Assembly: GCF_029227915.1 (NCBI RefSeq)
Contig: NC_079885.1
Location: 23,871,001 to 23,935,000, forward strand
From: Hydractinia symbiolongicarpus
Lineage: Eukaryota > Cnidaria > Hydrozoa > Anthoathecata > Hydractiniidae
DNA: 64,000 nt
Direction: 5' to 3'
This document shows positions 1 to 64,000 of this stretch, one piece after another. The translations under genes were made by a program, and so were the position numbers. The notes beneath the pieces were generated by a model that saw only the letters and a program-made list of their open reading frames with translations, had not been told where the DNA came from and searched no databases. Each line of letters begins with the position of its first letter. The first letter of the stretch is position 1.

Positions 1-411
1 AAAATTTAAATTCTGAGGTTCCTCATTTCCGCCTCCCGGGCGAGCAGCAGCGTGGCTGCACAACCCCTATTTATTTACTGTATTGCAGTAAATATATAGC
101 ATAGAGCTAACCCTGGATTCTTTTAAATGACGCAAGTGTGACCAGGGCATCAGAAAATAAAAAAAATAAGGACTTTGAACGCTCAGGGAAATTTATAGCG
201 CGAAATTCAAAATGAGTCTAAGAGACTGAAACAACACCAACTTTGATGCCCCAAAACAGCACAAAAATTTTTTTTGCATATTAAAACTGGACTTTTTAAC
301 CATAATTGATCTATTTTCTGAGCAAATCAAAAGAAATCAGGAGCCTAACATTTTTTTTTTCAAAAGATATAAGCGAAATTGAAGAGGAGGGCTAGCTACA
401 GGATATTCAAG
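1..411. other. Non-coding left edge
   Basis: No supported gene. The stretch is AT-rich with several poly-A and poly-T runs. It could hold the promoter and 5' UTR of the RAG1-like gene that follows, but I see no TATA box or terminal repeat I would defend. Confidence 0.5.
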
Positions 412-3202
412 ATGGCTGACCAGACGCACACAAACAAACTAACTAAGTTTTGTCGTATTTGTGCCAAAAAATTAGGGAAAGACAAAATGGACGTACGGAA
501 ATTGAGTGATAGACTTAAGATTGCATTCTATATAGATCCAGTAAATGACGAAACCTGTGTACATCCCACCAAAATGTGCCTAAACTGCTATTCAAAAACG
601 AGAAATATTAAAACTAGAAAATCAACACTCTCAGCAGACTTTAAAGTGGCAGAATGGACCCCACATTCCTCCCTAAACTGTGTTACATGTGATCCCATGA
701 AAAGTGGCAGACACATTAAAAAAACCAATCCAGGTGGTAGGACAAAATTAGAAAACGACAAATGGACACGAGATATTTTGCAAAAAATTCAGGACAATTA
801 CATTGACACTTTTCCACACAATATATACAATGTAAAAAGTTTGGATAATGAAATAAATCCTCATCTTAAATTGTGCATATGCAATATTTGTAATAACATA
901 CAAAAATTTCCTGTATACATTCAAGAATGCCAGCATTCATTTTGCATGAACTGCATCCTGCCCAAGATTGAGGGAAAACTATTGACTAGGACTACGTGTC
1001 CAGTGTGTGGCACTAATTTTTAAAATCTGTAAACGTAGCTGACATGCTAAAGTGTATTGTGATCGCCTGCAAAAATTCATGTGGTTCTACATTTAATGTG
1101 CATGATGAAAAGAGCAGACGAGAACATCTTTGTTTTCAAAAAACACCAACTGCCATCACTGTTAATGACATCTTCAGAATTAATGATGTTGAATCGATTC
1201 CAAGGGAAGTTGAAGATGCGACTCTGCATATTATTAAGAAGAAATTAGCCAGTAGCAGCTCGAAAATTGCAGAATTCAAATCTGGTGGTCCTCGGGTAAG
1301 CAGTTCTAAATTACAATAATTATATTTTCAAAATCATAAAACATTAAACTTGTATATACCTTAATTTTTCAGACAATGTTTTTAAAAATGAATATTTATT
1401 CCAGCATTACATTTTACTTTAGCCAGTTTAAATTACATCAACACCGAAAGCATACAAAGCCAGTAGCATTGCACCACAACGTACCCTCAGAAATAGGAAT
1501 AAACATGTTCAAAATAACATAATGAATATTTCTGGCAGTGATGAAGTATCTGCTGTAAGCCAGACTGCTGTTCTGATAAAGTCATTTGAACAAAAACAGA
1601 GAGTGGAAATTATAAAAAAGTCACAGATCCCACCAGTGGAGATATCTGAAGAAACCATGGTCGCTTTGAAAGCAGATATTGGAATACCATGGGAAAAACT
1701 GAAAACAATGGCTCGGTAATTTCCAGTTTAAACTATTTCTTAAAAACAAATTCATTTTATGATCATCTGCATGTATTACAAACATGTTTTAATCCCTTTA
1801 GTTGATTAAGGACATTCAACATTAAACCAGCTGCAATCAACAAACAACGAGATGTAGCACAATCATGGGCTGGCAATGAATACATTGTTGAGAATACACC
1901 TTTTACAATGGAATCGAATGACCACAAAGGAGTATATGACGTTAGAACAGCACCCTGGTCATATGTAGCAGATCTTAAATCACACATCTTAGATCGTATG
2001 GATAAACTTCATGAGTAAGTAAACTTTTTTATCTTTATTCATAATTGTTGTTGAATGAAATTTTTGAATTAAATAATTATTTCTTATTGTACTTATAGCG
2101 AGATATTAACAACCACGAAAAGAATTACATATAATTCCTATTTTAATTAGGAGCAACTTTGTGATGCATCCTAAAGAATTTCAGAAAGAAATACATTTAA
2201 AGATTGGTGGAGATCATGGTGGTAAATCTTTTAAAATGAGTTACCAAGTTTGTAATGTCGAGAAACCAAACAAGAAAAGAAATACTGTGGTGTTTTCATA
2301 CTTTGAGGCAAAGGATTACCGTGTTAATCTTAAAGTTGGTTTACAAACATTCAAAAGTCAAATTGACCAGCTTCAACTGAGCCACTGGAGGTAAATTTAC
2401 CTTCATGGAAATCAAACCATCATGTAAATATTTTTTTTAGATCATTCAAGTTTGTTTTCTTATTAGGGGAAATCCAATCAGAGTTTTCATGTTTGGTGAC
2501 TATGAATTTTTGTGTGCCGTTTATGGCCTTACTCGAGCAAATGGTAAATTTTATTACTTAATCGAAAGTGTTAGGCATATACCTGAAAACAGATGCAATT
2601 CAAAATGTTAAGTTTTATTTTTAGGACGCCACCGTTGTTTATTTTGTAACATCACTTCAACTGAGATGCAGTTAGCAGATCGTGGAGCTTCAGAGTTTCG
2701 AACTTTAGATACTTTGAAGCGAGACTTTGAAAATTTCAATGAGGATGGTGGCAATATTAAGAAGGCAAAGTTTTTCAACAATGTCATTGGTCAGCCTATG
2801 TTCAATATTCCAATAGATCAGGTATGTTAAAGCTGTTGAAAATTCGATCTAATAAAATATACAAAGGTTATTAACAACCAGGTTGCTCTCCCTGTACTCC
2901 ATATCTCTCTTGGAACTTTTTTGAAATTCTTCAACATGCTAGAAGAAAAGTATAGAATCATTGATTTAAAAATTTCCAAAAAGATTGCTGGTGTCTTCAC
3001 CAGCAAAAACGATATTGAGGAATACAACATGCTGCACCAGAAGGCCAAAGATCTGGAACATTGTATTGTTGATTGCACAGAAAAAATTGAATTGGTGAAT
3101 GATGCTAGTGCAAGATCTGTGATTGACAATCCAGACAATGAAGAATTCATCAAAAAGACATATGAACCAAGACTAGAGTATCTTCAAACCAAATTAGTAA
3201 AG
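412..3202 (+). pseudogene. RAG1-like gene, spliced, damaged, C-terminus missing
   Basis: Encodes a protein with the RAG1 domain order. Exon 1 (ATG 412 to 1295) has CRIC plus HPTKMCLNC, the RAG1-type N-terminal zinc motif, then a C3HC4 RING (CNIC ... CQHSFCMNC ... CPVC, about residues 165-203). A one-base frame break at about 1017-1022 leads into a zinc-finger-like CIVIACKNSC segment and then SGGPR, similar to RAG1's GGRPR nonamer-binding motif. Further exons with GT/AG borders and matching phases are about 1432-1715 (start unclear), 1811-2014, 2151-2390, 2467-2543, 2625-2821 and 2882-3202. They carry GGDHGG (candidate first Asp), FMFGDYE (second Asp), HRCLFCNI (zinc Cys pair) and LPVLHISLGTFLKFF, like the RAG1 LHCDIG region. 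A possible exon 8 is 3312-3360. No counterpart of the final catalytic Glu is found. It could be an N-RAG-type transposon gene rather than a RAG1 orthologue. Confidence 0.72.
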
Positions 3203-4589
3203 GTAAGTTTACACTTACAAAGCTTAGTCTGAATGCTAACCCCTTATTGGAAAAAACTTTTTATAAAAAAAATTAAAAAATAAAATCTAAATGAAAAAAA
3301 ATATTTTGTAGGAAAAGGAAATGCACCATTTTTTGCACCATCTGGGGGTGGTGAAACAACGGTAAATTTTTTTCAGTGGTTACGACAGAGCGCAATTGCT
3401 CTTTCCCACCAGCATGATATTACGGTGCTTCGTTTACCATCTTCCACGCGGTAACAATGAAAGAGTTACGTTGTTTCCTCTTTAGCCAATACAAAATTTG
3501 ACAGAGCGAACTTGCAGAATTCTTTGTCTGACTTAATGTTGTTGCCAATGACTACGTCATGTAAGTCACCAAAAGTGAGACGTCATCTGGGCCGTTTTGA
3601 TGAAATCGATGCTTCGCTTGGTTCCCCCAGATTATTGTTCCTCGCTTTCAGTGTGCGCTTTGTAATTGGAGACGAGCTAAAATCCTTTAAGACATATTTT
3701 TAAGCGTCATTTTACAGAGATTTTGTAACAAAATTGAATCGTAAATTTAATTTTTTCTCACCTGTACACACCGCGTAATTTCAAAGCCAACTGATAGCCA
3801 TCGTCTTTGTGTTTCTCTTTACAAAATGCCTAGTGCAGTACACGTTCAAATTGACACCCTTTGTTGAAAATGACTAAGTAGGTTGACTTTGGTTGAGATT
3901 CACGGTTAGTCAAACTCATTCTTTTGTTTTTTTAGTTCACTTTTACAGCTAGTAAAAAATGTTAATAAACCTTTTGTTTCATCAGAAATATAAAATACTG
4001 ACATTCTGTGGGTGGGCTGAGTTCTTCGGGTAATAAAGACAGCGGGAAGTCATTTCTCTTTTTATTTTCTTAAATGTCGGCATTATTTCAAGCTTTTAGT
4101 TTTTTTAACTTTGAGCATTAAATAAACCGGTGAATTTTATACCAAACTAGGATTAGAATTATATTTTATCACTTGATTTTTACCGTTTTTTCTGTTAAAA
4201 TACATTACCAAAGCTTGTTGACTCCATTTTAAACTTTGAACGTCACTTTCAATTTTGACTTGAAAATGAGATTTTGCCGCCTAAATCGATAACGAGGCTA
4301 CTCAGACATGCAAGATTTGTAGCGTATTAGAAGAAAGACCTCGTGCTGCTTGGAAGCAGGACTTGCAGTTTTTTTAATGGAAATAGCTTTTTTTCCACAT
4401 TTTCTTTTAATTTTAAATCTCAGACAATTCAAGCCTAAATGAAATGGAACTTTCTGGTTGTTCTATGAAAAATACTTTGATTGAGATTTCAACATTGTTC
4501 CAGGGGGAGGAAAAAGGGGACGAAAGGGAAAATTAGATAAAATTCCGTTCAATTTGACCCGGATTGTAGCTAGGCATGCAGTGTGGTCT
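3203..4589. other. Non-coding stretch after RAG1-like gene
   Basis: A possible small exon (3312-3360, AG before, GTAAAT after) may continue the RAG1-like gene. Beyond it I see only AT-rich sequence with short chance frames, including 3512-3703, which resembles nothing I know. I looked here for the missing third catalytic residue and for kelch-like RAG2 coding on either strand and found neither. Confidence 0.45.
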
Positions 4590-5142
4590 TTAGCTTTCGA
4601 TTTGTAGCAAAGCAGGCCTTACCATCGTTGCTTTTAAAGCGATTTCTTTCAATGGGGAGTAGTAGCTATTCCATATATAAATCATTCTATTTAGTTCTTT
4701 GATAAACTTTTTACGAGCTGCACCAGATGACAAGTCTCCAGAATTGCCTATTATAATCGTAACATCTTCCAATGTCAACCTTCCCTACATATGAGCTGGA
4801 GGAGGTCTTGACATTGCAGTTGGGAAAACGTCCGTTGAAGATGGAATCCGATCAATTGATTGATTTGATTTCGCTTTTGAGTCTTTTAAATGTTGAATAC
4901 ACTTGTATTTTCCGCAGGCCTGAGGTACTTTTACAAATGTTTGCACAGTGCAAACATTTATTGATGTTTAAACAAGACGTCGTATCAGAAAATACAGAAA
5001 GATCGTTATATTTTAATCCATTGCCTTGATCCGTTTTTTGTCGTGTATCAAGCAGAACTTCGTTCTCTTTAGCATTTTTTTTCAAAGAAACTATTGGTGC
5101 GGTTGCATCATCAAAAAATAGGTGTTTTATCATTTCATCCAT
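4590..5142 (-). pseudogene. Possible retroelement N-terminal region, broken
   Basis: Two minus-strand open stretches (5142-4852 and 4778-4590) seem to be pieces of one frame-broken coding region. The first holds a C-x2-C pair (CLHCANIC) followed by a basic stretch. The second reads KELNRMIYIWNSYYSPLKEIALKATMV, which resembles a conserved block upstream of reverse transcriptase in some cnidarian non-LTR elements, as far as I recall. No catalytic domain is present. It could equally be a chance pair of open frames. Confidence 0.28.
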
Positions 5143-5189
5143 TTTTCTATTTTTGTAAATAACCAGTAAGAAACCTGTACCCTCTTTAT

Positions 5190-5470
5190 TAAAAGGTCCC
5201 CGAAAAGGAGGGTGCCTTTTTATGCGCTTTCTTTATTGACACAATGTGTAGATCCAGTGCACAATTTTTCAAATCTTTGCTCGTACTTCAAAGCTTTAAC
5301 CTAAAATGTCCCCAATAAGGAGGGTGCCTTTTTATGTGATTATTTTAATAACTTTACGATTTTTTTCAATATACAATTTTAAATCTTTGACCACAATTTG
5401 AATTCTCCAGATACAAAAATATCCAAATCTCTCTTACCTCAAAGGTCCCCGATAAGGAGGGTGCCTTTGT
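5190..5470 (+). repeat. Three spaced copies of a GGTCCCC..AAGGAGGGTGCC motif
   Basis: The motif GGTCCCCGATAAGGAGGGTG, with small variations, starts near 5194, 5309 and 5443, with 115-135 bp of AT-rich sequence between copies. It returns in segment copy 2 at about 26,485, and its tail forms the junction with the truncated DIRS element at 26,356. The regular spacing suggests subterminal repeats of an element, but no boundary is visible. Confidence 0.7.
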
Positions 5471-7059
5471 ATCTGGTTTACTTTAGATAAAAAAAGAAAT
5501 ACATACATAGTCTAAATCTAAAAAAAAAAATAAGCCTTGTGAAAAAAATATTTTTTTAAGAAACATTTGAGGCTTAAATTAACAAAATCTTATCAACATG
5601 AGGCTCAACTAAATACTTGCTTAAGTCACTAATCATTTTTAAGTCGACATCAGACGGAAGTTTTTCGTGAATTTTGTTTTATCGCTTTCACAAGCGTTGT
5701 CTTTAAATGAAAATGACAACTTCTGACGACATGACATGGTGACACTTAGTACAATTAGTGCATAATAATTTTCTGTTAAACGACTTCATATCGATAGAGT
5801 ACACTTTTCCTAATATTTCTTTCTGTACATCATTGACAACAATCTTAGCACTGATATAAATGTCTTCGTTTTCACAAACTGTTCAGTTGTCTTTAAGAAT
5901 CGTCGTGATTTGAACTTATGAACCATTAGCACAGATCCTCCTCTAGCACAGATCCTCCTCCACTTCGTTTGTTAAATCTCCTTAAAACGTAACAGGGATA
6001 GATCCAGTGTTATCATACATCACAGTTTACGATATTTCAAATTTTTATCATTATGAGTAGCACTTTCTATTTCGCACATGCTTGCAACAACTCCTTTCAA
6101 ATGAAGGATTCGTTAAGAATATCACTAATGGATTTAAAGGTATATTCCAGAGTTGTGTTGTCAAACTTTAGTTCAGCTCTGCGTAAAAAGTGAAATCAAA
6201 ATACATCCTCTTGTTCTTCGAGGTTTTGATGGGTGATAGCCCAGTGATGTAACCACTGATAGTAGACGCTTCCAAAGAGAAGGAGAATTTACGTTTAGTG
6301 GCAATGTTTCTATTAATGGATCGATATTTCGAACTAGTGAGATCTCTGTGTGAGATCTCTGTATGTAGAATAAAAGTTTGAATTTAAAACTACACAGATA
6401 TTCCCGTTTATGGCTAAAATCTGTGAAATCGATGTTGGATCGAGTAAATTAAATTCATGGATAAAAGTGGAGTTGATGGTAGTTGTTCTAAAAAGAGATT
6501 TATTTACAAAATTCAGAAATTAAAAATATTCGATTTCAATATTTAAAAAGTAGTCAGTCATTTAGAAAGTTAACAAAACGTATGGTGCAATTATTACTTT
6601 TTGATGACATAACTACTTGTTTCTTTATTTGAATTCCACCGTTTGTTTTTTGAGAGAGTCTAAAGTCAGAATAACTGTTATGTCAAGTATATACAAAAAG
6701 AAAATGCACAAACATGAGGTCAGACTGAATGTTTGAGAGAGAATGTCAGGAAAGTATAGCAACTCAAGGGGGTGCAACAAAATGTAACACAGTATAGCAT
6801 ACAAAATAATGATATAATTTAACGCAGAGATAATATGGCAGCATCATGATCAGAATAATACAATGATATGGCATTATCAAAATGATTGCTCAATACATAT
6901 ACGTGGTCAATGATGCCACCTGATATATGAGTTGGTTTCTGTGCAAATTGAGTGTACCCAAATTGCTGAATTACATCAACTAGATTAGATATGGGAGTTT
7001 GGACTGAATCAAATAGGAGAGTAATTCAGTAAATTCATTCATGGAAGTTCTATGGCTTC

Positions 7060-7627
7060 CGTATACGAGCAGTATTCTATTGTGTCAGAACAATATTCAA
7101 CACAAACAAAAGATACGCAGTGTGACATTATCGTCTATCACAGTAAGAATACTTTTGGTTATTTTTGAAGATTAGCTGATGATACGGAAACAACGTCTCA
7201 GAATTATGTGTATCATAGCTAATAGGTAATTGAGTTTCAGTTAAGCATATTATGTTAGATTGCCTTAAAAGTGAGTGATTTGCCAAATTCCTTTGCATGT
7301 TTCACAAATGATATTTAATAGGTTTATGAAAGGAGGTAAAATCTCATTTTGTGCAACAGTAGCTCTCAATCTATCATATTCTGAGAAAACATTCAAATTA
7401 CATGTGATAGCTTTTGGAGTTACTTCACCAGATATGTAAGGATTTTCAATAATTCGTACCGTACTCAAACCTACATAAATTTGACCATGACTGAACTGTC
7501 GTTGTCTTTGGAGTTCGAAAGATATTACCGCATTAGGAATTGTCAGACCTTGCACTTTCTGAACTGTGCACGCCCAGGCTAACAATAATGGAAACTGCAC
7601 TTTTACTTCGAGGTATACTGGCTTCAA
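7060..7627 (-). pseudogene. Helentron fragment: helicase C-end plus endonuclease start
   Basis: The minus strand encodes the C-terminal part of a PIF1-like helicase of rolling-circle transposons: [17 protein letters not shown], then [17 protein letters not shown], the last helicase motifs. Downstream, degraded frames match the start of an endonuclease domain that is clearer in copy 2 (IICLTETQL, 27.87-28.08 kb). A helicase followed by an endonuclease is characteristic of Helentron-type Helitrons. The Rep nuclease and most of the helicase are absent, and the upstream side ends at about 7630 against an opposite-strand transposase relic. Confidence 0.72.
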
Positions 7628-7639
7628 TCATTTTCGCAA

Positions 7640-8283
7640 AGCGTCAACGAAAAACATTACTCCAACACCCAGGAGGAAGTTCTTCAAGGATATAATTATT
7701 CCCTACATCGAGTCCAAGCGCTTGTCCCATGATATGGCAGCTGATCAACGAGCTTTAGTTATCATGGACGTCCTTACTGGACAGATGACGAGGGACGTCC
7801 TGAATCTGCTCGGTGAAAACAATATTTTCCTCACCAACCTCCCCCCAAACATGACCAAATATTACCAGCCCTTAGACCTTTCTGTAAAAGGATTCGCCAA
7901 ACAGTACATGTCCAATAAGTTAGTGAAGAATTGGATAAAGAAGTTTCGGTTGTCTCTGCTGAAGTCATTACACGCCGAGTGAATCACCAATTTTTACAAC
8001 CACATGACTTCCAATACAGCGAAAAATGTTTTGAAAGCGGCGAAGAATGTTTTGAAAGCGGATGGTTGTCTGCGGGTATAACGGATGCTATTCGTTTAGG
8101 TCTTAGTCAGCTTCCCTCATTCGATCCATTCGATGACTTAGCGCCTATGGTAGAAACGAATCTTGTAGTTGCTGATGATTTCGCTGCAATCTGTAACGTC
8201 TGAAACAAAAACGATTGGCTACTCTCGTGAAGAAGATTCTGACGACGATGACGATTACTGGCAACCAGCAAACGATTTTTAGT
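7640..8283 (+). pseudogene. Tigger/jerky-like DDE transposase, C-terminal relic (copy 1)
   Basis: The coding relic includes ALVIMDVLTGQMTRDVLN and PPNMTKYYQPLDLSVKGF, the second and third acidic blocks of a DDE_1 (pogo/Tigger/jerky) transposase. A frameshift near 7940 leads to a tail with WLSAGITDAIRLG and PSFDPFDDL, ending in an acidic run (EEDSDDDDDYWQP). The N-terminal DNA-binding part and first catalytic block are missing. In copy 2 the same relic is split by the BEL element. It is not the same family as the intact pogo element at 31.8-34.7 kb. Confidence 0.68.
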
Positions 8284-8998
8284 GTTTTCGACGAGTTAGA
8301 CAAGGAAGCATAAACCTTTGTTATATTTCTTGATTATTGACATTATCTTTTGAACTGAAAAGAGCAAGAATTTGTTCCAAGAGTTATTTGTTTTTATTTG
8401 TTACAATAAAAATTATTTTCTCGTTGACAAAGATTATAGCCCTGCTTCTTTATCACCTTTGTTTGGGATTCTAAACCTTCTTTCTCAACGCCATTTCTAT
8501 AAACTCAGCTGATTAAAAAAAAAGCAAAACGTTTTAGAAAATCCCTAAAACTGCAAAACCGCGAAACTTTGATGAACTCAACCTGTTAGGTCTTCAAGGA
8601 ATTAATTAAAGTAAAAATGAAAAGGACACAACACATTTGAAAAGATAAAAAGAACTTTAACCAAGGGCAGGTAGGTTTCGACCCATGTCATCAGCAGAAA
8701 CTAGACATCCCATCTTCCTAAATTAAACTTTAACCACTTTCTGTTCAACTGTGTACTTCTTTGTTTTTAACTCAGGTAATAAGTGGAGTCGTTACTCTCC
8801 AAAGACAAGAACATTTGTGATTAAACCCCCCTGTTGATATTTTTTCTTTTTTTGACTGGGTAATAAGTGGAGTCGTCGCTCTCCAAAGACAAGACCTAGT
8901 ATGATCAAACCCCCTTGCTAACCTAATTTTTATTTGATTTTGTTGTGTAGTCAAGCCCCCTTGTTGACTCATTCTGGTTAAAATATTCTTACCTCAAC
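8284..8998. repeat. Patchwork of dispersed repeats
   Basis: No gene. About 8566-8690 matches 18,595-18,775 (GGACACAACACATTTGAAAA, GGGCAGGTAGGTTTCGACCC). Two tandem copies of a GTGGAGTCGT.ACTCTCCAAAGACAAGA unit followed by a pyrimidine-rich CCCCCTTG block lie at about 8778-8840 and 8866-8925. The same unit recurs near 13,672, 55,256, 62,256 and 63,346. Confidence 0.65.
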
Positions 8999-9545
8999 TC
9001 TTCTAAAAAGAAAACATGCGACTCGTGACTGTTAAGAAGGCGGTCATCACAGAAAATTACTGCTCTATCGTAGCAATGTATCCACCTGTGAACCTTTTAG
9101 TGGAAGGCTATAGTCGTGTATTGACCATTATTTAAGTTGCTGCAATGGTTGATAACAGCCCTTAATTAAAAATTTTTACGAAATTTTACTTCTCCATCTT
9201 TGGTAAAAGGTATGGGAATAATACCAGGGTAAGCAGTAATATGAGAGGCACTTTTTGACACAAGGCCGTTGGCACTCGCAAAACTTTTTAGCTGTAAAAT
9301 GAGATGGGAACCGCACGACACTACCTCTTTTTCAACTAGAGCAGTTTGATGAGCGTTGCAAACATGGCAGAAGTAGGCATTAGTGTCTGACAACTCCTCG
9401 CTTTCAAAGAAATTATCAAGGGAAGATTGTAACGTAGGGTGCAGAGAAATTGGATGCATGGTGCTATAACTTCTGAGGAGCTGGTAATATAACATGAATT
9501 GCAAGTGGTGGATGTCTTGATGCCAATACTAAAAAGACTTCTAAG
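8998..9545 (-). pseudogene. Ubiquitin-specific protease (USP) fragment, copy 1
   Basis: The minus strand encodes the finger and distal part of a USP deubiquitinase: SLDNFFESEELSDTNAYFC, C-x2-C (CHVC), then SCGSHLILQLKSF, the usual LILQLKRF core. A degraded continuation (about 9165-9000) corresponds to the catalytic-His region seen as MGHYTTIAF at 63.5 kb. The catalytic Cys box is not seen. Frames break on both sides. Related fragments occur at 47.6, 58.2, 62.6 and 63.4 kb, which suggests dispersal by a mobile element. Confidence 0.65.
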
Positions 9546-9739
9546 AAATGGAAAGTCTAATGACAGACCAGGTAGAAGATATTCAAGTGATATGATGTGT
9601 CATAGCACGCAAAAAATGAGAGGGATCAACTGGACTTTTAGAAACACCTAAAAATGCTATGCCTAACTTTGAGGTTGTTTTGCTGACAGAAATAAAAATT
9701 CTCACCTCACTTTTCATACCTACTGACACAGAGCATAGG

Positions 9740-10200
9740 GCTAAAAAAGGTAGACCTGGAACCCAGCCCTTAGAAAGGTTGTCACAAAGAATGAAAAGCA
9801 GCAAACCTAAAAACAAAAAGCTTTCTGACCTTGACATGAACACTTGAGAAATCGTATCGTAATGCTTGGGCTGACCAAGAAACCGCCCTTTAAAAAGGTA
9901 GACTTGGAACCCAGCGGCGGCGACCAGAAAACCATTACATATCGTCTCAAACTTAAACAAGTAATTCACTTCACCACCCAGTCAACTTTTATGCTTCGAA
10001 ATCTGCCACGCTCCATTCTTTGGAAGTAATTATTAATCGTCTCGAGATTGCAAGTGAAGACCAATCCTAACCAATGAAGAACACACACTCTTCAGTCACC
10101 AAAAACAAAAAGCCTTAACAATCTATGGTCTTTCCAGTGTCTCCTGGCAGTCATCTGGATCTCTGTTAGAAACAGGAAAAGAGAATAGACGTAACTACAT
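9740..10200 (+). repeat. 470-bp direct repeat, left member
   Basis: Contains TTAGAAAGGTTG..ACAAAGAATG, CTTGGGCTGACCAAGAAA and AACCCAGCGGCGGC in the same order as at 16,650-17,120 and 51,000-51,460. Small open frames here have no known product. It flanks a ~6.5-kb block of unknown genes, as a terminal direct repeat would, but it has no TG..CA ends. Confidence 0.7.
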
Positions 10201-10735
10201 CGCAATGCGGATATAACTTGGAATTGAAAGCACTGATTTGCAAATAATTTGAGAGAGTTCGGGAATAATCGGCCAAGAAACAGGAATTTAATTTGAATTT
10301 CCGCGAGTCGGCACCCTTCTTATACATCCACAACAATTTTACTTTTTCTTTGGAATCACCAAGTCAAATCCACATTAAAAGATCAAATGTTTACGAGATA
10401 AGGAATAAGACAAAAAATTATGCAAATGTGGCGAATTTTTTTTCAATATTTTAGTAGCTAGCTACATTTCTAAAATTTTCACTTTCTTTATGGTGGGAGC
10501 AGTTTTCTTCCTCAATAATAAAAAAGTATGAAAAATATTTTTAATATTGTTCAATTATGGATGGCTATGCTAGATTCCCCAAAACATTCAGCAGTGAAGC
10601 TATGATCTTTCTAAAAGAAAAGATTGGAAAGGAAATTGAAAGCTGATAAAGATTATTCCACCTGTTGAAAGTCATAAAAAACAAGTGTCTGTATGAAATT
10701 TTAGTAGCTCTTTTTTTAAAGGGAACAAGATGTAA

Positions 10736-10963
10736 GCAATTCTATCTGTGATACTGTTCGGACTGGTTGCTGCTTCTTACACTAGCACTATCCCAGATCC
10801 AACGAATGCTGTTCATCATGAAGGTGCTACTGATAAAATATCGTGTTGTTGTTACAAATATAGGTGCGTTCCAGCGAAGGAAGGCGAAAAGAAATTGTTG
10901 CTAATTAATAATATACCAGTGTTACCAAGGAGGAAGGCCGATAAAGGAAAATCGAAAAGATGA
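10736..10963 (+). CDS. Short conserved ORF, possibly secreted, incomplete start
   Basis: The open frame encodes about 75 residues. It begins with a hydrophobic stretch (AILSVILFGLVAAS) that would suit a signal peptide, followed by a Cys-rich patch (CCCYKYRC) and a basic tail (RRKADKGKSKR). The only ATG (10,730) is followed at once by TAA, so a working gene would need an upstream exon or another start. Copy 2 at 51,983 keeps the frame open with a handful of amino-acid changes. I do not recognise the family, and expression is uncertain. Confidence 0.35.
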   Translation, partial: AILSVILFGLVAASYTSTIPDPTNAVHHEGATDKISCCCYKYRCVPAKEGEKKLLLINNIPVLPRRKADKGKSKR

Positions 10964-11171
10964 TTTAACGATTGCGACAAATATTTATTTAAAAATATAC
11001 AAGTGCTTACCAAAAACACTGTGTATATACTTAAGAATCGTGACAAATGAAATTACTTCTTTCCTGGAATCCCTCTATTTTCAATATAGATTTTTTAAAG
11101 GTTTAAAATTATGCAAACTTTTTTATGTTAAGACGGGCGCAAATGCGTCAAATTGTTCATCAAACAGCACC

Positions 11172-12960
11172 TCAAACTGTTTGATGAAATTTTGAATTAT
11201 CGTGATCAGGATGAACACCCAAAACATTCAGTGCTTTCTGGCCAAGCGTTACAAATTCAGATACTGTTTGGTTTGACACCACTGATTTTTTAGCAGTATG
11301 CCAATCACTCAACTTTTTTTGGCATCTATAGCATCCATATGTGCTTGTAGTAGTACATTTACCACATATCTCATTAATACCCAATTTGACCAATGAATTG
11401 TCCGTAAGGTGAATTCACGGAATATGTTATATTAAGTACATTGAAAGACAGCTGTTCTGTTGGGAAGTGATCGCTGCACGAAAATTATCTCCAGTTTGAC
11501 GAAGAAATATTGTAAGTCAATGTCCAAATTCCCATATAACGACTGTCACCTTTTAAATATTTGAAAAGTTCATCTTGTTTTGATGTCTCAATAAACTTCA
11601 TTCGATCAAATAAATCTTTAGATTTAAAGATAAAATTCAAAGTTTCAGCTATACAACACGAGGCACTCGTACACTCATCTAACCCACATTTTTCCTGATT
11701 TTGGTGACAAGACAAAATTTTCCCAACATCTAAATTATTTCACGTACATCACTATAGCTTACTATGTTGACATTATTCTGTATCAAAATTTTTTTGAGTG
11801 TTTTATCAGATCTTTGCAACAAATTGCATTTTCCGACAAGCAATTCAGCACAATCTTTCAATGACACATTCTTTTGTAAATTATTTAAATCTACCCCATT
11901 TATAACATGTTGACACATTGGTTTATTGTCCAGGATTTCCTCTTCCAATAAGTCTGGATGTTTTGATATTAAATAAGCAACATAATCTGAAGAGAAATTA
12001 ATTTTTTAACTACAAAATATCAATGTATAAATCAATCCGTTTTCAACATACTAAAGTTAAACTTGCATACATTAGGAAATGAAATAGGGCACATGGTTCT
12101 TAAATGTGTGGTAAAACAAAAGAACTCACTGCCAGAACAGTGTTTTGTACCAACTGATTTCATTTCCGACAAAAGATTTCGAACAGCTACACTTGAAACA
12201 GGATCCTTGATCCATGTATTGGTGGAAGGACATGTAATTTCATAAATGGAAAACTCTTTTCACATTCTATATAACATACACCATTTTCACATTTAATAAA
12301 TCTAGCAGATTTAAAACCACACGTAATAGGTACTTTCTGTTCATCAGCTCCTACACATGGGAAATGTTGCAAATAATTTTCAAATGATAACACTTTCAAC
12401 CACTGGAAGTTTGTACCAGTGATTGTATGACATTCTATGTCGTCAAAATTATTCTCCTTTTCAATAGAAACTATCTCCTAAGAAGCATCACGTTGTGATT
12501 GTTGCTGTATTATTATGATTATCATCATTGTCAATGTCAACAGAAGAACTTTCGATACAATTGTAAATAGACACCATAAAATTAAGAGCGAGGCCATTTC
12601 TTTTTTGACCGCAATCCTAATTTTTCGAAAAGATTTTTAGCAATAGTTGACAGACAAGCTTCTAACAATGTTTTCATTCTGTTGGTGTTGTCTTTCTTGC
12701 AGGCCAGAATTCACATTTTCCAACTCAGCTATATTGGGTTCCACTTGACCTTTTCTGTATTTTACAATAAATCTTGTAAACTTTTCTACAATTTGTTAAC
12801 AATTTACGGCAACATGTATAACCGTCTCTCAAAGCATATTTCCCACAAAACCACGAATTCACATTTTCCTGCGGCTGCGATCTTTTTCTATGAGACTTTG
12901 ACCAGCAGATCTCTCATCCCCGGCCGGTCCCCAAACGGATCCTTTCACTTTGACAACTTA
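11172..12960 (-). pseudogene. Unknown minus-strand multi-exon gene, decayed (copy 1)
   Basis: Pieces of one coding region appear in order on the minus strand: a Cys-containing block (12,399-12,187: VPITCGFKSARFIKCENGVC), a helical block (11,948-11,730), a CGLDECTSASCC block (11,715-11,485) ending in FLRQTGDNFRAA, and a zinc-like block (11,393-11,172: ICGKCTTTSTYGCYRC). Frames break between blocks. From memory the GDNFRA plus CxC...YGCYxC layout recurs in unclassified repetitive cnidarian proteins, so I suspect a transposon gene. The first exon seen in copy 2 (54,462-54,160) is largely lost here. Confidence 0.4.
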
Positions 12961-13104
12961 TAAGCGCAACGCAACAAGTATGTGATCGATTTCAATGGCA
13001 CTACTGGATTCACTATTTACAATTCTTTAAAAAAAACCTATTGTTTCATTTTTTACGGCTCTGAAACCGATACTTAGACGAGAAACTGCACTAGGTGTCG
13101 TTAG

Positions 13105-13143
13105 GCCGTGAATCCCCACTTGCCCGGTCAGGGGCTTCACGGC
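13105..13143. repeat. GC-rich hairpin (copy 1)
   Basis: GCCGTGAATCCCC pairs with GGGGCTTCACGGC (12 of 13 positions) around a 13-nt loop, in otherwise AT-rich DNA. A weaker version is at 54,648-54,693. It could be a transcript-end or element-end hairpin. Confidence 0.6.
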
Positions 13144-13355
13144 TAGATCGCCGTGTTTTATTTTTACTATTTCTATTTAAACTTTTTATTTATTTAAAAA
13201 CACTTTAATTATATCAACACTCCCACTGAACTACCTGATATACTTAGAAGCTGAGCAAGTTCACCTTAACTAAGGTCCCTGTAAGGGGCATCAGCAGTGA
13301 CTCAGCCTCACTTTCTTTTACTTAAACCTGGGTGTAATATTACCTTCTTATATAT

Positions 13356-13690
13356 TCAGTGGACTTTCACTACCTGATTAAAAAAATCTCTACAGTTAAG
13401 TGAAAATCTTTTAAGTATGTCATGACGACCATACATTTTGTTAAACACTTTATAAACCTTTTCCAACTTGGCACCTTTCTGACACATCCTGGGTGGAATT
13501 ACCGAAGTCAGTTTTCTTGGAAGTAGCTCTGCCGATTCTGAGGATTTCAGCTCCAATTGACGGATAAAACATACTTGATGGTATGTTACTGCTTTTGCTT
13601 AGAATGATGTTTATATCTAAGAATGATGCTTGGTCACCATCGTGCTCCCTTTTTAATTCGAGATTTTTGGGATACGTCGTCACTCTACAA
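13356..13690 (-). pseudogene. Reverse transcriptase C-terminal relic (copy 1)
   Basis: Encodes LELKREHDGDQASFLDINI followed by SNIPSSMFYPSIGAEILRIG and, in another frame, RHDILKRFSLNCRDFFNQVV. These match the region just after the YxDD catalytic box in a class of reverse transcriptases common in cnidarians (Penelope-like or similar, from memory). The catalytic boxes are absent and a frameshift lies near 13,500. Copy 2 (55,266-54,949) has the same pieces in one frame. Confidence 0.5.
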
Positions 13691-14970
13691 AGACAAGACT
13701 AAGTATGATCAAATCCTATTGTCACAATGATTTTCAGCATTATTTTTGGCAAAAAAAACAAAAAGGTGTGAACATGACAAATTTTTGTTACCAGCATATT
13801 TAATATACTTTTTCATTATTAGGCTAAAAAGACAATAGCATTGTCAGGAGTCGTGAGTAGAGCGCAGAATAGCTTTCGGATTGCTTTGTCATTGTTGAAT
13901 GCCATACGCGAAATAACTTTTCTTTATTTACGAAATAAGAAATCAAACACACACTTATTGCAAATGTGCGAACAAAAACTTTGAACTAACAAAAATGTTT
14001 CATTATAGACTATAATTATTTATGAAATCTTAACTATAATAGAACACATCTATTGTTCTATTTCTCTCCGAGATGTACAGAATTCGACAAACGAGATGAT
14101 AGAACATGCCCTGTCCAAGTATTTAATGTGATATTCATAAAACATCCGGCGAACAATCAATCAACCAGGTTTGTGTATAGAGAGGGTTGAAGTTCCAATT
14201 TAACAAATATTACGTAATGTATCCATATAAGGCCATGTTACATCCAAATAGGTAAACGCCTTAATAATAGTAACCTGGCTGCTAGCGCGATCGAAAGTAG
14301 GAGCTTCACGAAGTGCGCTACACACGTTTTATGCTCTCAGAAGATAATTTTTAACTACAAATAATAAAGGATGTAATTTAGAGAAAACCTATTTGTGGAC
14401 AACCTTCTACAAGCATGTACAGTTTGAGAGCGGCATCCATAAGCTACTTGCTTTTGCATAATAGATAAGTTTCAGTGTGACGTTGATGATTTGGTTTTGT
14501 ATCAAAACCAATACGTTCTTCACACATACATAGGGGCTAAAAATGTAAACAACAGACAACCATGCTCAAACATATATACAGTCAAACAAATATAATTATG
14601 CTAAAATTGCTAAAACTTGTACTCAAAAAAACAAAATCAATCCTAGTGTCTATTCGATCTTGTATTTCTGAAAAATGCACTAATTACAGCAATCACAAAA
14701 TTTCTGCAGACTCTCCATAGATCTTAACAATACAAACGTATAATATGTACCAAGAGAGATTGGAGTGTGGGAGTTTTTGTGTGCTTCTGTGCATTTCAAA
14801 TATTTAATGCAAAAAGATTAGGTTTAAGGTTTCATGAATACCGGTCGTTTACAGAAATTTGTTCAACTAAAGAGATATGAGTTTACATTTGTTATTAATA
14901 TTTTTTTATAAAGTAATTTTGCAAATTTTAAGTTAAAGATAAATGTTAAGAAGTTAAGATAAATGTTATA

Positions 14971-15260
14971 ATGCCAAAAGGAAAAGACAGGATTGGACCT
15001 CCAATGGTAGGTTTTCATCAAATTTTTATCTGACATGTTAATTAAATATATAATTTTCTCAGCATATAACCAGAAATAATAAAAATGAAAAGTCTCTAAA
15101 TTATAGGAAAATCGACTATTGCCTCCATGAACGCTGTTATTTAAAACATAATCGTTATTCTAAGGTGTCCAAGCGTGGCCGAAAACAACATGGTTTATCA
15201 AGAAAACAGTATAATCAGCTAAAGTATGTTGCAGGTATACTTAGAGAATATGGCTATTAA
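14971..15260 (+). CDS. Hypothetical two-exon basic small protein
   Basis: ATG at 14,971 gives MPKGKDRIGPPM, then GTAGGT at 15,007. An acceptor (TTTTCTCAG, AG at 15,061-15,062) leads in phase 0 to a 65-codon exon ending TAA at 15,258-15,260. The predicted 77-residue protein is strongly basic, with YCLHERCYLKHNRY and VSKRGRKQHGLSRKQYN. In copy 2 a deletion removes GTCCAAGCGTGGCCG and breaks the frame. No family is recognised. Alternatively this is an internal piece of a lost larger gene. Confidence 0.3.
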
Positions 15261-16085
15261 AGAAAAGGAAATATTTTTGAATTGCATGGAAATAGATTTT
15301 TCCGAAAAAGCCAAAGAAAATGATGTATCAGTGTTGGTTCGCGAGATTTTCGGTGTAACATTTCTAATGCAAAGGGTAAGAAAACGATTATTGTATGAAG
15401 AAAGTGTGGTCTGCTTTAGCCTTCGCATTTTTAATTTTATTTCTCTTTTCGATAAATAAAATGAAAATGGTATTCATTTTTTTGAAAATTTATTATGTCT
15501 CTCTAATAATTTAGTCTTAACAAAGGCAGAAGGCAAGCGATGAAGGAATAGAAAATGATGCAGCTTTTTCTAGAGTATCTATTATTGTTGGTTCTTTAAT
15601 GGGATGTTACTAAGAGTATGATTAGAGCTTGATAAATTAGAAAATATAAATTGGCTGCCTGCTTGCTTGCTTACTCGTATACGAATGGAACCTTGGTTTG
15701 GCGACTTGGCCTTTGGGAGTGGTTATACAAGCCGCAAAAGCTTTTTATTAACAAAAAGTTCTTTCCCAAGAAACATTTTTACACCACCTGTCATATTTCG
15801 ACTTCTCTTAATCGACATCAGGGTCGAGAAAGGAAACACCTATATCCGACTAGGGCTTAAATCGGCTCACAAAAATCCACTAACCATTCCGAAAATTTTA
15901 AATTTAAAAAAAAAGGAGCCCGTATATACTACCTTTAAGGTCCCAACATTATTTTTTTATAATTTCCAACATACCTTAATACAAAATCTTCTAGTTGCAA
16001 GCGTTTTTCAGCCTGAAACGTTAAATACAAATTAGTACATCTAAGTGCCAAGATTGAAATCTTAATATTTTTGTGAACGAATTTT

Positions 16086-16392
16086 ATGGTATTTCAAAGA
16101 AAGACTTCATTGTTTGCTATATTTATCTTTTTAATTTTTTTTGCACTCAAAGAAATACATAGTGGCAGAAACATTCCCAGAAACGCGAAATATATATCTA
16201 AGCGAAAAAATTTTTACTGGAAATCGTCTATTAAGAAATAGGTTAATTAGAGGATTATTCGAAATGCAATTCAAAATAAATTTAGATCCTATGAGACACA
16301 TTGGCATAAGCGATTTTCCATCTTATCCAACTCGACATATACCTTTAAACCGCGTTGTTGCGATATCACCTGCGCCAATCGGGAAAGACTAA
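16086..16392 (+). pseudogene. Secreted small protein, broken (copy 1)
   Basis: ATG at 16,086 begins a sequence with a strong signal peptide (TSLFAIFIFLIFFAL). The frame hits stops near 16,240-16,252 that are absent in copy 2 (57,557-57,862), where the 101-codon ORF is intact. The tail FEMQFKINLDPMRHIGISDF is nearly identical but out of frame here. See the copy 2 entry. Confidence 0.5.
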
Positions 16393-16649
16393 CTTGCATC
16401 GATGTTTCATTGCACCGGTAACCGTAAAGAGAATACTGGCAACTACATCATAATGCAGATACAACTAGCCAGAAATTTTAATGTAAAAAGGAGGTTTCTC
16501 TCCAACGAATAGGAAGCCACTGGAGAACTTCCGTAGTCTCCCCTTTACAGGGATGATCGAAAACCTAATGGATATTGGCTGTACTGAAACAAACACCTAT
16601 GAATATGGAAACATGAAGATTGGTGAAATTCACCCAGGCCCTGAGTAAG

Positions 16650-17120
16650 TATCCCCTGCCTTCTGCAAGACCCTTAGAAAGGTTGTGACAAAGAATGAAA
16701 AGCAGCAACCCTGGAAACAGAAAATCTTTCTGACCTTAGACATAAACAGTGGAGAGAGAAATGGTATCGAAATGCTTGGGCTGACCAAGAAATCACGTCT
16801 TAGAAAGGTAGACTTGAAACCCAGCGGCGGCAACCCAGAAAACTATTACATATCGTCTGGAACTTAAACAAGTAATTCCCCCAGTCAACTTTTGTGCTTC
16901 GAAATATGCCACACTGCATTCTTTGGAAAGAGTTATCAATTGTCTGAGATTGCAATTGAAGACCCTTTCTAACCAATGAAAAACACACACTCTTTAGAGA
17001 CCAAAAACAAAAAGCCCTGGCGATATATGGTCTTTCCCACCGTCACCAGTCTTTCCTAGCAGTCAACTGGATAAGTGTAAGAAACAGGAAAAGAGAATAG
17101 GCGTTACTACATCGCAATGC
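16650..17120 (+). repeat. 470-bp direct repeat, right member
   Basis: Same sequence order as 9740-10,200 with more differences (AACCCAGCGGCGGCAACCCA, AAGTAATTCCCCCAGTC). The right break of the segmental duplication lies inside it near 16,715. A short piece (about 16,420-16,460) is also repeated nearby. Confidence 0.65.
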
Positions 17121-17539
17121 AGATATATCTAGCCTTTTAGAACAGAAATTTTAGGCGTAAAAAACCCTCGATAAGTAAATTGAAGTTCTTTCAAAACTTA
17201 AATCCATCCAGTACTTAAACATTGGCAAGTGTGGACACTATGAATATAACAGCTCAAGAAAACACGAATTTCATATTCGATCGACAATATCAGGTATCGC
17301 TTGCTTTTTATTATTGGTTTGTAAAGACAATCGTTAGGTAATCTAGTTAATTTTGTATGTAACTAGAAATTGATTTCATTGAACGGCGGTTTGAAATTTC
17401 AATTGGTCGATCATTTATACATATTATATACTTTTGGTTTAATGCTTAACCATTTTTCACCATAAGACGGCAAACTTTCCTTGCGTGACTTTTACTATTG
17501 CTTTTCATGGTGCAATATTTTGGATAAAATCAATTTGGT

Positions 17540-17840
17540 CAATTTCTAGATTCAAAGGAAACTCTGTCCGAAATATACATGCCAATTCCACCGCCTTTTC
17601 CTGTACTACGAGGGCGACTCAGTATAACCCAGGATATTGAAAACTTCGTTGGGCCTATAATTCGTTAAGTTTCTGTTTCTGTGAATGCATATACGTCGAT
17701 GTTGGGATAAATGTTCAATAAACTTGTTATCTGTAATATCTTTGTAAACAGATGGCTTACATTCAGATGCAACATCATACCACGTAGTCTCAAAAATTCA
17801 CTCAGTGATTGAGGATCAGGGCATGGATATTATGATTACA
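17540..17840 (-). pseudogene. LINE endonuclease relic
   Basis: Reading the minus strand across two frameshifts gives MMLHLNVSHL, LLNIYPNIDVYAFTET, NEVFNILGYTE and STGKGGGIGMYISDRVSF. These are consecutive pieces of an apurinic-type endonuclease of a CR1/L2-like LINE; compare GKCGGVAMYISDRV in the LINE at 48.4 kb. No RT is attached. It lies between segment copy 1 and the THAP/YqaJ element. Confidence 0.62.
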
Positions 17841-19010
17841 CAACTTTTACACTATTGATATGAATATTTAAAATTTGTTAGGATAGTGTAATGTTTTCGA
17901 AAAAGAAAATTTCATTATGGTATTCTCGTAAAGATTTAATCTTTACGAGATTAAATTTCAATTTTTTTGCCAAATTAGCGAAAATCTGACAAATATCAAA
18001 TCCAGCGAAGTATATATAATATGTATATGTAATGTTTTAAAAGTGGTGCAAAATACGAATTCTAGTGACATTGGCTTGTATTCTATTGTCTTTTTACTGT
18101 TAAGTAGTACTTTATTGAGAGAGAATTTTGGGAGAATTTTTCGCGGTACGTCCCCGTCCCCAAAAATTTTGCATTTCGGGGGATATAAGTTAGCGAATTA
18201 AAAATTTTCAAAAATTTGTGTTTTTGACCTGTGTATTTCCTGAACTTAGTTTAGAAAGATACTATTTATTTATTTCAGAATTTATTTTTGCGGAAGTATG
18301 ATGAGCACATTTTTCGCGCTGATTTAATTTCGTGGAACTGACCGAAAAAAAGCGAAACTGCGAAAACATTTCCTAATAAGGAATTTTGAACAGAACATTA
18401 CGACCTTATCAATTTTTACTTTGGGAAAATCTTTATTGTCCAAAAATGTTCGCCAACACGGATTATTCCCAAACAATATGGCAACGTGAATTTAAATTTT
18501 GTTCCTTTACCGTCTTTTCCAGTGATCCCATCCGGAAAAAATTTATTTCAAAATAAGAAAATAATTTACAAAGAAGTGGCTGGCCACCGCAATGATGAAC
18601 TCAACCTGTTAGGTCTTTGAAAATAAGCTAGAAGTTGTACTCCTCTAGAAAAAATGCCTCTAAAAGCACAATTCTCCCTTTTTTCAAGGATTAATTAAAA
18701 AAATAAAAAGGACACAACACATTTGAAAAGATGAGCAGAATTATAACCAAGGGCAGGTAGGTTTCGACCCATATTTCTGAACCTAAATACCCTAAATCTT
18801 AGAAAAAAGTACATGGCAATCATTTGCTATGATACATTTGCCGGAACTAAGCCTGAAGGGAACGGAGAACCTGCTTCATAACCTGATTCATATTGATAAT
18901 TTCAATAAAGAACATCTCATGATTTGTTTCTATATATAATACTACTTTAACCCTATACACCAATCCGACACTGCCGTGACCGCGTTCAATATGGAGGCCT
19001 GGGATCCATG
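17841..19010. other. Gene-less AT-rich stretch with one dispersed repeat
   Basis: No gene seen. An inverted pair ATCTTTACGAG..(A)GATTAAA lies near 17,930-17,960. About 18,595-18,775 is a copy of the dispersed family also found at 8566-8690 and 63,165-63,270. The last ~150 bp border the THAP/YqaJ transposon. Confidence 0.5.
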
Positions 19011-19109
19011 AGGGGGTGAAAAATTCCAAAGCCGTAGGCCATTTTAACTTGAGCAAACGAAGTATAAACATCATTCACTAACAAAAACCAGCAATATTTA
19101 TATTTAAGA

Positions 19110-20347
19110 ATGGATTTCGATATGGTAGCAAAGATGAAAGTTGAAGAATTGAAAGTCTTTTTAAGACTTCGTAATTTATAACTTACAGGAAAGAAGGAAG
19201 AGTTAGTTGCAAGTGTTTGCTGCTATAGAAAATAAAGTTCAGCCTGTGAAAGGAGCTGCTGAAATCGAGCTCGAACTAAAAAATGACTATGAAAGCAAAT
19301 TAAAATTCGACAGCAGAACTATTCCAGATCCATTTAAGATACCTCTTGGATGGCGCGATGAAGCTGAGGGCATGGCCTTTTGGCCTTTATTATTGTACCC
19401 TGACATTTTCAGTTATTTAATGTTTTATCCGCAGAACTGGGAAGCAAGGATTTGAGTGACTATAAAAATCGCAAAGCTTATAGTTACTATACATCTGGTT
19501 GGTTAAAGCCACTCTTATACCATGATTTGACTGGAAGCCCATATTGTATATTTAAGGGACAATGCAAGAAGTCACAGAACTTGAATGATCCACCACATAA
19601 ATTGTGGCTAATTATTGAAAAAAACCCTGTTACAATAAGAAGTTGTTATTGTACGTGTATGGCAGGTATGAGCCAAACTTGCAATCATGTAGCCGCTGCA
19701 ATGTATCGAATTAAGGCAGGAGTAAGAATGGGACTTACAAACCCTGCCTATACTAGCAAAGCTAATGAATGGCTGCCAAATCATGCTGGGGTAGCTACCA
19801 TAAAAGCGAAAGACATGAAGTTAAATCGTGACGACTTTGGTCAACGAGGAAAAAAAAGCGGGCTCTAGTGTCAACACCAAAAAAGACTTTTGATCCACTT
19901 GTTGACTGTGACACAAAATTGCTTCAGCTGACCGATATTGCCAATGCTGTTCAAGAAATAGCCCCTGGGAGTATTTTGTTCACGGCTGTGCCAAAACCAG
20001 AAGTGGACTTTTGTTGTGAAACTTCAGGCAAGCCAGCTGAAGAACTCAGGCTGATTCCTAGTGTAAAAGATGTGTTAGACATTTCGAATAACACAAGTGA
20101 ATTCCAGGAAAAGTTATATGTGAACTTGACAAAGGAAAATATTAAGAAAATTGAAGAACTAACACAGGGCCAAAGTACTAACGAATTATGGTTTAGCTAC
20201 AGAAAAGGTGTAATCACTGCCTCAATGTGCCACGAAGTTTCCACAAAAGTGCACAAAATTATTAGAGGTGGTGGTGTCTGCGTAAATATGTGGGCATTAA
20301 CATTAGAATTGAAGCCGTATTTGTTTTTTTGTTGCAAAATTTTGTAA
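19110..20347 (+). pseudogene. SAP-SWIM-YqaJ protein, broken
   Basis: ATG at 19,110 starts a SAP-like segment (KVEELKVFLRLRNL, an in-frame TAA, then TGKKEELVASV). After frameshifts comes a SWIM zinc finger (CYCTCMAGMSQTCNHVAAAMY, about 19,645-19,710). Another break near 19,865 leads to the start of a YqaJ nuclease domain (QGQSTNELWFSYRKGVITAS, about 20,165-20,225). The frame then runs into unrelated sequence and stops at 20,347, so the YqaJ catalytic core is missing. SAP and SWIM would bind DNA; YqaJ-family proteins are lambda-type exonucleases. Its role in transposition is not established. Confidence 0.72.
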
Positions 20348-20541
20348 ATAAAAACTTGAAAGCTTTTAATAAAAAACTTATCCTGGAAATAAGTGCTAGG
20401 AAGCCCTGGAATTTAGTTTGTCTGAGTAAGGCCAAGGATCTTGTCCAAAGGGAAAACAACAACAACAAATGAATTACTTTAGCTACAACAGCATGTATTA
20501 AAAGTATAAAAAAGAATAAATAACTTGTACAATCATGTTTG

Positions 20542-22161
20542 TTAACGTATAAGTCTGGGCTTAAGATTACATAGAGCAGCACATGCCTTGACAATGTCAT
20601 CAGCATGCTGCATCATAGTAATAGGTAAAACAGTTTTCAAGATGCGGTAGAACTTCACACGATTAATAGCACGCTCCACATGTATTCGTAGATTGGCAAT
20701 TTCTTTAGTGTTCTTGCACTCAGTTGATGTCATCTGACTTTTAATTCTAGCACCAGGTGGAACACTCAAGCTACAAAATTTTAGCAGTAGTTCTTCTCTT
20801 ATTTGAAACCCTCTATCAGCCATTACTTCGTCGTCCCGTTCTAACAATTCATAAAACCCACTATTCTTTGTTATATATCGATCGCTGGCCCGACCACCAT
20901 AACAGTCAAATAAAAATGTTATGAAACCTGCAGGTGATATACCAATTAAGAATTTTATTGTGTTGTGGTGCTTGTAATCGGACCATGTAGCTGCTTGGTT
21001 TAGTAAAGATTTTGGTCTTGCAATAAACACCTCAGTACAGTCAATAATTACTCTGCATTTCGAGTGTCCAGTTTTAATAAAGGCATCAGGTAAATTGTCT
21101 CTAATCGCTTCTCTTGGTAGCCATACAACAAGAGCGTTGCCCAGAACTTTGCTTAAAATCTGTATCCATGTCGTGAAAGTGTTGGAACAAATAGTGGGTG
21201 AAATTCCGAAGCGGTCAGCAAGGTCTTCATTTAGTAAACCTAAACGCTACCTCATCAAAGTTAGCAAAAATTCGTCACGATGTGTAAGGATTTTGCTTGC
21301 TGGAGTAGAATAAGTACGTTTGACTTTGCTGTAGCTATTTGCACGTTTAGGGCCTCTCCAGTATCTGATCTTAGATAAGTATGGGTTCAAAAGTTGAAAA
21401 ACTGATTCAAACATGCCAATAGATACTATGCCAGTGTAAAAATTTATTTTTTGGTCTGTCTTTATTTTTCGCCATGTAAAAACACTTTTTTTAGTATTGA
21501 AGACTTTCACTCTGTTGGCAGTTTCAACTTGTAATGTTAACATATTTATTTTTCATGCAAGAGAATCAATAACATTTTTCTTGTAGCTACATCCCTCCCA
21601 TTGCTGAGTTAATGATGATGAAAAATAGGAATGTTCCGATACTGGTGAAAAGAATGATGATGATTGACATGGTAATTCATTATTACCATTATCATCAACA
21701 TTAACATTATCATTAACAACATTATCAACATTATCATTAACAACTGCTTCGTCAACTTCTTCATTTAACTATTTTTTTTTCTTACAGTTAGGTACAACAC
21801 CTGAACGAAATAATTCTCTTCTTGGTCGTTTTTGTAAGAGTTCGTAACCCATGTTCAAAGTTGGATCTGGATTGGCGGCAGTGGGCACCCCATCAGCAAA
21901 ATGAAACGAACACACTCTGTCACTTCCAGCAGGAGTCCTTTTTGATTTATTATGTCCTTCTCGCTTAATAAGTTTAATCCAATTCTGCCTTTGCTCGTTG
22001 TTGTTCTTACTGCTCGGAAAACAATATAAATAAAATGGTCGTTCGCATCCACATAATTCCTTGATAACATTGTTGTGTATATCACACAATTCTTTCTTCG
22101 ACTTTCCAATTTTATACTGGCTATTCGTACAACCATTAACAGCACAATTTACGCTGGGCAT
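20542..22161 (-). pseudogene. THAP domain + DDE_4-type transposase, frame-broken
   Basis: Starts at 22,161 with a THAP zinc finger: CAVNGC, later CERPFYLYCFPSS, and VCSFHF (C2CH pattern, residues 6-80). A middle block (21,543-21,247) holds a helix-turn-helix region (YWRGPKRANSYSKVKR). A frameshift at about 21,247 leads into the catalytic part: VIIDCTEVFIARP (first Asp), DDEVMADRGFQI (second Asp) and RIHVERAINRVKFYRIL (Glu), ending at 20,542. All three acidic residues are present, but stops between the THAP and middle blocks (21,770-21,545) and the frameshift argue against a working gene unless an intron explains the first gap. Confidence 0.75.
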
Positions 22162-22270
22162 TTTGTTTTAAAAATAACAGTTTGTTTATGGCTATATTTA
22201 TTTTGTATGCATCATTTTCTTCTTTCTTTTCACTCTGTTTGCTCCTCTCTCAACTAATTTTTCACCCCTT

Positions 22271-22960
22271 CTTCGCGGATTCCGCCCCCCCCCCCCCTCA
22301 ATAACCTTTCATAGGATTGTTCAAATTGAATCAAACTTAGCACACTTATAGTACGTCATAAAAGGAACAAAATGGCGGCAATAAATTTTTGCTTGCGTCA
22401 GCACATTTTCTGTGACGTCATCAGAAGCTTGAAAATTGTTAAAAATGCCACTATCTGCTTAAAATATAATTACTTTTGTTCTAGAGCGAATTTTTACATT
22501 CTGTTTGAAGTTTCTGAAAGCTAAATAAAAATTTTTTAACATATCTTCCGGTTTTTACATGGATCGGATAAAAAATTGCCAAAAATTGCCCGAAAATCTG
22601 TTTTTTTCCGATTTTCGGGTAAAATCTGACAAAATCGGGAAATCGGATTAGTCACGTGTCAAAATTATTCAAAATTATTTTTCTTGATGAAACAAAGTTG
22701 TCTTGCAAGTTTTAAGTTATAAGGATAATCCTAACAGGAGTTATTATATTTTCCCCATTATAAGGATTTCATAGAGATTTTAGGGGTAGTTTCGAGTAAT
22801 GGCCAATATCAAAGCCTCTGAAAGGTATGGGACCTAAAAATTTAGCATGCAGGTGTCTAATAGATAAATGTTGAAACTCAGTAAGTATCATAGCCATATA
22901 AGAAAGCAATCAGGAGTTATTAAAAAAACACCGTCAGGGGGGGCGGAATCCGGACCGAAT
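22271..22960. mobile_element. MITE with C-rich terminal inverted repeats
   Basis: TTCGCGGATTCCGCCCCCCC at the left (22,273) is matched on the other strand by GGGGGGGCGGAATCCGG at the right (22,937-22,953). The ~690-bp interior has no coding capacity and contains a small palindromic run GAAAATCTG..CCGATTTTCGGG near 22,590-22,620. It sits directly against the ISL2EU-like element. No clear target duplication. Confidence 0.6.
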
Positions 22961-22965
22961 AGGGT

Positions 22966-23760
22966 TAACATCAATTTATTGCCCAAACCAATAATCTCAA
23001 CAAACTTGACAAAGATCATTACAATAAATTATTAAACGATTTGGTTCGGTTACATCAAGAACGCTACCGTTAAGATAGACGAAAGAATAAATTTAAATGG
23101 AAAAAACATTGTGAAAGGAAAGTATATTGCCAACAGAATCCCCCAAAACAGTAACAACTTTTGCTTCATCACACTTAAAGATCATAAAGCGAACTTCTAA
23201 AACGTGGAAGCACAATGATAAACTCCACCAGTTAAGTCGTAGATTTAAAGTCTAGAGTTTTTGCTTCTCTAAGGAATTCTCCCAAAGACCCAATTCTTCC
23301 TTTTTCGAAGGAAATAATTGTCACATATGAACAAAACTTTGGAAAACTATTAATTCAGCAAAAAAAAGGAACTAGCTCGCATTAGTAAAGTAATCCTACA
23401 TAAAAGAAAAAGTCAATTATTCATATTGAATGCAATTTACATAAACTATGTCGGATTATACCGGGACGATGGTTTTGCATTTAAAGATACCAGCGGACCC
23501 GCGACAGAACCAATCAAAGAATGCGGTTTAAAAATTCTTATTGAATACAACAAGAAAATTGTGATTTTCTTAGACATCACGCTAAATCTTAACAATGAAA
23601 CTTTTAAACCATACAGCAAACCAGAAAACATAATTCAGCACATCCATACTCGATCCAACAACCCACCAAATGTCATTAAACAAATTTTAATCAAAATCGA
23701 ACAGCGCTTTTCCGAACATATTTTGCAAAGCTGCCCCAATGTATGATAAGACGTTAAAGG
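22966..23760 (+). pseudogene. Decayed reverse transcriptase with YRDDG box
   Basis: Frame-broken pieces in order: LDKDHYNKLLNDLVRLHQERY (about 22,990-23,070), CFITLKDHKANF (about 23,162-23,200) and, in one open frame (23,426-23,746), VGLYRDDGFAF, which contains the Y-x-D-D catalytic box, then IVIFLDITLNLNNETFKPYS. This order fits a cnidarian reverse transcriptase of the kind that left the relics at 13.4 and 55.0 kb. Several stops between pieces show it is dead. No endonuclease or LTR is seen. Confidence 0.55.
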
Positions 23761-23864
23761 AATCCAGACATGCTGTTAAACTGAAATACCCAAAACGAAA
23801 GAAGTCTGTTTTGTTTGTGGGGAAATAAAAAAGGAAAAAGGAAAATAATATGGTTCAATTCCCC

Positions 23865-24328
23865 TTATAGTGTAAACGTGTCTAGACAAAGACTTTCCGT
23901 AAACAAAGGAAGCTCCACAAAATATTTAATCGTAACAACGTAAAGGTTTCCTACAGCTGCACAAAAAACATGAAAGTGTATATAAATATCCATGTTGTAA
24001 CCCGATTGCGATTTTATTTCATAAAATTTCCGTCGATATAATGCTGAGTCATCCAACCCTATAGCGCTAGAATAAGCGCGACCCTGCGGGCCCCACATAT
24101 CCTCTTTTTCCAACCTTCGCTAGCGAGGAAAGACGTATCTTGTTTTGTTTACTAAAGGAAAAGGTATTTTATCTTTTATTATCCTAGCTAAACTAGAATT
24201 CTTGATAGAGTTAGCTTATAAAAGCAACTCTCCTAATACTCATTGACATATGTGATGAGTCATTTTGTGGTTAAAACATTTCTCGGGATGTGAAAACAAA
24301 GTTTTCTCTTATCTTCAGATTTTCAAAA
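23865..24328 (+). promoter_or_regulatory. Probable 5' terminal region of the DIRS element
   Basis: A non-coding ~460 bp ahead of the Gag ATG with a GC-rich island (GAATAAGCGCGACCCTGCGG, GGCCCCACATATCC) unlike its surroundings. DIRS elements carry inverted or split terminal repeats here, but the 3' end is missing, so the repeat cannot be confirmed. Confidence 0.35.
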
Positions 24329-25300
24329 ATGGCTAGCAATGTTACCGAGAATGAACCTACTAATGTTACTGAGAACGAACCTGTTTGTACTGGGACAGAA
24401 ATTAACACCAGTCAATCAGAGAAAGCATCCAGGAAGAGGGAAAACTCCCTTCCTGGGACCGACAGCACCGTCAGTGATCAATCAGAAGGGGATTATTGCC
24501 CACCTTTAAAGAAATTTGAGGTGGTTCCCTCAGAAAGAGAGTATAGTTATAATTTTACAGAAGATCAAAGAGACTATGTTGTTAAACATTTTGCAACGTA
24601 TATTAGTGATCATGATTTAAAATCTTGTATTTTAAATAAAAGTCCTGTCCCAGAGAATGTACCTGGCCCATCAAACTTGGACAGCTATCTGAGAGCATTG
24701 CTGGAGGAAAAGACCAAGTCCCCAGTTGTTGCAGAGGACAAGTCGAGTCAAAAAGTCCAACAAAAAATAACTGATGTTTTAGGGCCCTTGTCTAAAATAT
24801 GGTCATTAATGCAAAGGGCATTATCAGCTCAACCAGGTGAAATAGAAGTAGCTCTGGCGGAAGTGAATGAACTGGTAGAACAGTCGATTTTGCTGTTGGG
24901 ACAAGCGAACAATGCGGTGACATATTTGCGTCGTGTTCGTGTTTTATCTGCTCTCATGAAAGATACGAAAAGTAAACAATTGCTAAAAGAAAAATCTTCA
25001 TTGCTTTCCAACATGGGAGAGGATATATTTGGAGAAAAATTTCGGGATGACTGGTGCTCAAGCATGAAAACTAAGCAGAAGTGCCAGGAGCTTTTGAAAA
25101 AGGAATTCAAAGGAAGTTATACTCCCTTTCGTGGAGGCTCTCTCAACCGTGGAAGAGGTTCGAGAGGGCGTGGATATTTTGTCAGAAAAGACTACGGTTC
25201 TTCCAGTACAACAACCAGTTCCAACTCAGGAGGTAAGAATACTTTCAGTTTACAATTCACACCTGCCAGAAATAATGCAAGTGAGTATAAACCATGTACA
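24329..25300 (+). CDS. DIRS Gag-like protein
   Basis: ATG at 24,329 follows CAAAA. An acidic N-terminus contains a near-tandem NVTENEPTNVTENEP. The middle VLGPLSKIWSLMQRAL, SILLLGQANNAVTYLRR and GEDIFGEKFRDDW form the conserved DIRS Gag region. An Arg-Gly tract (NRGRGSRGRGYF) follows at about residues 280-295. The same frame stays open to 26,422, 1.1 kb past any Gag-like sequence and across the RT. The true end of Gag is not marked by a stop, so a Gag protein of up to ~697 residues is formally possible. It would bind element RNA in the particle. Confidence 0.7.
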
Positions 25301-26355
25301 TCCTCTAATAAGGTCCATGTTTTCAAACATAATTCCAAGGGTACCATTAGCAGGAAGGTTACAACATTTTGCAAAGAATTGGGAGAAATTGACACAAGAT
25401 CAAAATATTCTGTCTGTAGTAAAAGGGTATGTGATCCCATTCCTTTCTGTACCTCAGCAAAATCAAAAACCTCTGACTCCTCATATAAGTCAAGAGGCAA
25501 GGTTACTGCTAAACAACGAAGTATTAAGCATGGTACAAAAAGGAGCTATTCACAAAGTGAGTCATGTACCAAACCAATTTCTGAGCAACATGTTTGTGAT
25601 ACCAAAAAAGGACGGTGGAAATCGTCCGATAATAAACCTGAAACATTTGAACAGCTTCATACCATATTCCCATTTCAAGATGGAAAGTTTAGGGCTTCTC
25701 AGGGATCTGCTACAACAAAACGACTTGATGTGCAAAATAGACCTGAAGGACGCATACTTCTGCATACCAATAAGCAGTCAATCGAGAAGGTTTCTCCGGT
25801 TTCTTTGGGAGGGAAGCCTTTACGAGTTCCTCTGCCTGTGTTTTGGTCTGGGCCCAGCACCTTTGATCTTCAGAAAACTAATGAAGATTCCAATATCTCT
25901 TCTTCGAAGAATAATGGTGCGGATGGTAGTGTTTTTGGACGACATGTTACTGATGGCAAAAACTTTGGAGTCCATGCGGGTAGCAAAGGAAACATTGATT
26001 TTTCTGTTACAAAATTTAGGTTACATAATAAATCAGAAAAAATCTCAGTTGACACCAGTGCAGAAAATAGAATTTCTGGGACTTGTCATAGATTCGCAAA
26101 AGATGACCTTGTCTTTGCCACAGGACAAAATGATACAAATTGTAAAAAAGTGTACTCATTTGATTGCAAAGCCGGTAACAAATATCTTGGAATTGACAAA
26201 ACTGATAGGGAAACTAACTTTCACCACTCAAGCAGTTCTTCCGGGAAAGCTGCAGCATCGGTATCTGCAGTTTCAGCAAATAGAGGCTCTTCAAAAGACT
26301 CAGTCATATCAGTCTCAGATTGTTCTAAATTCACAGTCTCTGGAAGAACTGAAGT
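25131..26355 (+). CDS. DIRS reverse transcriptase (partial)
   Basis: Frame +1 relative to Gag, with no ATG near its start (it opens at a GTG), so expression by frameshift or fusion is likely. RT blocks in order: NMFVIPKKDGGNRPIINLKH, CKIDLKDAYFCIPIS, LCFGLGPAPLIFRKLMK, MVRMVVFLDDMLLMA (the catalytic F-L-D-D, near 25,925) and IEFLGLVIDS. The connection region (NILELTKLIGKLTFTTQAVL) follows. The real element sequence ends with LEELKWW at about 26,357, and the last ~28 codons to 26,441 are segment copy 2 read by chance. The RT core itself has no stops. Confidence 0.78.
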
Positions 26356-27580
26356 GGTGGAGGGTGCCTTTTTATGTGATTATTTTAATAACTTTACGAT
26401 TTTTTTCAATATACAATTTTAAATCCTTGACCACAATTTGAATTCTCCAGATACAAAAATATCCAAATCTCTCTTACCTCAAAGGTCCCCGATAAGGAGG
26501 GTGCCTATGTATCTGCTTTACTTTAGAAATCTTGTTATCTTCGTCTTTTCATCAAACTTGTATTTTAAAAACCGTTTAATAATCAACCTAAGAAAATCTG
26601 AAACAGGTTTTATGCAAAATATATGTATAAATATACATATTAGGCACCTGATAAAAAAAGAAATACATACATAGTCTAAATCTAAAAAAATAAGCCTTGT
26701 GAATAAAATATTTTTTTAAGAAACATTTGAGGCTTAAATTAACAAAATCTTATCAACACGAGGCTCAACTAAATACTTGCTTAAGTCACTAATTATTTTT
26801 AAGTCGACATCAGACAGACACTAATTATTTTTAAGTCGACATCAAACGGAAGTTTTTCGTGAATTTTGTTTTATCGCTTTCACAAGTTTCAATATTTTCG
26901 AGGAAGGCACATTGTAAAACTTTTCAATGATTTTCTATTTCGCACATGCTTGCAACAACTCCTTTCAAATGAAGGATTCGTTAAGAATATCACTAATGGA
27001 TTTAAAGGTATATTCCAGACTTGTTTTGTCAAACCTTAGTTCAGCTCTGCGTGAAAAGTGAAATCAAAATACTTTCTCTTGTTCTTCGAGGTTTTGATGG
27101 GTGATAGCCCAGTGATGTAACCACTGACAGTAGACGTTTCCAAAGAGAATGAGAATTTACGTTTAGGGGCAATGTTTCTATTAATGGATCGATATTTCGA
27201 ACTAGTGAGATCTCTGTATGTAGAATAAAAGTTTGAATTTAAAACTACACAGATATTCCCGTTTATGGCTAAAATCTGTAAAATCGATGTTGGATCGAGT
27301 AGAGATTTATTTACAAATTCAGAAATTAAAAATATTCGATTTCAATATTTAAAAAGTAGTCAGTCATTTAGAAAGTTAACAAAACGTATGGTGCAATATA
27401 TTACTTTTTGATGACATAACTACTTGTTTCTTTATTTGAATTCCACCGTTTGTTTTTTGAGAGAGTCTAAAGTCAGAATGTCAAGTATAAACAAAAAAAA
27501 ATGCACAAACATGAGGTCAGACTGAATGTTTGAGAGAGAATGTCAGGAAAGTATAGCAACTCAAGCGGGTGCCACAAAAT

Positions 27581-27611
27581 GTATGCTATACTGTGTTACA
27601 GTATAGCATAC
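27581..27611. repeat. Perfect 13-bp inverted repeat, copy 2 only
   Basis: GTATGCTATACTG, five bases (TGTTA), then CAGTATAGCATAC. Copy 1 (about 6780-6805) has only the right arm, so the left arm was gained in copy 2 or lost in copy 1. Confidence 0.75.
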
Positions 27612-27859
27612 AAAATAATTATATAATTTAACGCAGAGATAATATGGCAGCATCATGATCAGAATAATACAATGATACAACATTGGAAATGGCATTATCA
27701 AAATGATTGCTCAATACATATACGTGGTCAATGATGCCACCTGATTGTACCCAAATTGCTGAATTACATCAACTAGATTAGAGATGAATTTACCTATTTG
27801 AATCAAATATTCATGGAAGTTCTATGGCTTCCTTATACGAGTAGTATTGCTATTGCGTC

Positions 27860-28389
27860 AGAACAATATTCAACACAAACAAAAGATACGCAGTGTGACA
27901 TTATTGTCTATCACAGTAAGAATACTTTTGTACTTATCTTGGTTATTTTTGAAGATTAGCTGATGATACGAAAACAACGTCTCAGGATCATGTGTATCAT
28001 AGCTAATAGGTAATTGAGTTTCAGTTAAGCATATTATGTTAGATTGCCTTAAAAGTGAGTGATTTGCCAAATTTCTTTGCATGTTTCACAAATGATCTGA
28101 TATTTAATAGGTTTATGAAAGGAGGTAAAATCTGATTTTGTGCAACAGTAGCTCTCAATCTATCATATTCTGAGAAAACATTCAAATTACATGTGATAGC
28201 TTTTGGAGTTACTTCACCAGATATGTAAAGATTTTCAATAATTCGTACCGTACTTAAACCTACATAAATTTGACCATGACTGAACTGTCGTTGTCTTTGG
28301 AGTTCAAAAGATATTACCGCATTAGGAATTGTCAGACCTTGCACTTTCTGAACTGTGCACGCCCAGGCTAACAATAATGGAAACTGCAC
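27860..28389 (-). pseudogene. Helentron fragment, copy 2
   Basis: Helicase C-terminal motifs ([17 protein letters not shown] and [12 protein letters not shown]) run from 28,389 to about 28,130. The linker [19 protein letters not shown] follows and, after a stop and frameshift, [19 protein letters not shown] (about 28,045-27,980), the opening of an endonuclease domain. Better preserved than copy 1 over the helicase-endonuclease junction. Rep and the rest of the endonuclease are missing. Confidence 0.72.
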
Positions 28390-28399
28390 TTTTACTTAG

Positions 28400-28820
28400 A
28401 GTTATACTGGCTTCAATCATTTTCGCAAAGCGTCAACGAAAAACATTACTCCAACACCTAGGAGGAAGTTCTTCAAGGATATAATTATTCCTTACGCCGA
28501 GGCCAAGCGCTTGTCCCATGATATGGCAGCTGATCAACGAGCTTTAGTTATCATGGACGTCTTTACTGGACAGATGACGAGGGACGTCCTGAATCTGCTT
28601 GGTAAAAACAATATTTTCCTCACCAACCTCTCCCCAAACATGACCAAATATTACCAGCCCTTAGACCTTTCTGTAAATGGATTCGCCAAACAAAACATGT
28701 CCAATAAGTTAGTGAAGAATTGGATAAAGAAGTTCCGATTGACGAAATCGAAATTAAGTTTCGGTTGTCTCTGCTGAAGCCATTACACGCCGAGTGAATC
28801 ACCAACTTTTACAACGACAT
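28400..28820 (+). pseudogene. Tigger/jerky-like transposase relic, copy 2, part before BEL
   Basis: Same as copy 1 from the FFKDIIIP region through MDVFTGQMTRDVLNLLGKNN and QPLDLSVNGF. The last five bases, GACAT (28,816-28,820), are the left target duplication of the BEL element. The relic resumes at 47,144. Confidence 0.72.
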
Positions 28821-29090
28821 TGTTTTGAACATAAACGATGAAGATCCGTCTCGGAGATGGAGACCCGTCACGTCACATTAATTTTAATTGGGTTTTTATA
28901 GTTTTTTCGCGCACTTTTCACATTGCTTCTAATCTCTGTACGAATAGGACAAGCGTGTGGTAAAAGTGAGAATCGAAAATATCGTAGTTCTTGATTGAAA
29001 TCTTAACGTATAGAGTTTCTTCAAGCAGCAAAAGGGAAGCAAGCGCAGTAAACGACGCAATAGTTAGTGTTTCATGTTTTATTTTGTACG

Positions 29091-31595
29091 CTCGGGCAAC
29101 TTACGGAACGTCTGGAATTATTTCGGGTAAAGCACGTATATAACGCGTTTTTCAAAATTTTATACCGCGTTTTGCTGTTTGACGTGTTTGTTTTGACGTG
29201 GTGTTTTTGTGTATGACTACATCGATGATGAGCCAATTTTTTAAGTTTGTGAAGGAAGGCGCCGCCATCTTCAGGAAAGTGATGTTGACAAAGGTACCTG
29301 TAGTGATTACACAGAAAATCAAGGTTTGTTAAATTATTACTGATATATATTTAAACTACAAGTAAAAGCATAATTAAAATTATATATATATTTAATTAAG
29401 AATACCTGGAAATGTCGTAGATCACAGCGGATTAGCTAGCTAAAATAGTTGTGGGTGCAAGTCCCACCTCTGTACAAAAAGAGTAGCTTAATTAGAAAAG
29501 CAATTTAGCTAGTATTCTCTTAGATTAAGTATAGCCAGTAAGTAAATACATTAAAGGTTCCCTCCGACGTTTTAATGATGCTACCTAATTAAGTTCTTTT
29601 CATATAAGTATTTAAGAAAATAACATTCGTTTTTTACAGAAAAGTTTAGTACAGCAAAAAATTGTAAATAAACTTTCAAATTTTGAGCTACCTCACTTCA
29701 TGCGGCTTTATCATGCTCCAATTCTTCTCGAACTTTGAAATTCATAATGGCTGCATAATTGACGTCACAAGGACCATTTACATGAGCTTATCTTTGTCGT
29801 ACTGAATGATTAAAACTGCAAAAACGTAAAAAAACATTTCCAGTGCAAATCTTCTATTATAATTATTGTATATAAATAAATTTTATTAATTAAATTAAAA
29901 AATTTCTTCCTGGAAAAGTACACAATTACATGCACATATATACCTTGGATCCTTTTTCCATGTTATTTACTTCTTCCAATAACGCAGCTTTATCAAAATT
30001 TATTTTATTAGGGTCTGGGCTATGCCGCTTCTTTTTACCTAGTGCTGCATCTACTTCTCCACATTGATGTTTTTTTCCTAAAAATGTGAATATAAATAAT
30101 TAGTTTTTACAAAGAAAATTTGATATGAAAGAAAAAGAAAAGGAATGAGTAATGATTACCTATGATTCTCTGGAGAGCTTCATCCTTTATCTCAAAATAC
30201 TGGATTGATCGCGATTTTCTGTATGAACATGCAGACTGTCTGATCCTGAAAACAGTTTCCATTGCCTTGCCACTTTCGTAACATTTGCTTTCCAAGGACT
30301 TTTTTATTCTGCTGTTCCGCTGTCTAATTCCTTTTTTTTTCTGCAAATCAGACTTGGCCTCAACTAAATTTACAGATCTAATTAAATGTGAGGACTTTAG
30401 TGATGTCATTTTTTGTTGACTGTATTTCAAATGAGATGGTGAAAGAGCTGTCTCCTGTTTTTTTCTTATTCTTAGGTGTGTTCATTTTATTAGGTGTTAG
30501 CACTCACCAATTCTGTCCTGATGGGTGTCTTTATATCTATTGACTTGTTTGTATTTAAAGGTGTATTTATGTTCACTGCTTCTGGTGTATTTTGCTTGCA
30601 CACAATTGGTGTGTTTATAGACATATTTTTATTTAACGGTGTGTTTGTATTGATAGCTGTATTTGTAATACTGTCTAATGTGTTTGTTATGTCCAAGAAA
30701 ACTTTTTTTGATGTTTTATATTTTTTATTCCGGCGTCCAGTTGCAGTAGGAAACGTATTTTTTCCTCTAGTAGTAAAAAAGAACCATCCTTCACAATTAT
30801 GATTGTGTGTGTATTTTTTTCTACATTGCTGAATTTGTTCCAAACATCCCTGGAATAGTCCTTTAAGTACTTCACCCTGATATTGCCATGCATTTTCTTT
30901 TTCTAACAAAGGAAATAAGCTCTTTAGCCTTCCTGTTAAAGTGAGATTTCTTCAAGTTTACACAAGAAGGGAACATAGAAATAAAGGCATTGTATCTGAC
31001 ACCTTCATGGTGGTAACTTACACTCTGGATCTCACGTAACACCTCTCCTCGCATAAAGGCGCATTAAAAATAATTTGCCATGCAACCATGGATTGAATTT
31101 CTCTACCTCCAATTCCCGCTAAATATCCGCCATTTCTATTAAAAATTCTCCCGCGCGTTTTACATCTGCTGGCATCACGGAAAAGTTCCGACGCAGGCAC
31201 GGCAATAATGTCAAAACCGTGAATTTTTGCCGACACATTCTATTTCTGACAAATATTCTTGTGAAAGTCACGGAAAAGCATGATCGCACTATGCGCATAG
31301 GACTTACGACATATTTTGTTGACGTAATTCATCCACAAAATGATTACGAACGGTAAAAAAGCCGTTCAAAGATTGTCGTATTTATATTTTTCGAGATATT
31401 CGCGAAAAGAGGATTGTTCAAAAACCTTCAAATCGAGGCTGTGACGTCATAATATTTAATTTACATTTAAAACACCTTTTTTCAGGAAGCCCTAAAGTCA
31501 TGTTAACTATTGGACATCCATCTGTTATTGTGACTAGTACCCTTAAAGTGCGCCGATGAATTAACAAATCCCAGACGTTCCGTAAGTTGCCCGAG
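29091..31595. mobile_element. 2.5-kb TIR DNA element inserted in the left LTR
   Basis: Starts CTCGGGCAACTTACGGAACG and ends with the exact complement; about 25 bp of perfect terminal inverted repeat. The intact LTR sequence TGTACGTGTAATAG at 46,924 shows the target and gives a 2-bp duplication, CG. Neither the end sequence nor a CG duplication matches a superfamily I can name. The interior holds minus-strand exons of an unknown gene but no recognisable transposase, so it may be a non-autonomous element carrying other sequence. Confidence 0.82.
29944..31236 (-). CDS. Unknown multi-exon gene inside the TIR element
   Basis: Minus-strand open stretches with plausible splice sites: 31,236-31,018; 31,054-30,872 (ISMFPSCVNLKKSHFNRKA); 30,909-30,490 (LEKENAWQYQGEVLKGLFQG, CRKKYTHNHNCEGWFFFTTR, then a Thr/Asn-rich run of TNTPLN-type repeats); 30,430-30,160 (basic, KKKGIRQRNSRIKKSLESKC) ending at GTAATCATT; and 30,077-29,944 (GKKHQCGEVDAALGKKKRHS) ending at GTATATA. 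I do not recognise any domain. It may be the element's own DNA-binding protein or a captured host gene. Exon joins are tentative, and no ATG-to-stop model was verified. Confidence 0.35.
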
Positions 31596-32126
31596 CGTGT
31601 AATAGTATGTCTATAGACACAGGCTATATTTGAATTTATTTATGTTGTGCTTATCCTTTTTATCTTTGTATTTTTTCTGTTTGTATTTAAGCTATGAAAC
31701 GTCATAATCATACTGTACTAGACCGACCGATGTACCGTATTTTCTTCTACCGCCCCCGTGTGTTCGCATAGTTGCGTCTGCTTTCTTGTGTACCGTCCGC
31801 GCACAAAACATTTCATACAGTCGACGCTCGTTATCTCGAACTCCCAAGGGACCGAAAGAAAAGTTCGAGATAGCGGAGGTTCGACATAACGAGCGTATTT
31901 CATAAAAAGTTCGAGATAACGAGTTTTTCGAAATTTTTTGAAATTTTCAGAAAAGGGCAAGGGTCAGTAGTTCGGTCATAAGTATCTGTGGGCAAGCTTT
32001 TAAAATTAAAATTCACCTGAATTAAGGGTACTTGAAGGAACTGTTTGGTCAAGAAAGGGAAATGGATAATAAAGAAAACAGCATTTTGCGTACATGTATA
32101 CTTATTGTTGATTACAATTACATACA

Positions 32127-34330
32127 TTATTTTTGATTGAAAAAGCTCAAAATACTAGTTTGCTTCTTGTTTTTCATTTCACTTTTAAGAAACAAATCTT
32201 CAAAGCGAAGCAGGAGGCGTTGCATGTCATTTCCATCATCAGTGAATAGACAAGCACTTTGTAAAGTCTCCACTGCAGTGTTTATTTCTGATTTTGTTGG
32301 CTTGCTCACTGGCTCATCAAACACCTCGATGACATCGGCATTTTCATCATGCTCCTCGTCATTCTCATCTGTACTTGGCCGTACCGACTCAAGGATTTCT
32401 TCATCAGTCACGGGATTTTCGATTGTGGTCAAATCTTGGTCAACATCGACAACATCACGGGCCGAGAGATCAGCAGGAATAATGGTATCGTCAATGGCAC
32501 GCAGTTGTGTGAGATCTTTCTCCAGTTGTTTAAATGGATCATCAATATCATCAGTTGCATTCTGTTGAGCTTTCTTGGAAATCTTTGATTTCTTGAAGCA
32601 ATTTACGATGGTTTCTTTCTTCACTTTGTCCCACGACGAAACAAGTATTTGAAGAGCACGCAGAATTGAAAATTTTGGAAGATCTTTGCCCTTTTCTAGG
32701 TTTTGAATCATCATGTTGACCAATTTTTGGCGATAAAGAGACTTAAGACATCTTATGACACCTTGGTCCATCGGTTGTGACACAGAAGTTGTATTTGGAG
32801 GTAAGAAAATCAATTTAATGTTGGACAGTCCACCGACATCAGGGTGAGCGGGACAATTATCGATGATCAAGACTATCTTTTGACCTTCTTTTAGAAGCAT
32901 TGCATTGATTTCTCGCACCCACTCTTCAAAAAGAGAGCTGTCCATCCCACTCTTCTTCTGCGCTCTGTACCTGCAGGGTAGAGATGTTACATTTTTGAAG
33001 CACCTTGGTTTCTTCGATTTACCAATCACAAACATTGGTAGTTTATCTCCGACAGCATTGGCAGCTGCAAGCCCGGTAATTCGGACTTTGCTATTTTTAC
33101 CCCCAGAGCATTTTTCGGATTTGTAGTGATACGTTTTATTTGGCAAGCATTGGTAGAAGAGACCGAATTCGTCGGCATTGTAAATATCTTCTAAAATGGT
33201 TTCAAACCAAGATGCTATCATATCAGGTTGAACAGAATTGCTTTCACCAACGACCGTCTTGAACGTTACATTGTGCCTGAAATAGAAAATAAAACAAATA
33301 CCGACTTGTATAAAAGATTTATTGTTAACCTGTTCGTGCATTTTTTCGAATACGAATGTTCGAATTTCAATTCGAATGTTTTTAAAAATTCTTGTGTGAA
33401 CACCCTGTGAACAGTATCATTATTACTTGTGCATGGCAACAAGGAAAAGCAAACCAGGAGAAAAAGGAGAAGATGGATCTTGCAAAAATGATAATTGATC
33501 AAAATTTAATCAATGTTGTAATGATAAAAGAATTTGAATTGGCTTCACATCTTAAGGGGTTCCACGTTTATAAAGCATTGTGGACTCCAAAAAATGGGGA
33601 GACTTTACAATGCGAAGGAGAGCCTAAAAATCCCGTTGACAAATATGCTGTGTGTGTCAAAAAAGAAAACAAGATAGTTGGACATTTACCACTTGGAAAA
33701 TCTGGAAAATTTGCTAAAACAATATTTTATTTCCTCAGAGCTGATGAATTAAGCTCGTGCAAAGTAACTGTGACTGGAAAACCAGTTAATTTGGGAGATG
33801 GTGAAGGCATGCAAGTGCCATGCAATTTGACATTTATTGGAACGGAAAAGTGCATCGAGATACTCAAGAAACATATTTAGTTTATGTTAGTCTTTTTAAG
33901 ATTTTAATATCAAAATAAAACCAATTCGAAAAAAAGAGATTTAATATTCTTACCTTTTTTTCCATTTACCAAGCCAACCGTCTGAAGCTTTGAAATCTTC
34001 TACTCCAAGCTCCTGTGCATAGCTTTTAGCTTTCTCCTTTAGTATTGTCCCATCGATTGGTATGTTTTTGCTTCGTTGTGAAACAAACCATTTGAACACG
34101 ACAAGATCTACTTCTGAGAATTTACCATCTCTGATCTTTCTTTTCTTGCTCGAAGATTTTTCGAGAGCAGAAAAAAGTTTTTCCTTATTGGCTAGCCAAG
34201 TTGATATCGTGTTTTTAGGCACCCCGTACTTTTTAGCGATATCTTTATTTGGAATACCTTTTTCCAATTCTTTTAATGCTTGGCATTTTTCTGCCAAAGT
34301 TTTTACAACGAGCTTTCTTTTCGGTGGCAT
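32127..34330 (-). CDS. pogo/Tigger DDE transposase, apparently intact
   Basis: Exon 1 is 34,330-33,954 (MPPKRKLVVKTLAEKCQAL): a CENP-B N-type helix-turn-helix with KYGVPKNTISTW, then a Tc5-type DNA-binding half (VFKWFVSQRSKNIPIDG). Donor GTAAGA and acceptor TTTCTATTTCAG give an intron at 33,953-33,277, and phases agree. Exon 2 is 33,276-32,127: DDE_1 catalytic blocks YNADEFGLFY, VLIIDNCPAHP and PPNTTSVSQPMDQGVIRCLK supply the three acidic residues. The long acidic C-terminus ends in QTSILSFFNQK, matching the PCNA-interacting Q-x-x-I/L-x-x-F-F pattern; Drosophila pogo transposase is known to bind PCNA. About 508 residues, a normal length, with no stops. Probably recently active. Confidence 0.9.
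33473..33880 (+). CDS. HIRAN-like small protein encoded antisense within the pogo intron
   Basis: ATG at 33,473 (AGAAGATGG) starts 135 codons ending TAG at 33,880. The sequence carries the hallmarks of a HIRAN-type fold: GFHVYKALWTP, then ETLQCEGEPKNPVDKYAVCV (Glu-Pro-x-Asn-Pro-x-Asp-x-x-Ala), NKIVGHLPL, and CKVTVTGKPVNLGDGEGMQV with VPCNLTFIG. HIRAN domains bind DNA 3' ends in HLTF/Rad5 helicases; stand-alone relatives are common in cnidarian genomes, as I recall. The gene lies wholly inside the transposase intron on the opposite strand, with AATAAA about 35 bp after the stop. It may be a captured passenger or an accessory factor. Confidence 0.7.
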   Translation: MDLAKMIIDQNLINVVMIKEFELASHLKGFHVYKALWTPKNGETLQCEGEPKNPVDKYAVCVKKENKIVGHLPLGKSGKFAKTIFYFLRADELSSCKVTVTGKPVNLGDGEGMQVPCNLTFIGTEKCIEILKKHI

Positions 34331-34895
34331 TCTGACAAAGGAAATCACAAAAAAAACATTGCAAAATCTACCTGTTTTACAATGAAATGTCTTCTTTTTA
34401 TTGCAACATTTTGTGACTTTAAAACAAGCAGTGTAAGGTCTTGTTTTTTCAAAATTCCTCTTCAAGAGTTCGAGATAACGAGCGTAAATCAGTCCAAGGG
34501 ACTGAGAAAAAAGTTCGAGATAGTGAAAGTTTGAGATAACGGAGGTTCGAGATACCGAACGTTTTTCTGCCTACTATTGCTTACAGAACTCAAGGGACCG
34601 AAGAAAAAGTTCGAGATAGAGAAAGTTCGAGATAACGGAGGTTCGAGATAATGAGCGTCGACTGTAGTAGTCGAACCGATCTACATCGCATCACGATAAT
34701 TTACCGATTCTTATTTATTATTTTACCGTAAACTTTCGCTTAACAAATTTATCACAGTCCCGGCTAGATGTTTCATATCTTCTCATTTAATCTGTTTTAA
34801 CCACTTTATCTGTATGGATCGTTAGTGTTAGAAACATCATTAGTAGCAGATAGATAGGAACATTAGCGGTTGATTAAACGTAATCACTATACATA

Positions 34896-36084
34896 ATGGA
34901 TAAACGAGTTAGAGCTACCGTTAACTCAACCGGAGTTTTAAATGAAAAAGTAAATTCTTCAAGGACTAGTCGAAGTGGTCATATTGGCATTATAACTAAA
35001 TTAATTAATCGTTTATCACTCCTTCTAACAGAGCAAAATAAAGATTCAGAGATAGTTAACATGTCAAATAAACTTAATGAGACACTCGGAATAGTTGAAA
35101 AAATAACTTTTGAGCATAATAATCTGGTCTCCACGGAAGAGAGTGAGGCTGCTAACCAACTTTTGAGAGAGCAAAAAATAAAAATCGACCAAATAAAATC
35201 GGTTTGTGAGAAATAATTTAAACATTCTAACGCTGATGATAATTTAGAAATTGATAATGCCATAAGTCAGGACTCACGTCACCGTTCGTCGTCGCATCGA
35301 TCACCTTCAAATCACTCTAGATCTTCCAGGCATTCCAGTTTATATCATCACTCTTCTCGCAGCAGTCAAAAAAGCCATCATAGTAAGTCCCAATCGACAT
35401 CATCTTTAAACTTGCTCCTACAGAGGAAGACTGAATCTGCTGAGGCTCAGTTACAGGCGAAACTTGCGGAGGAAAAGCTAAAAAGGGAATTAAATTTATT
35501 AGAACGGAAGAGAGAGATAGAGCTTAAAATATTGGAACAAAAGAAAATGCTAGAGAGAGACAAAATAGTAGAAAGGTTGAACGTAGTGAAAGATAAAGCT
35601 GAAATCGCCAGATTAAGAGAGAGTATAATAGAAGAACATGTTGCTTCAGAAGATATGTCCGTTAGATCGCAAATTACACCACCGAAAACCTTCGTATATT
35701 AGATAGCAGAATTGATAGAGAAGAGAGAAATATTTCATCTCAGATAGACGTATCATCTCTACAACATCCTAAAAAAGACACTACTTTTGTTATTCCTAGT
35801 GACATTAACAAACATTATTCTAAACCACATTCTTCGTCTTTATCAAACCATTCAACAAAAAGCCGTCACTTCTTCAACATCGATGATATACCGTCTGATG
35901 AATCTTCGTCAGTCAATTAACATTCATATAAAGATCAGACTAAATTACTTCCATGTTTAAATCAGGATAAATCTCAGACGAACCGTTCAGAACTAAAAGA
36001 TGTCGAAAACAATGTCTTCAATAATCCGGAAAATATCGATAAATCTCGTTATCAACCGATTGATAAATTTATTGACGATCTTAT
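34896..36084 (+). pseudogene. BEL/Pao Gag, N-terminal part, with stops
   Basis: ATG at 34,896. The first block (to 35,216) is helical and ends at a TAA. The same frame continues in a Ser/His/Arg-rich tract (HSRSSRHSSLYHHSSRSSQK) and then a highly charged coiled coil (residues from about 35,412: EAQLQAKLAEEKLKRELNLL, then KREIELKILEQKKML), typical of BEL/Pao Gag. A frameshift near 35,690 and another stop at 35,918 follow. It ends with PIDKFIDDLI at the hAT insertion. The middle Gag domain (DUF1759-like) is missing between here and 40,360. Confidence 0.72.
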
Positions 36085-36495
36085 CAAGGTCCGAAATAAG
36101 GCTTCGCGATTCGCAATTTACGAACCGTTTCTCAAAAGTAACGAGTCGATGTATGAGAAAAAATTCAAAACAACGAATCACTTCTTACGCAATTTTCTCT
36201 TCTATGATTTTTTATTTACCACGATAATTACTTTTGTGTTAAAAAATGAAAGAAAATACATTCAATTGCAACATGTACACCATGTGGTCAGTTTCTTTTC
36301 AAAAGATGACATGGTTTCTACAAAGGTATCACACTTTTATCAATTGTGAATTCATAAATGAAAGAAGTAATTGGTTAACATATGAACCAGGTTAAAAAAA
36401 TGTTTTTTCGAAAAAAATGATCTTTTTCTGAGTTGTTCATTCAAAGGTTGTCTATCGTATGTGAGGTGTAAATATTTTTCATTGAATATATTTAA

Positions 36496-39400
36496 ATGAT
36501 GGCTTCGTTAAAAACAGTCAGAAATTGGGAAAGAGAATTCAAATCTAAATTCGATTTCGATATTGTTGGAGGCAAAGTGACGACATTGAGGTGAGATATT
36601 TTTCGATTTTTACAGAACTCAGTTTTTAAATAACATCGTTGTTAAAACGTGCTATTTTTTCTTAGATGCCAGGTGTGTCAGCGATGGGAGAGTCGCATTA
36701 AAAACAGTACAAATTTCTCCCGCAAATGGATAGCTGGAAGTCGTAGTGTGACGAAGGATAGCGTACAAAAACATACTAACAGTCAACAACATAAGGAAGC
36801 CGTCGAGCTCAAAAAAAGAAGTGAGATGGGTGCTGAAGTATATGCTCAATCAGTGCTCACAACAACACCTATCGGAAGTGGTTTACGAAAAATGGCTGCG
36901 AGTGACAAGAAAAACCTTCGCGTCAAATTCAACACGGCCTATTATGTCGCCAAAAAAGAGCGTCCTTTCAGTGACTACCCTGATTTGCTAAAACTTCAGT
37001 TAAAGAATAATGTTCCGAAGTTTGGAGAAAGTTATAAACACGAAAGAGCTGCTGCTACTTTCACCGAACACATAGCCAAGGTGGACAAAGAAAACCTTGG
37101 TAAAACTCTAGCTAAGACACGCTACTATTCTCTCTTGAATGATGGTAGTACGGACACAGGGATTTGTGAGCAAGAATTGGTCTACGTGTTGTACTTGCAC
37201 GAGGGGACAGCACTCGTTAAATTTTTAAGTATCGAGACACCTAAATGTGGAGATGCGCCTGGTATTCTAGAGGCGATTGACAGTGCTTTCCAGCGTATTG
37301 GCATATTGAATTTCAACCAAAGACTTGTTGGTTTTAATGCAGACGGCGCTAGTGTAAATATGGGAAGAAAAAAAGGTGAGGAAATCACGTTCTTACTAGC
37401 CTATTTCATCGACGCAAACTTACTGCGTTCTTGTCACGAAAACACGTCTGAATAATTTCTCATCATGGTCAAACAATGTTTTGAGAACGTTTCGTAAACA
37501 TGCTGCATGAATTTTCTCTTCTTTTTCTTCAGAATTAATAAACAACACGTGCCTGACTTAACTATTACGACATCAATTTAAAAATAATCTTTTTTCTTAA
37601 TACCCATTGTGTCACTCTCCTTCAGCAAATATTACTGTTTGCGAATCTTTGCGAATCTTTTCTTCGCCCACTTTGCCGTCACACGGCAAGCACTTCTCCA
37701 TGGAGTGCAAGGCTCTTCTACGCGTTTCCAAATTTTCTTCTTCTTTATTCTTTTATCTTCTGTTCACAATAATCCTTCAGATATTCGGCTATCCGTTTCA
37801 CTTCTTCATCTGTTCCGTTCTTTATCGATCCAATGTTTCCTCCTTTCTCCACTTCCTCGCATTCCAGCACGTGTTCAGTTGTTTCCTCTGTCGCTTTACA
37901 TCCTTTGCACCTCCTTTCTACTCCTCCAAGATTTCTTCCTATATCCCACATTTCTAACCTCGTTCTTAACACCATCATCGCTTCCCTGACTCCCAATCTA
38001 CCAGTGTATAATAATAAATCTAAAAGACCAATACTCCAAACAATAAATCAATGTATCTCACAAATAGTGACTAATAATGACCATCAGTGTCCAGTGAATG
38101 TACTTCTGTTCCTGCTTTCACTACACTCTATCAACTCTCAGCCCGTTTCTATACCACAATCAATCAATGTTTCAACCACAACCACAATAACCACTGTTCG
38201 TTTAACTCAGTGCAGTCACTACTTCCACTGTACAATGTTACTCATCAATGTTCAATAAATAAATGTTCAGCTCAAATCTCTCATGAATATTTTCGTATGA
38301 ATATGTTTTTGTTTTAACATTTTGTTGTTGTTTTTTAAACATGTCGAAAATATTCTGTTACTACATAATAAAGAATATACTCCACGGGGAAGAGCTTTGG
38401 AATGTTGTTTAATGTTTTTAAATGTTCAAGAATTTTTCACCTGTTCGAGATTGATCTGGCGGCCACTTAATCATTATCAGTGTTCGCTACACCACTCAAC
38501 TTAGGGCCCAGGTTCTTTGATAGCTTATATGTTGTTTTGACTGCTGAAACGTCCCGGAAAGGGGTATTATTAACTAAATAATAACCAGTTGATAATTAGT
38601 TTCAATCATGTTTCTTTTTTAAGGAGTTGGAGCATTAATCAAGGAAACTGCGCCCTGGGTCGAGGTTGTGCATTGTTTCAATCATCGCATTGAACTTGCT
38701 ATCAAGGATGCGTTTAACACTGTCAAAGCATTTCACGATGTCGACGAGCTTCTACTGAAGCTTTATTACTTATATCAGAAAAGTCCCAAAAGGCTTCAGG
38801 GACTCAGAAACTTCTCTGAAGCATTCGATGAAACAATTCCGAAGCCTGCTAAAGCATGCGGTACTCGTTGGATAGACCATAAGTTCAAAGCGATGGTATG
38901 TGCTCTTCAAAACTACGGTGTGTATATGACCCACGTAGAGGAATTAGCTATCACAGATTCACAGCCTGAAAAACGTGCTAAGCTCAAAGGTTTTTTGAAA
39001 AAATGGAAAGAGGCTGCCATTCCATTCAATATGGCTATTTACTTAGATATACTATCCCCGATACGTCGTTTGTCTTTGAGCATGCAGTCTGACGAGCACG
39101 ATCCTGTCAAACAAGTTCGGCGTATCCAGGAATTTACTGCGACCATGGCCAAATTGAAAATAATTTTATTAGATACCCTGGACGGAAGTAGTGATATAAT
39201 GACACATCACAAGCGCTTCACAGATGAGGTTATTAATGACGAAGATGGAAGTGCAACGTACCAAAACATTAAGCTTTTCCGATACGATATAGTAAACAGC
39301 AGCGCTGAGACGAAATATCATGATCTTATCGTTCGTCTCGCTGACAGCATGGAAGAGAGGTTCGAAAATTTGTCAACATCGACCATCTTCAAAAATATCG

Positions 39401-40002
39401 TCTGTTTACTTGATGTTTCAACATGGCCAACTACTGTCACTCCTACTTTCGGGGAAGATCGCATTGATGAAATTCTTTTGGATTTCGAAAAGCTGTTGGA
39501 AAACAACGGATGTAACGTAGGCGAAGTAAAAAAAGAATGGATCTCTTTACAATCTCACATCATCCCTATTGTGATTAATAATCCTCGAGAGTACTACTTG
39601 AAAGTATGGAAGAGGGTTTTCACAAACGAACACATTCGTAAGGATTGTGAAAACATCCTTCACATCATTGAAATATTGCTTTGTACCCCATTCACGAATG
39701 CCAAAGTGGAGCGAGGCTTCTCCAGGATGGCGAGGGTGAAAAGTGATTTTCGAAGCCATCTCAGCAGGGACATGCTCGACGCTTGTTTGCGAATAAATGA
39801 GGATGGTCCAGATATTTGTAATTTTGACCCTGATCCAGTCATTGATCAATGGTATACGGAAAAAGTGCGACGACTTGGATCATCGTCGCACAAGTATCCT
39901 AAAAAGAGAAAATCTACAACTACAACAAGCGATAGAGTGCAGGTTGATGACTTAGCCTCACTTGCACTCTCTGATATCGACTCTGATGAAGATGAAGCAT
40001 GA
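36496..40002 (+). CDS. hAT transposase, three exons, apparently intact
   Basis: Exon 1 is 36,496-36,590 (MMASLKTVRNWEREFKSKFD), exon 2 is 36,666-37,375 and exon 3 is 38,624-40,002; GT/AG borders and phases agree. Exon 2 opens with a BED-like zinc finger (CQVCQRW ... HTNSQQH), then the first catalytic region (LNDGSTDTGICEQELVYV) and FNADGASVNMG. Exon 3 has CFNHRIELAIKDAF and TRWIDHKFKAM, and the C-terminal dimerisation block CTPFTNAKVERGFSRMARVK plus SRDMLDACLRI. It ends in a basic then acidic tail (KKRKSTTTTSD ... DIDSDEDEA). About 728 residues. It resembles the ZNF862/KIAA1586-like branch of hAT proteins. Open frames suggest recent activity. Confidence 0.88.
37600..37996 (-). pseudogene. LINE 3' fragment inside the hAT intron
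   Basis: On the minus strand 37,996-37,745 reads LGVREAMMVLRTRLEMWDIG, then RRCKGCKATEETTEHVLECE, the C-x2-C-x8-H-x4-C knuckle that closes many LINE reverse transcriptases, and stops at 37,745. No RT core is present. The neighbouring 38,000-38,300 is low-complexity CAATC/CAACC-rich DNA. It lies antisense to the hAT gene and wholly within intron 2. Confidence 0.5.
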
Positions 40003-40359
40003 AATCATTTTGTACATTTATTTAAAAACATTAAAATAAAAAACGTAACTGTTCGTTATAATTTTTCGTATCAAAACAAATCATTCTTGAGGTATTTATA
40101 TTGCACAATTGTAAATCAAAATTTGGCTGTAGACAAGAAAGTTAAGGCTGATAGTGTCACATTACGTTGTCGCTAAAAGCTATCGTGTTTGGGGTTCACG
40201 ATTTAAAACGTCCCCCACTTGTCTATTCTAAAAGTAACGTGTGCAAAAACAGAAAATAGCGAATCGTAACCGTAAGAACGACTCGTGATTTCTAAAAAAT
40301 TTTCGCCTGCGGCGCGCTATTTTTCACGAATCAATTATAAATTTTTATTTCGGACCCTG

Positions 40360-41870
40360 CTTATTGAGAAATGGTTGAGTTGGAAGTTATTAGAGCAATT
40401 CAATCCAATAGCAAATTTAATCGCAGATCAGGAACAGAATAAGATTAAAAATGGAAAGGAGTCGAAGAGGGATGAGAAAAGAGTGAGAACATTTGCAACT
40501 GGTGCAGGTAGTGAACGCAGTACGAAGTGTTGGATTTGTTCAGAAAATCATTTTGTTTTTAAGTGCAGAGAATTCGAATCAAAACCGGTGGCAGATCGTA
40601 GGAAGTTTGTTTTAGAAAAGGGACTTTGCTTCAATTGTCTTTCACAAAATAAAAGAATGTAAATCTAAGAAGAGGTGTCGAGAAGATAAATGTGGAAAAC
40701 GTCACCACACCCTGCTGCATTTAGGACCGCCACAACAAAATGAAAATGAAGATACAAAGAATGAAGAAATTGAAACAACAAAGTTACAGTTGTATAGCAT
40801 CTCACAACAAGAATCCTACCCATCAGAATTCGAAAACCTACAATCACACAAGGAACTACTAAAAAGATCACCACTTGTAGCTTTGAAACCAATGATGCAG
40901 AACAATTTGATTCGTGTTGGAGGAAGAATTGGTTTAATCGATATACCATTTGAGTCGAAGCACCAAGTGATAATCTCGCCGAAACACCACATTGCACGAC
41001 TCATAATTCAACACATTCATCATACAAACTTCCATGTTGGACAAAACGCCACACTAGCACTATCAAGACAAAATATTTGGATTCCGACTGGAAAATCCTT
41101 TGTGAAGAATTTGATAAATGCATGTACAGACTGCAAATCAAAGAAAGTCAAGCCAATGTCACCAATTATGGGAGATCTACCAATCGATCGTCTTGCTGTA
41201 GGTGGACCACCATTTAATCGATCAGGAGTAGATTACTTTGGTCCAATGATTGTCAAGAGAAGTAAGAGGACAAGAGCTTCATCTGGAACCGTGAAAGGTA
41301 TGGAGCATTGTTTACCTGCATGACGTCACGTGCCGTTCATATTGAGCTAGCTGGAGATTTATCGACAGATAGTTTCATTCTTGCACTTCGACGTTTTATC
41401 TCAAGAAGAGGAAACCCCAAAACAATCACCAGCGACAACGGAACCAACTTCGTCGGCGCAGATTGTGAACTAAGAGAGCTGGTAACGAATCTGAATGAGA
41501 CAAAACTTCGAAAAGAGTTAACAAAGAATAGTATCGAATGGAAGTTCAACCCACCATTTTCACCATGGATGAATGGAGCGATGGAATCTATGGTAAAAAT
41601 CACTAAACGAGCGTTGAAAGCGATAGTTCGTGATCGCGTTTTCACCGAAGAAGAGTTACGTACATTATTGACTGAAGTAGAAGCAACCATCAATAGCCGC
41701 CGTTGACTTCTATCAGCAGTGACGCAGAAGACTACCAAGCACTAACGCCAAATCATTTTCTCATTGGAAGAGCGTCGCTAGTGAAAACTGCTGATGGAAA
41801 TTACATTCATCCCATCCGATCACTTGCGTTACTGGAACGCAGTGCTAAATGAAAATGTCACCTGAACTAT
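40360..41870 (+). pseudogene. BEL/Pao Gag zinc knuckles joined to integrase; protease and RT deleted
   Basis: KWLSWKLLEQFNPIANLIAD leads to BEL-type knuckles: CWICSENHFVFKC, LCFNCL and, after a frameshift near 40,650, CKSKKRC and CGKRHHTLLHL. Within about 40 residues the frame passes to pre-integrase sequence (LIRVGGRIGLIDIPFESKHQ), so protease, RT and RNase H are gone. Integrase: HHCC finger (HHIARLIIQHIHH ... CTDC), GVDYFGPM, and after another frameshift at about 41,315 ITSDNGTNFVGA and WMNGAMESMVK, giving the D, D, E residues. A TGA at 41,704 interrupts the C-terminal part, which continues to about 41,850 (ALTPNHFLIGR). Confidence 0.83.
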
Positions 41871-42244
41871 GCTTTGCATTGGACGGTAAATTGTGTTCTT
41901 TATAGGTGTACATAATTCGTAAAGAAACAACAACGAAGTTGTTAAATTCGTTGATAAATCTTGGGCAAACAATATTGCAAAGCGATGATGAAGAAATCGG
42001 AATGACATACATAAACGACGTACATCTTTAACGAGTCCGACGTAAGCAAGCTAATCAATTATATCAAATAAGGCGTTACTAGATGGACAGTCGTTCGTAG
42101 ACGAGTACTCACTGGTGGGGAGTGTTTTGAACATAAACGATGAAGATCCGTCTCGGAGATGGAGACCCGTCACGTCACATTAACTTTAATTGGGTTTTTT
42201 ATAGTTTTTTCGCGCACTTTTGAAATGTGCGTTAATTTAATCGT

Positions 42245-42342
42245 CATTGACTATTTATTTTTAATAAATTTTTATTAAATTTTTTAAATTTTATTTAATT
42301 TTATTAAATTTTATTAAATTAAATTTTAATAAATAGTCAATG
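42245..42342. repeat. AT-rich palindrome in LINE 5' UTR
   Basis: CATTGACTATTTATT (42,245-42,259) and its exact complement (42,328-42,342) enclose about 70 bp of TTTTATTAAA repeats. Either a structured 5' UTR or a small MITE-like insertion. Confidence 0.75.
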
Positions 42343-42471
42343 TTACTTGAGCATTGAAAGAGGCGGGACGTGTTTTAATTTGCTCTACAGAAATAATTTA
42401 AAAATATCGATCGTGTGAAATATAAATCAATCGTAGAAATAAAAATAAATAGATAATAGCTAAATAAAAAT

Positions 42472-43344
42472 ATGGAGAAAGAAGACAACTTAACGATTTC
42501 AGTTGAGCTAGTCAGAGATATATTCAAAGAAATGTTTCTACAGCAACAAAAAGATATTTTGAAGATTATTAGTAGTAACAGGGCAATTCTGAACGACAGA
42601 CTTGATAAAATGAAAAATGAACTAGAAGAAATAAAAAAAACATGTACTTGCTTAAAAGATGAAAATAAAGAACTTAAATCCAAAGTTACAACAAACGAAG
42701 AAAGGATTAAAAAATTGGAGGATGTGAAAAAAGATCTGGAGGAGAGTGTTACCGTAACACAAGACATACAGGAAAAGAAAATTAAAGAATTGGAAAAAAG
42801 GGTAAAACACAGTAACCACAAAGAAGAGAAAGATAGAAAGAAGTTAAGAGAACTGGAAGAGGAAGATAGAGAGAAATTTAGACAGCTTGAAGATAGACAG
42901 AGACGGAACAACTTAAGGATCAGTGGGTTGCAGGAGAATGATGGTGAGAGCTGGGATGACACGGAAAAGAAAGTTTTGGATCTATTTGAGAATAAGCTTG
43001 GAGTTAAAAATGTTGTCATTGAGCGCGCGCATAGGATTGGAAAAAAGAACGAGGAGAAGGCAGAACAAAACACTTATGACCAAGAAGATGTACAGAAACC
43101 ACCAGCACGAACTATTGTTTTGAAGCTTCTAAATTATAAAGCTAAGACCGAACTTTTAAAGAATACTAATAAACTTGCAGGGACAGGAATTTACATAAAC
43201 GAAGACTTCTCGTATGAAACAAGAATGATTAGGAAGAAACTGTTTGGTGAGATGAAAACACACAGGGCGGAAGGGAGGTATGCTGTAGTGTTATATGATA
43301 AATTGATAGTTCGAGAATTTAGGGATAGGATTGCTAATGCCTAG
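42472..43344 (+). CDS. LINE ORF1 protein (coiled coil + RRM-like region)
   Basis: 290 residues from ATG 42,472. Residues about 20-140 are rich in Glu/Lys heptads (coiled coil for multimerisation). They are followed by RQRRNNLRISGLQENDGESW, VIERAHRIGKKN and PPARTIVLKLLNYKAKTELL, the pattern of L1-type ORF1p RRM and C-terminal domains (transposase-22-like). Role: RNA binding and chaperone in the retrotransposition particle. Stop at 43,342-43,344; ORF2 follows after 60 bp. Confidence 0.82.
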   Translation: MEKEDNLTISVELVRDIFKEMFLQQQKDILKIISSNRAILNDRLDKMKNELEEIKKTCTCLKDENKELKSKVTTNEERIKKLEDVKKDLEESVTVTQDIQEKKIKELEKRVKHSNHKEEKDRKKLRELEEEDREKFRQLEDRQRRNNLRISGLQENDGESWDDTEKKVLDLFENKLGVKNVVIERAHRIGKKNEEKAEQNTYDQEDVQKPPARTIVLKLLNYKAKTELLKNTNKLAGTGIYINEDFSYETRMIRKKLFGEMKTHRAEGRYAVVLYDKLIVREFRDRIANA

Positions 43345-43404
43345 TTTTGTTGCACATAGCCTAAGGCTACAAATAATTTCTAGTAATTAAATTTTAATTC
43401 TAAA

Positions 43405-46400
43405 ATGGCTGAACAAATGAACTACGAAAACTTGGAATTCGACCCATTCCAGGGTAACGAAACTGTACTTTTAAACGATTTAACTGATCCAGACATAAAT
43501 TTTTATAATAATGAGATAACTAGAAACGCAAAATATTATAATCCAGATACAAAAAATCTTTCTACAGAAATAGATATAAAATCTTTTTCAATACTTCATC
43601 TTAATATTAGAAGCATACAAAAGAATTTTGAAAATTTTAAACATCTTCTGCATAACCTGAAAGTCACATTTAAAATCATTTGCTTTACCGAAACGTGGTG
43701 TAATGATATAAATATGGAGAAAAACTCAAATTTTCAATTGCAAAATTACACAGTAATTCATCAAATTAGAAATTGCAAAAAGAAAGGCGGTGGGGTGTGC
43801 ATGTTTATTCATAATTCTGTTCTATTCAACCTAAAATCAGACACGTGCGCTAACAATAACGACTGTGAGTCATTAAGTATAGAGATAATAAACAAAGCAA
43901 CTAAAAACATCCACATGCATTTACTCTACCGGCCACCTGCAGGATCAATAGAAAACTTTGAGAATCATGTGAAAAATATTCTTACTGATCACAAAGGCAC
44001 GGGTAGAAACGTGTACCTCGTTGGTGATTTCAATCTAAACGTCCTTGATTTTAACACAAACAAATCTGTACAAAACTTTTTTAACTCAGTTTTTCAAAAT
44101 GGGTTTATCCCACTTATAAATAAACCAACACGAGTGACGAGATTAAGTGCTACAGCCATAGATCATATCATAACCAACGATTTCACAAATACAACAATTA
44201 AAACAGGAATAATTAAAACAGATATTTCTGATCATTTTCCAATTTTCATTACGTCACAAACAACTCAATTACACAATTGCTCTGAAAAAATAAAAATAAC
44301 AAAAAGATTGATCAATGATAAATCTATTAGTTATTTTAATAACCTGCTGTATTGTGTGGATTGGAGCCTTGTTTTAGAGAACAATAATGCTGATAAAGCT
44401 TATGAAATCTTTCTTCAAATATTTCAACAACAATATGATCAGGCATTCCCAGAACAAACAAAATTTGTTAAAATTAAAACTTTGTTAAACCCTTGGTTAA
44501 CCAAAGGTTTGTTGAAATCATCTAAAAAGAAACAGCGCTTGTATGAAAAGTTTTTGAAAAGCAGAACTCTTGAGAATGAAAGAAAATATAAACATTATAA
44601 ACATTTGTTTGAAACTATTAAGAGGCGCTCCAAGAAATTTTACTATAGTGGACTGATAAATAAACATAAAAACGATGCGAAGAAAACTTGGAGTATAATC
44701 AATGAAGTAATAGGTAAAACAACACTAAGCAAAGAAAAACTTCCAAAAAGGTTGAATATTGATGGAAATAAAATCGAAAACAAGTGTCTAATAGCTGAGG
44801 AGCTTAATGATTTTTTTGTGAAAGTTGGTTCAAATCTGGCATCTCAGATTGAACCTAGCAATTTGAGTTTTAAATCCTTTCTCACTGTTAATAACGCACA
44901 AATGGAAAATAACGAACTAAGTGAAAATGAATTATTCAAAGCGATCGACTCACTACAATCAAATAAAAGTCCAGGTTTTGATGACGTCAATAGTAACGTT
45001 GTAAAACAAACAAAAAATGCTCTAAAAATTCCACTAATGCATATATTTAACCTTTCCCTGCTGCAAGGATATTTTCCTGAAAAACTTAAAATTGCAAGAG
45101 TTTTACCAGTATATAAAACAGGCGAAAAGACTAATGCATCTAATTATAGACCAATATCAGTTCTTCCATGTTTCTCAAAAATACTAGAACGCATAATGTA
45201 CAATAGATTTTATTCTTTTTTAACTGCTAATAATATTTTATACGACAATCAATTTGGCTTTCAAGCAGGTCATTCTACTGATCATGCAATAGTTAAACTT
45301 GTTAATGAAATATCAAAGGCGTTTGACGAAAACAAGTACATGCTAGGAATTTTTATAGATCTAAGCAAAGCATTTGACACCGTAGATCACAAAATTCTAC
45401 TAGAAAAACTCAAAAACTACGGTATCCGCAATTCCAACATTCGCTGGTTTGAAAGTTATTTATCCAATAGAAAACAGTACATTTCCTTTGACGGTGGAAG
45501 TACAAACTACAAAACAATCATCTGTGGAGTTCCACAAGGTTCCATATTAGGACCACTCTTATTCCTTATATATGTAAATGATTTAAACAAAGCTTCGAAT
45601 ATTTTACATTCAATTTTATTTGCAGATGATACAAATCTGTTTTATGCACATAAAGATGTAAAAACATTATTTCGCACAGTCAATTATGAACTCTCTAAGC
45701 TGGCAGAATGGTTTAAGGCAAACAGACTGTCCCTAAATATTTCTAAAACAAAGTACACACTTTTTCACAGGCACAATAAAAAAGATGATATGCCATTGAA
45801 GCTTCCTGATTTATCTATTAATAATATAAGTATAAAAAGAGCACAATCCATGAAATTTTTAGGAGTTATTCTTGATGAAAATGTTACTTGGAGAGAACAT
45901 ATAAATATTTTAGAAGAAAAGGTCGCAAAGAATATTGGCATCCTATTTAAAGCAAAATTTGTTCTAGATCAGAATTGTTTAAAAAACATATATTCTTCTT
46001 TCATTCACTGCTATCTAAATTATGCAAATATTGCGTGGTGCAGCACCAACGCTACAAAATTGACAAAATTACAAAATAAACAAAAACATGCAATCAGAAT
46101 TATTTTAAATGTTGACAGGTACACTCACTCCAGAGAGTTATTCAAAAAGATCAGTGTACTGAATTTATACCAACTAAATATTTATCAAACTCTTATTTTT
46201 ATGTTTAAGCTTGAGAACAATATGTTACCAAGAGTATTTAATGATATGTTTCAGAAGATACAACATAAATATCCATCCAGATTTTCAATTAACAGTTTTT
46301 TTCAACCTAGAACTAATTATACAATCACAAAGTTCTCTATAACTAGCAGAGGACCTAAATTGTGGAATACATTTCTTGATAACGACATGAAAACTATTAC

Positions 46401-46470
46401 ATCACTTAACGAATTTAAACATAAACTAAAACATAAACTATTGACTACTGACAATCTATGTTTATTTTAG
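43405..46470 (+). CDS. LINE ORF2: endonuclease-reverse transcriptase
   Basis: 1021 residues, uninterrupted. The apurinic-type endonuclease (about 60-300) has ILHLNIRSI, CFTETW, LLYRPPAG, LVGDFNLNV and TDISDHFP. Reverse transcriptase (about 530-800) has ARVLPVYKTGEKTNASNYRP, FGFQAGHSTDHA, IFIDLSKAFDTVDH, CGVPQGSILGPLLFLIYVND and LFADDTNLFY, whose F-A-D-D near 45,620 is the catalytic pair. The C-terminus has no zinc knuckle that I can see. It nicks the target and copies element RNA. The intact frame with the long poly-A and short target repeat suggests a young insertion. Confidence 0.92.
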   Translation: MAEQMNYENLEFDPFQGNETVLLNDLTDPDINFYNNEITRNAKYYNPDTKNLSTEIDIKSFSILHLNIRSIQKNFENFKHLLHNLKVTFKIICFTETWCNDINMEKNSNFQLQNYTVIHQIRNCKKKGGGVCMFIHNSVLFNLKSDTCANNNDCESLSIEIINKATKNIHMHLLYRPPAGSIENFENHVKNILTDHKGTGRNVYLVGDFNLNVLDFNTNKSVQNFFNSVFQNGFIPLINKPTRVTRLSATAIDHIITNDFTNTTIKTGIIKTDISDHFPIFITSQTTQLHNCSEKIKITKRLINDKSISYFNNLLYCVDWSLVLENNNADKAYEIFLQIFQQQYDQAFPEQTKFVKIKTLLNPWLTKGLLKSSKKKQRLYEKFLKSRTLENERKYKHYKHLFETIKRRSKKFYYSGLINKHKNDAKKTWSIINEVIGKTTLSKEKLPKRLNIDGNKIENKCLIAEELNDFFVKVGSNLASQIEPSNLSFKSFLTVNNAQMENNELSENELFKAIDSLQSNKSPGFDDVNSNVVKQTKNALKIPLMHIFNLSLLQGYFPEKLKIARVLPVYKTGEKTNASNYRPISVLPCFSKILERIMYNRFYSFLTANNILYDNQFGFQAGHSTDHAIVKLVNEISKAFDENKYMLGIFIDLSKAFDTVDHKILLEKLKNYGIRNSNIRWFESYLSNRKQYISFDGGSTNYKTIICGVPQGSILGPLLFLIYVNDLNKASNILHSILFADDTNLFYAHKDVKTLFRTVNYELSKLAEWFKANRLSLNISKTKYTLFHRHNKKDDMPLKLPDLSINNISIKRAQSMKFLGVILDENVTWREHINILEEKVAKNIGILFKAKFVLDQNCLKNIYSSFIHCYLNYANIAWCSTNATKLTKLQNKQKHAIRIILNVDRYTHSRELFKKISVLNLYQLNIYQTLIFMFKLENNMLPRVFNDMFQKIQHKYPSRFSINSFFQPRTNYTITKFSITSRGPKLWNTFLDNDMKTITSLNEFKHKLKHKLLTTDNLCLF

Positions 46471-46715
46471 AACACACGACAGTTACAACGTACGACACAT
46501 ATAACACAACTCCTCATCATCTTCAATGCTAACCTTTTATATAGGTTGGGGGCTTGGTGATAAGGCTATTATAGCCTTCTTCTCGCTCCTGCCATTTTTT
46601 ACCTCTCTAGCTGATATTTTTAGCATATGCAATCCTATCTTTAGATTACACGATATAATAGCTTAAGATTTGTATTTTATTCTTACGGAAAACTGTAAAT
46701 TCTTCAACGGCAAAA

Positions 46716-46754
<39 letters not shown>

Positions 46755-47143
46755 TTTCACATTGCTTCTAATCTGCGTACGAATAGCACAAGTGTGTGGT
46801 AAAAGTGAGAATCGAAAATATCGTAGTTCTTGATTGAAATCTTAACGTAAAGAGTTTCTTCAAGCAGCAAAAGGGAAGAAAGCGCAGTAAACGACGCAAT
46901 AGTTAGTGTTTCATGTTTTATTTTGTACGTGTAATAGTATGTCTATCGACACAGGCTATATTTGAATTTATTTATGTTGTGCTTATCCTTTTGTATCTTT
47001 GTATTTTTTCTGTTTGTATTTAAGCTATAAAACGTCATAATCATACTGTACTAGACCGACCGATGTACTGTATTTTCTTCTACCGCCCCCGTGTGTTCGC
47101 ATAGCTGCGTCTGCTTTCTTGTGTACCGTCCGCGCACAAAACA

Positions 47144-47385
47144 CACATGACTTCCAACACAGCGAAAAATGTTTTGAAAGCGGATGGTTGTCTGCGGGTA
47201 TAAGGGATGCTATTCGTTTAGGTCTTGTCAGCTTCCCTCATTCGATCCATTCGATGACTTAGCGCCTATGGTAGAAACGAATCTTGTAGTTGCTGATGAT
47301 TTCGCTGCAATCTGTAACGCCTGAAACAAAAACGATCCGCTACTCTCGTGAAGAAGATTCTGACGACGATGACGATTACTGGCAA
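47144..47385 (+). pseudogene. Tigger-like relic, copy 2, part after BEL
   Basis: Resumes with CACATGACTTCCAACACAGC, where CACAT is the right target duplication, and runs through the GCTGATGATTTCGCTGCAAT region to GACGATTACTGGCAA. There it joins the USP-flanking repeat because about 660 bp is missing relative to copy 1. Confidence 0.75.
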
Positions 47386-47439
47386 GCCCCCTTGCTGACT
47401 CATTCTGGTTAAAATATTCTTATCTCAGCTCTTCTAAAA

Positions 47440-47900
47440 AGAAAACATATGACTCGTGACTGTTAAGAAGGCGGTCATCACAGAAAATTACTGCTCTATC
47501 GTAGCAATGTATTCACCTGTGAACCTTTTGGTGGAAGGCTATTATGGTTGTGTAGAGACCATTATTTAAGTTGCTACAATGGTTGATAATAGCCCTTAAT
47601 TAAAAATTTTTACGAAATTTTACTTCTCCATCTTTGGTAAAAGGTATGGGAATGGTACCAGGGTAAGCAATAATACGAGAGGCACTTTTTGACACAAGCC
47701 CGTTGGCACTCGCAAAACGTTTTAGCTGTAAAATGAGATGGGAACCGCACGACACTACCTCTTTTTCAACTAGAGCAGTTTGATGAGAGTTGCAAACATG
47801 GAAGAAGTAGGCATTAGTGTCTGACAACTCCTCGCTTTCAAAGAAATTATCAAGGGAAGATGCATGGTGCTATAACTTCTGAGGAGCTGGTAATATAACA
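47440..47900 (-). pseudogene. USP fragment, copy 2
   Basis: Minus strand: LSDTNAYFFHVCNSHQ, SCGSHLILQLKRF and FTKDGEVKFRKNF. The first zinc Cys is changed to Phe (FFHVC against YFCHVC), so the finger is damaged. A deletion removes CACCCTACGTTACAATC-type sequence present in copy 1. Lower coordinates hold the degraded catalytic-His region. Confidence 0.65.
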
Positions 47901-48049
47901 TGAATTGCAAGTGGGGGATGTCTTGATGCCAATACCAAAAAGACTTCCAAGAAATGGAAAGTCTAATGACAGACCAGGTAGGAGATATTCAAGAGATATG
48001 ATGTTTCATAGCACGCAAAAAATGAGAGGGATCAACTGGACTTCTAGAA

Positions 48050-50925
48050 ACATGAATGAATGCTGATGGCGGCGAGGTCGGACGTGTTTCGCTTTGCTCT
48101 TTTTGTGTTGATTTTATTATGTTATATTGCGAAGAGAAAGCTCGTAAAAGAAGGTAATGGAATATTCCCTACCGAAGATTTCCTGAAAAAGAAGGACAAT
48201 TATGCATCGTCTAGTTTATGGATCACACGAAAGAAAATATCCACAAAAGCTGGTAAACACTTATTCATACTTATTTTGTTGTCCGGCGACATTGAAACAC
48301 AGCCAGGACCTTTTTTACCTGAACTGAAAAATCTCCTATCCAAACGAGGTATAAACATCTTAATGTGCGTGGATTATTAAATAATATCGATCAAATTGGA
48401 ATTTTGTTGCATGATTTTAAAGATATTGATATTTTAACTTTATCTGAAATACATATTACAAAAGATTCATATAATGACAACCCGGACCTTTATCACATAC
48501 CGGGCTATAGTTTTATATACCGAGCCAGGAAAAAAGGCAAATGCGGAGGTGTAGCCATGTATATATCGGATCGAGTTAAGTGGAAACATCGGACAAATTT
48601 GGAACATAACGAGCTAGAAAGTTTATGGGTGGAAATTTTCCAAAAAAACGCAAAGAGTTTTTTAGTCGGTACTATGTATAGACCACCGGTAGGTTCTAAA
48701 TATCTACCAAGGGAATTTAAAACTCATCTTAATGACTTGTTACAGCTTGTTATGTCTGAATCAAAAGAAGTAAACCTTTTGGGAGATCTGAATATTAATT
48801 TCTTAAAGAAATCAGATGATAAAGACATTAAAGAACTTTTACGTCTTTATGGATTGAAACAGCTTATTGAAAAACCGACTAGAATTACCGATAATACACA
48901 AACGCTAATTGATTGTATTCTGACTACTCGAAATGATACGACATACCAAAATGACGTCATCGCCATCGGTATCAGCGATCACGATATGGTCGGTTTCGTC
49001 AGAAAATTAAGAAGAGATAAGTTACCACCAAAAATTATCAAGACTAGGAATTATGCCAAGTACTCTAGTGAGCAAATGGTTGACGAAATTAGTAAACACG
49101 ACTGGGGTGAACTTTATGGAATGAACGATGTGAACATCGCATGGTCATATTTCAAAACTACTCTCACCGCATTGTTCAACAAACATGCCCCTATCATCGG
49201 GAAGACAGTCAAAGGACAATTTTGTTCGTGGCTTAACAATGAGATATATAAATTGATGAACGAAAGAGATAAGGCTTTACGAAAAGCGCGAAAATCGAAA
49301 AAGCCAAGCGACTGGAAGGCTTACTGCAAAGTTCCAAACTTATGTACACGTAAAATACGAGAATCGAAGTCCCAATTTAGTAAAAACTTACTAGCACAGA
49401 ATTGTCATAATCCAAAGAAATTTTGGGATACGATAAAGAAAATAATGCCAACTAAACCACGAAACGTCGTAAGTGATGCTACAGCAACCAAATCGAAAGT
49501 TGAATCACTATGTTTGTTTTTCTCTTCAATAGCAGCTCAAATCAAGGAGAAATCGATTCCCTTAAAAGATTTTGTATGGAAACAACCACAATGGTCGAAA
49601 TTACGAACTACTTCCATATTTACCTTCAAATATGTATCGAAAATATCGATCGAAAAAGAACTGAAAAAATTAAAGAGAAGTAAAGCCACAGGTGTAGACG
49701 ATCTTCCACCTGGACTGCTCAAAGATTGTTCCAGTCAAATCGCTGCTCCACTTTGTCACATAATAAACTTATCGATACAAACGGCTATGATACCTGGAGA
49801 ATGGAAGCATGCTGTAGTTAAGCCAATTTTTAAAAAAGGTTCGACTGACGATAACAATAACTATAGACCTATATCTATATTGCCGGTCATCTCAAAAATT
49901 CTCGAAAGGGCAGTATATGACCAAGTTATTGAATATCTTGAGAAGAACAACTTACTATCTCAGTATCAATTTGGGTATCGTCGTCTCAGATCAACAGATT
50001 TGGCTGCTAATCTATTGTTAGATGACATTAGAAAGGAAGTTGATAAGAAAAAATACGTTGCTGCAGTTTTCATGGACTTGTCAAAAGCCTTCGACACGGT
50101 TGGTCATAGTATTTTAATTGAGAAATTATCAGCTTATGGTATACGTGGTAACGAACAAGAATGGTTTTCTGATTATTTGTTTGGGAGAAAGCAGGAAGTA
50201 GTGGTAAATAACATCAAATCTGACCCACAACCAGTGAATTGTGGTGTTCCGCAAGGGTCCATACTCGGGCCATTATTATTTTTAATTTTCTTTAATGACT
50301 TTGATAATGTCCTACTTAAAGCTAGCGTTATTAAATTTGCAGATGACACTGTTATCTACTTCTCAAGTGAAAGCTTTCTCGTCCTTGAAAATGTATTAAA
50401 TGAAGAACTTCTTGCTGTTGAGACATATCTACGAGAAAATGATCTTGTTATTAATTTAAACAAAGGGAAAACAGAATGGATGATATTCGGGACGAGTAAA
50501 ATGTTGAAAAGTGCTGAAGGAAAAATATCATTGTCATGTAATTTTGTGGAGATTAATGAGACGAAAAGCTACAAGTATTTGGGATCAATTATTGATCCTA
50601 AGTTGTCGCTAAATAACAACTTCGACTCTACATACAAAAAAGCATCTGGAAGACTCCGTTTACTGACGAGACTACGATCCGAAGTTGACGATACAACTGC
50701 TAAAAAGATTTACGAAACAATGATAACTCCAATCATTACATTCAATAGTATCATCAATTTGAACCTGAGTAACACCCAGTTGAACAAACTGCAGTCCTTG
50801 GATAGACGTGCCAGAGTAGTAACTAACAACAACAGTTTACAACCCATTTACGACAAAATTCAACGAAATGCTTGTAATGTTGTCAGAAAATGTATTGATC
50901 GTAAAACATACTCAAATTATTGAAA
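48050..50925 (+). mobile_element. Second CR1/L2-like LINE, 3' region absent
   Basis: Inserted in segment copy 2 between TAGAAACA and GAAATAA.CAATTCTCACC. Copy 1 (9640-9700) shows the unoccupied site and also ~42 bp that copy 2 lacks. No poly-A, tandem tail or target duplication is seen, and the ORF ends before the usual C-terminal part, so the 3' end was lost. LINE insertions are normally 5' truncated, so a deletion or recombination at the 3' side is likely. Confidence 0.75.
48060..50923 (+). pseudogene. LINE endonuclease-RT with N-terminal 2A-like motif, one frame break
   Basis: ATG 48,060 starts MLMAARSDVFRFALFVLILL, a hydrophobic N-terminus, and residues about 75-88 read ILLSGDIETQPGP, close to the 2A consensus D-x-E-x-N-P-G-P but with Gln for Asn. 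A small deletion near 48,362 shifts the frame. The second open stretch (48,365-50,923, 852 codons) has endonuclease motifs (LNVRGLLNNIDQI from the junction, TLSEIHI, GTMYRPPVGS, LLGDLNINF, IGISDHDMVGF) and RT motifs (AVVKPIFKKGSTDDNNNYRP, VFMDLSKAFDTV, CGVPQGSILGPLLFLIFFND, KFADDTVIYF). It ends at NVVRKCIDRKTYSNY, shorter than relatives. The RT core is intact. Confidence 0.83.
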
Positions 50926-50999
50926 TAACAATTCTCACCTCACTTTTCATACCTACTGACACAGAGCATAGGGCTAAAAAAGGTAGACTTGGAATCCAG

Positions 51000-51460
51000 G
51001 CCTTAGAAAGGTTGTGACAAAGAATGAAAAGCAGCAAACCTAGAAACAAAAAGCTTTCTGACCTTAGACATGAACACTTGAGAAATCGTATCGTAATGCT
51101 TGGGTTGACCAAGAAACCGCCCCTTAAAAAGGTAGACTTGGAACCCAGCGGCGGCGACCAGAAAACCATTACATATCGTCTCAAACTTAAACAAGTAATT
51201 CACTTCACCACCCAGTCAACTTTTATGCTTCGAAATCTGCCGCGCTCCATTCTTTGGAAGGAGTTATCAATCGTCTCGAGATTGCAATTGAAGACCAATC
51301 CTAACCAATGAAGAACACACACTCTTTAGTCCCCAAAAACAAAAAGCCTTCACAATCTATGGTCTTTCCCAGTGTCTCCTGACAGTCATCTGGATCTCTG
51401 TTAGAAACAGGAAAAGAGAATAGGAGTAACTACATCGCAATGCGGATATAACTTGGAATT
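51000..51460 (+). repeat. 470-bp direct repeat, copy 2
   Basis: Matches 9740-10,200 nearly base for base (CTTGGGTTGACCAAGAAACC, AACCCAGCGGCGGCGACC). Its partner at the far end of copy 2 (about 58,140-58,187) is cut by the duplication break. Confidence 0.72.
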
Positions 51461-51982
51461 GAAAGCACTGATTTGCAAATAATTCCAGAAAGTTCGGGAA
51501 TAATCGGCCAAGAAACAGGAATTTTATTTGAATTTCCGCGAGTCGGCACCCTTCTTATACATCCACAACAATTTTACTTTTTCTTTGGAATCACCAAGTC
51601 AAATCCACATTAAAAGATCAAATGTTTATGAGATAAGGAATGAGACAAAAAATTATGCAAATGTGGCGAATTTTTTTTCAATATTTTAGTAGCTAGCTAC
51701 ATTTCTAAAATTTTCACTTTCTTTATGGCGAGAGCAGTTTTCTTCCTCAATAATAAAAAAGTATGAAAAATATTTTTAATATTGTTCAATTATGGATGGC
51801 TATGCTAGATTCCCCAAAACATTCAGCAGTGAAGCTATGATCTTTCTAAAAGAGAAGATTGGAAAGGAAATTGAAAGCTGATAAAGATTATTCCACCTGT
51901 TGAAAGTCATAAAAAACAAATGTCTGTATGAAATTTTAGTAGCTCTTTTTTTAAAAGGAACAAGATGTAAGCAATTCTATCT

Positions 51983-52198
51983 GTGATACTGTTCGGACTG
52001 GTTGCTGCTTCTGACACTAGCACTATCCCAGATCCAAAGAATGCTGTTCATGATGAAGGTGCTACTGATAAAATATCGTGTTGTTGTTACGAATATAGGT
52101 GCGTTCCAGAGAAGGAAGGCGAAAAGAAATTGTTGCTAATTAATAATATACCAGTGTTACCAAGGAGGAAGGCCGATAAAGGAAAATCGAAAAGATGA
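51983..52198 (+). CDS. Short conserved ORF, copy 2
   Basis: Same product as 10,736-10,963: hydrophobic start, then SDTSTIPDPKNAVHDEG, CCCYEYRC and a basic C-terminus. Differences from copy 1 are mostly single residues (Y/D, T/K, H/D, K/E, A/E), all keeping the frame open. As in copy 1 the upstream ATG is followed by TAA. Function unknown. Confidence 0.35.
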   Translation: MILFGLVAASDTSTIPDPKNAVHDEGATDKISCCCYEYRCVPEKEGEKKLLLINNIPVLPRRKADKGKSKR

Positions 52199-52550
52199 TT
52201 TAACGATTGCGACAAATATTTATTTAAAAATATACAAGTGCTTACCAAAAACACTGTGTATATACTTAAGATTCGTTACAAATGAAATTACTTCTTTCCT
52301 GGAATCCCTCTATTTTCAATATAGATTTTTTGAAGGTTTAAAATTATGCAAACTTTTTTATGTTAAGACGGGCGCAAATGCGTCAAATTGTTCATCAAAC
52401 AGCTCATCAAACTGTTTGATGAAATCGAATTTTTCATTTGAAAATTTGAAAAAAAAGAGGAAAGTATTATAAATCTTTCAGAGCATTTCATTAAAATTTG
52501 CATGACAAACATTTTTTTCAACCTTTTTTTAGAAAAGTACTATACATATT

Positions 52551-54462
52551 CTACGTGGAAATTAGAGAATAAACATACCCAATGTCCGTAATGTTTTTTT
52601 GAAATGATTTGAATTTTGAATTATCGTGATCAGGATGAACACCCAAAACATTCAGTGCTTTCTGGCCAAGCGTTACAAATTCAGATACTGTTTGCTTTAA
52701 CACCACTGATTTTTTAGCAGCATGCCAATCACTCAACTTTTTTTGGCATCTATAGCATCTATATGTGCTTGTAGTAGTACATTTACCACATATCTCCTTA
52801 ATACCCAATTTGACTAATGAATTGTCCGTAAGGTGAATTCATGGAATATGTTATATTAAGTACATTGAAAGACAGCTGTTCTGTTGGGAAGTGATCGCTG
52901 CACGAAAATTATCTCCAGTTTGACGAAGAAATATTGTTCGCAACTCACTGTCCAAATTCCCATATAACGACTGATTTTCACCTTTTAAATATTTGAAAAG
53001 TTTATCTTGTTTTGATGTCTCAATAAACTTCATTCGATCAAATAAATCTTAAGATTTAAAGATAAAATTCAAAGTTATATAGCTATACAACACGAGGCAC
53101 TCATACACTCATCAAATCCACATTTTTCCTGATTTTGGTGACAAGACAAAATTTTCCCAACATCTAAATTATTTCACGTACATCACTATAGCTTACTATG
53201 TTGACATTATCCTGTATCAAAATTTTTTTGAGTGTTTTATAAGATCTTTGCGACAAATTGCATTTTCCAACAAGCAATTCAGCACAATCTTTCAATGACA
53301 CATTCTTTTGTAAATTATTTAAATCTACCCCATTTATAACATGTTGACACATTGGTTTATTGTCCAGGATCTCCTCTTCCAATAAGTCTGGATTTTTTGA
53401 TATTAAATAAGCAACATAATCTAAAGAGAAATTAATTTTTTAACTACAAGATTTAAACTTGCATACATTAGGAAATGAAATCGACAGCTCTGTGGATCAA
53501 TTTATTCCTTTCAGTTTGACTTTTTTTCGACAGTCCACTTGTCTTGTCAGCACTTCTTTTACGAACAGCAGCAACAGCTTTTAAAACTTCATAGTCTACC
53601 ACCTGAATTGAGGGCACATGGTTCTTAAATGTGTGGTGAAACAAAAGAACTCACTGCCAGACCAGTGATGCATGTATTGGTGGAAGGACATGTAATTTCA
53701 TAACTAGGAATGGAAAACTCTTTTCACATTTTATATAACATACACCATTTTCACATTTAATTAATCTAGCAGATTTAAAACCACACGTAATAGGTACTTT
53801 TTGTTCATCAGCTCCTACACATGGAAAACATTGCAAAAAATTTTCAAATGATATCACTTTCAACTACTGGAAGTTTGTACCAGTGATTGTATGACATTCT
53901 ATGTCGTCAAAATTATTCTCCTTTTCAATAGAAACTATCTCCTAAGAAGCATCACGTTGTGATTGTAGTAATTCTTCCTTTTTATTAGCTTTGGCTATTG
54001 TTGGCGGTAAAGTTGCTGCTGTATTATTATGATTATCATCATTGTCGATGTCAGCAGAAGAACTTGATTTTATTTCGATACGATTGTAAACAGACACCAT
54101 AAAATTGAGAGCAAGGCCATTTCTTTTTTGACCGCAATCCTAATTTTTCGAAAAGATTTTTAGCAATAGTAGACAGACAAGCTTCTAACAATAATGTTTT
54201 TGTTCTGTTGTTGTTGTCTTTCTTGCAGGCCAGAATTCACATTTTCCAACTCAGCCACACCATTCAAATATTGGATTCCAGTTGACCTTTTCTGTATTTT
54301 ACAATAAATCTTGTAAACTTTTCTAAAATTTGTTAATAATTTACGGCAACATGTATAACCGTCTCTCAAAGCATATTTCCCACAAAACCACAAATTCACA
54401 TTTTCCTGCGGTAAAACACAAATACTTCTAAATTCGGGTATATTCAACTTAAAAGCGGACAT
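52551..54462 (-). pseudogene. Unknown minus-strand multi-exon gene, copy 2
   Basis: Better preserved than copy 1. The first exon (54,462-54,160) starts MSAFKLNIPEFRSICVLPQ with Cys at intervals (VNLWFCGKYALRDGYTCCRK) and a Gln run. Later blocks are 53,863-53,651 (VPITCGFKSARLIKCENGVC), 53,382-53,164, 53,033-52,851 (NLDSELRTIFLRQTGDNFRA) and 52,808-52,551 (ICGKCTTTSTYRCYRCQKK, then VLGVHPDHDNSKF). Some gaps could be introns, but frameshifts at shared places suggest decay before the duplication. Likely a repetitive transposon-type protein; no catalytic triad can be assigned. Confidence 0.42.
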
Positions 54463-54647
54463 CTTTTTCTACGAGACTCAAACGGATCCTTTCACTTTGA
54501 CAACTTATAAGCGCAACGCAACAAGTATGTGATCGATTTCAATGGCACTACTGGATTCACCATTTACAATTTTTTAAAACCTATTGTTTCATTTTTTACG
54601 GCTCTGAAACCAATACTTAGACGAGAAACTGCACTAGGTGTCGTTAG

Positions 54648-54693
54648 GCCGTGAATCCCCACTTCCCCGGTTCCCGGTCAGGGGCTTCACGCT
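54648..54693. repeat. GC-rich hairpin, copy 2 (weaker)
   Basis: GCCGTGAATCCCC and GGGGCTTCACGCT around a loop enlarged by GGTTCCC. The last stem pairs are lost relative to copy 1. Confidence 0.5.
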
Positions 54694-54948
54694 TAGATCG
54701 CCGTGTTTTATTTTTACTATTTTTACTTATATTTTTTATTTATTTAAAAACACTTTAATTATATCAACACCCCCAATCCTTTCCAACCTAGTATATCAGC
54801 AGTTTCGAACCCTTTCACTGAACTACCTGATATACTTAGAAGCTGAGCAAGTTCACCTTAACTAAGGTTCCTGTAAGGGGCATCAGCAGTGACTCAGCCT
54901 CTCTTTCTTTTACTTAAACCTGGGTGTAATATTACCTTTTTTATATAT

Positions 54949-55266
54949 TCAGTGGACTTTCACTACCTGATTAAAGAAATCTCTACAGTTAAGTGAAAAT
55001 CTTTTAAGTATGTCATGACGACCATACATTTTGTTAAACACTTTATGAACTTGGAACCTTGCTGACACATCCTTGGTGGAATTAACAAAGTCAGTTTTTT
55101 TGGAAGTAGCTCTGCCGATTCTGAGGATTTCAGCTCCAATTGATGGATAAAACATTCTTGATGGTATGTTACTGCTTTTGCTTAAAATGATGTCTATATC
55201 TAAGAATGATGCTTGGTCACCATCGTGCTCCCTTTTTAATTCGAGATTTTTGGGATAAGTCGTCAC
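54949..55266 (-). pseudogene. Reverse transcriptase C-terminal relic, copy 2
   Basis: One open frame of 105 codons: LELKREHDGDQASFLDIDII, SNIPSRMFYPSIGAEILRIG, then YGRHDILKRFSLNCRDFFNQ. In relatives I recall, a block lies between FLDIDI and SNIPS, so this copy probably has an internal in-frame deletion. It lacks the catalytic boxes. Confidence 0.5.
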
Positions 55267-57556
55267 TCTCCAAAGACAAGACTAAGTATGATCAAATCCT
55301 ATTGTCACAATGATTTTCAGCATTATGTTTTGGCAAAAAAACAAAAAGGTGTGAACATGACAAATTTTTGTTACCAGCATATTTAATATACTTTTTTATG
55401 ATTAGGCTAAAAAGACAATAGAATTGTCAGGAGTCGTGAGTAGAGCGCAGAATAGCTTTCGGATTGCTTTGTCATTGTTGAATGCCATACGGGAAATAAC
55501 TTTTCTTTATTTACGAAATAAGAAATCAAACACACACACTTATTGCAAATGTGCGAACGAAAACTTTGAACTAACAAAAATGTTTCATTATAGACTATAA
55601 TTATTTATGAAATCTTAACTATAATAGAACACATCTATTGTTTTATTTCTCCGAGATGTCAAAAATTCGACAAACGAGATGATAGAACATGTCCTGTCCA
55701 AGTATTTAATGATATTCATAAAACATCCGGCGAACAATCAATCAACCAGGTTTGTGTATAGAGAGGGTTGAAGTGCCAATTTAACAAATATTACGTAATG
55801 TATCCATATAAGGCCATGTTACATCCAAATAGATAAACGCCTTAATAATAGTAACCTGGCTGCTAGCGCGATCGAAAGTAGGAGCTTCACGAAGTGCGCT
55901 ACACACGTTTTATGCTCTCAGAAAATAATCTTTAACTACAAATAATTAAGGATATAATTTAGAGAAAACCTATTTGTGGACAACCTTCTACAAGCATGTA
56001 CAGTTTGAGAGCGGCATCCATAGCTACTTGCTTTGGCATAATAGATAAGTTTCAGTGTGACGTTGATATTTTGGTTTTGTATCAAAACCAATACGTTGTT
56101 CACACATACATAGGGGCTAAAAATGTAAACAACAGACAACCATGCTCAAACATATATACAGTCAAACAAATATAAATATGCTAAAATTGCTAAAACTTGT
56201 ACTCAAAAAGACAAAATCAATTCTAGTGCCTATTCCATTTTGTATTTTTGAAAAATGCACTAATTACAACAATCACAAAATTTCTGCAGACTCTCCATAG
56301 ATCTTAACAATACAAACGTATAATATGTACCAAGAGAGATTGGAACGTTTAAGTTTTCATGGTGGTCGTTTACAGAAATTTGTTCAACTAAAGAGATATG
56401 AGTTTACATTTGTTATTATTATTATTTTATAAAGTAATTTTGCAAATTTTAAGTTAAAGATAAATGTTAAGATGTTAAGAAATAAAAGTTAAGATAAATG
56501 TTATAATGCCAAAAGGAAAAGACAGGATTGGACCTCCAATGGTAGGTTTTCATCAAATTTTTATCTTACATGTTAATCAAATATATAATTTTTTCAGCAT
56601 AACACCAGAAATAATAAAAATGAAAAGTCTCTAAATTATAGGAAAATCGACTATTGCCTCCATGAACGCTGTTATTTAAAACATAATCGTTATTCTAATG
56701 TAACATGGTTTATCAAGAAAACAGTATAATCAGCTAAAGTATGCAGGTATACTTAGAAAATATGGCTATTAAAGAAAAGAAAATATTTTTGAATTGCATG
56801 GAAATAGATTTTTCCGAAAAGCCAAAGAAAATGATGTATCAGTGTTGGTTCGCGAGATTTTCGGTGTAACATTTCTAATGCAAAGGGTAGGAAAACGATT
56901 ATTGTGTGAAGAAAGTGTGGTCTGCTTTAGCCTTCGCATTTTTAATTTTATTTCTCTTTTCGATAAATAAAATGAAAATGGTATACATTTTTTTGAAAAT
57001 TTATTGTCTCTCTAATAATTTAGTCTTAACAAAGGCAGAAGGCAAGCGATGAAGGAATAGAAAATGATGTAGCTTTTTCTGTTACTTAGAGTACGATTAG
57101 AGCTTGATAAATTAGAAAATATAAATTGCCTGGCTGCCTGTTTGCTTGCTTACACGAATGGAACCTTGGTTTGGCGACTTGGCCTTTGGCAGTGGTTATA
57201 CAAGCTGCAAAAGCTTTTTATTAACAAAAAGTTCTTTCCCAAGAAACATTTTTACACCACCTGTCATGTTTCGACTTCTCTTAATCGACATCAGGGTCGC
57301 GAAAGGAAACACCTATATCCGACTAGGGCTTAAATCGGCTCACAAAAATCCACTAACCATTCCGAAAATTTTAAATTTAAAAAAAAGGAGCCCGTATATA
57401 CTACCTTTAAGGTCCCAACATTATTTTTTTATAATTTCCAACATACCTTAATACAAAATCTTCTAGTTGCAAGCGTTTTTCAGCCTGAAACGTTAAATAC
57501 AAATTGTACATCTAAGTGCCAAGATTGAAATCTTAATATTTTTGTGAACGAATTTT

Positions 57557-57862
57557 ATGGTATTTCAAAGAAAGACTTCATTGTTTGCTATATTTATCTT
57601 TTTAATTTTTTTTGCACTCAAAGAAATACATAGTGGCAGTACCATTCCCAGAAACGCGAAATATATATCTAAGCAAAAAAAATTTCACTGGAAATCGTCT
57701 ATTAAGAAAGAGGTTAATAGAAGATTATTCGAAATGCAATTCAAAATAAATTTAGATCCTATGAGACACATTGGCATAAGCGATTTTCCATCTTATTCAA
57801 CTCGACATATCCCTTTAAACCGCGTTGTTGCGATATCACCTGCGCAAATCGGGAAAGACTAA
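57557..57862 (+). CDS. Small secreted protein of unknown function
   Basis: ATG 57,557, TAA 57,860-57,862, 101 codons. A basic start (MVFQRK) and a hydrophobic core TSLFAIFIFLIFFAL (residues 7-21) make a clear signal peptide with a likely cut after HSGS. The mature ~73 residues are basic (KYISKQKKFHWKSSIKKEVN) with no Cys, ending HIPLNRVVAISPAQIGKD. Copy 1 has stops in the middle, so only this copy can make the full protein. I do not recognise the family. A peptide precursor is possible, but no repeated amidation or dibasic peptide units are seen. Confidence 0.45.
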   Translation: MVFQRKTSLFAIFIFLIFFALKEIHSGSTIPRNAKYISKQKKFHWKSSIKKEVNRRLFEMQFKINLDPMRHIGISDFPSYSTRHIPLNRVVAISPAQIGKD

Positions 57863-58186
57863 CTTGCATCCATGTTCCATTCCACCGGTAACCGTAAAGA
57901 AAATGCTGGTAACTACATCGTAATGCAGATACAACTAGCCAGAAATTTTAATGAAAAAAGGAGGTTTCTCTCCAACGAATAGGAAGCCACTGGAGAACTT
58001 CCGTAGTCTCCCCTTTACAGGGATGATCGAAAACCAAATGGATATTGGCTGTACTGAAAAAAAAACCTATGGATATGGAAACATGAAGATTGGTGAAATT
58101 CACCCAGGCCCTGAGTAAGTATCCCCTGCCTTCTGCAAGACCCTTAGAAAGGTTGTGACAAAGAATGAAAAGCAGCAACCCTGGAA

Positions 58187-58430
58187 AATGCTACCAGGGT
58201 AAGCAGTAATACGAGAGGCAATTTTTGACATAAGGCCCCGTTGGCACTGGCGAAACGTTTTTAGCTGTAAAATGAGATGGGAACCGCACGTCACTACCTC
58301 TTTTTCAACTAGAGCAGTTTGATGAGCGTTGCAAACATGACAGAAGTAGGCATTAGTGTCTGACAACTCCTCGCTTTCAAAGAAATTATCTAAGGAAGTA
58401 TGTAACGTAGGGTGCAGATAAAAAAGTATT
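58187..58430 (-). pseudogene. USP fragment, third copy
   Basis: Begins exactly at the right break of segment copy 2. Minus strand: LSDTNAYFCHVCNAHQTALV, SCGSH-type TCGSHLILQLK, then a frameshift in the ARFASANGL region. No catalytic residues. Upstream (58,380-58,425) still matches the DNFFESEEL region. Confidence 0.6.
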
Positions 58431-60260
58431 AGTAAACTGGTGCTTTTTTCACTCTCGACGCAAAATAAACCTCACCAAGGCTTTGTTGTGAAATAAAAGT
58501 CGGTTGTTAAACATTGATTGTTACAAATTACATGGATACAACTTCTGTTTGTATAGAATGTTGTGTTCCGCCATCTTTTCCAACCATGATGCTTCCCCCT
58601 CTTAAAATAATAGAGCCATTAGACTAGTCAAGTCTCTAGAGATTGCTGTTTTGTTATCTCATAAACAAAAATATTTTGTTCTAAAAGGTAGCTGTTAGAA
58701 GTGGGTCTTTTACTGTGACACATGTTGAACAGTTCTTTTTTTAGATGTGGTAGTGACGTGTGTCCAGCAAAGACAAACACCTTTCGCAGCGGTGTAGTGA
58801 AAGGTTTTTTGTGGAACTTGTCGTAATTTTGTGCTAGAGTTTTTTTTATCATTATCGACTGAACTTATGAAAAAAAGGATCTCCTGAAACTTTGCCTACT
58901 AAACTATCATGTTCAAGACGTGATAAATTCTCCACAGTAATCGACTGAACTGATTACCATTAAGAGCAGGATCTTTTGACCACTCCCACTTACAAAAAGG
59001 AAATCAGCTTTATCTCAACCAACACAAGGAACTTTAGTGCAATTGTGTTGTGTGATGATGTCACATCCTTTGTAAAGACGATACTGGCAGGTCTAGATGT
59101 TGCGCAGGTATTGTGTATCTTTATACTAACGACATAAACGCCTTTATTGTGATAGTGCCGCAGAATTGAATTTAGTCAAAGTCATGTTAGCAATAGCACC
59201 AGGCCGGTTGATATTGCTTTAAACTACGGATGAGATAATGTAATTGCAGCGTTGGTGAAATTTAACAGTGAACTATCGCTTAGAGTTCGCCTGGCTTTTC
59301 TTGTAAACTGACGATCAATTTTCGACGACACCCATCATTTTCGCACATTCCGATACATTATAAATGTTAGATTTGTCGCTCATCAGATACTTGTAAAATG
59401 TACGCAATGCCCCTAAATAAGACTTTATTGCCTAAGTTGATCACGAAGTAATTTTTAACAAAGAATGTCCTGATGTTGAATGAGTCACTAATTCACTTTA
59501 CCACTACAGTATATCTGTTTAAAAGGTTGTAAGGCGCCCCTCTCTTTTTTTAATTTTCCATTCGCAGTGGTCATCTAAGTCTTGAGAATTGCTCCATTTT
59601 ACATTTTTTTATGATTTTGCGTGAAAAAAAATCTGTGTTTTGATTATTTAGGTTAACATTCGATGTATTTTTTCTAAGAGAATTTCTAAGGGTTTTGCTA
59701 TCATGCAGAACGTTCGGAGGGTTACAACCTCTATAATAATTAACCAGCCGTGATGAGACAAGTCATACCACAGCAGCTAGCTCTTTTGTTACAACATCGT
59801 CAATTGGATGAGGCTTGAACACATCACCGTCTAAATCTATTTTATTTTTTCATCAACAACACTTTTGTTAGAAGTGCCGGAAATATCTTCATTATAATCT
59901 GACTGACTCTGAACCCAAGGCATGTTTATGAATAGCGAATTTCCGAAAACAAGACCGCAAAGGCAACACCAACGGGAGAACAATCTTTTTCGTGATGTAC
60001 GCATGCGCATAGCAAAGGAATCCCCAATTTGGCGTTCTGTTCCGCGAAAACCGAATTCATTTCTATGAATTTGAAGTAATAGTTATAGGTCCAAGTTGGA
60101 CAGTACTCATGCTTGTAATAAGCAAGAAAGTGTATTCAGCACCTTCTTCTGGGAGCCTAATCCCAATTTTATTTACATCCACCGTCCCTGTAGACAAGAT
60201 ACTTCAGTGCAGCTTGCTGTATTGTAAACCCTTTTCAATGTGGTGAAAACGTCAAAAAAA
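58431..60260. other. Gene-less stretch
   Basis: No supported gene or element ends. The open frame at 58,628-58,852 (minus) has no recognisable feature. GC content is a little higher than in the surroundings around 59,000-60,200, and CG-containing words are more frequent, but I would not call a gene from this. Confidence 0.4.
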
Positions 60261-60914
60261 ATGGCTGCCAAAGCGTAAGTTTATAATCATAACATACATA
60301 GCCATGACACTTTTTATGCTCTGAAAGAGTCTCTTTTCTCATTTCACTACGGGAATAAGTCAGTTATAAGAGAGCTTTCAAATGTGTTTTTCAAGGTTAA
60401 GATTTTATTGTTTAAGCATAATTTTTTGGCTGATCAGTTGGGAATCAATTTGAATAATTTTTTTTATCATTTTAGGAAGCCAATTTGCTGGACCCTATGT
60501 TCTTCTCATTCGAGAAATGCTTCTTTTCGAACCATGGCAACAAAAAAGAGGGTCACCAGAGCGTGGTCTCGTATGGAAACGAATTGCAGAGAGTTTAAAT
60601 AAAATAGCTGATCAAATTTTTAAAGTAGACGATCGATCAGTAAGAGATCATTTCAAATTGTTAGAAAAAAATTCTTGAAAAAAAAAGCGCCAGAAGAAAA
60701 AAAGGAATAGCAAACATCAGTCAATTTAAAGACAATAATGAGCTTCACGAAAAACAAAAATCAAAACAGAAAGAGACTGCAGAGTTGGAGATAAATCAAG
60801 CTGAAGAGTTTCGACTTCAATCCGTTGAGACGTTTGGTGAAACAAAGAAACGAGCAAACACAGATGAAGGAGTACCACGGAAAAGAAGAAGATCAGATAT
60901 ATATACTGTATAAA
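60261..60914 (+). pseudogene. Myb/SANT-like DNA-binding protein, frame-broken
   Basis: After an acceptor (TTTTAG, 60,475) a frame reads MLLFEPWQQKRGSPERGLVW, then KRIAESLNKIADQIFKVDDR and SVRDHFKLLEK, a helix-rich DNA-binding region of a kind very common in cnidarian repetitive proteins (Myb/SANT-like, from memory). A frameshift in an A-rich run (60,667-60,690) is followed in another frame by KDNNELHEKQKSKQKETAEL, MRKESMETFGETKK-like SVETFGETKKRANTDEG and a basic end PRKRRRSDIYTV with TAA at about 60,912. A possible first exon (ATG 60,261, donor GTAAGT) is not phase-compatible with the FEPWQ frame. Confidence 0.55.
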
Positions 60915-61239
60915 TTTACATTTTGTTTGGATATTGTTACACTTTTATAACAATCCATTTTTACTGAAAAATACTCCTCAATTATTGGTGGTGGACAGTC
61001 AAATAATTCTGATGTTGTTTATCCATAAAAGCATGACCGTACATTTTGTAGTAAAACACACACAATGTACATTTTTCCAACTGCACTAAGTTGTATTTTC
61101 AAGTTTTATAGAAGTCAAGAAATTTGAAATAATTTATGATTGTTGTTGTTGTTGTTCTGAAAGAATGGCCTTTTAATGCATTTAGAAATGAAGAAGGGTT
61201 CACTGGAACCTTAATCTTGTTTTTTAATTTTTGGGGATA

Positions 61240-61575
61240 AAATTTCTAGTGCAGGAAACGTTTTCCAAAACCAAACCAGATTTTTCAGCACGTTTTGCCA
61301 AAATGCTTCATCATATGCAACACGAACTGTAACATGACCATAGTTATCACATGATGGAATAGTTTCAATAAGCCTAGCCGCGCACATATTTTGTACTAAC
61401 CCAGGTCCATGATTTTTCTTTGATATGTATTTCTGTATTTATTCCATGTTTTATTTGCCATGTTTGTATTTTTTTTCGAATAAACCATATATCACTAATA
61501 ATATACGGTGGACAATTGTCCTTCTCATTAATTTGTAGCCTTTTGATGTTTGGAAGCAAAGTTTGAATTTTGACG
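61240..61575 (-). pseudogene. Fragment of an unknown repetitive protein
   Basis: Minus strand 61,559-61,374 reads RLQINEKDNCPPYIISDIWF and KEKSWTWVSTKYVRG; after frameshifts NYGHVTV and LVWFWKTFPALEILSPK follow. Word order and Trp-rich character look protein-like rather than random. I recall similar phrases in unclassified cnidarian transposon proteins but cannot name a domain. Confidence 0.35.
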
Positions 61576-61680
61576 CGGTAATTTTAACAGGGAAAGGCAT
61601 ATCGATAATTTTTGAACAATTTCAGAGGTGAAGTACGTGCCCTTAATGAGGGTATCAATAAAACAACATTCGATTTCGGC

Positions 61681-61845
61681 CATATTACGTCAAACGTGTA
61701 ATGATAAATTCGCTGGCAAGATCATGAACGCCTACTGCACATGTACAATTAGACTTTTTGGAATCCATATTACGTAAAACGTGTAATGATAAACTCGGTA
61801 GTAAGATCATGAACGCCTACCGCACATGTACAGTTAGACTTTTAG
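61681..61845. repeat. 85-bp tandem duplication
   Basis: CATATTACGT.AAACGTGTAATGATAAA through GCACATGTAC.(A/G)TTAGACTTTT occurs twice in direct succession (61,681-61,760 and 61,766-61,845) with about six differences. Confidence 0.85.
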
Positions 61846-62600
61846 AAATTTGCATGTTGCAGTTTTACTTTTCCACACAAAGCTGCAAATTTAGTGGGTA
61901 CCTGTAATTCAACTTGTACCAGTAAATTGTCGATTTGGAATGTTCCTACAAGCACAAAAGACATTAACCCAAGACGTGTAAAAGTCTTCGTTTTTACGCA
62001 AAAAAAAATTTAAAAAATATACCCAATGCAATGTTGAAAAACGGAAATCAGAGGTTACTTGAAAACAGTTATTCCAGGTTGGGTCAGGACCAGCCTGAAG
62101 TTACTAGGGTGATGTGCGTGGGCGTAAAACCACGAAGATATAAAAAGGAATTTCACACACCCTTGCAGAGCTTCTTTTAGAAATAACTATGGGTATAGCA
62201 GGATCGTTAACCCTGTAAACCAAGTGTCCAAACTTGGCATCTCTACTGGACTGAGGTAAAAAAGTGGAGTCGTTGCACCCAGAGATAGACAAGACATAGT
62301 CAAATCTTTGCTAATATTCTAATGATTACTCTATAAGAGAGTGAAGAGTGAGCCTGTGACAGGAACAGCCAGGGTATTACAATTCCGCTAGGAAAAGATA
62401 ACCCTCCCCTTTTAATGCGAGTGTTAACCAGATTACATTTTCCAAAAAACAACACATACAACAAAAGAGTTATTTAAATGGGATGGCGCAACTCTAACAA
62501 CTGTTTTATCGCCACATCTTAACCATGAGCCACATCTGCGATATTTAATGAATGCCTAATAGTGGCTTGCCCCTAGCAGCTAGCGAATATTTGTTGTTGA
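61846..62600. other. Gene-less stretch with one dispersed repeat unit
   Basis: No gene. A diverged copy of the GTGGAGTCGT..AGACAAGAC unit lies at about 62,262-62,300. Nothing else supported. Confidence 0.45.
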
Positions 62601-62608
62601 ACGATATG

Positions 62609-62917
62609 TCATTCGTTGGCTAAGATTTTGAAAATGTCGTCATTTGAATCAAAGCAGTTAAAAAATTTGTTATTGTCCAAGAATCTTTCATCAAGAAACG
62701 TAAACCCCTTCAGTTGGATAATCAAAATGTCTCCACAATGGGTGTAAACCGTTTCCCTTGTGCTGTCTTGATAAGGAAAGCACTGCGGACAAAGCCACCT
62801 GCCATTTCCAGACAGATTTTCGGGCTGAAAAGATGATTGAACCTGTAACGCTGTTTGAGATAAGGAGTGACACAATAGGCATACTTCTGTTCCTGCTAGA
62901 TGATATGAAGCATGCAT
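62609..62917 (-). pseudogene. USP-like fragment, different lineage
   Basis: Minus strand: VCLLCHSLSQTALQVQSSFQ, SGNGRWLCPQCFPYQDSTRE and THCGDILIIQLKGFTF. The zinc pair WLCPQC and the LIIQLKGF strand are USP landmarks, but the sequence differs clearly from the other USP fragments, so it comes from another subfamily. Neither the catalytic Cys nor His box is present. Confidence 0.58.
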
Positions 62918-63159
62918 TACATGACGTCGTAGTGGTTATAATGTTGCGATGATATCATTATAACCGAAGGGCCCGTTAACTCACCGAAAACAGGAAGACA
63001 GTAATATGGGAGGCAATTTTCGACACATGTCTGTTGCACAACACCACCTACTTTTTAGCTAGAGCGGTTTGGTGAGCGTTGCAAACATGTTAAAAGTATG
63101 CATTAGTGTCTGACAACTCCTCGCTTATAAAGAAATTAAAAAAATAATTTACAAAGAGG

Positions 63160-63400
63160 TGGCTAGCCATCGCAATAATGAACTCCACATGTTAGGCTTT
63201 GGAAAAAAACTAAAGGTTATACTCTTGTACAGAAAATGCCCCCAGAAGCACAATTCTAGCTGGTTTACCTCGAAGAGGTCCGCAGACGTTCATCAGCAGA
63301 AACTGTTCAACTTTGCTATTCTTTGTTTTTAACTCAGGTAATTAGTGAAGTCGTCACTCTTCAAAGACAAGACTGAGTGCAGTCAAGCCGCCTTGCTCAC
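63160..63400. repeat. Dispersed repeats bordering a USP relic
   Basis: About 63,165-63,270 matches the 18,595 family (TGGCTAGCCATCGCAATAAT, AATGAACTCCACATGTTAGG). About 63,346-63,395 is another GTCGTCACTCTTCAAAGACA unit followed by CAAGCCGCCTTGCTCACTCA. The order repeat, repeat, USP equals that at 8566-9545. Confidence 0.65.
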
Positions 63401-63433
63401 TCATTTTAATTAAAATACTCTTACCTCAGCTCT

Positions 63434-63845
63434 TCAAAAAAGAAAACATATGACTCGTGACCCGTGACTGTTAATAAGGCCGTCATTACAGAAAATTACT
63501 GCTCTATTGTTGCAATGTATGCACCAGTGAACCTTTTGGTCGAAGGCTATGGTTGTGTAGTGACCCATATTTAAGTTGCCGCAAAGTTTGATAATAGCCC
63601 GTAATTGAAAATGTTTACGAAATTTCACTTCTCCATCTACGGTAAAAAGGTATGGAAATGGTACCAGGGTAAGCAGTAATATGAGAGGTATTTTTTGACA
63701 CAAAGGAAGATTGTAACGTAAGGTGCAGAGACAATTGGATGCATGGAGCTAAAACTTCTGAGGAGCTGTTATTAATGCATCTATCGCAAATGATGGATGT
63801 CTTGATGGAAATACTAAAAAGACTTCCAGGAAAGGGGAAATCCAA
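63434..63845 (-). pseudogene. USP fragment with catalytic-His region
   Basis: Minus strand: IKTSIICDRCINNSSSEVLA (zinc pair C-x2-C), a deletion that removes the CHVC and LILQLKRF blocks, then in another frame DGEVKFRKHFQLRAIIKLCG and NLNMGHYTTIAFDQKVHWCI. GHYTT is the USP catalytic-His box and WCIHCNNRAV follows as usual. This is the only fragment here that keeps that box readable. Frame change near 63,650. Confidence 0.65.
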
Positions 63846-64000
63846 TGACAGACCAGGTAGGAGGTATCACTTTTGTTATTGTTTTGTTTCTTCGTATTCA
63901 TCTAGGAAGGATACCTGTAATTTGCTGATAACAAAATTCTTATTCCCTTCACCATGTCTATCTTTGTATGACACATTCCCCTTCACTTTATGTTGTTAGG

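Follow-up and report, generated by a model that had tools for sequence, protein, structure and literature searches.

Our antibody genes are cut by the enzyme RAG1, and the source of its N-terminal RING has long been a question in research on how antibody gene recombination arose. The closest described systems are the Chapaev DNA transposons, which are characterized by CAC/GTG ends, target duplications (TSDs) of 3 to 4 bp and the motifs C(2)C, LH and H(4)H (PMC4079192). Their transposase has been identified with the domain DUF1280 and placed in one clade with RAG1 (PMC3985635, 2014), Chapaev, Transib and RAG1 have been grouped through common motifs (PMC12730594), and DUF1280 has been counted in Hydra and other cnidarians (PMC7642931). 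Kapitonov and Koonin (2015; PMC4411706) described Chapaevs with Chapa and RING regions, in two subgroups, and argued that the common ancestor already had Chapa and RING joined to the core. In the RAGL lineage, RAG1L with a ring domain is reported from molluscs and amphioxus, together with cnidarian RAGL pairs (PMC7204232), and complete RAGL is reported from corals (PMC9435367). A further type, N-RAG-TP, is described as made up entirely of N-terminal-like sequence (PMC8355894).

The stretch of DNA analyzed here, hereafter the window, comprises 64,000 nucleotides (C11:23871001-23935000 of a 481-Mb, 76-contig assembly). Close to its left edge lies a gene that almost certainly belongs to a RING-bearing Chapaev DNA transposon of Hydractinia symbiolongicarpus, in an inactivated copy cut short at its 3' end. 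The initial annotation had read this gene as a RAG1-like or N-RAG-type gene uniting both halves of RAG1. The motifs that it named are present, and its central observation, an N-terminal region of RAG1 type with a RING joined to a RAG-like DDE core in what appears, from the sequence, to be one transcription unit of an invertebrate transposon, has stood. The name RAG1-like gene has not, since the core is that of a Chapaev transposase (DUF1280) and a complete sister copy elsewhere in the genome has a 4-bp TSD and CACG/CGTG ends. Nor does N-RAG-type fit, as a DDE core is present.

The features of the copy are listed in Table 1. Exon 1 (412-1020) matches the Pfam entries RAG1_imp_bd (E 2.4e-9) and zf-C3HC4, a C3HC4 RING (9e-7). 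Residue 1 of the Hydra protein P0017 aligns at position 412, and its start Met is the same as that of the window gene. The third zinc finger was recognized by eye and has no Pfam match; the exon 1 donor gtaag lies at 1296. The left terminus of the element, CACGTTAG, falls at C11:23870950, 51 bases upstream of the first base of the window.

Table 1. Parts of the transposon copy in the window, with the basis for each where one is recorded
Feature	Position	Strand	Basis
5' leader of element	1..411	+	Sequence shared, from the left terminus onward, with two further copies in the genome
Exon 1, first part, with start Met, Chapa region (zinc region of RAG1 type) and RING	412..1020	+	Pfam; P0017 alignment
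Lesion: frame break with TAA stop	1020..1023	+	Sister copy uninterrupted at the same place
Exon 1, second part, in another frame: third zinc finger, then SGGPR, donor gtaag	1024..1295	+	
Exon 3 of the initial annotation, with in-frame TAA lesion at 1429-1431	1423..1715	+	
Exon 4, with in-frame TGA lesion at 1803-1805	1802..2014	+	Relatives' alignments; sister copy
Exon 5: GGDHGG, first catalytic Asp (codon 2212-2214); DUF1280	2151..2390	+	
Exon 6: FMFGDYE, second catalytic Asp (codon 2498-2500)	2467..2543	+	
Exon 7: CLFC zinc pair (2636-2647)	2625..2821	+	
Exon 8: LPVLHISLG block (LHISLG 2897-2914) and helical insert	2882..3202	+	
Next exon, first 12 bases only	3312..3323	+	Relatives' next exon begins at the matching sister-copy base

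The gene had been placed at 412..3202; it extends further, as far as 3323. Of the proposed exon borders, the splicing scheme was borne out, and the starts of exons 3 and 4 were corrected to 1423 and 1802, which exposed two further in-frame stops beyond the frame break already predicted and found in exon 1. Several relatives' tblastn alignments begin at 1423 with sense codons facing the TAA, and this exon is open in the sister copy; opposite the TGA of exon 4, seven of the ten aligned relatives have Trp. Homology to the sister copies ends at 3323, so that the exons carrying the catalytic Glu and the right end have been lost. This agrees with the predicted truncation before the last catalytic Glu: no Glu exon was found elsewhere in the 64 kb, where protein matches outside 300-3300 are scattered and all have E >= 0.11. 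Self-comparison (E<=1e-3) gave no second copy of the element within the window. In a search for terminal inverted repeats, none of the 25 longest of 116 repeat pairs in positions 1-12000 resembled element ends; the left end is located beyond the edge of the window, and the right end is gone. With three disabling changes and the loss of its 3' part, the window copy is an ordinary transposon fossil that yields no working enzyme.

The remainder of the window is rich in other repeats. A large segment is repeated at 8040-16717 and 47162-58187, its main pieces being 89.6-97.3% identical; ORFs at 9169-9528 and 58103-58471 (both on the minus strand) have in common the motif CHVC...LILQLK, which by eye resembles a ubiquitin hydrolase, and the first of them has no Pfam match at 1e-3. 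Another segment is repeated at 5319-8005 and 26359-28820 (pieces 84-98% identical) and holds a DDE_1 ORF at 7563-7979 (+). An ORF on the opposite strand, 7268-7627 (-), overlaps this DDE_1 ORF; by eye it resembles the tail of a Pif1/Helitron helicase, and it is without a Pfam match. A dense mixture of further transposons occupies 20545-21246, 32130-33416, 38623-39999, 40616-41320, 43387-46467 and 48323-50920, with Pfam matches to DDE_Tnp_4, DDE_1, the hAT dimerisation region and Integrase_H2C2, and with two long LINE-like ORFs, the first of which is 86% identical over half its length to a Hydractinia protein. The short motif ggtccccgaaaaggagggtgcctt and its variants occur three times within 300 bases (5190-5490) and again near 26480.

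The initial annotation had suggested a search for fuller copies with ends and target duplications, and this was successful. Exon 8 has at least 50 matches in its own genome (E<=0.001); in some cases a single copy accounts for two of them, and such counts are given as lower bounds. The closest copy, the sister copy at C7:27287885-27292892, is 97.6% identical to the window copy over ungapped columns of the shared stretch. It is 5008 bp long, has CACG...CGTG ends and is flanked on both sides by TTTA, a 4-bp TSD. When the exons of 412-3202 are mapped onto it, they form a stop-free reading frame of 748 codons; seven of seven donors have GT and six of six acceptors have AG, which upholds the proposed junctions. 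The later exons lie outside this join and were seen as separate tblastn matches, again free of stops; the last reads ITPKLHLLEDH...YGEQGGEGIHAEFN. A third copy, L013, shares the left end with both, but is damaged by stops and frame changes within its matched exons, and no right end could be located for it. The window copy diverges from both after 3323.

We collected 22 related proteins from two database searches, which gave 10 and then 14 (two being repeats); the second search was limited to the 7995 candidates with the largest number of shared words. In tblastn, every one of the 22 matches the window, with 98 matches at E<=1e-3 that all fall within 403-3226, whereas the reversed window gave none with the same proteins. 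A Pfam scan took in 17 of them. DUF1280 is present in all 17, a RING (E<0.01) in seven, RAG1_imp_bd (E<0.001) in eight, counting P0009 and P0017, which score below the curated cut-off, and both in four. P0011 (970 aa) holds all parts in one protein, including the GEQGGE block; P0006, P0007 and P0009 have the Chapa region and an alignment gap at the position of the RING. In a tree of 18 of the 22 relatives (the short P0016, P0019, P0020 and P0022 were dropped, and neither RAG1 nor Transib was included), the window core clusters with six Hydra proteins with support of 94/91, slightly below the tool's star.

The assignment to Chapaev draws on several features of the locus and its copies. The core matches Pfam DUF1280 (PF06918) with E 1.3e-11 on exon 5 alone and 4.1e-14 on the joined exons. 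Two of the Chapaev motifs, C(2)C and LH, are represented in the window by CLFC and LH, and the H(4)H motif by HLLEDH in the last exon of the sister copy, a part absent from the window. Similarly, two Asp of the DDE triad lie in the window and the Glu (GEQGGEG) in the sister copy only. The order characteristic of the RING subgroup, Chapa and then RING before the core, is seen in the window, in the sister copy and in a second family of elements (the L014 family). Ends of the Chapaev type are seen in the left end CACGTTAG of the window copy, in the CACG...CGTG of the sister copy and in the CACGC...GCGTG of five of six copies of the L014 family. Nine copies were examined for TSDs and six could be scored, the window copy, L013 and L018 being left out; all six, the sister copy included, have a TSD of 4 bp.

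The L014 family consists of six loci, L014 to L019 (on C3, C4, C5, C8 twice and C9), whose exon 8 is 43% identical to that of the window at the amino-acid level. With L014 as the reference, a complete element of ~5.3 kb is found at five loci including L014 itself, the other four being 98.99-99.98% identical to it. The five complete copies all end in CACGC...GCGTG, and their 4-bp duplications are tttc, acgc, gagg, catg and cagc. At the sixth locus, L018, only the left end was found; no right end was recovered by exact match and its duplication is unscored. Exon 1 of L014 matches the zinc region (7.9e-10) and the RING (2.7e-8), and its last exon reads YGEQGAESIHAEFN. The near identity of the copies and their intact duplications show that this family has transposed recently.

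RAG1 kinship is more direct if the gene belongs to the RAGL/ProtoRAG transposon lineage itself, a reading that we consider very improbable. The domain order is identical to that of RAG1, and RAG1 is the top PDB match for the N-terminal part of our profile (E 5.1e-9), the only region in which it is reached significantly. It is also the best PDB structure match for the core of the relative P0002, whose predicted fold is the RAG1 core fold in a model with a mean pLDDT of 69.3 that is poor over residues 1-340. Yet the profile check that had been proposed for the core came out for Chapaev and not for RAG1: the joined core does not match Pfam RAG1 at E<=10, the core alone has no match among PDB sequences at E<=10, and the profile segment around the catalytic Glu touches the RAG1 core of the PDB at i-E 32, which is not significant by itself. 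Moreover, the TSDs are of 4 and not 5 bp in every scorable copy, and in the 5.0-kb sister element, with its one gene, ~0.6 kb remains beyond the final exon. Membership of RAG1L/RAGL was rejected because of the family profile and the length of the TSDs.

It is similarly unlikely that the copy has been domesticated as a host gene whose truncated protein, for example the RING part, serves a cellular role. Exon 1 is indeed open for 203 codons, through the RING, but the disabling changes and 3' loss described above speak against such a role, as do the location within a transposon-dense stretch and the multi-copy nature of the gene family. An N-RAG-TP element, with the RAG1 N-terminal-like part only, has a negligible probability and was rejected, for although the Chapa and RING region is present, the same gene, once spliced, goes on to encode a DDE core in exons 4-8, and both the sister copy, whose mapped exons join free of stops, and proteins such as P0011 hold the two parts together. 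Transib membership was also rejected, given the N-terminal Chapa-RING region and the 4-bp TSDs.

As a RING-bearing Chapaev, the intact protein would be a cut-and-paste DDE transposase of the RAG1 or Transib kind. Its DDE core would cut at the CACG/CGTG ends, which the SGGPR region would help to bind, and the Chapa/RING region would dimerise. By analogy with RAG1, whose RING has E3 ligase activity (PMC4411706), this region could perhaps also ubiquitylate partners or itself. The leftover left end of the window copy might at most be recognisable by enzymes from other copies.

The kind of element, its architecture and its kinship with RAG1 are already in print, and the published proposal is that the full plan is common to Chapaev and RAG1. 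What the Hydractinia genome contributes are complete and very young elements that combine this full plan with defined ends and with target duplications, and the predicted core of a relative is close to RAG1. In the accessible parts of PMC4411706, PMC3985635 and PMC12730594, no comparison of a Chapaev structure model with RAG1 was found, although one may exist in print. What makes the locus of interest is the young and complete family that carries the RING, together with the fold match, and not the window copy. We tentatively entertain the idea, which we rate somewhat short of an even chance, that the whole RAG1 plan (Chapa, RING, finger, GG(R)PR and a DDE core of RAG1 fold) was in place before Chapaev, Transib and RAGL diverged and lives on in a recently mobile cnidarian family. 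If so, the RING would be an original part of the transposase, lost in Transib, and not a late addition to RAG1. A common origin of core and RING is testable on such a family.

Compared with known systems, the element differs from vertebrate RAG1 and from the RAG1L of ProtoRAG/RAGL in its 4-bp TSD and the lack of a Pfam RAG1 match, and the predicted core of the relative has 15-17% identity to vertebrate RAG1/RAG1L in the best structural alignments. RAGL/ProtoRAG elements have a linked, convergent RAG2-like gene; none is so far known in the Hydractinia element. Transib (HzTransib, 6pqx) is described as having no N-terminal region and 5-bp TSDs (PMC4411706, PMC8355894). The N-RAG-TP of Aplysia has the RAG1-like N-terminal region in common with the element, and a DDE core is not part of it as described in the accessible text of PMC8355894. 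Close relatives are found in Hydra vulgaris, namely LOC124815234 (P0001), which carries the RING, SGGPR and a GEQGGES block, LOC105850260 (P0017) and other Hydra DUF1280 proteins; five aligned Hydra proteins are 43-50% identical to the read-through of the window gene. Unlike the window copy, these belong to another genus and have open reading frames, several of the database models lacking one end. While the window copy, truncated and stop-bearing, is unlike the described Chapaevs, the element shares with those that carry Chapa and RING the same Chapa, RING and DUF1280 DDE core and, in the sister copy and the L014 family, CAC...GTG ends and 4-bp TSDs.
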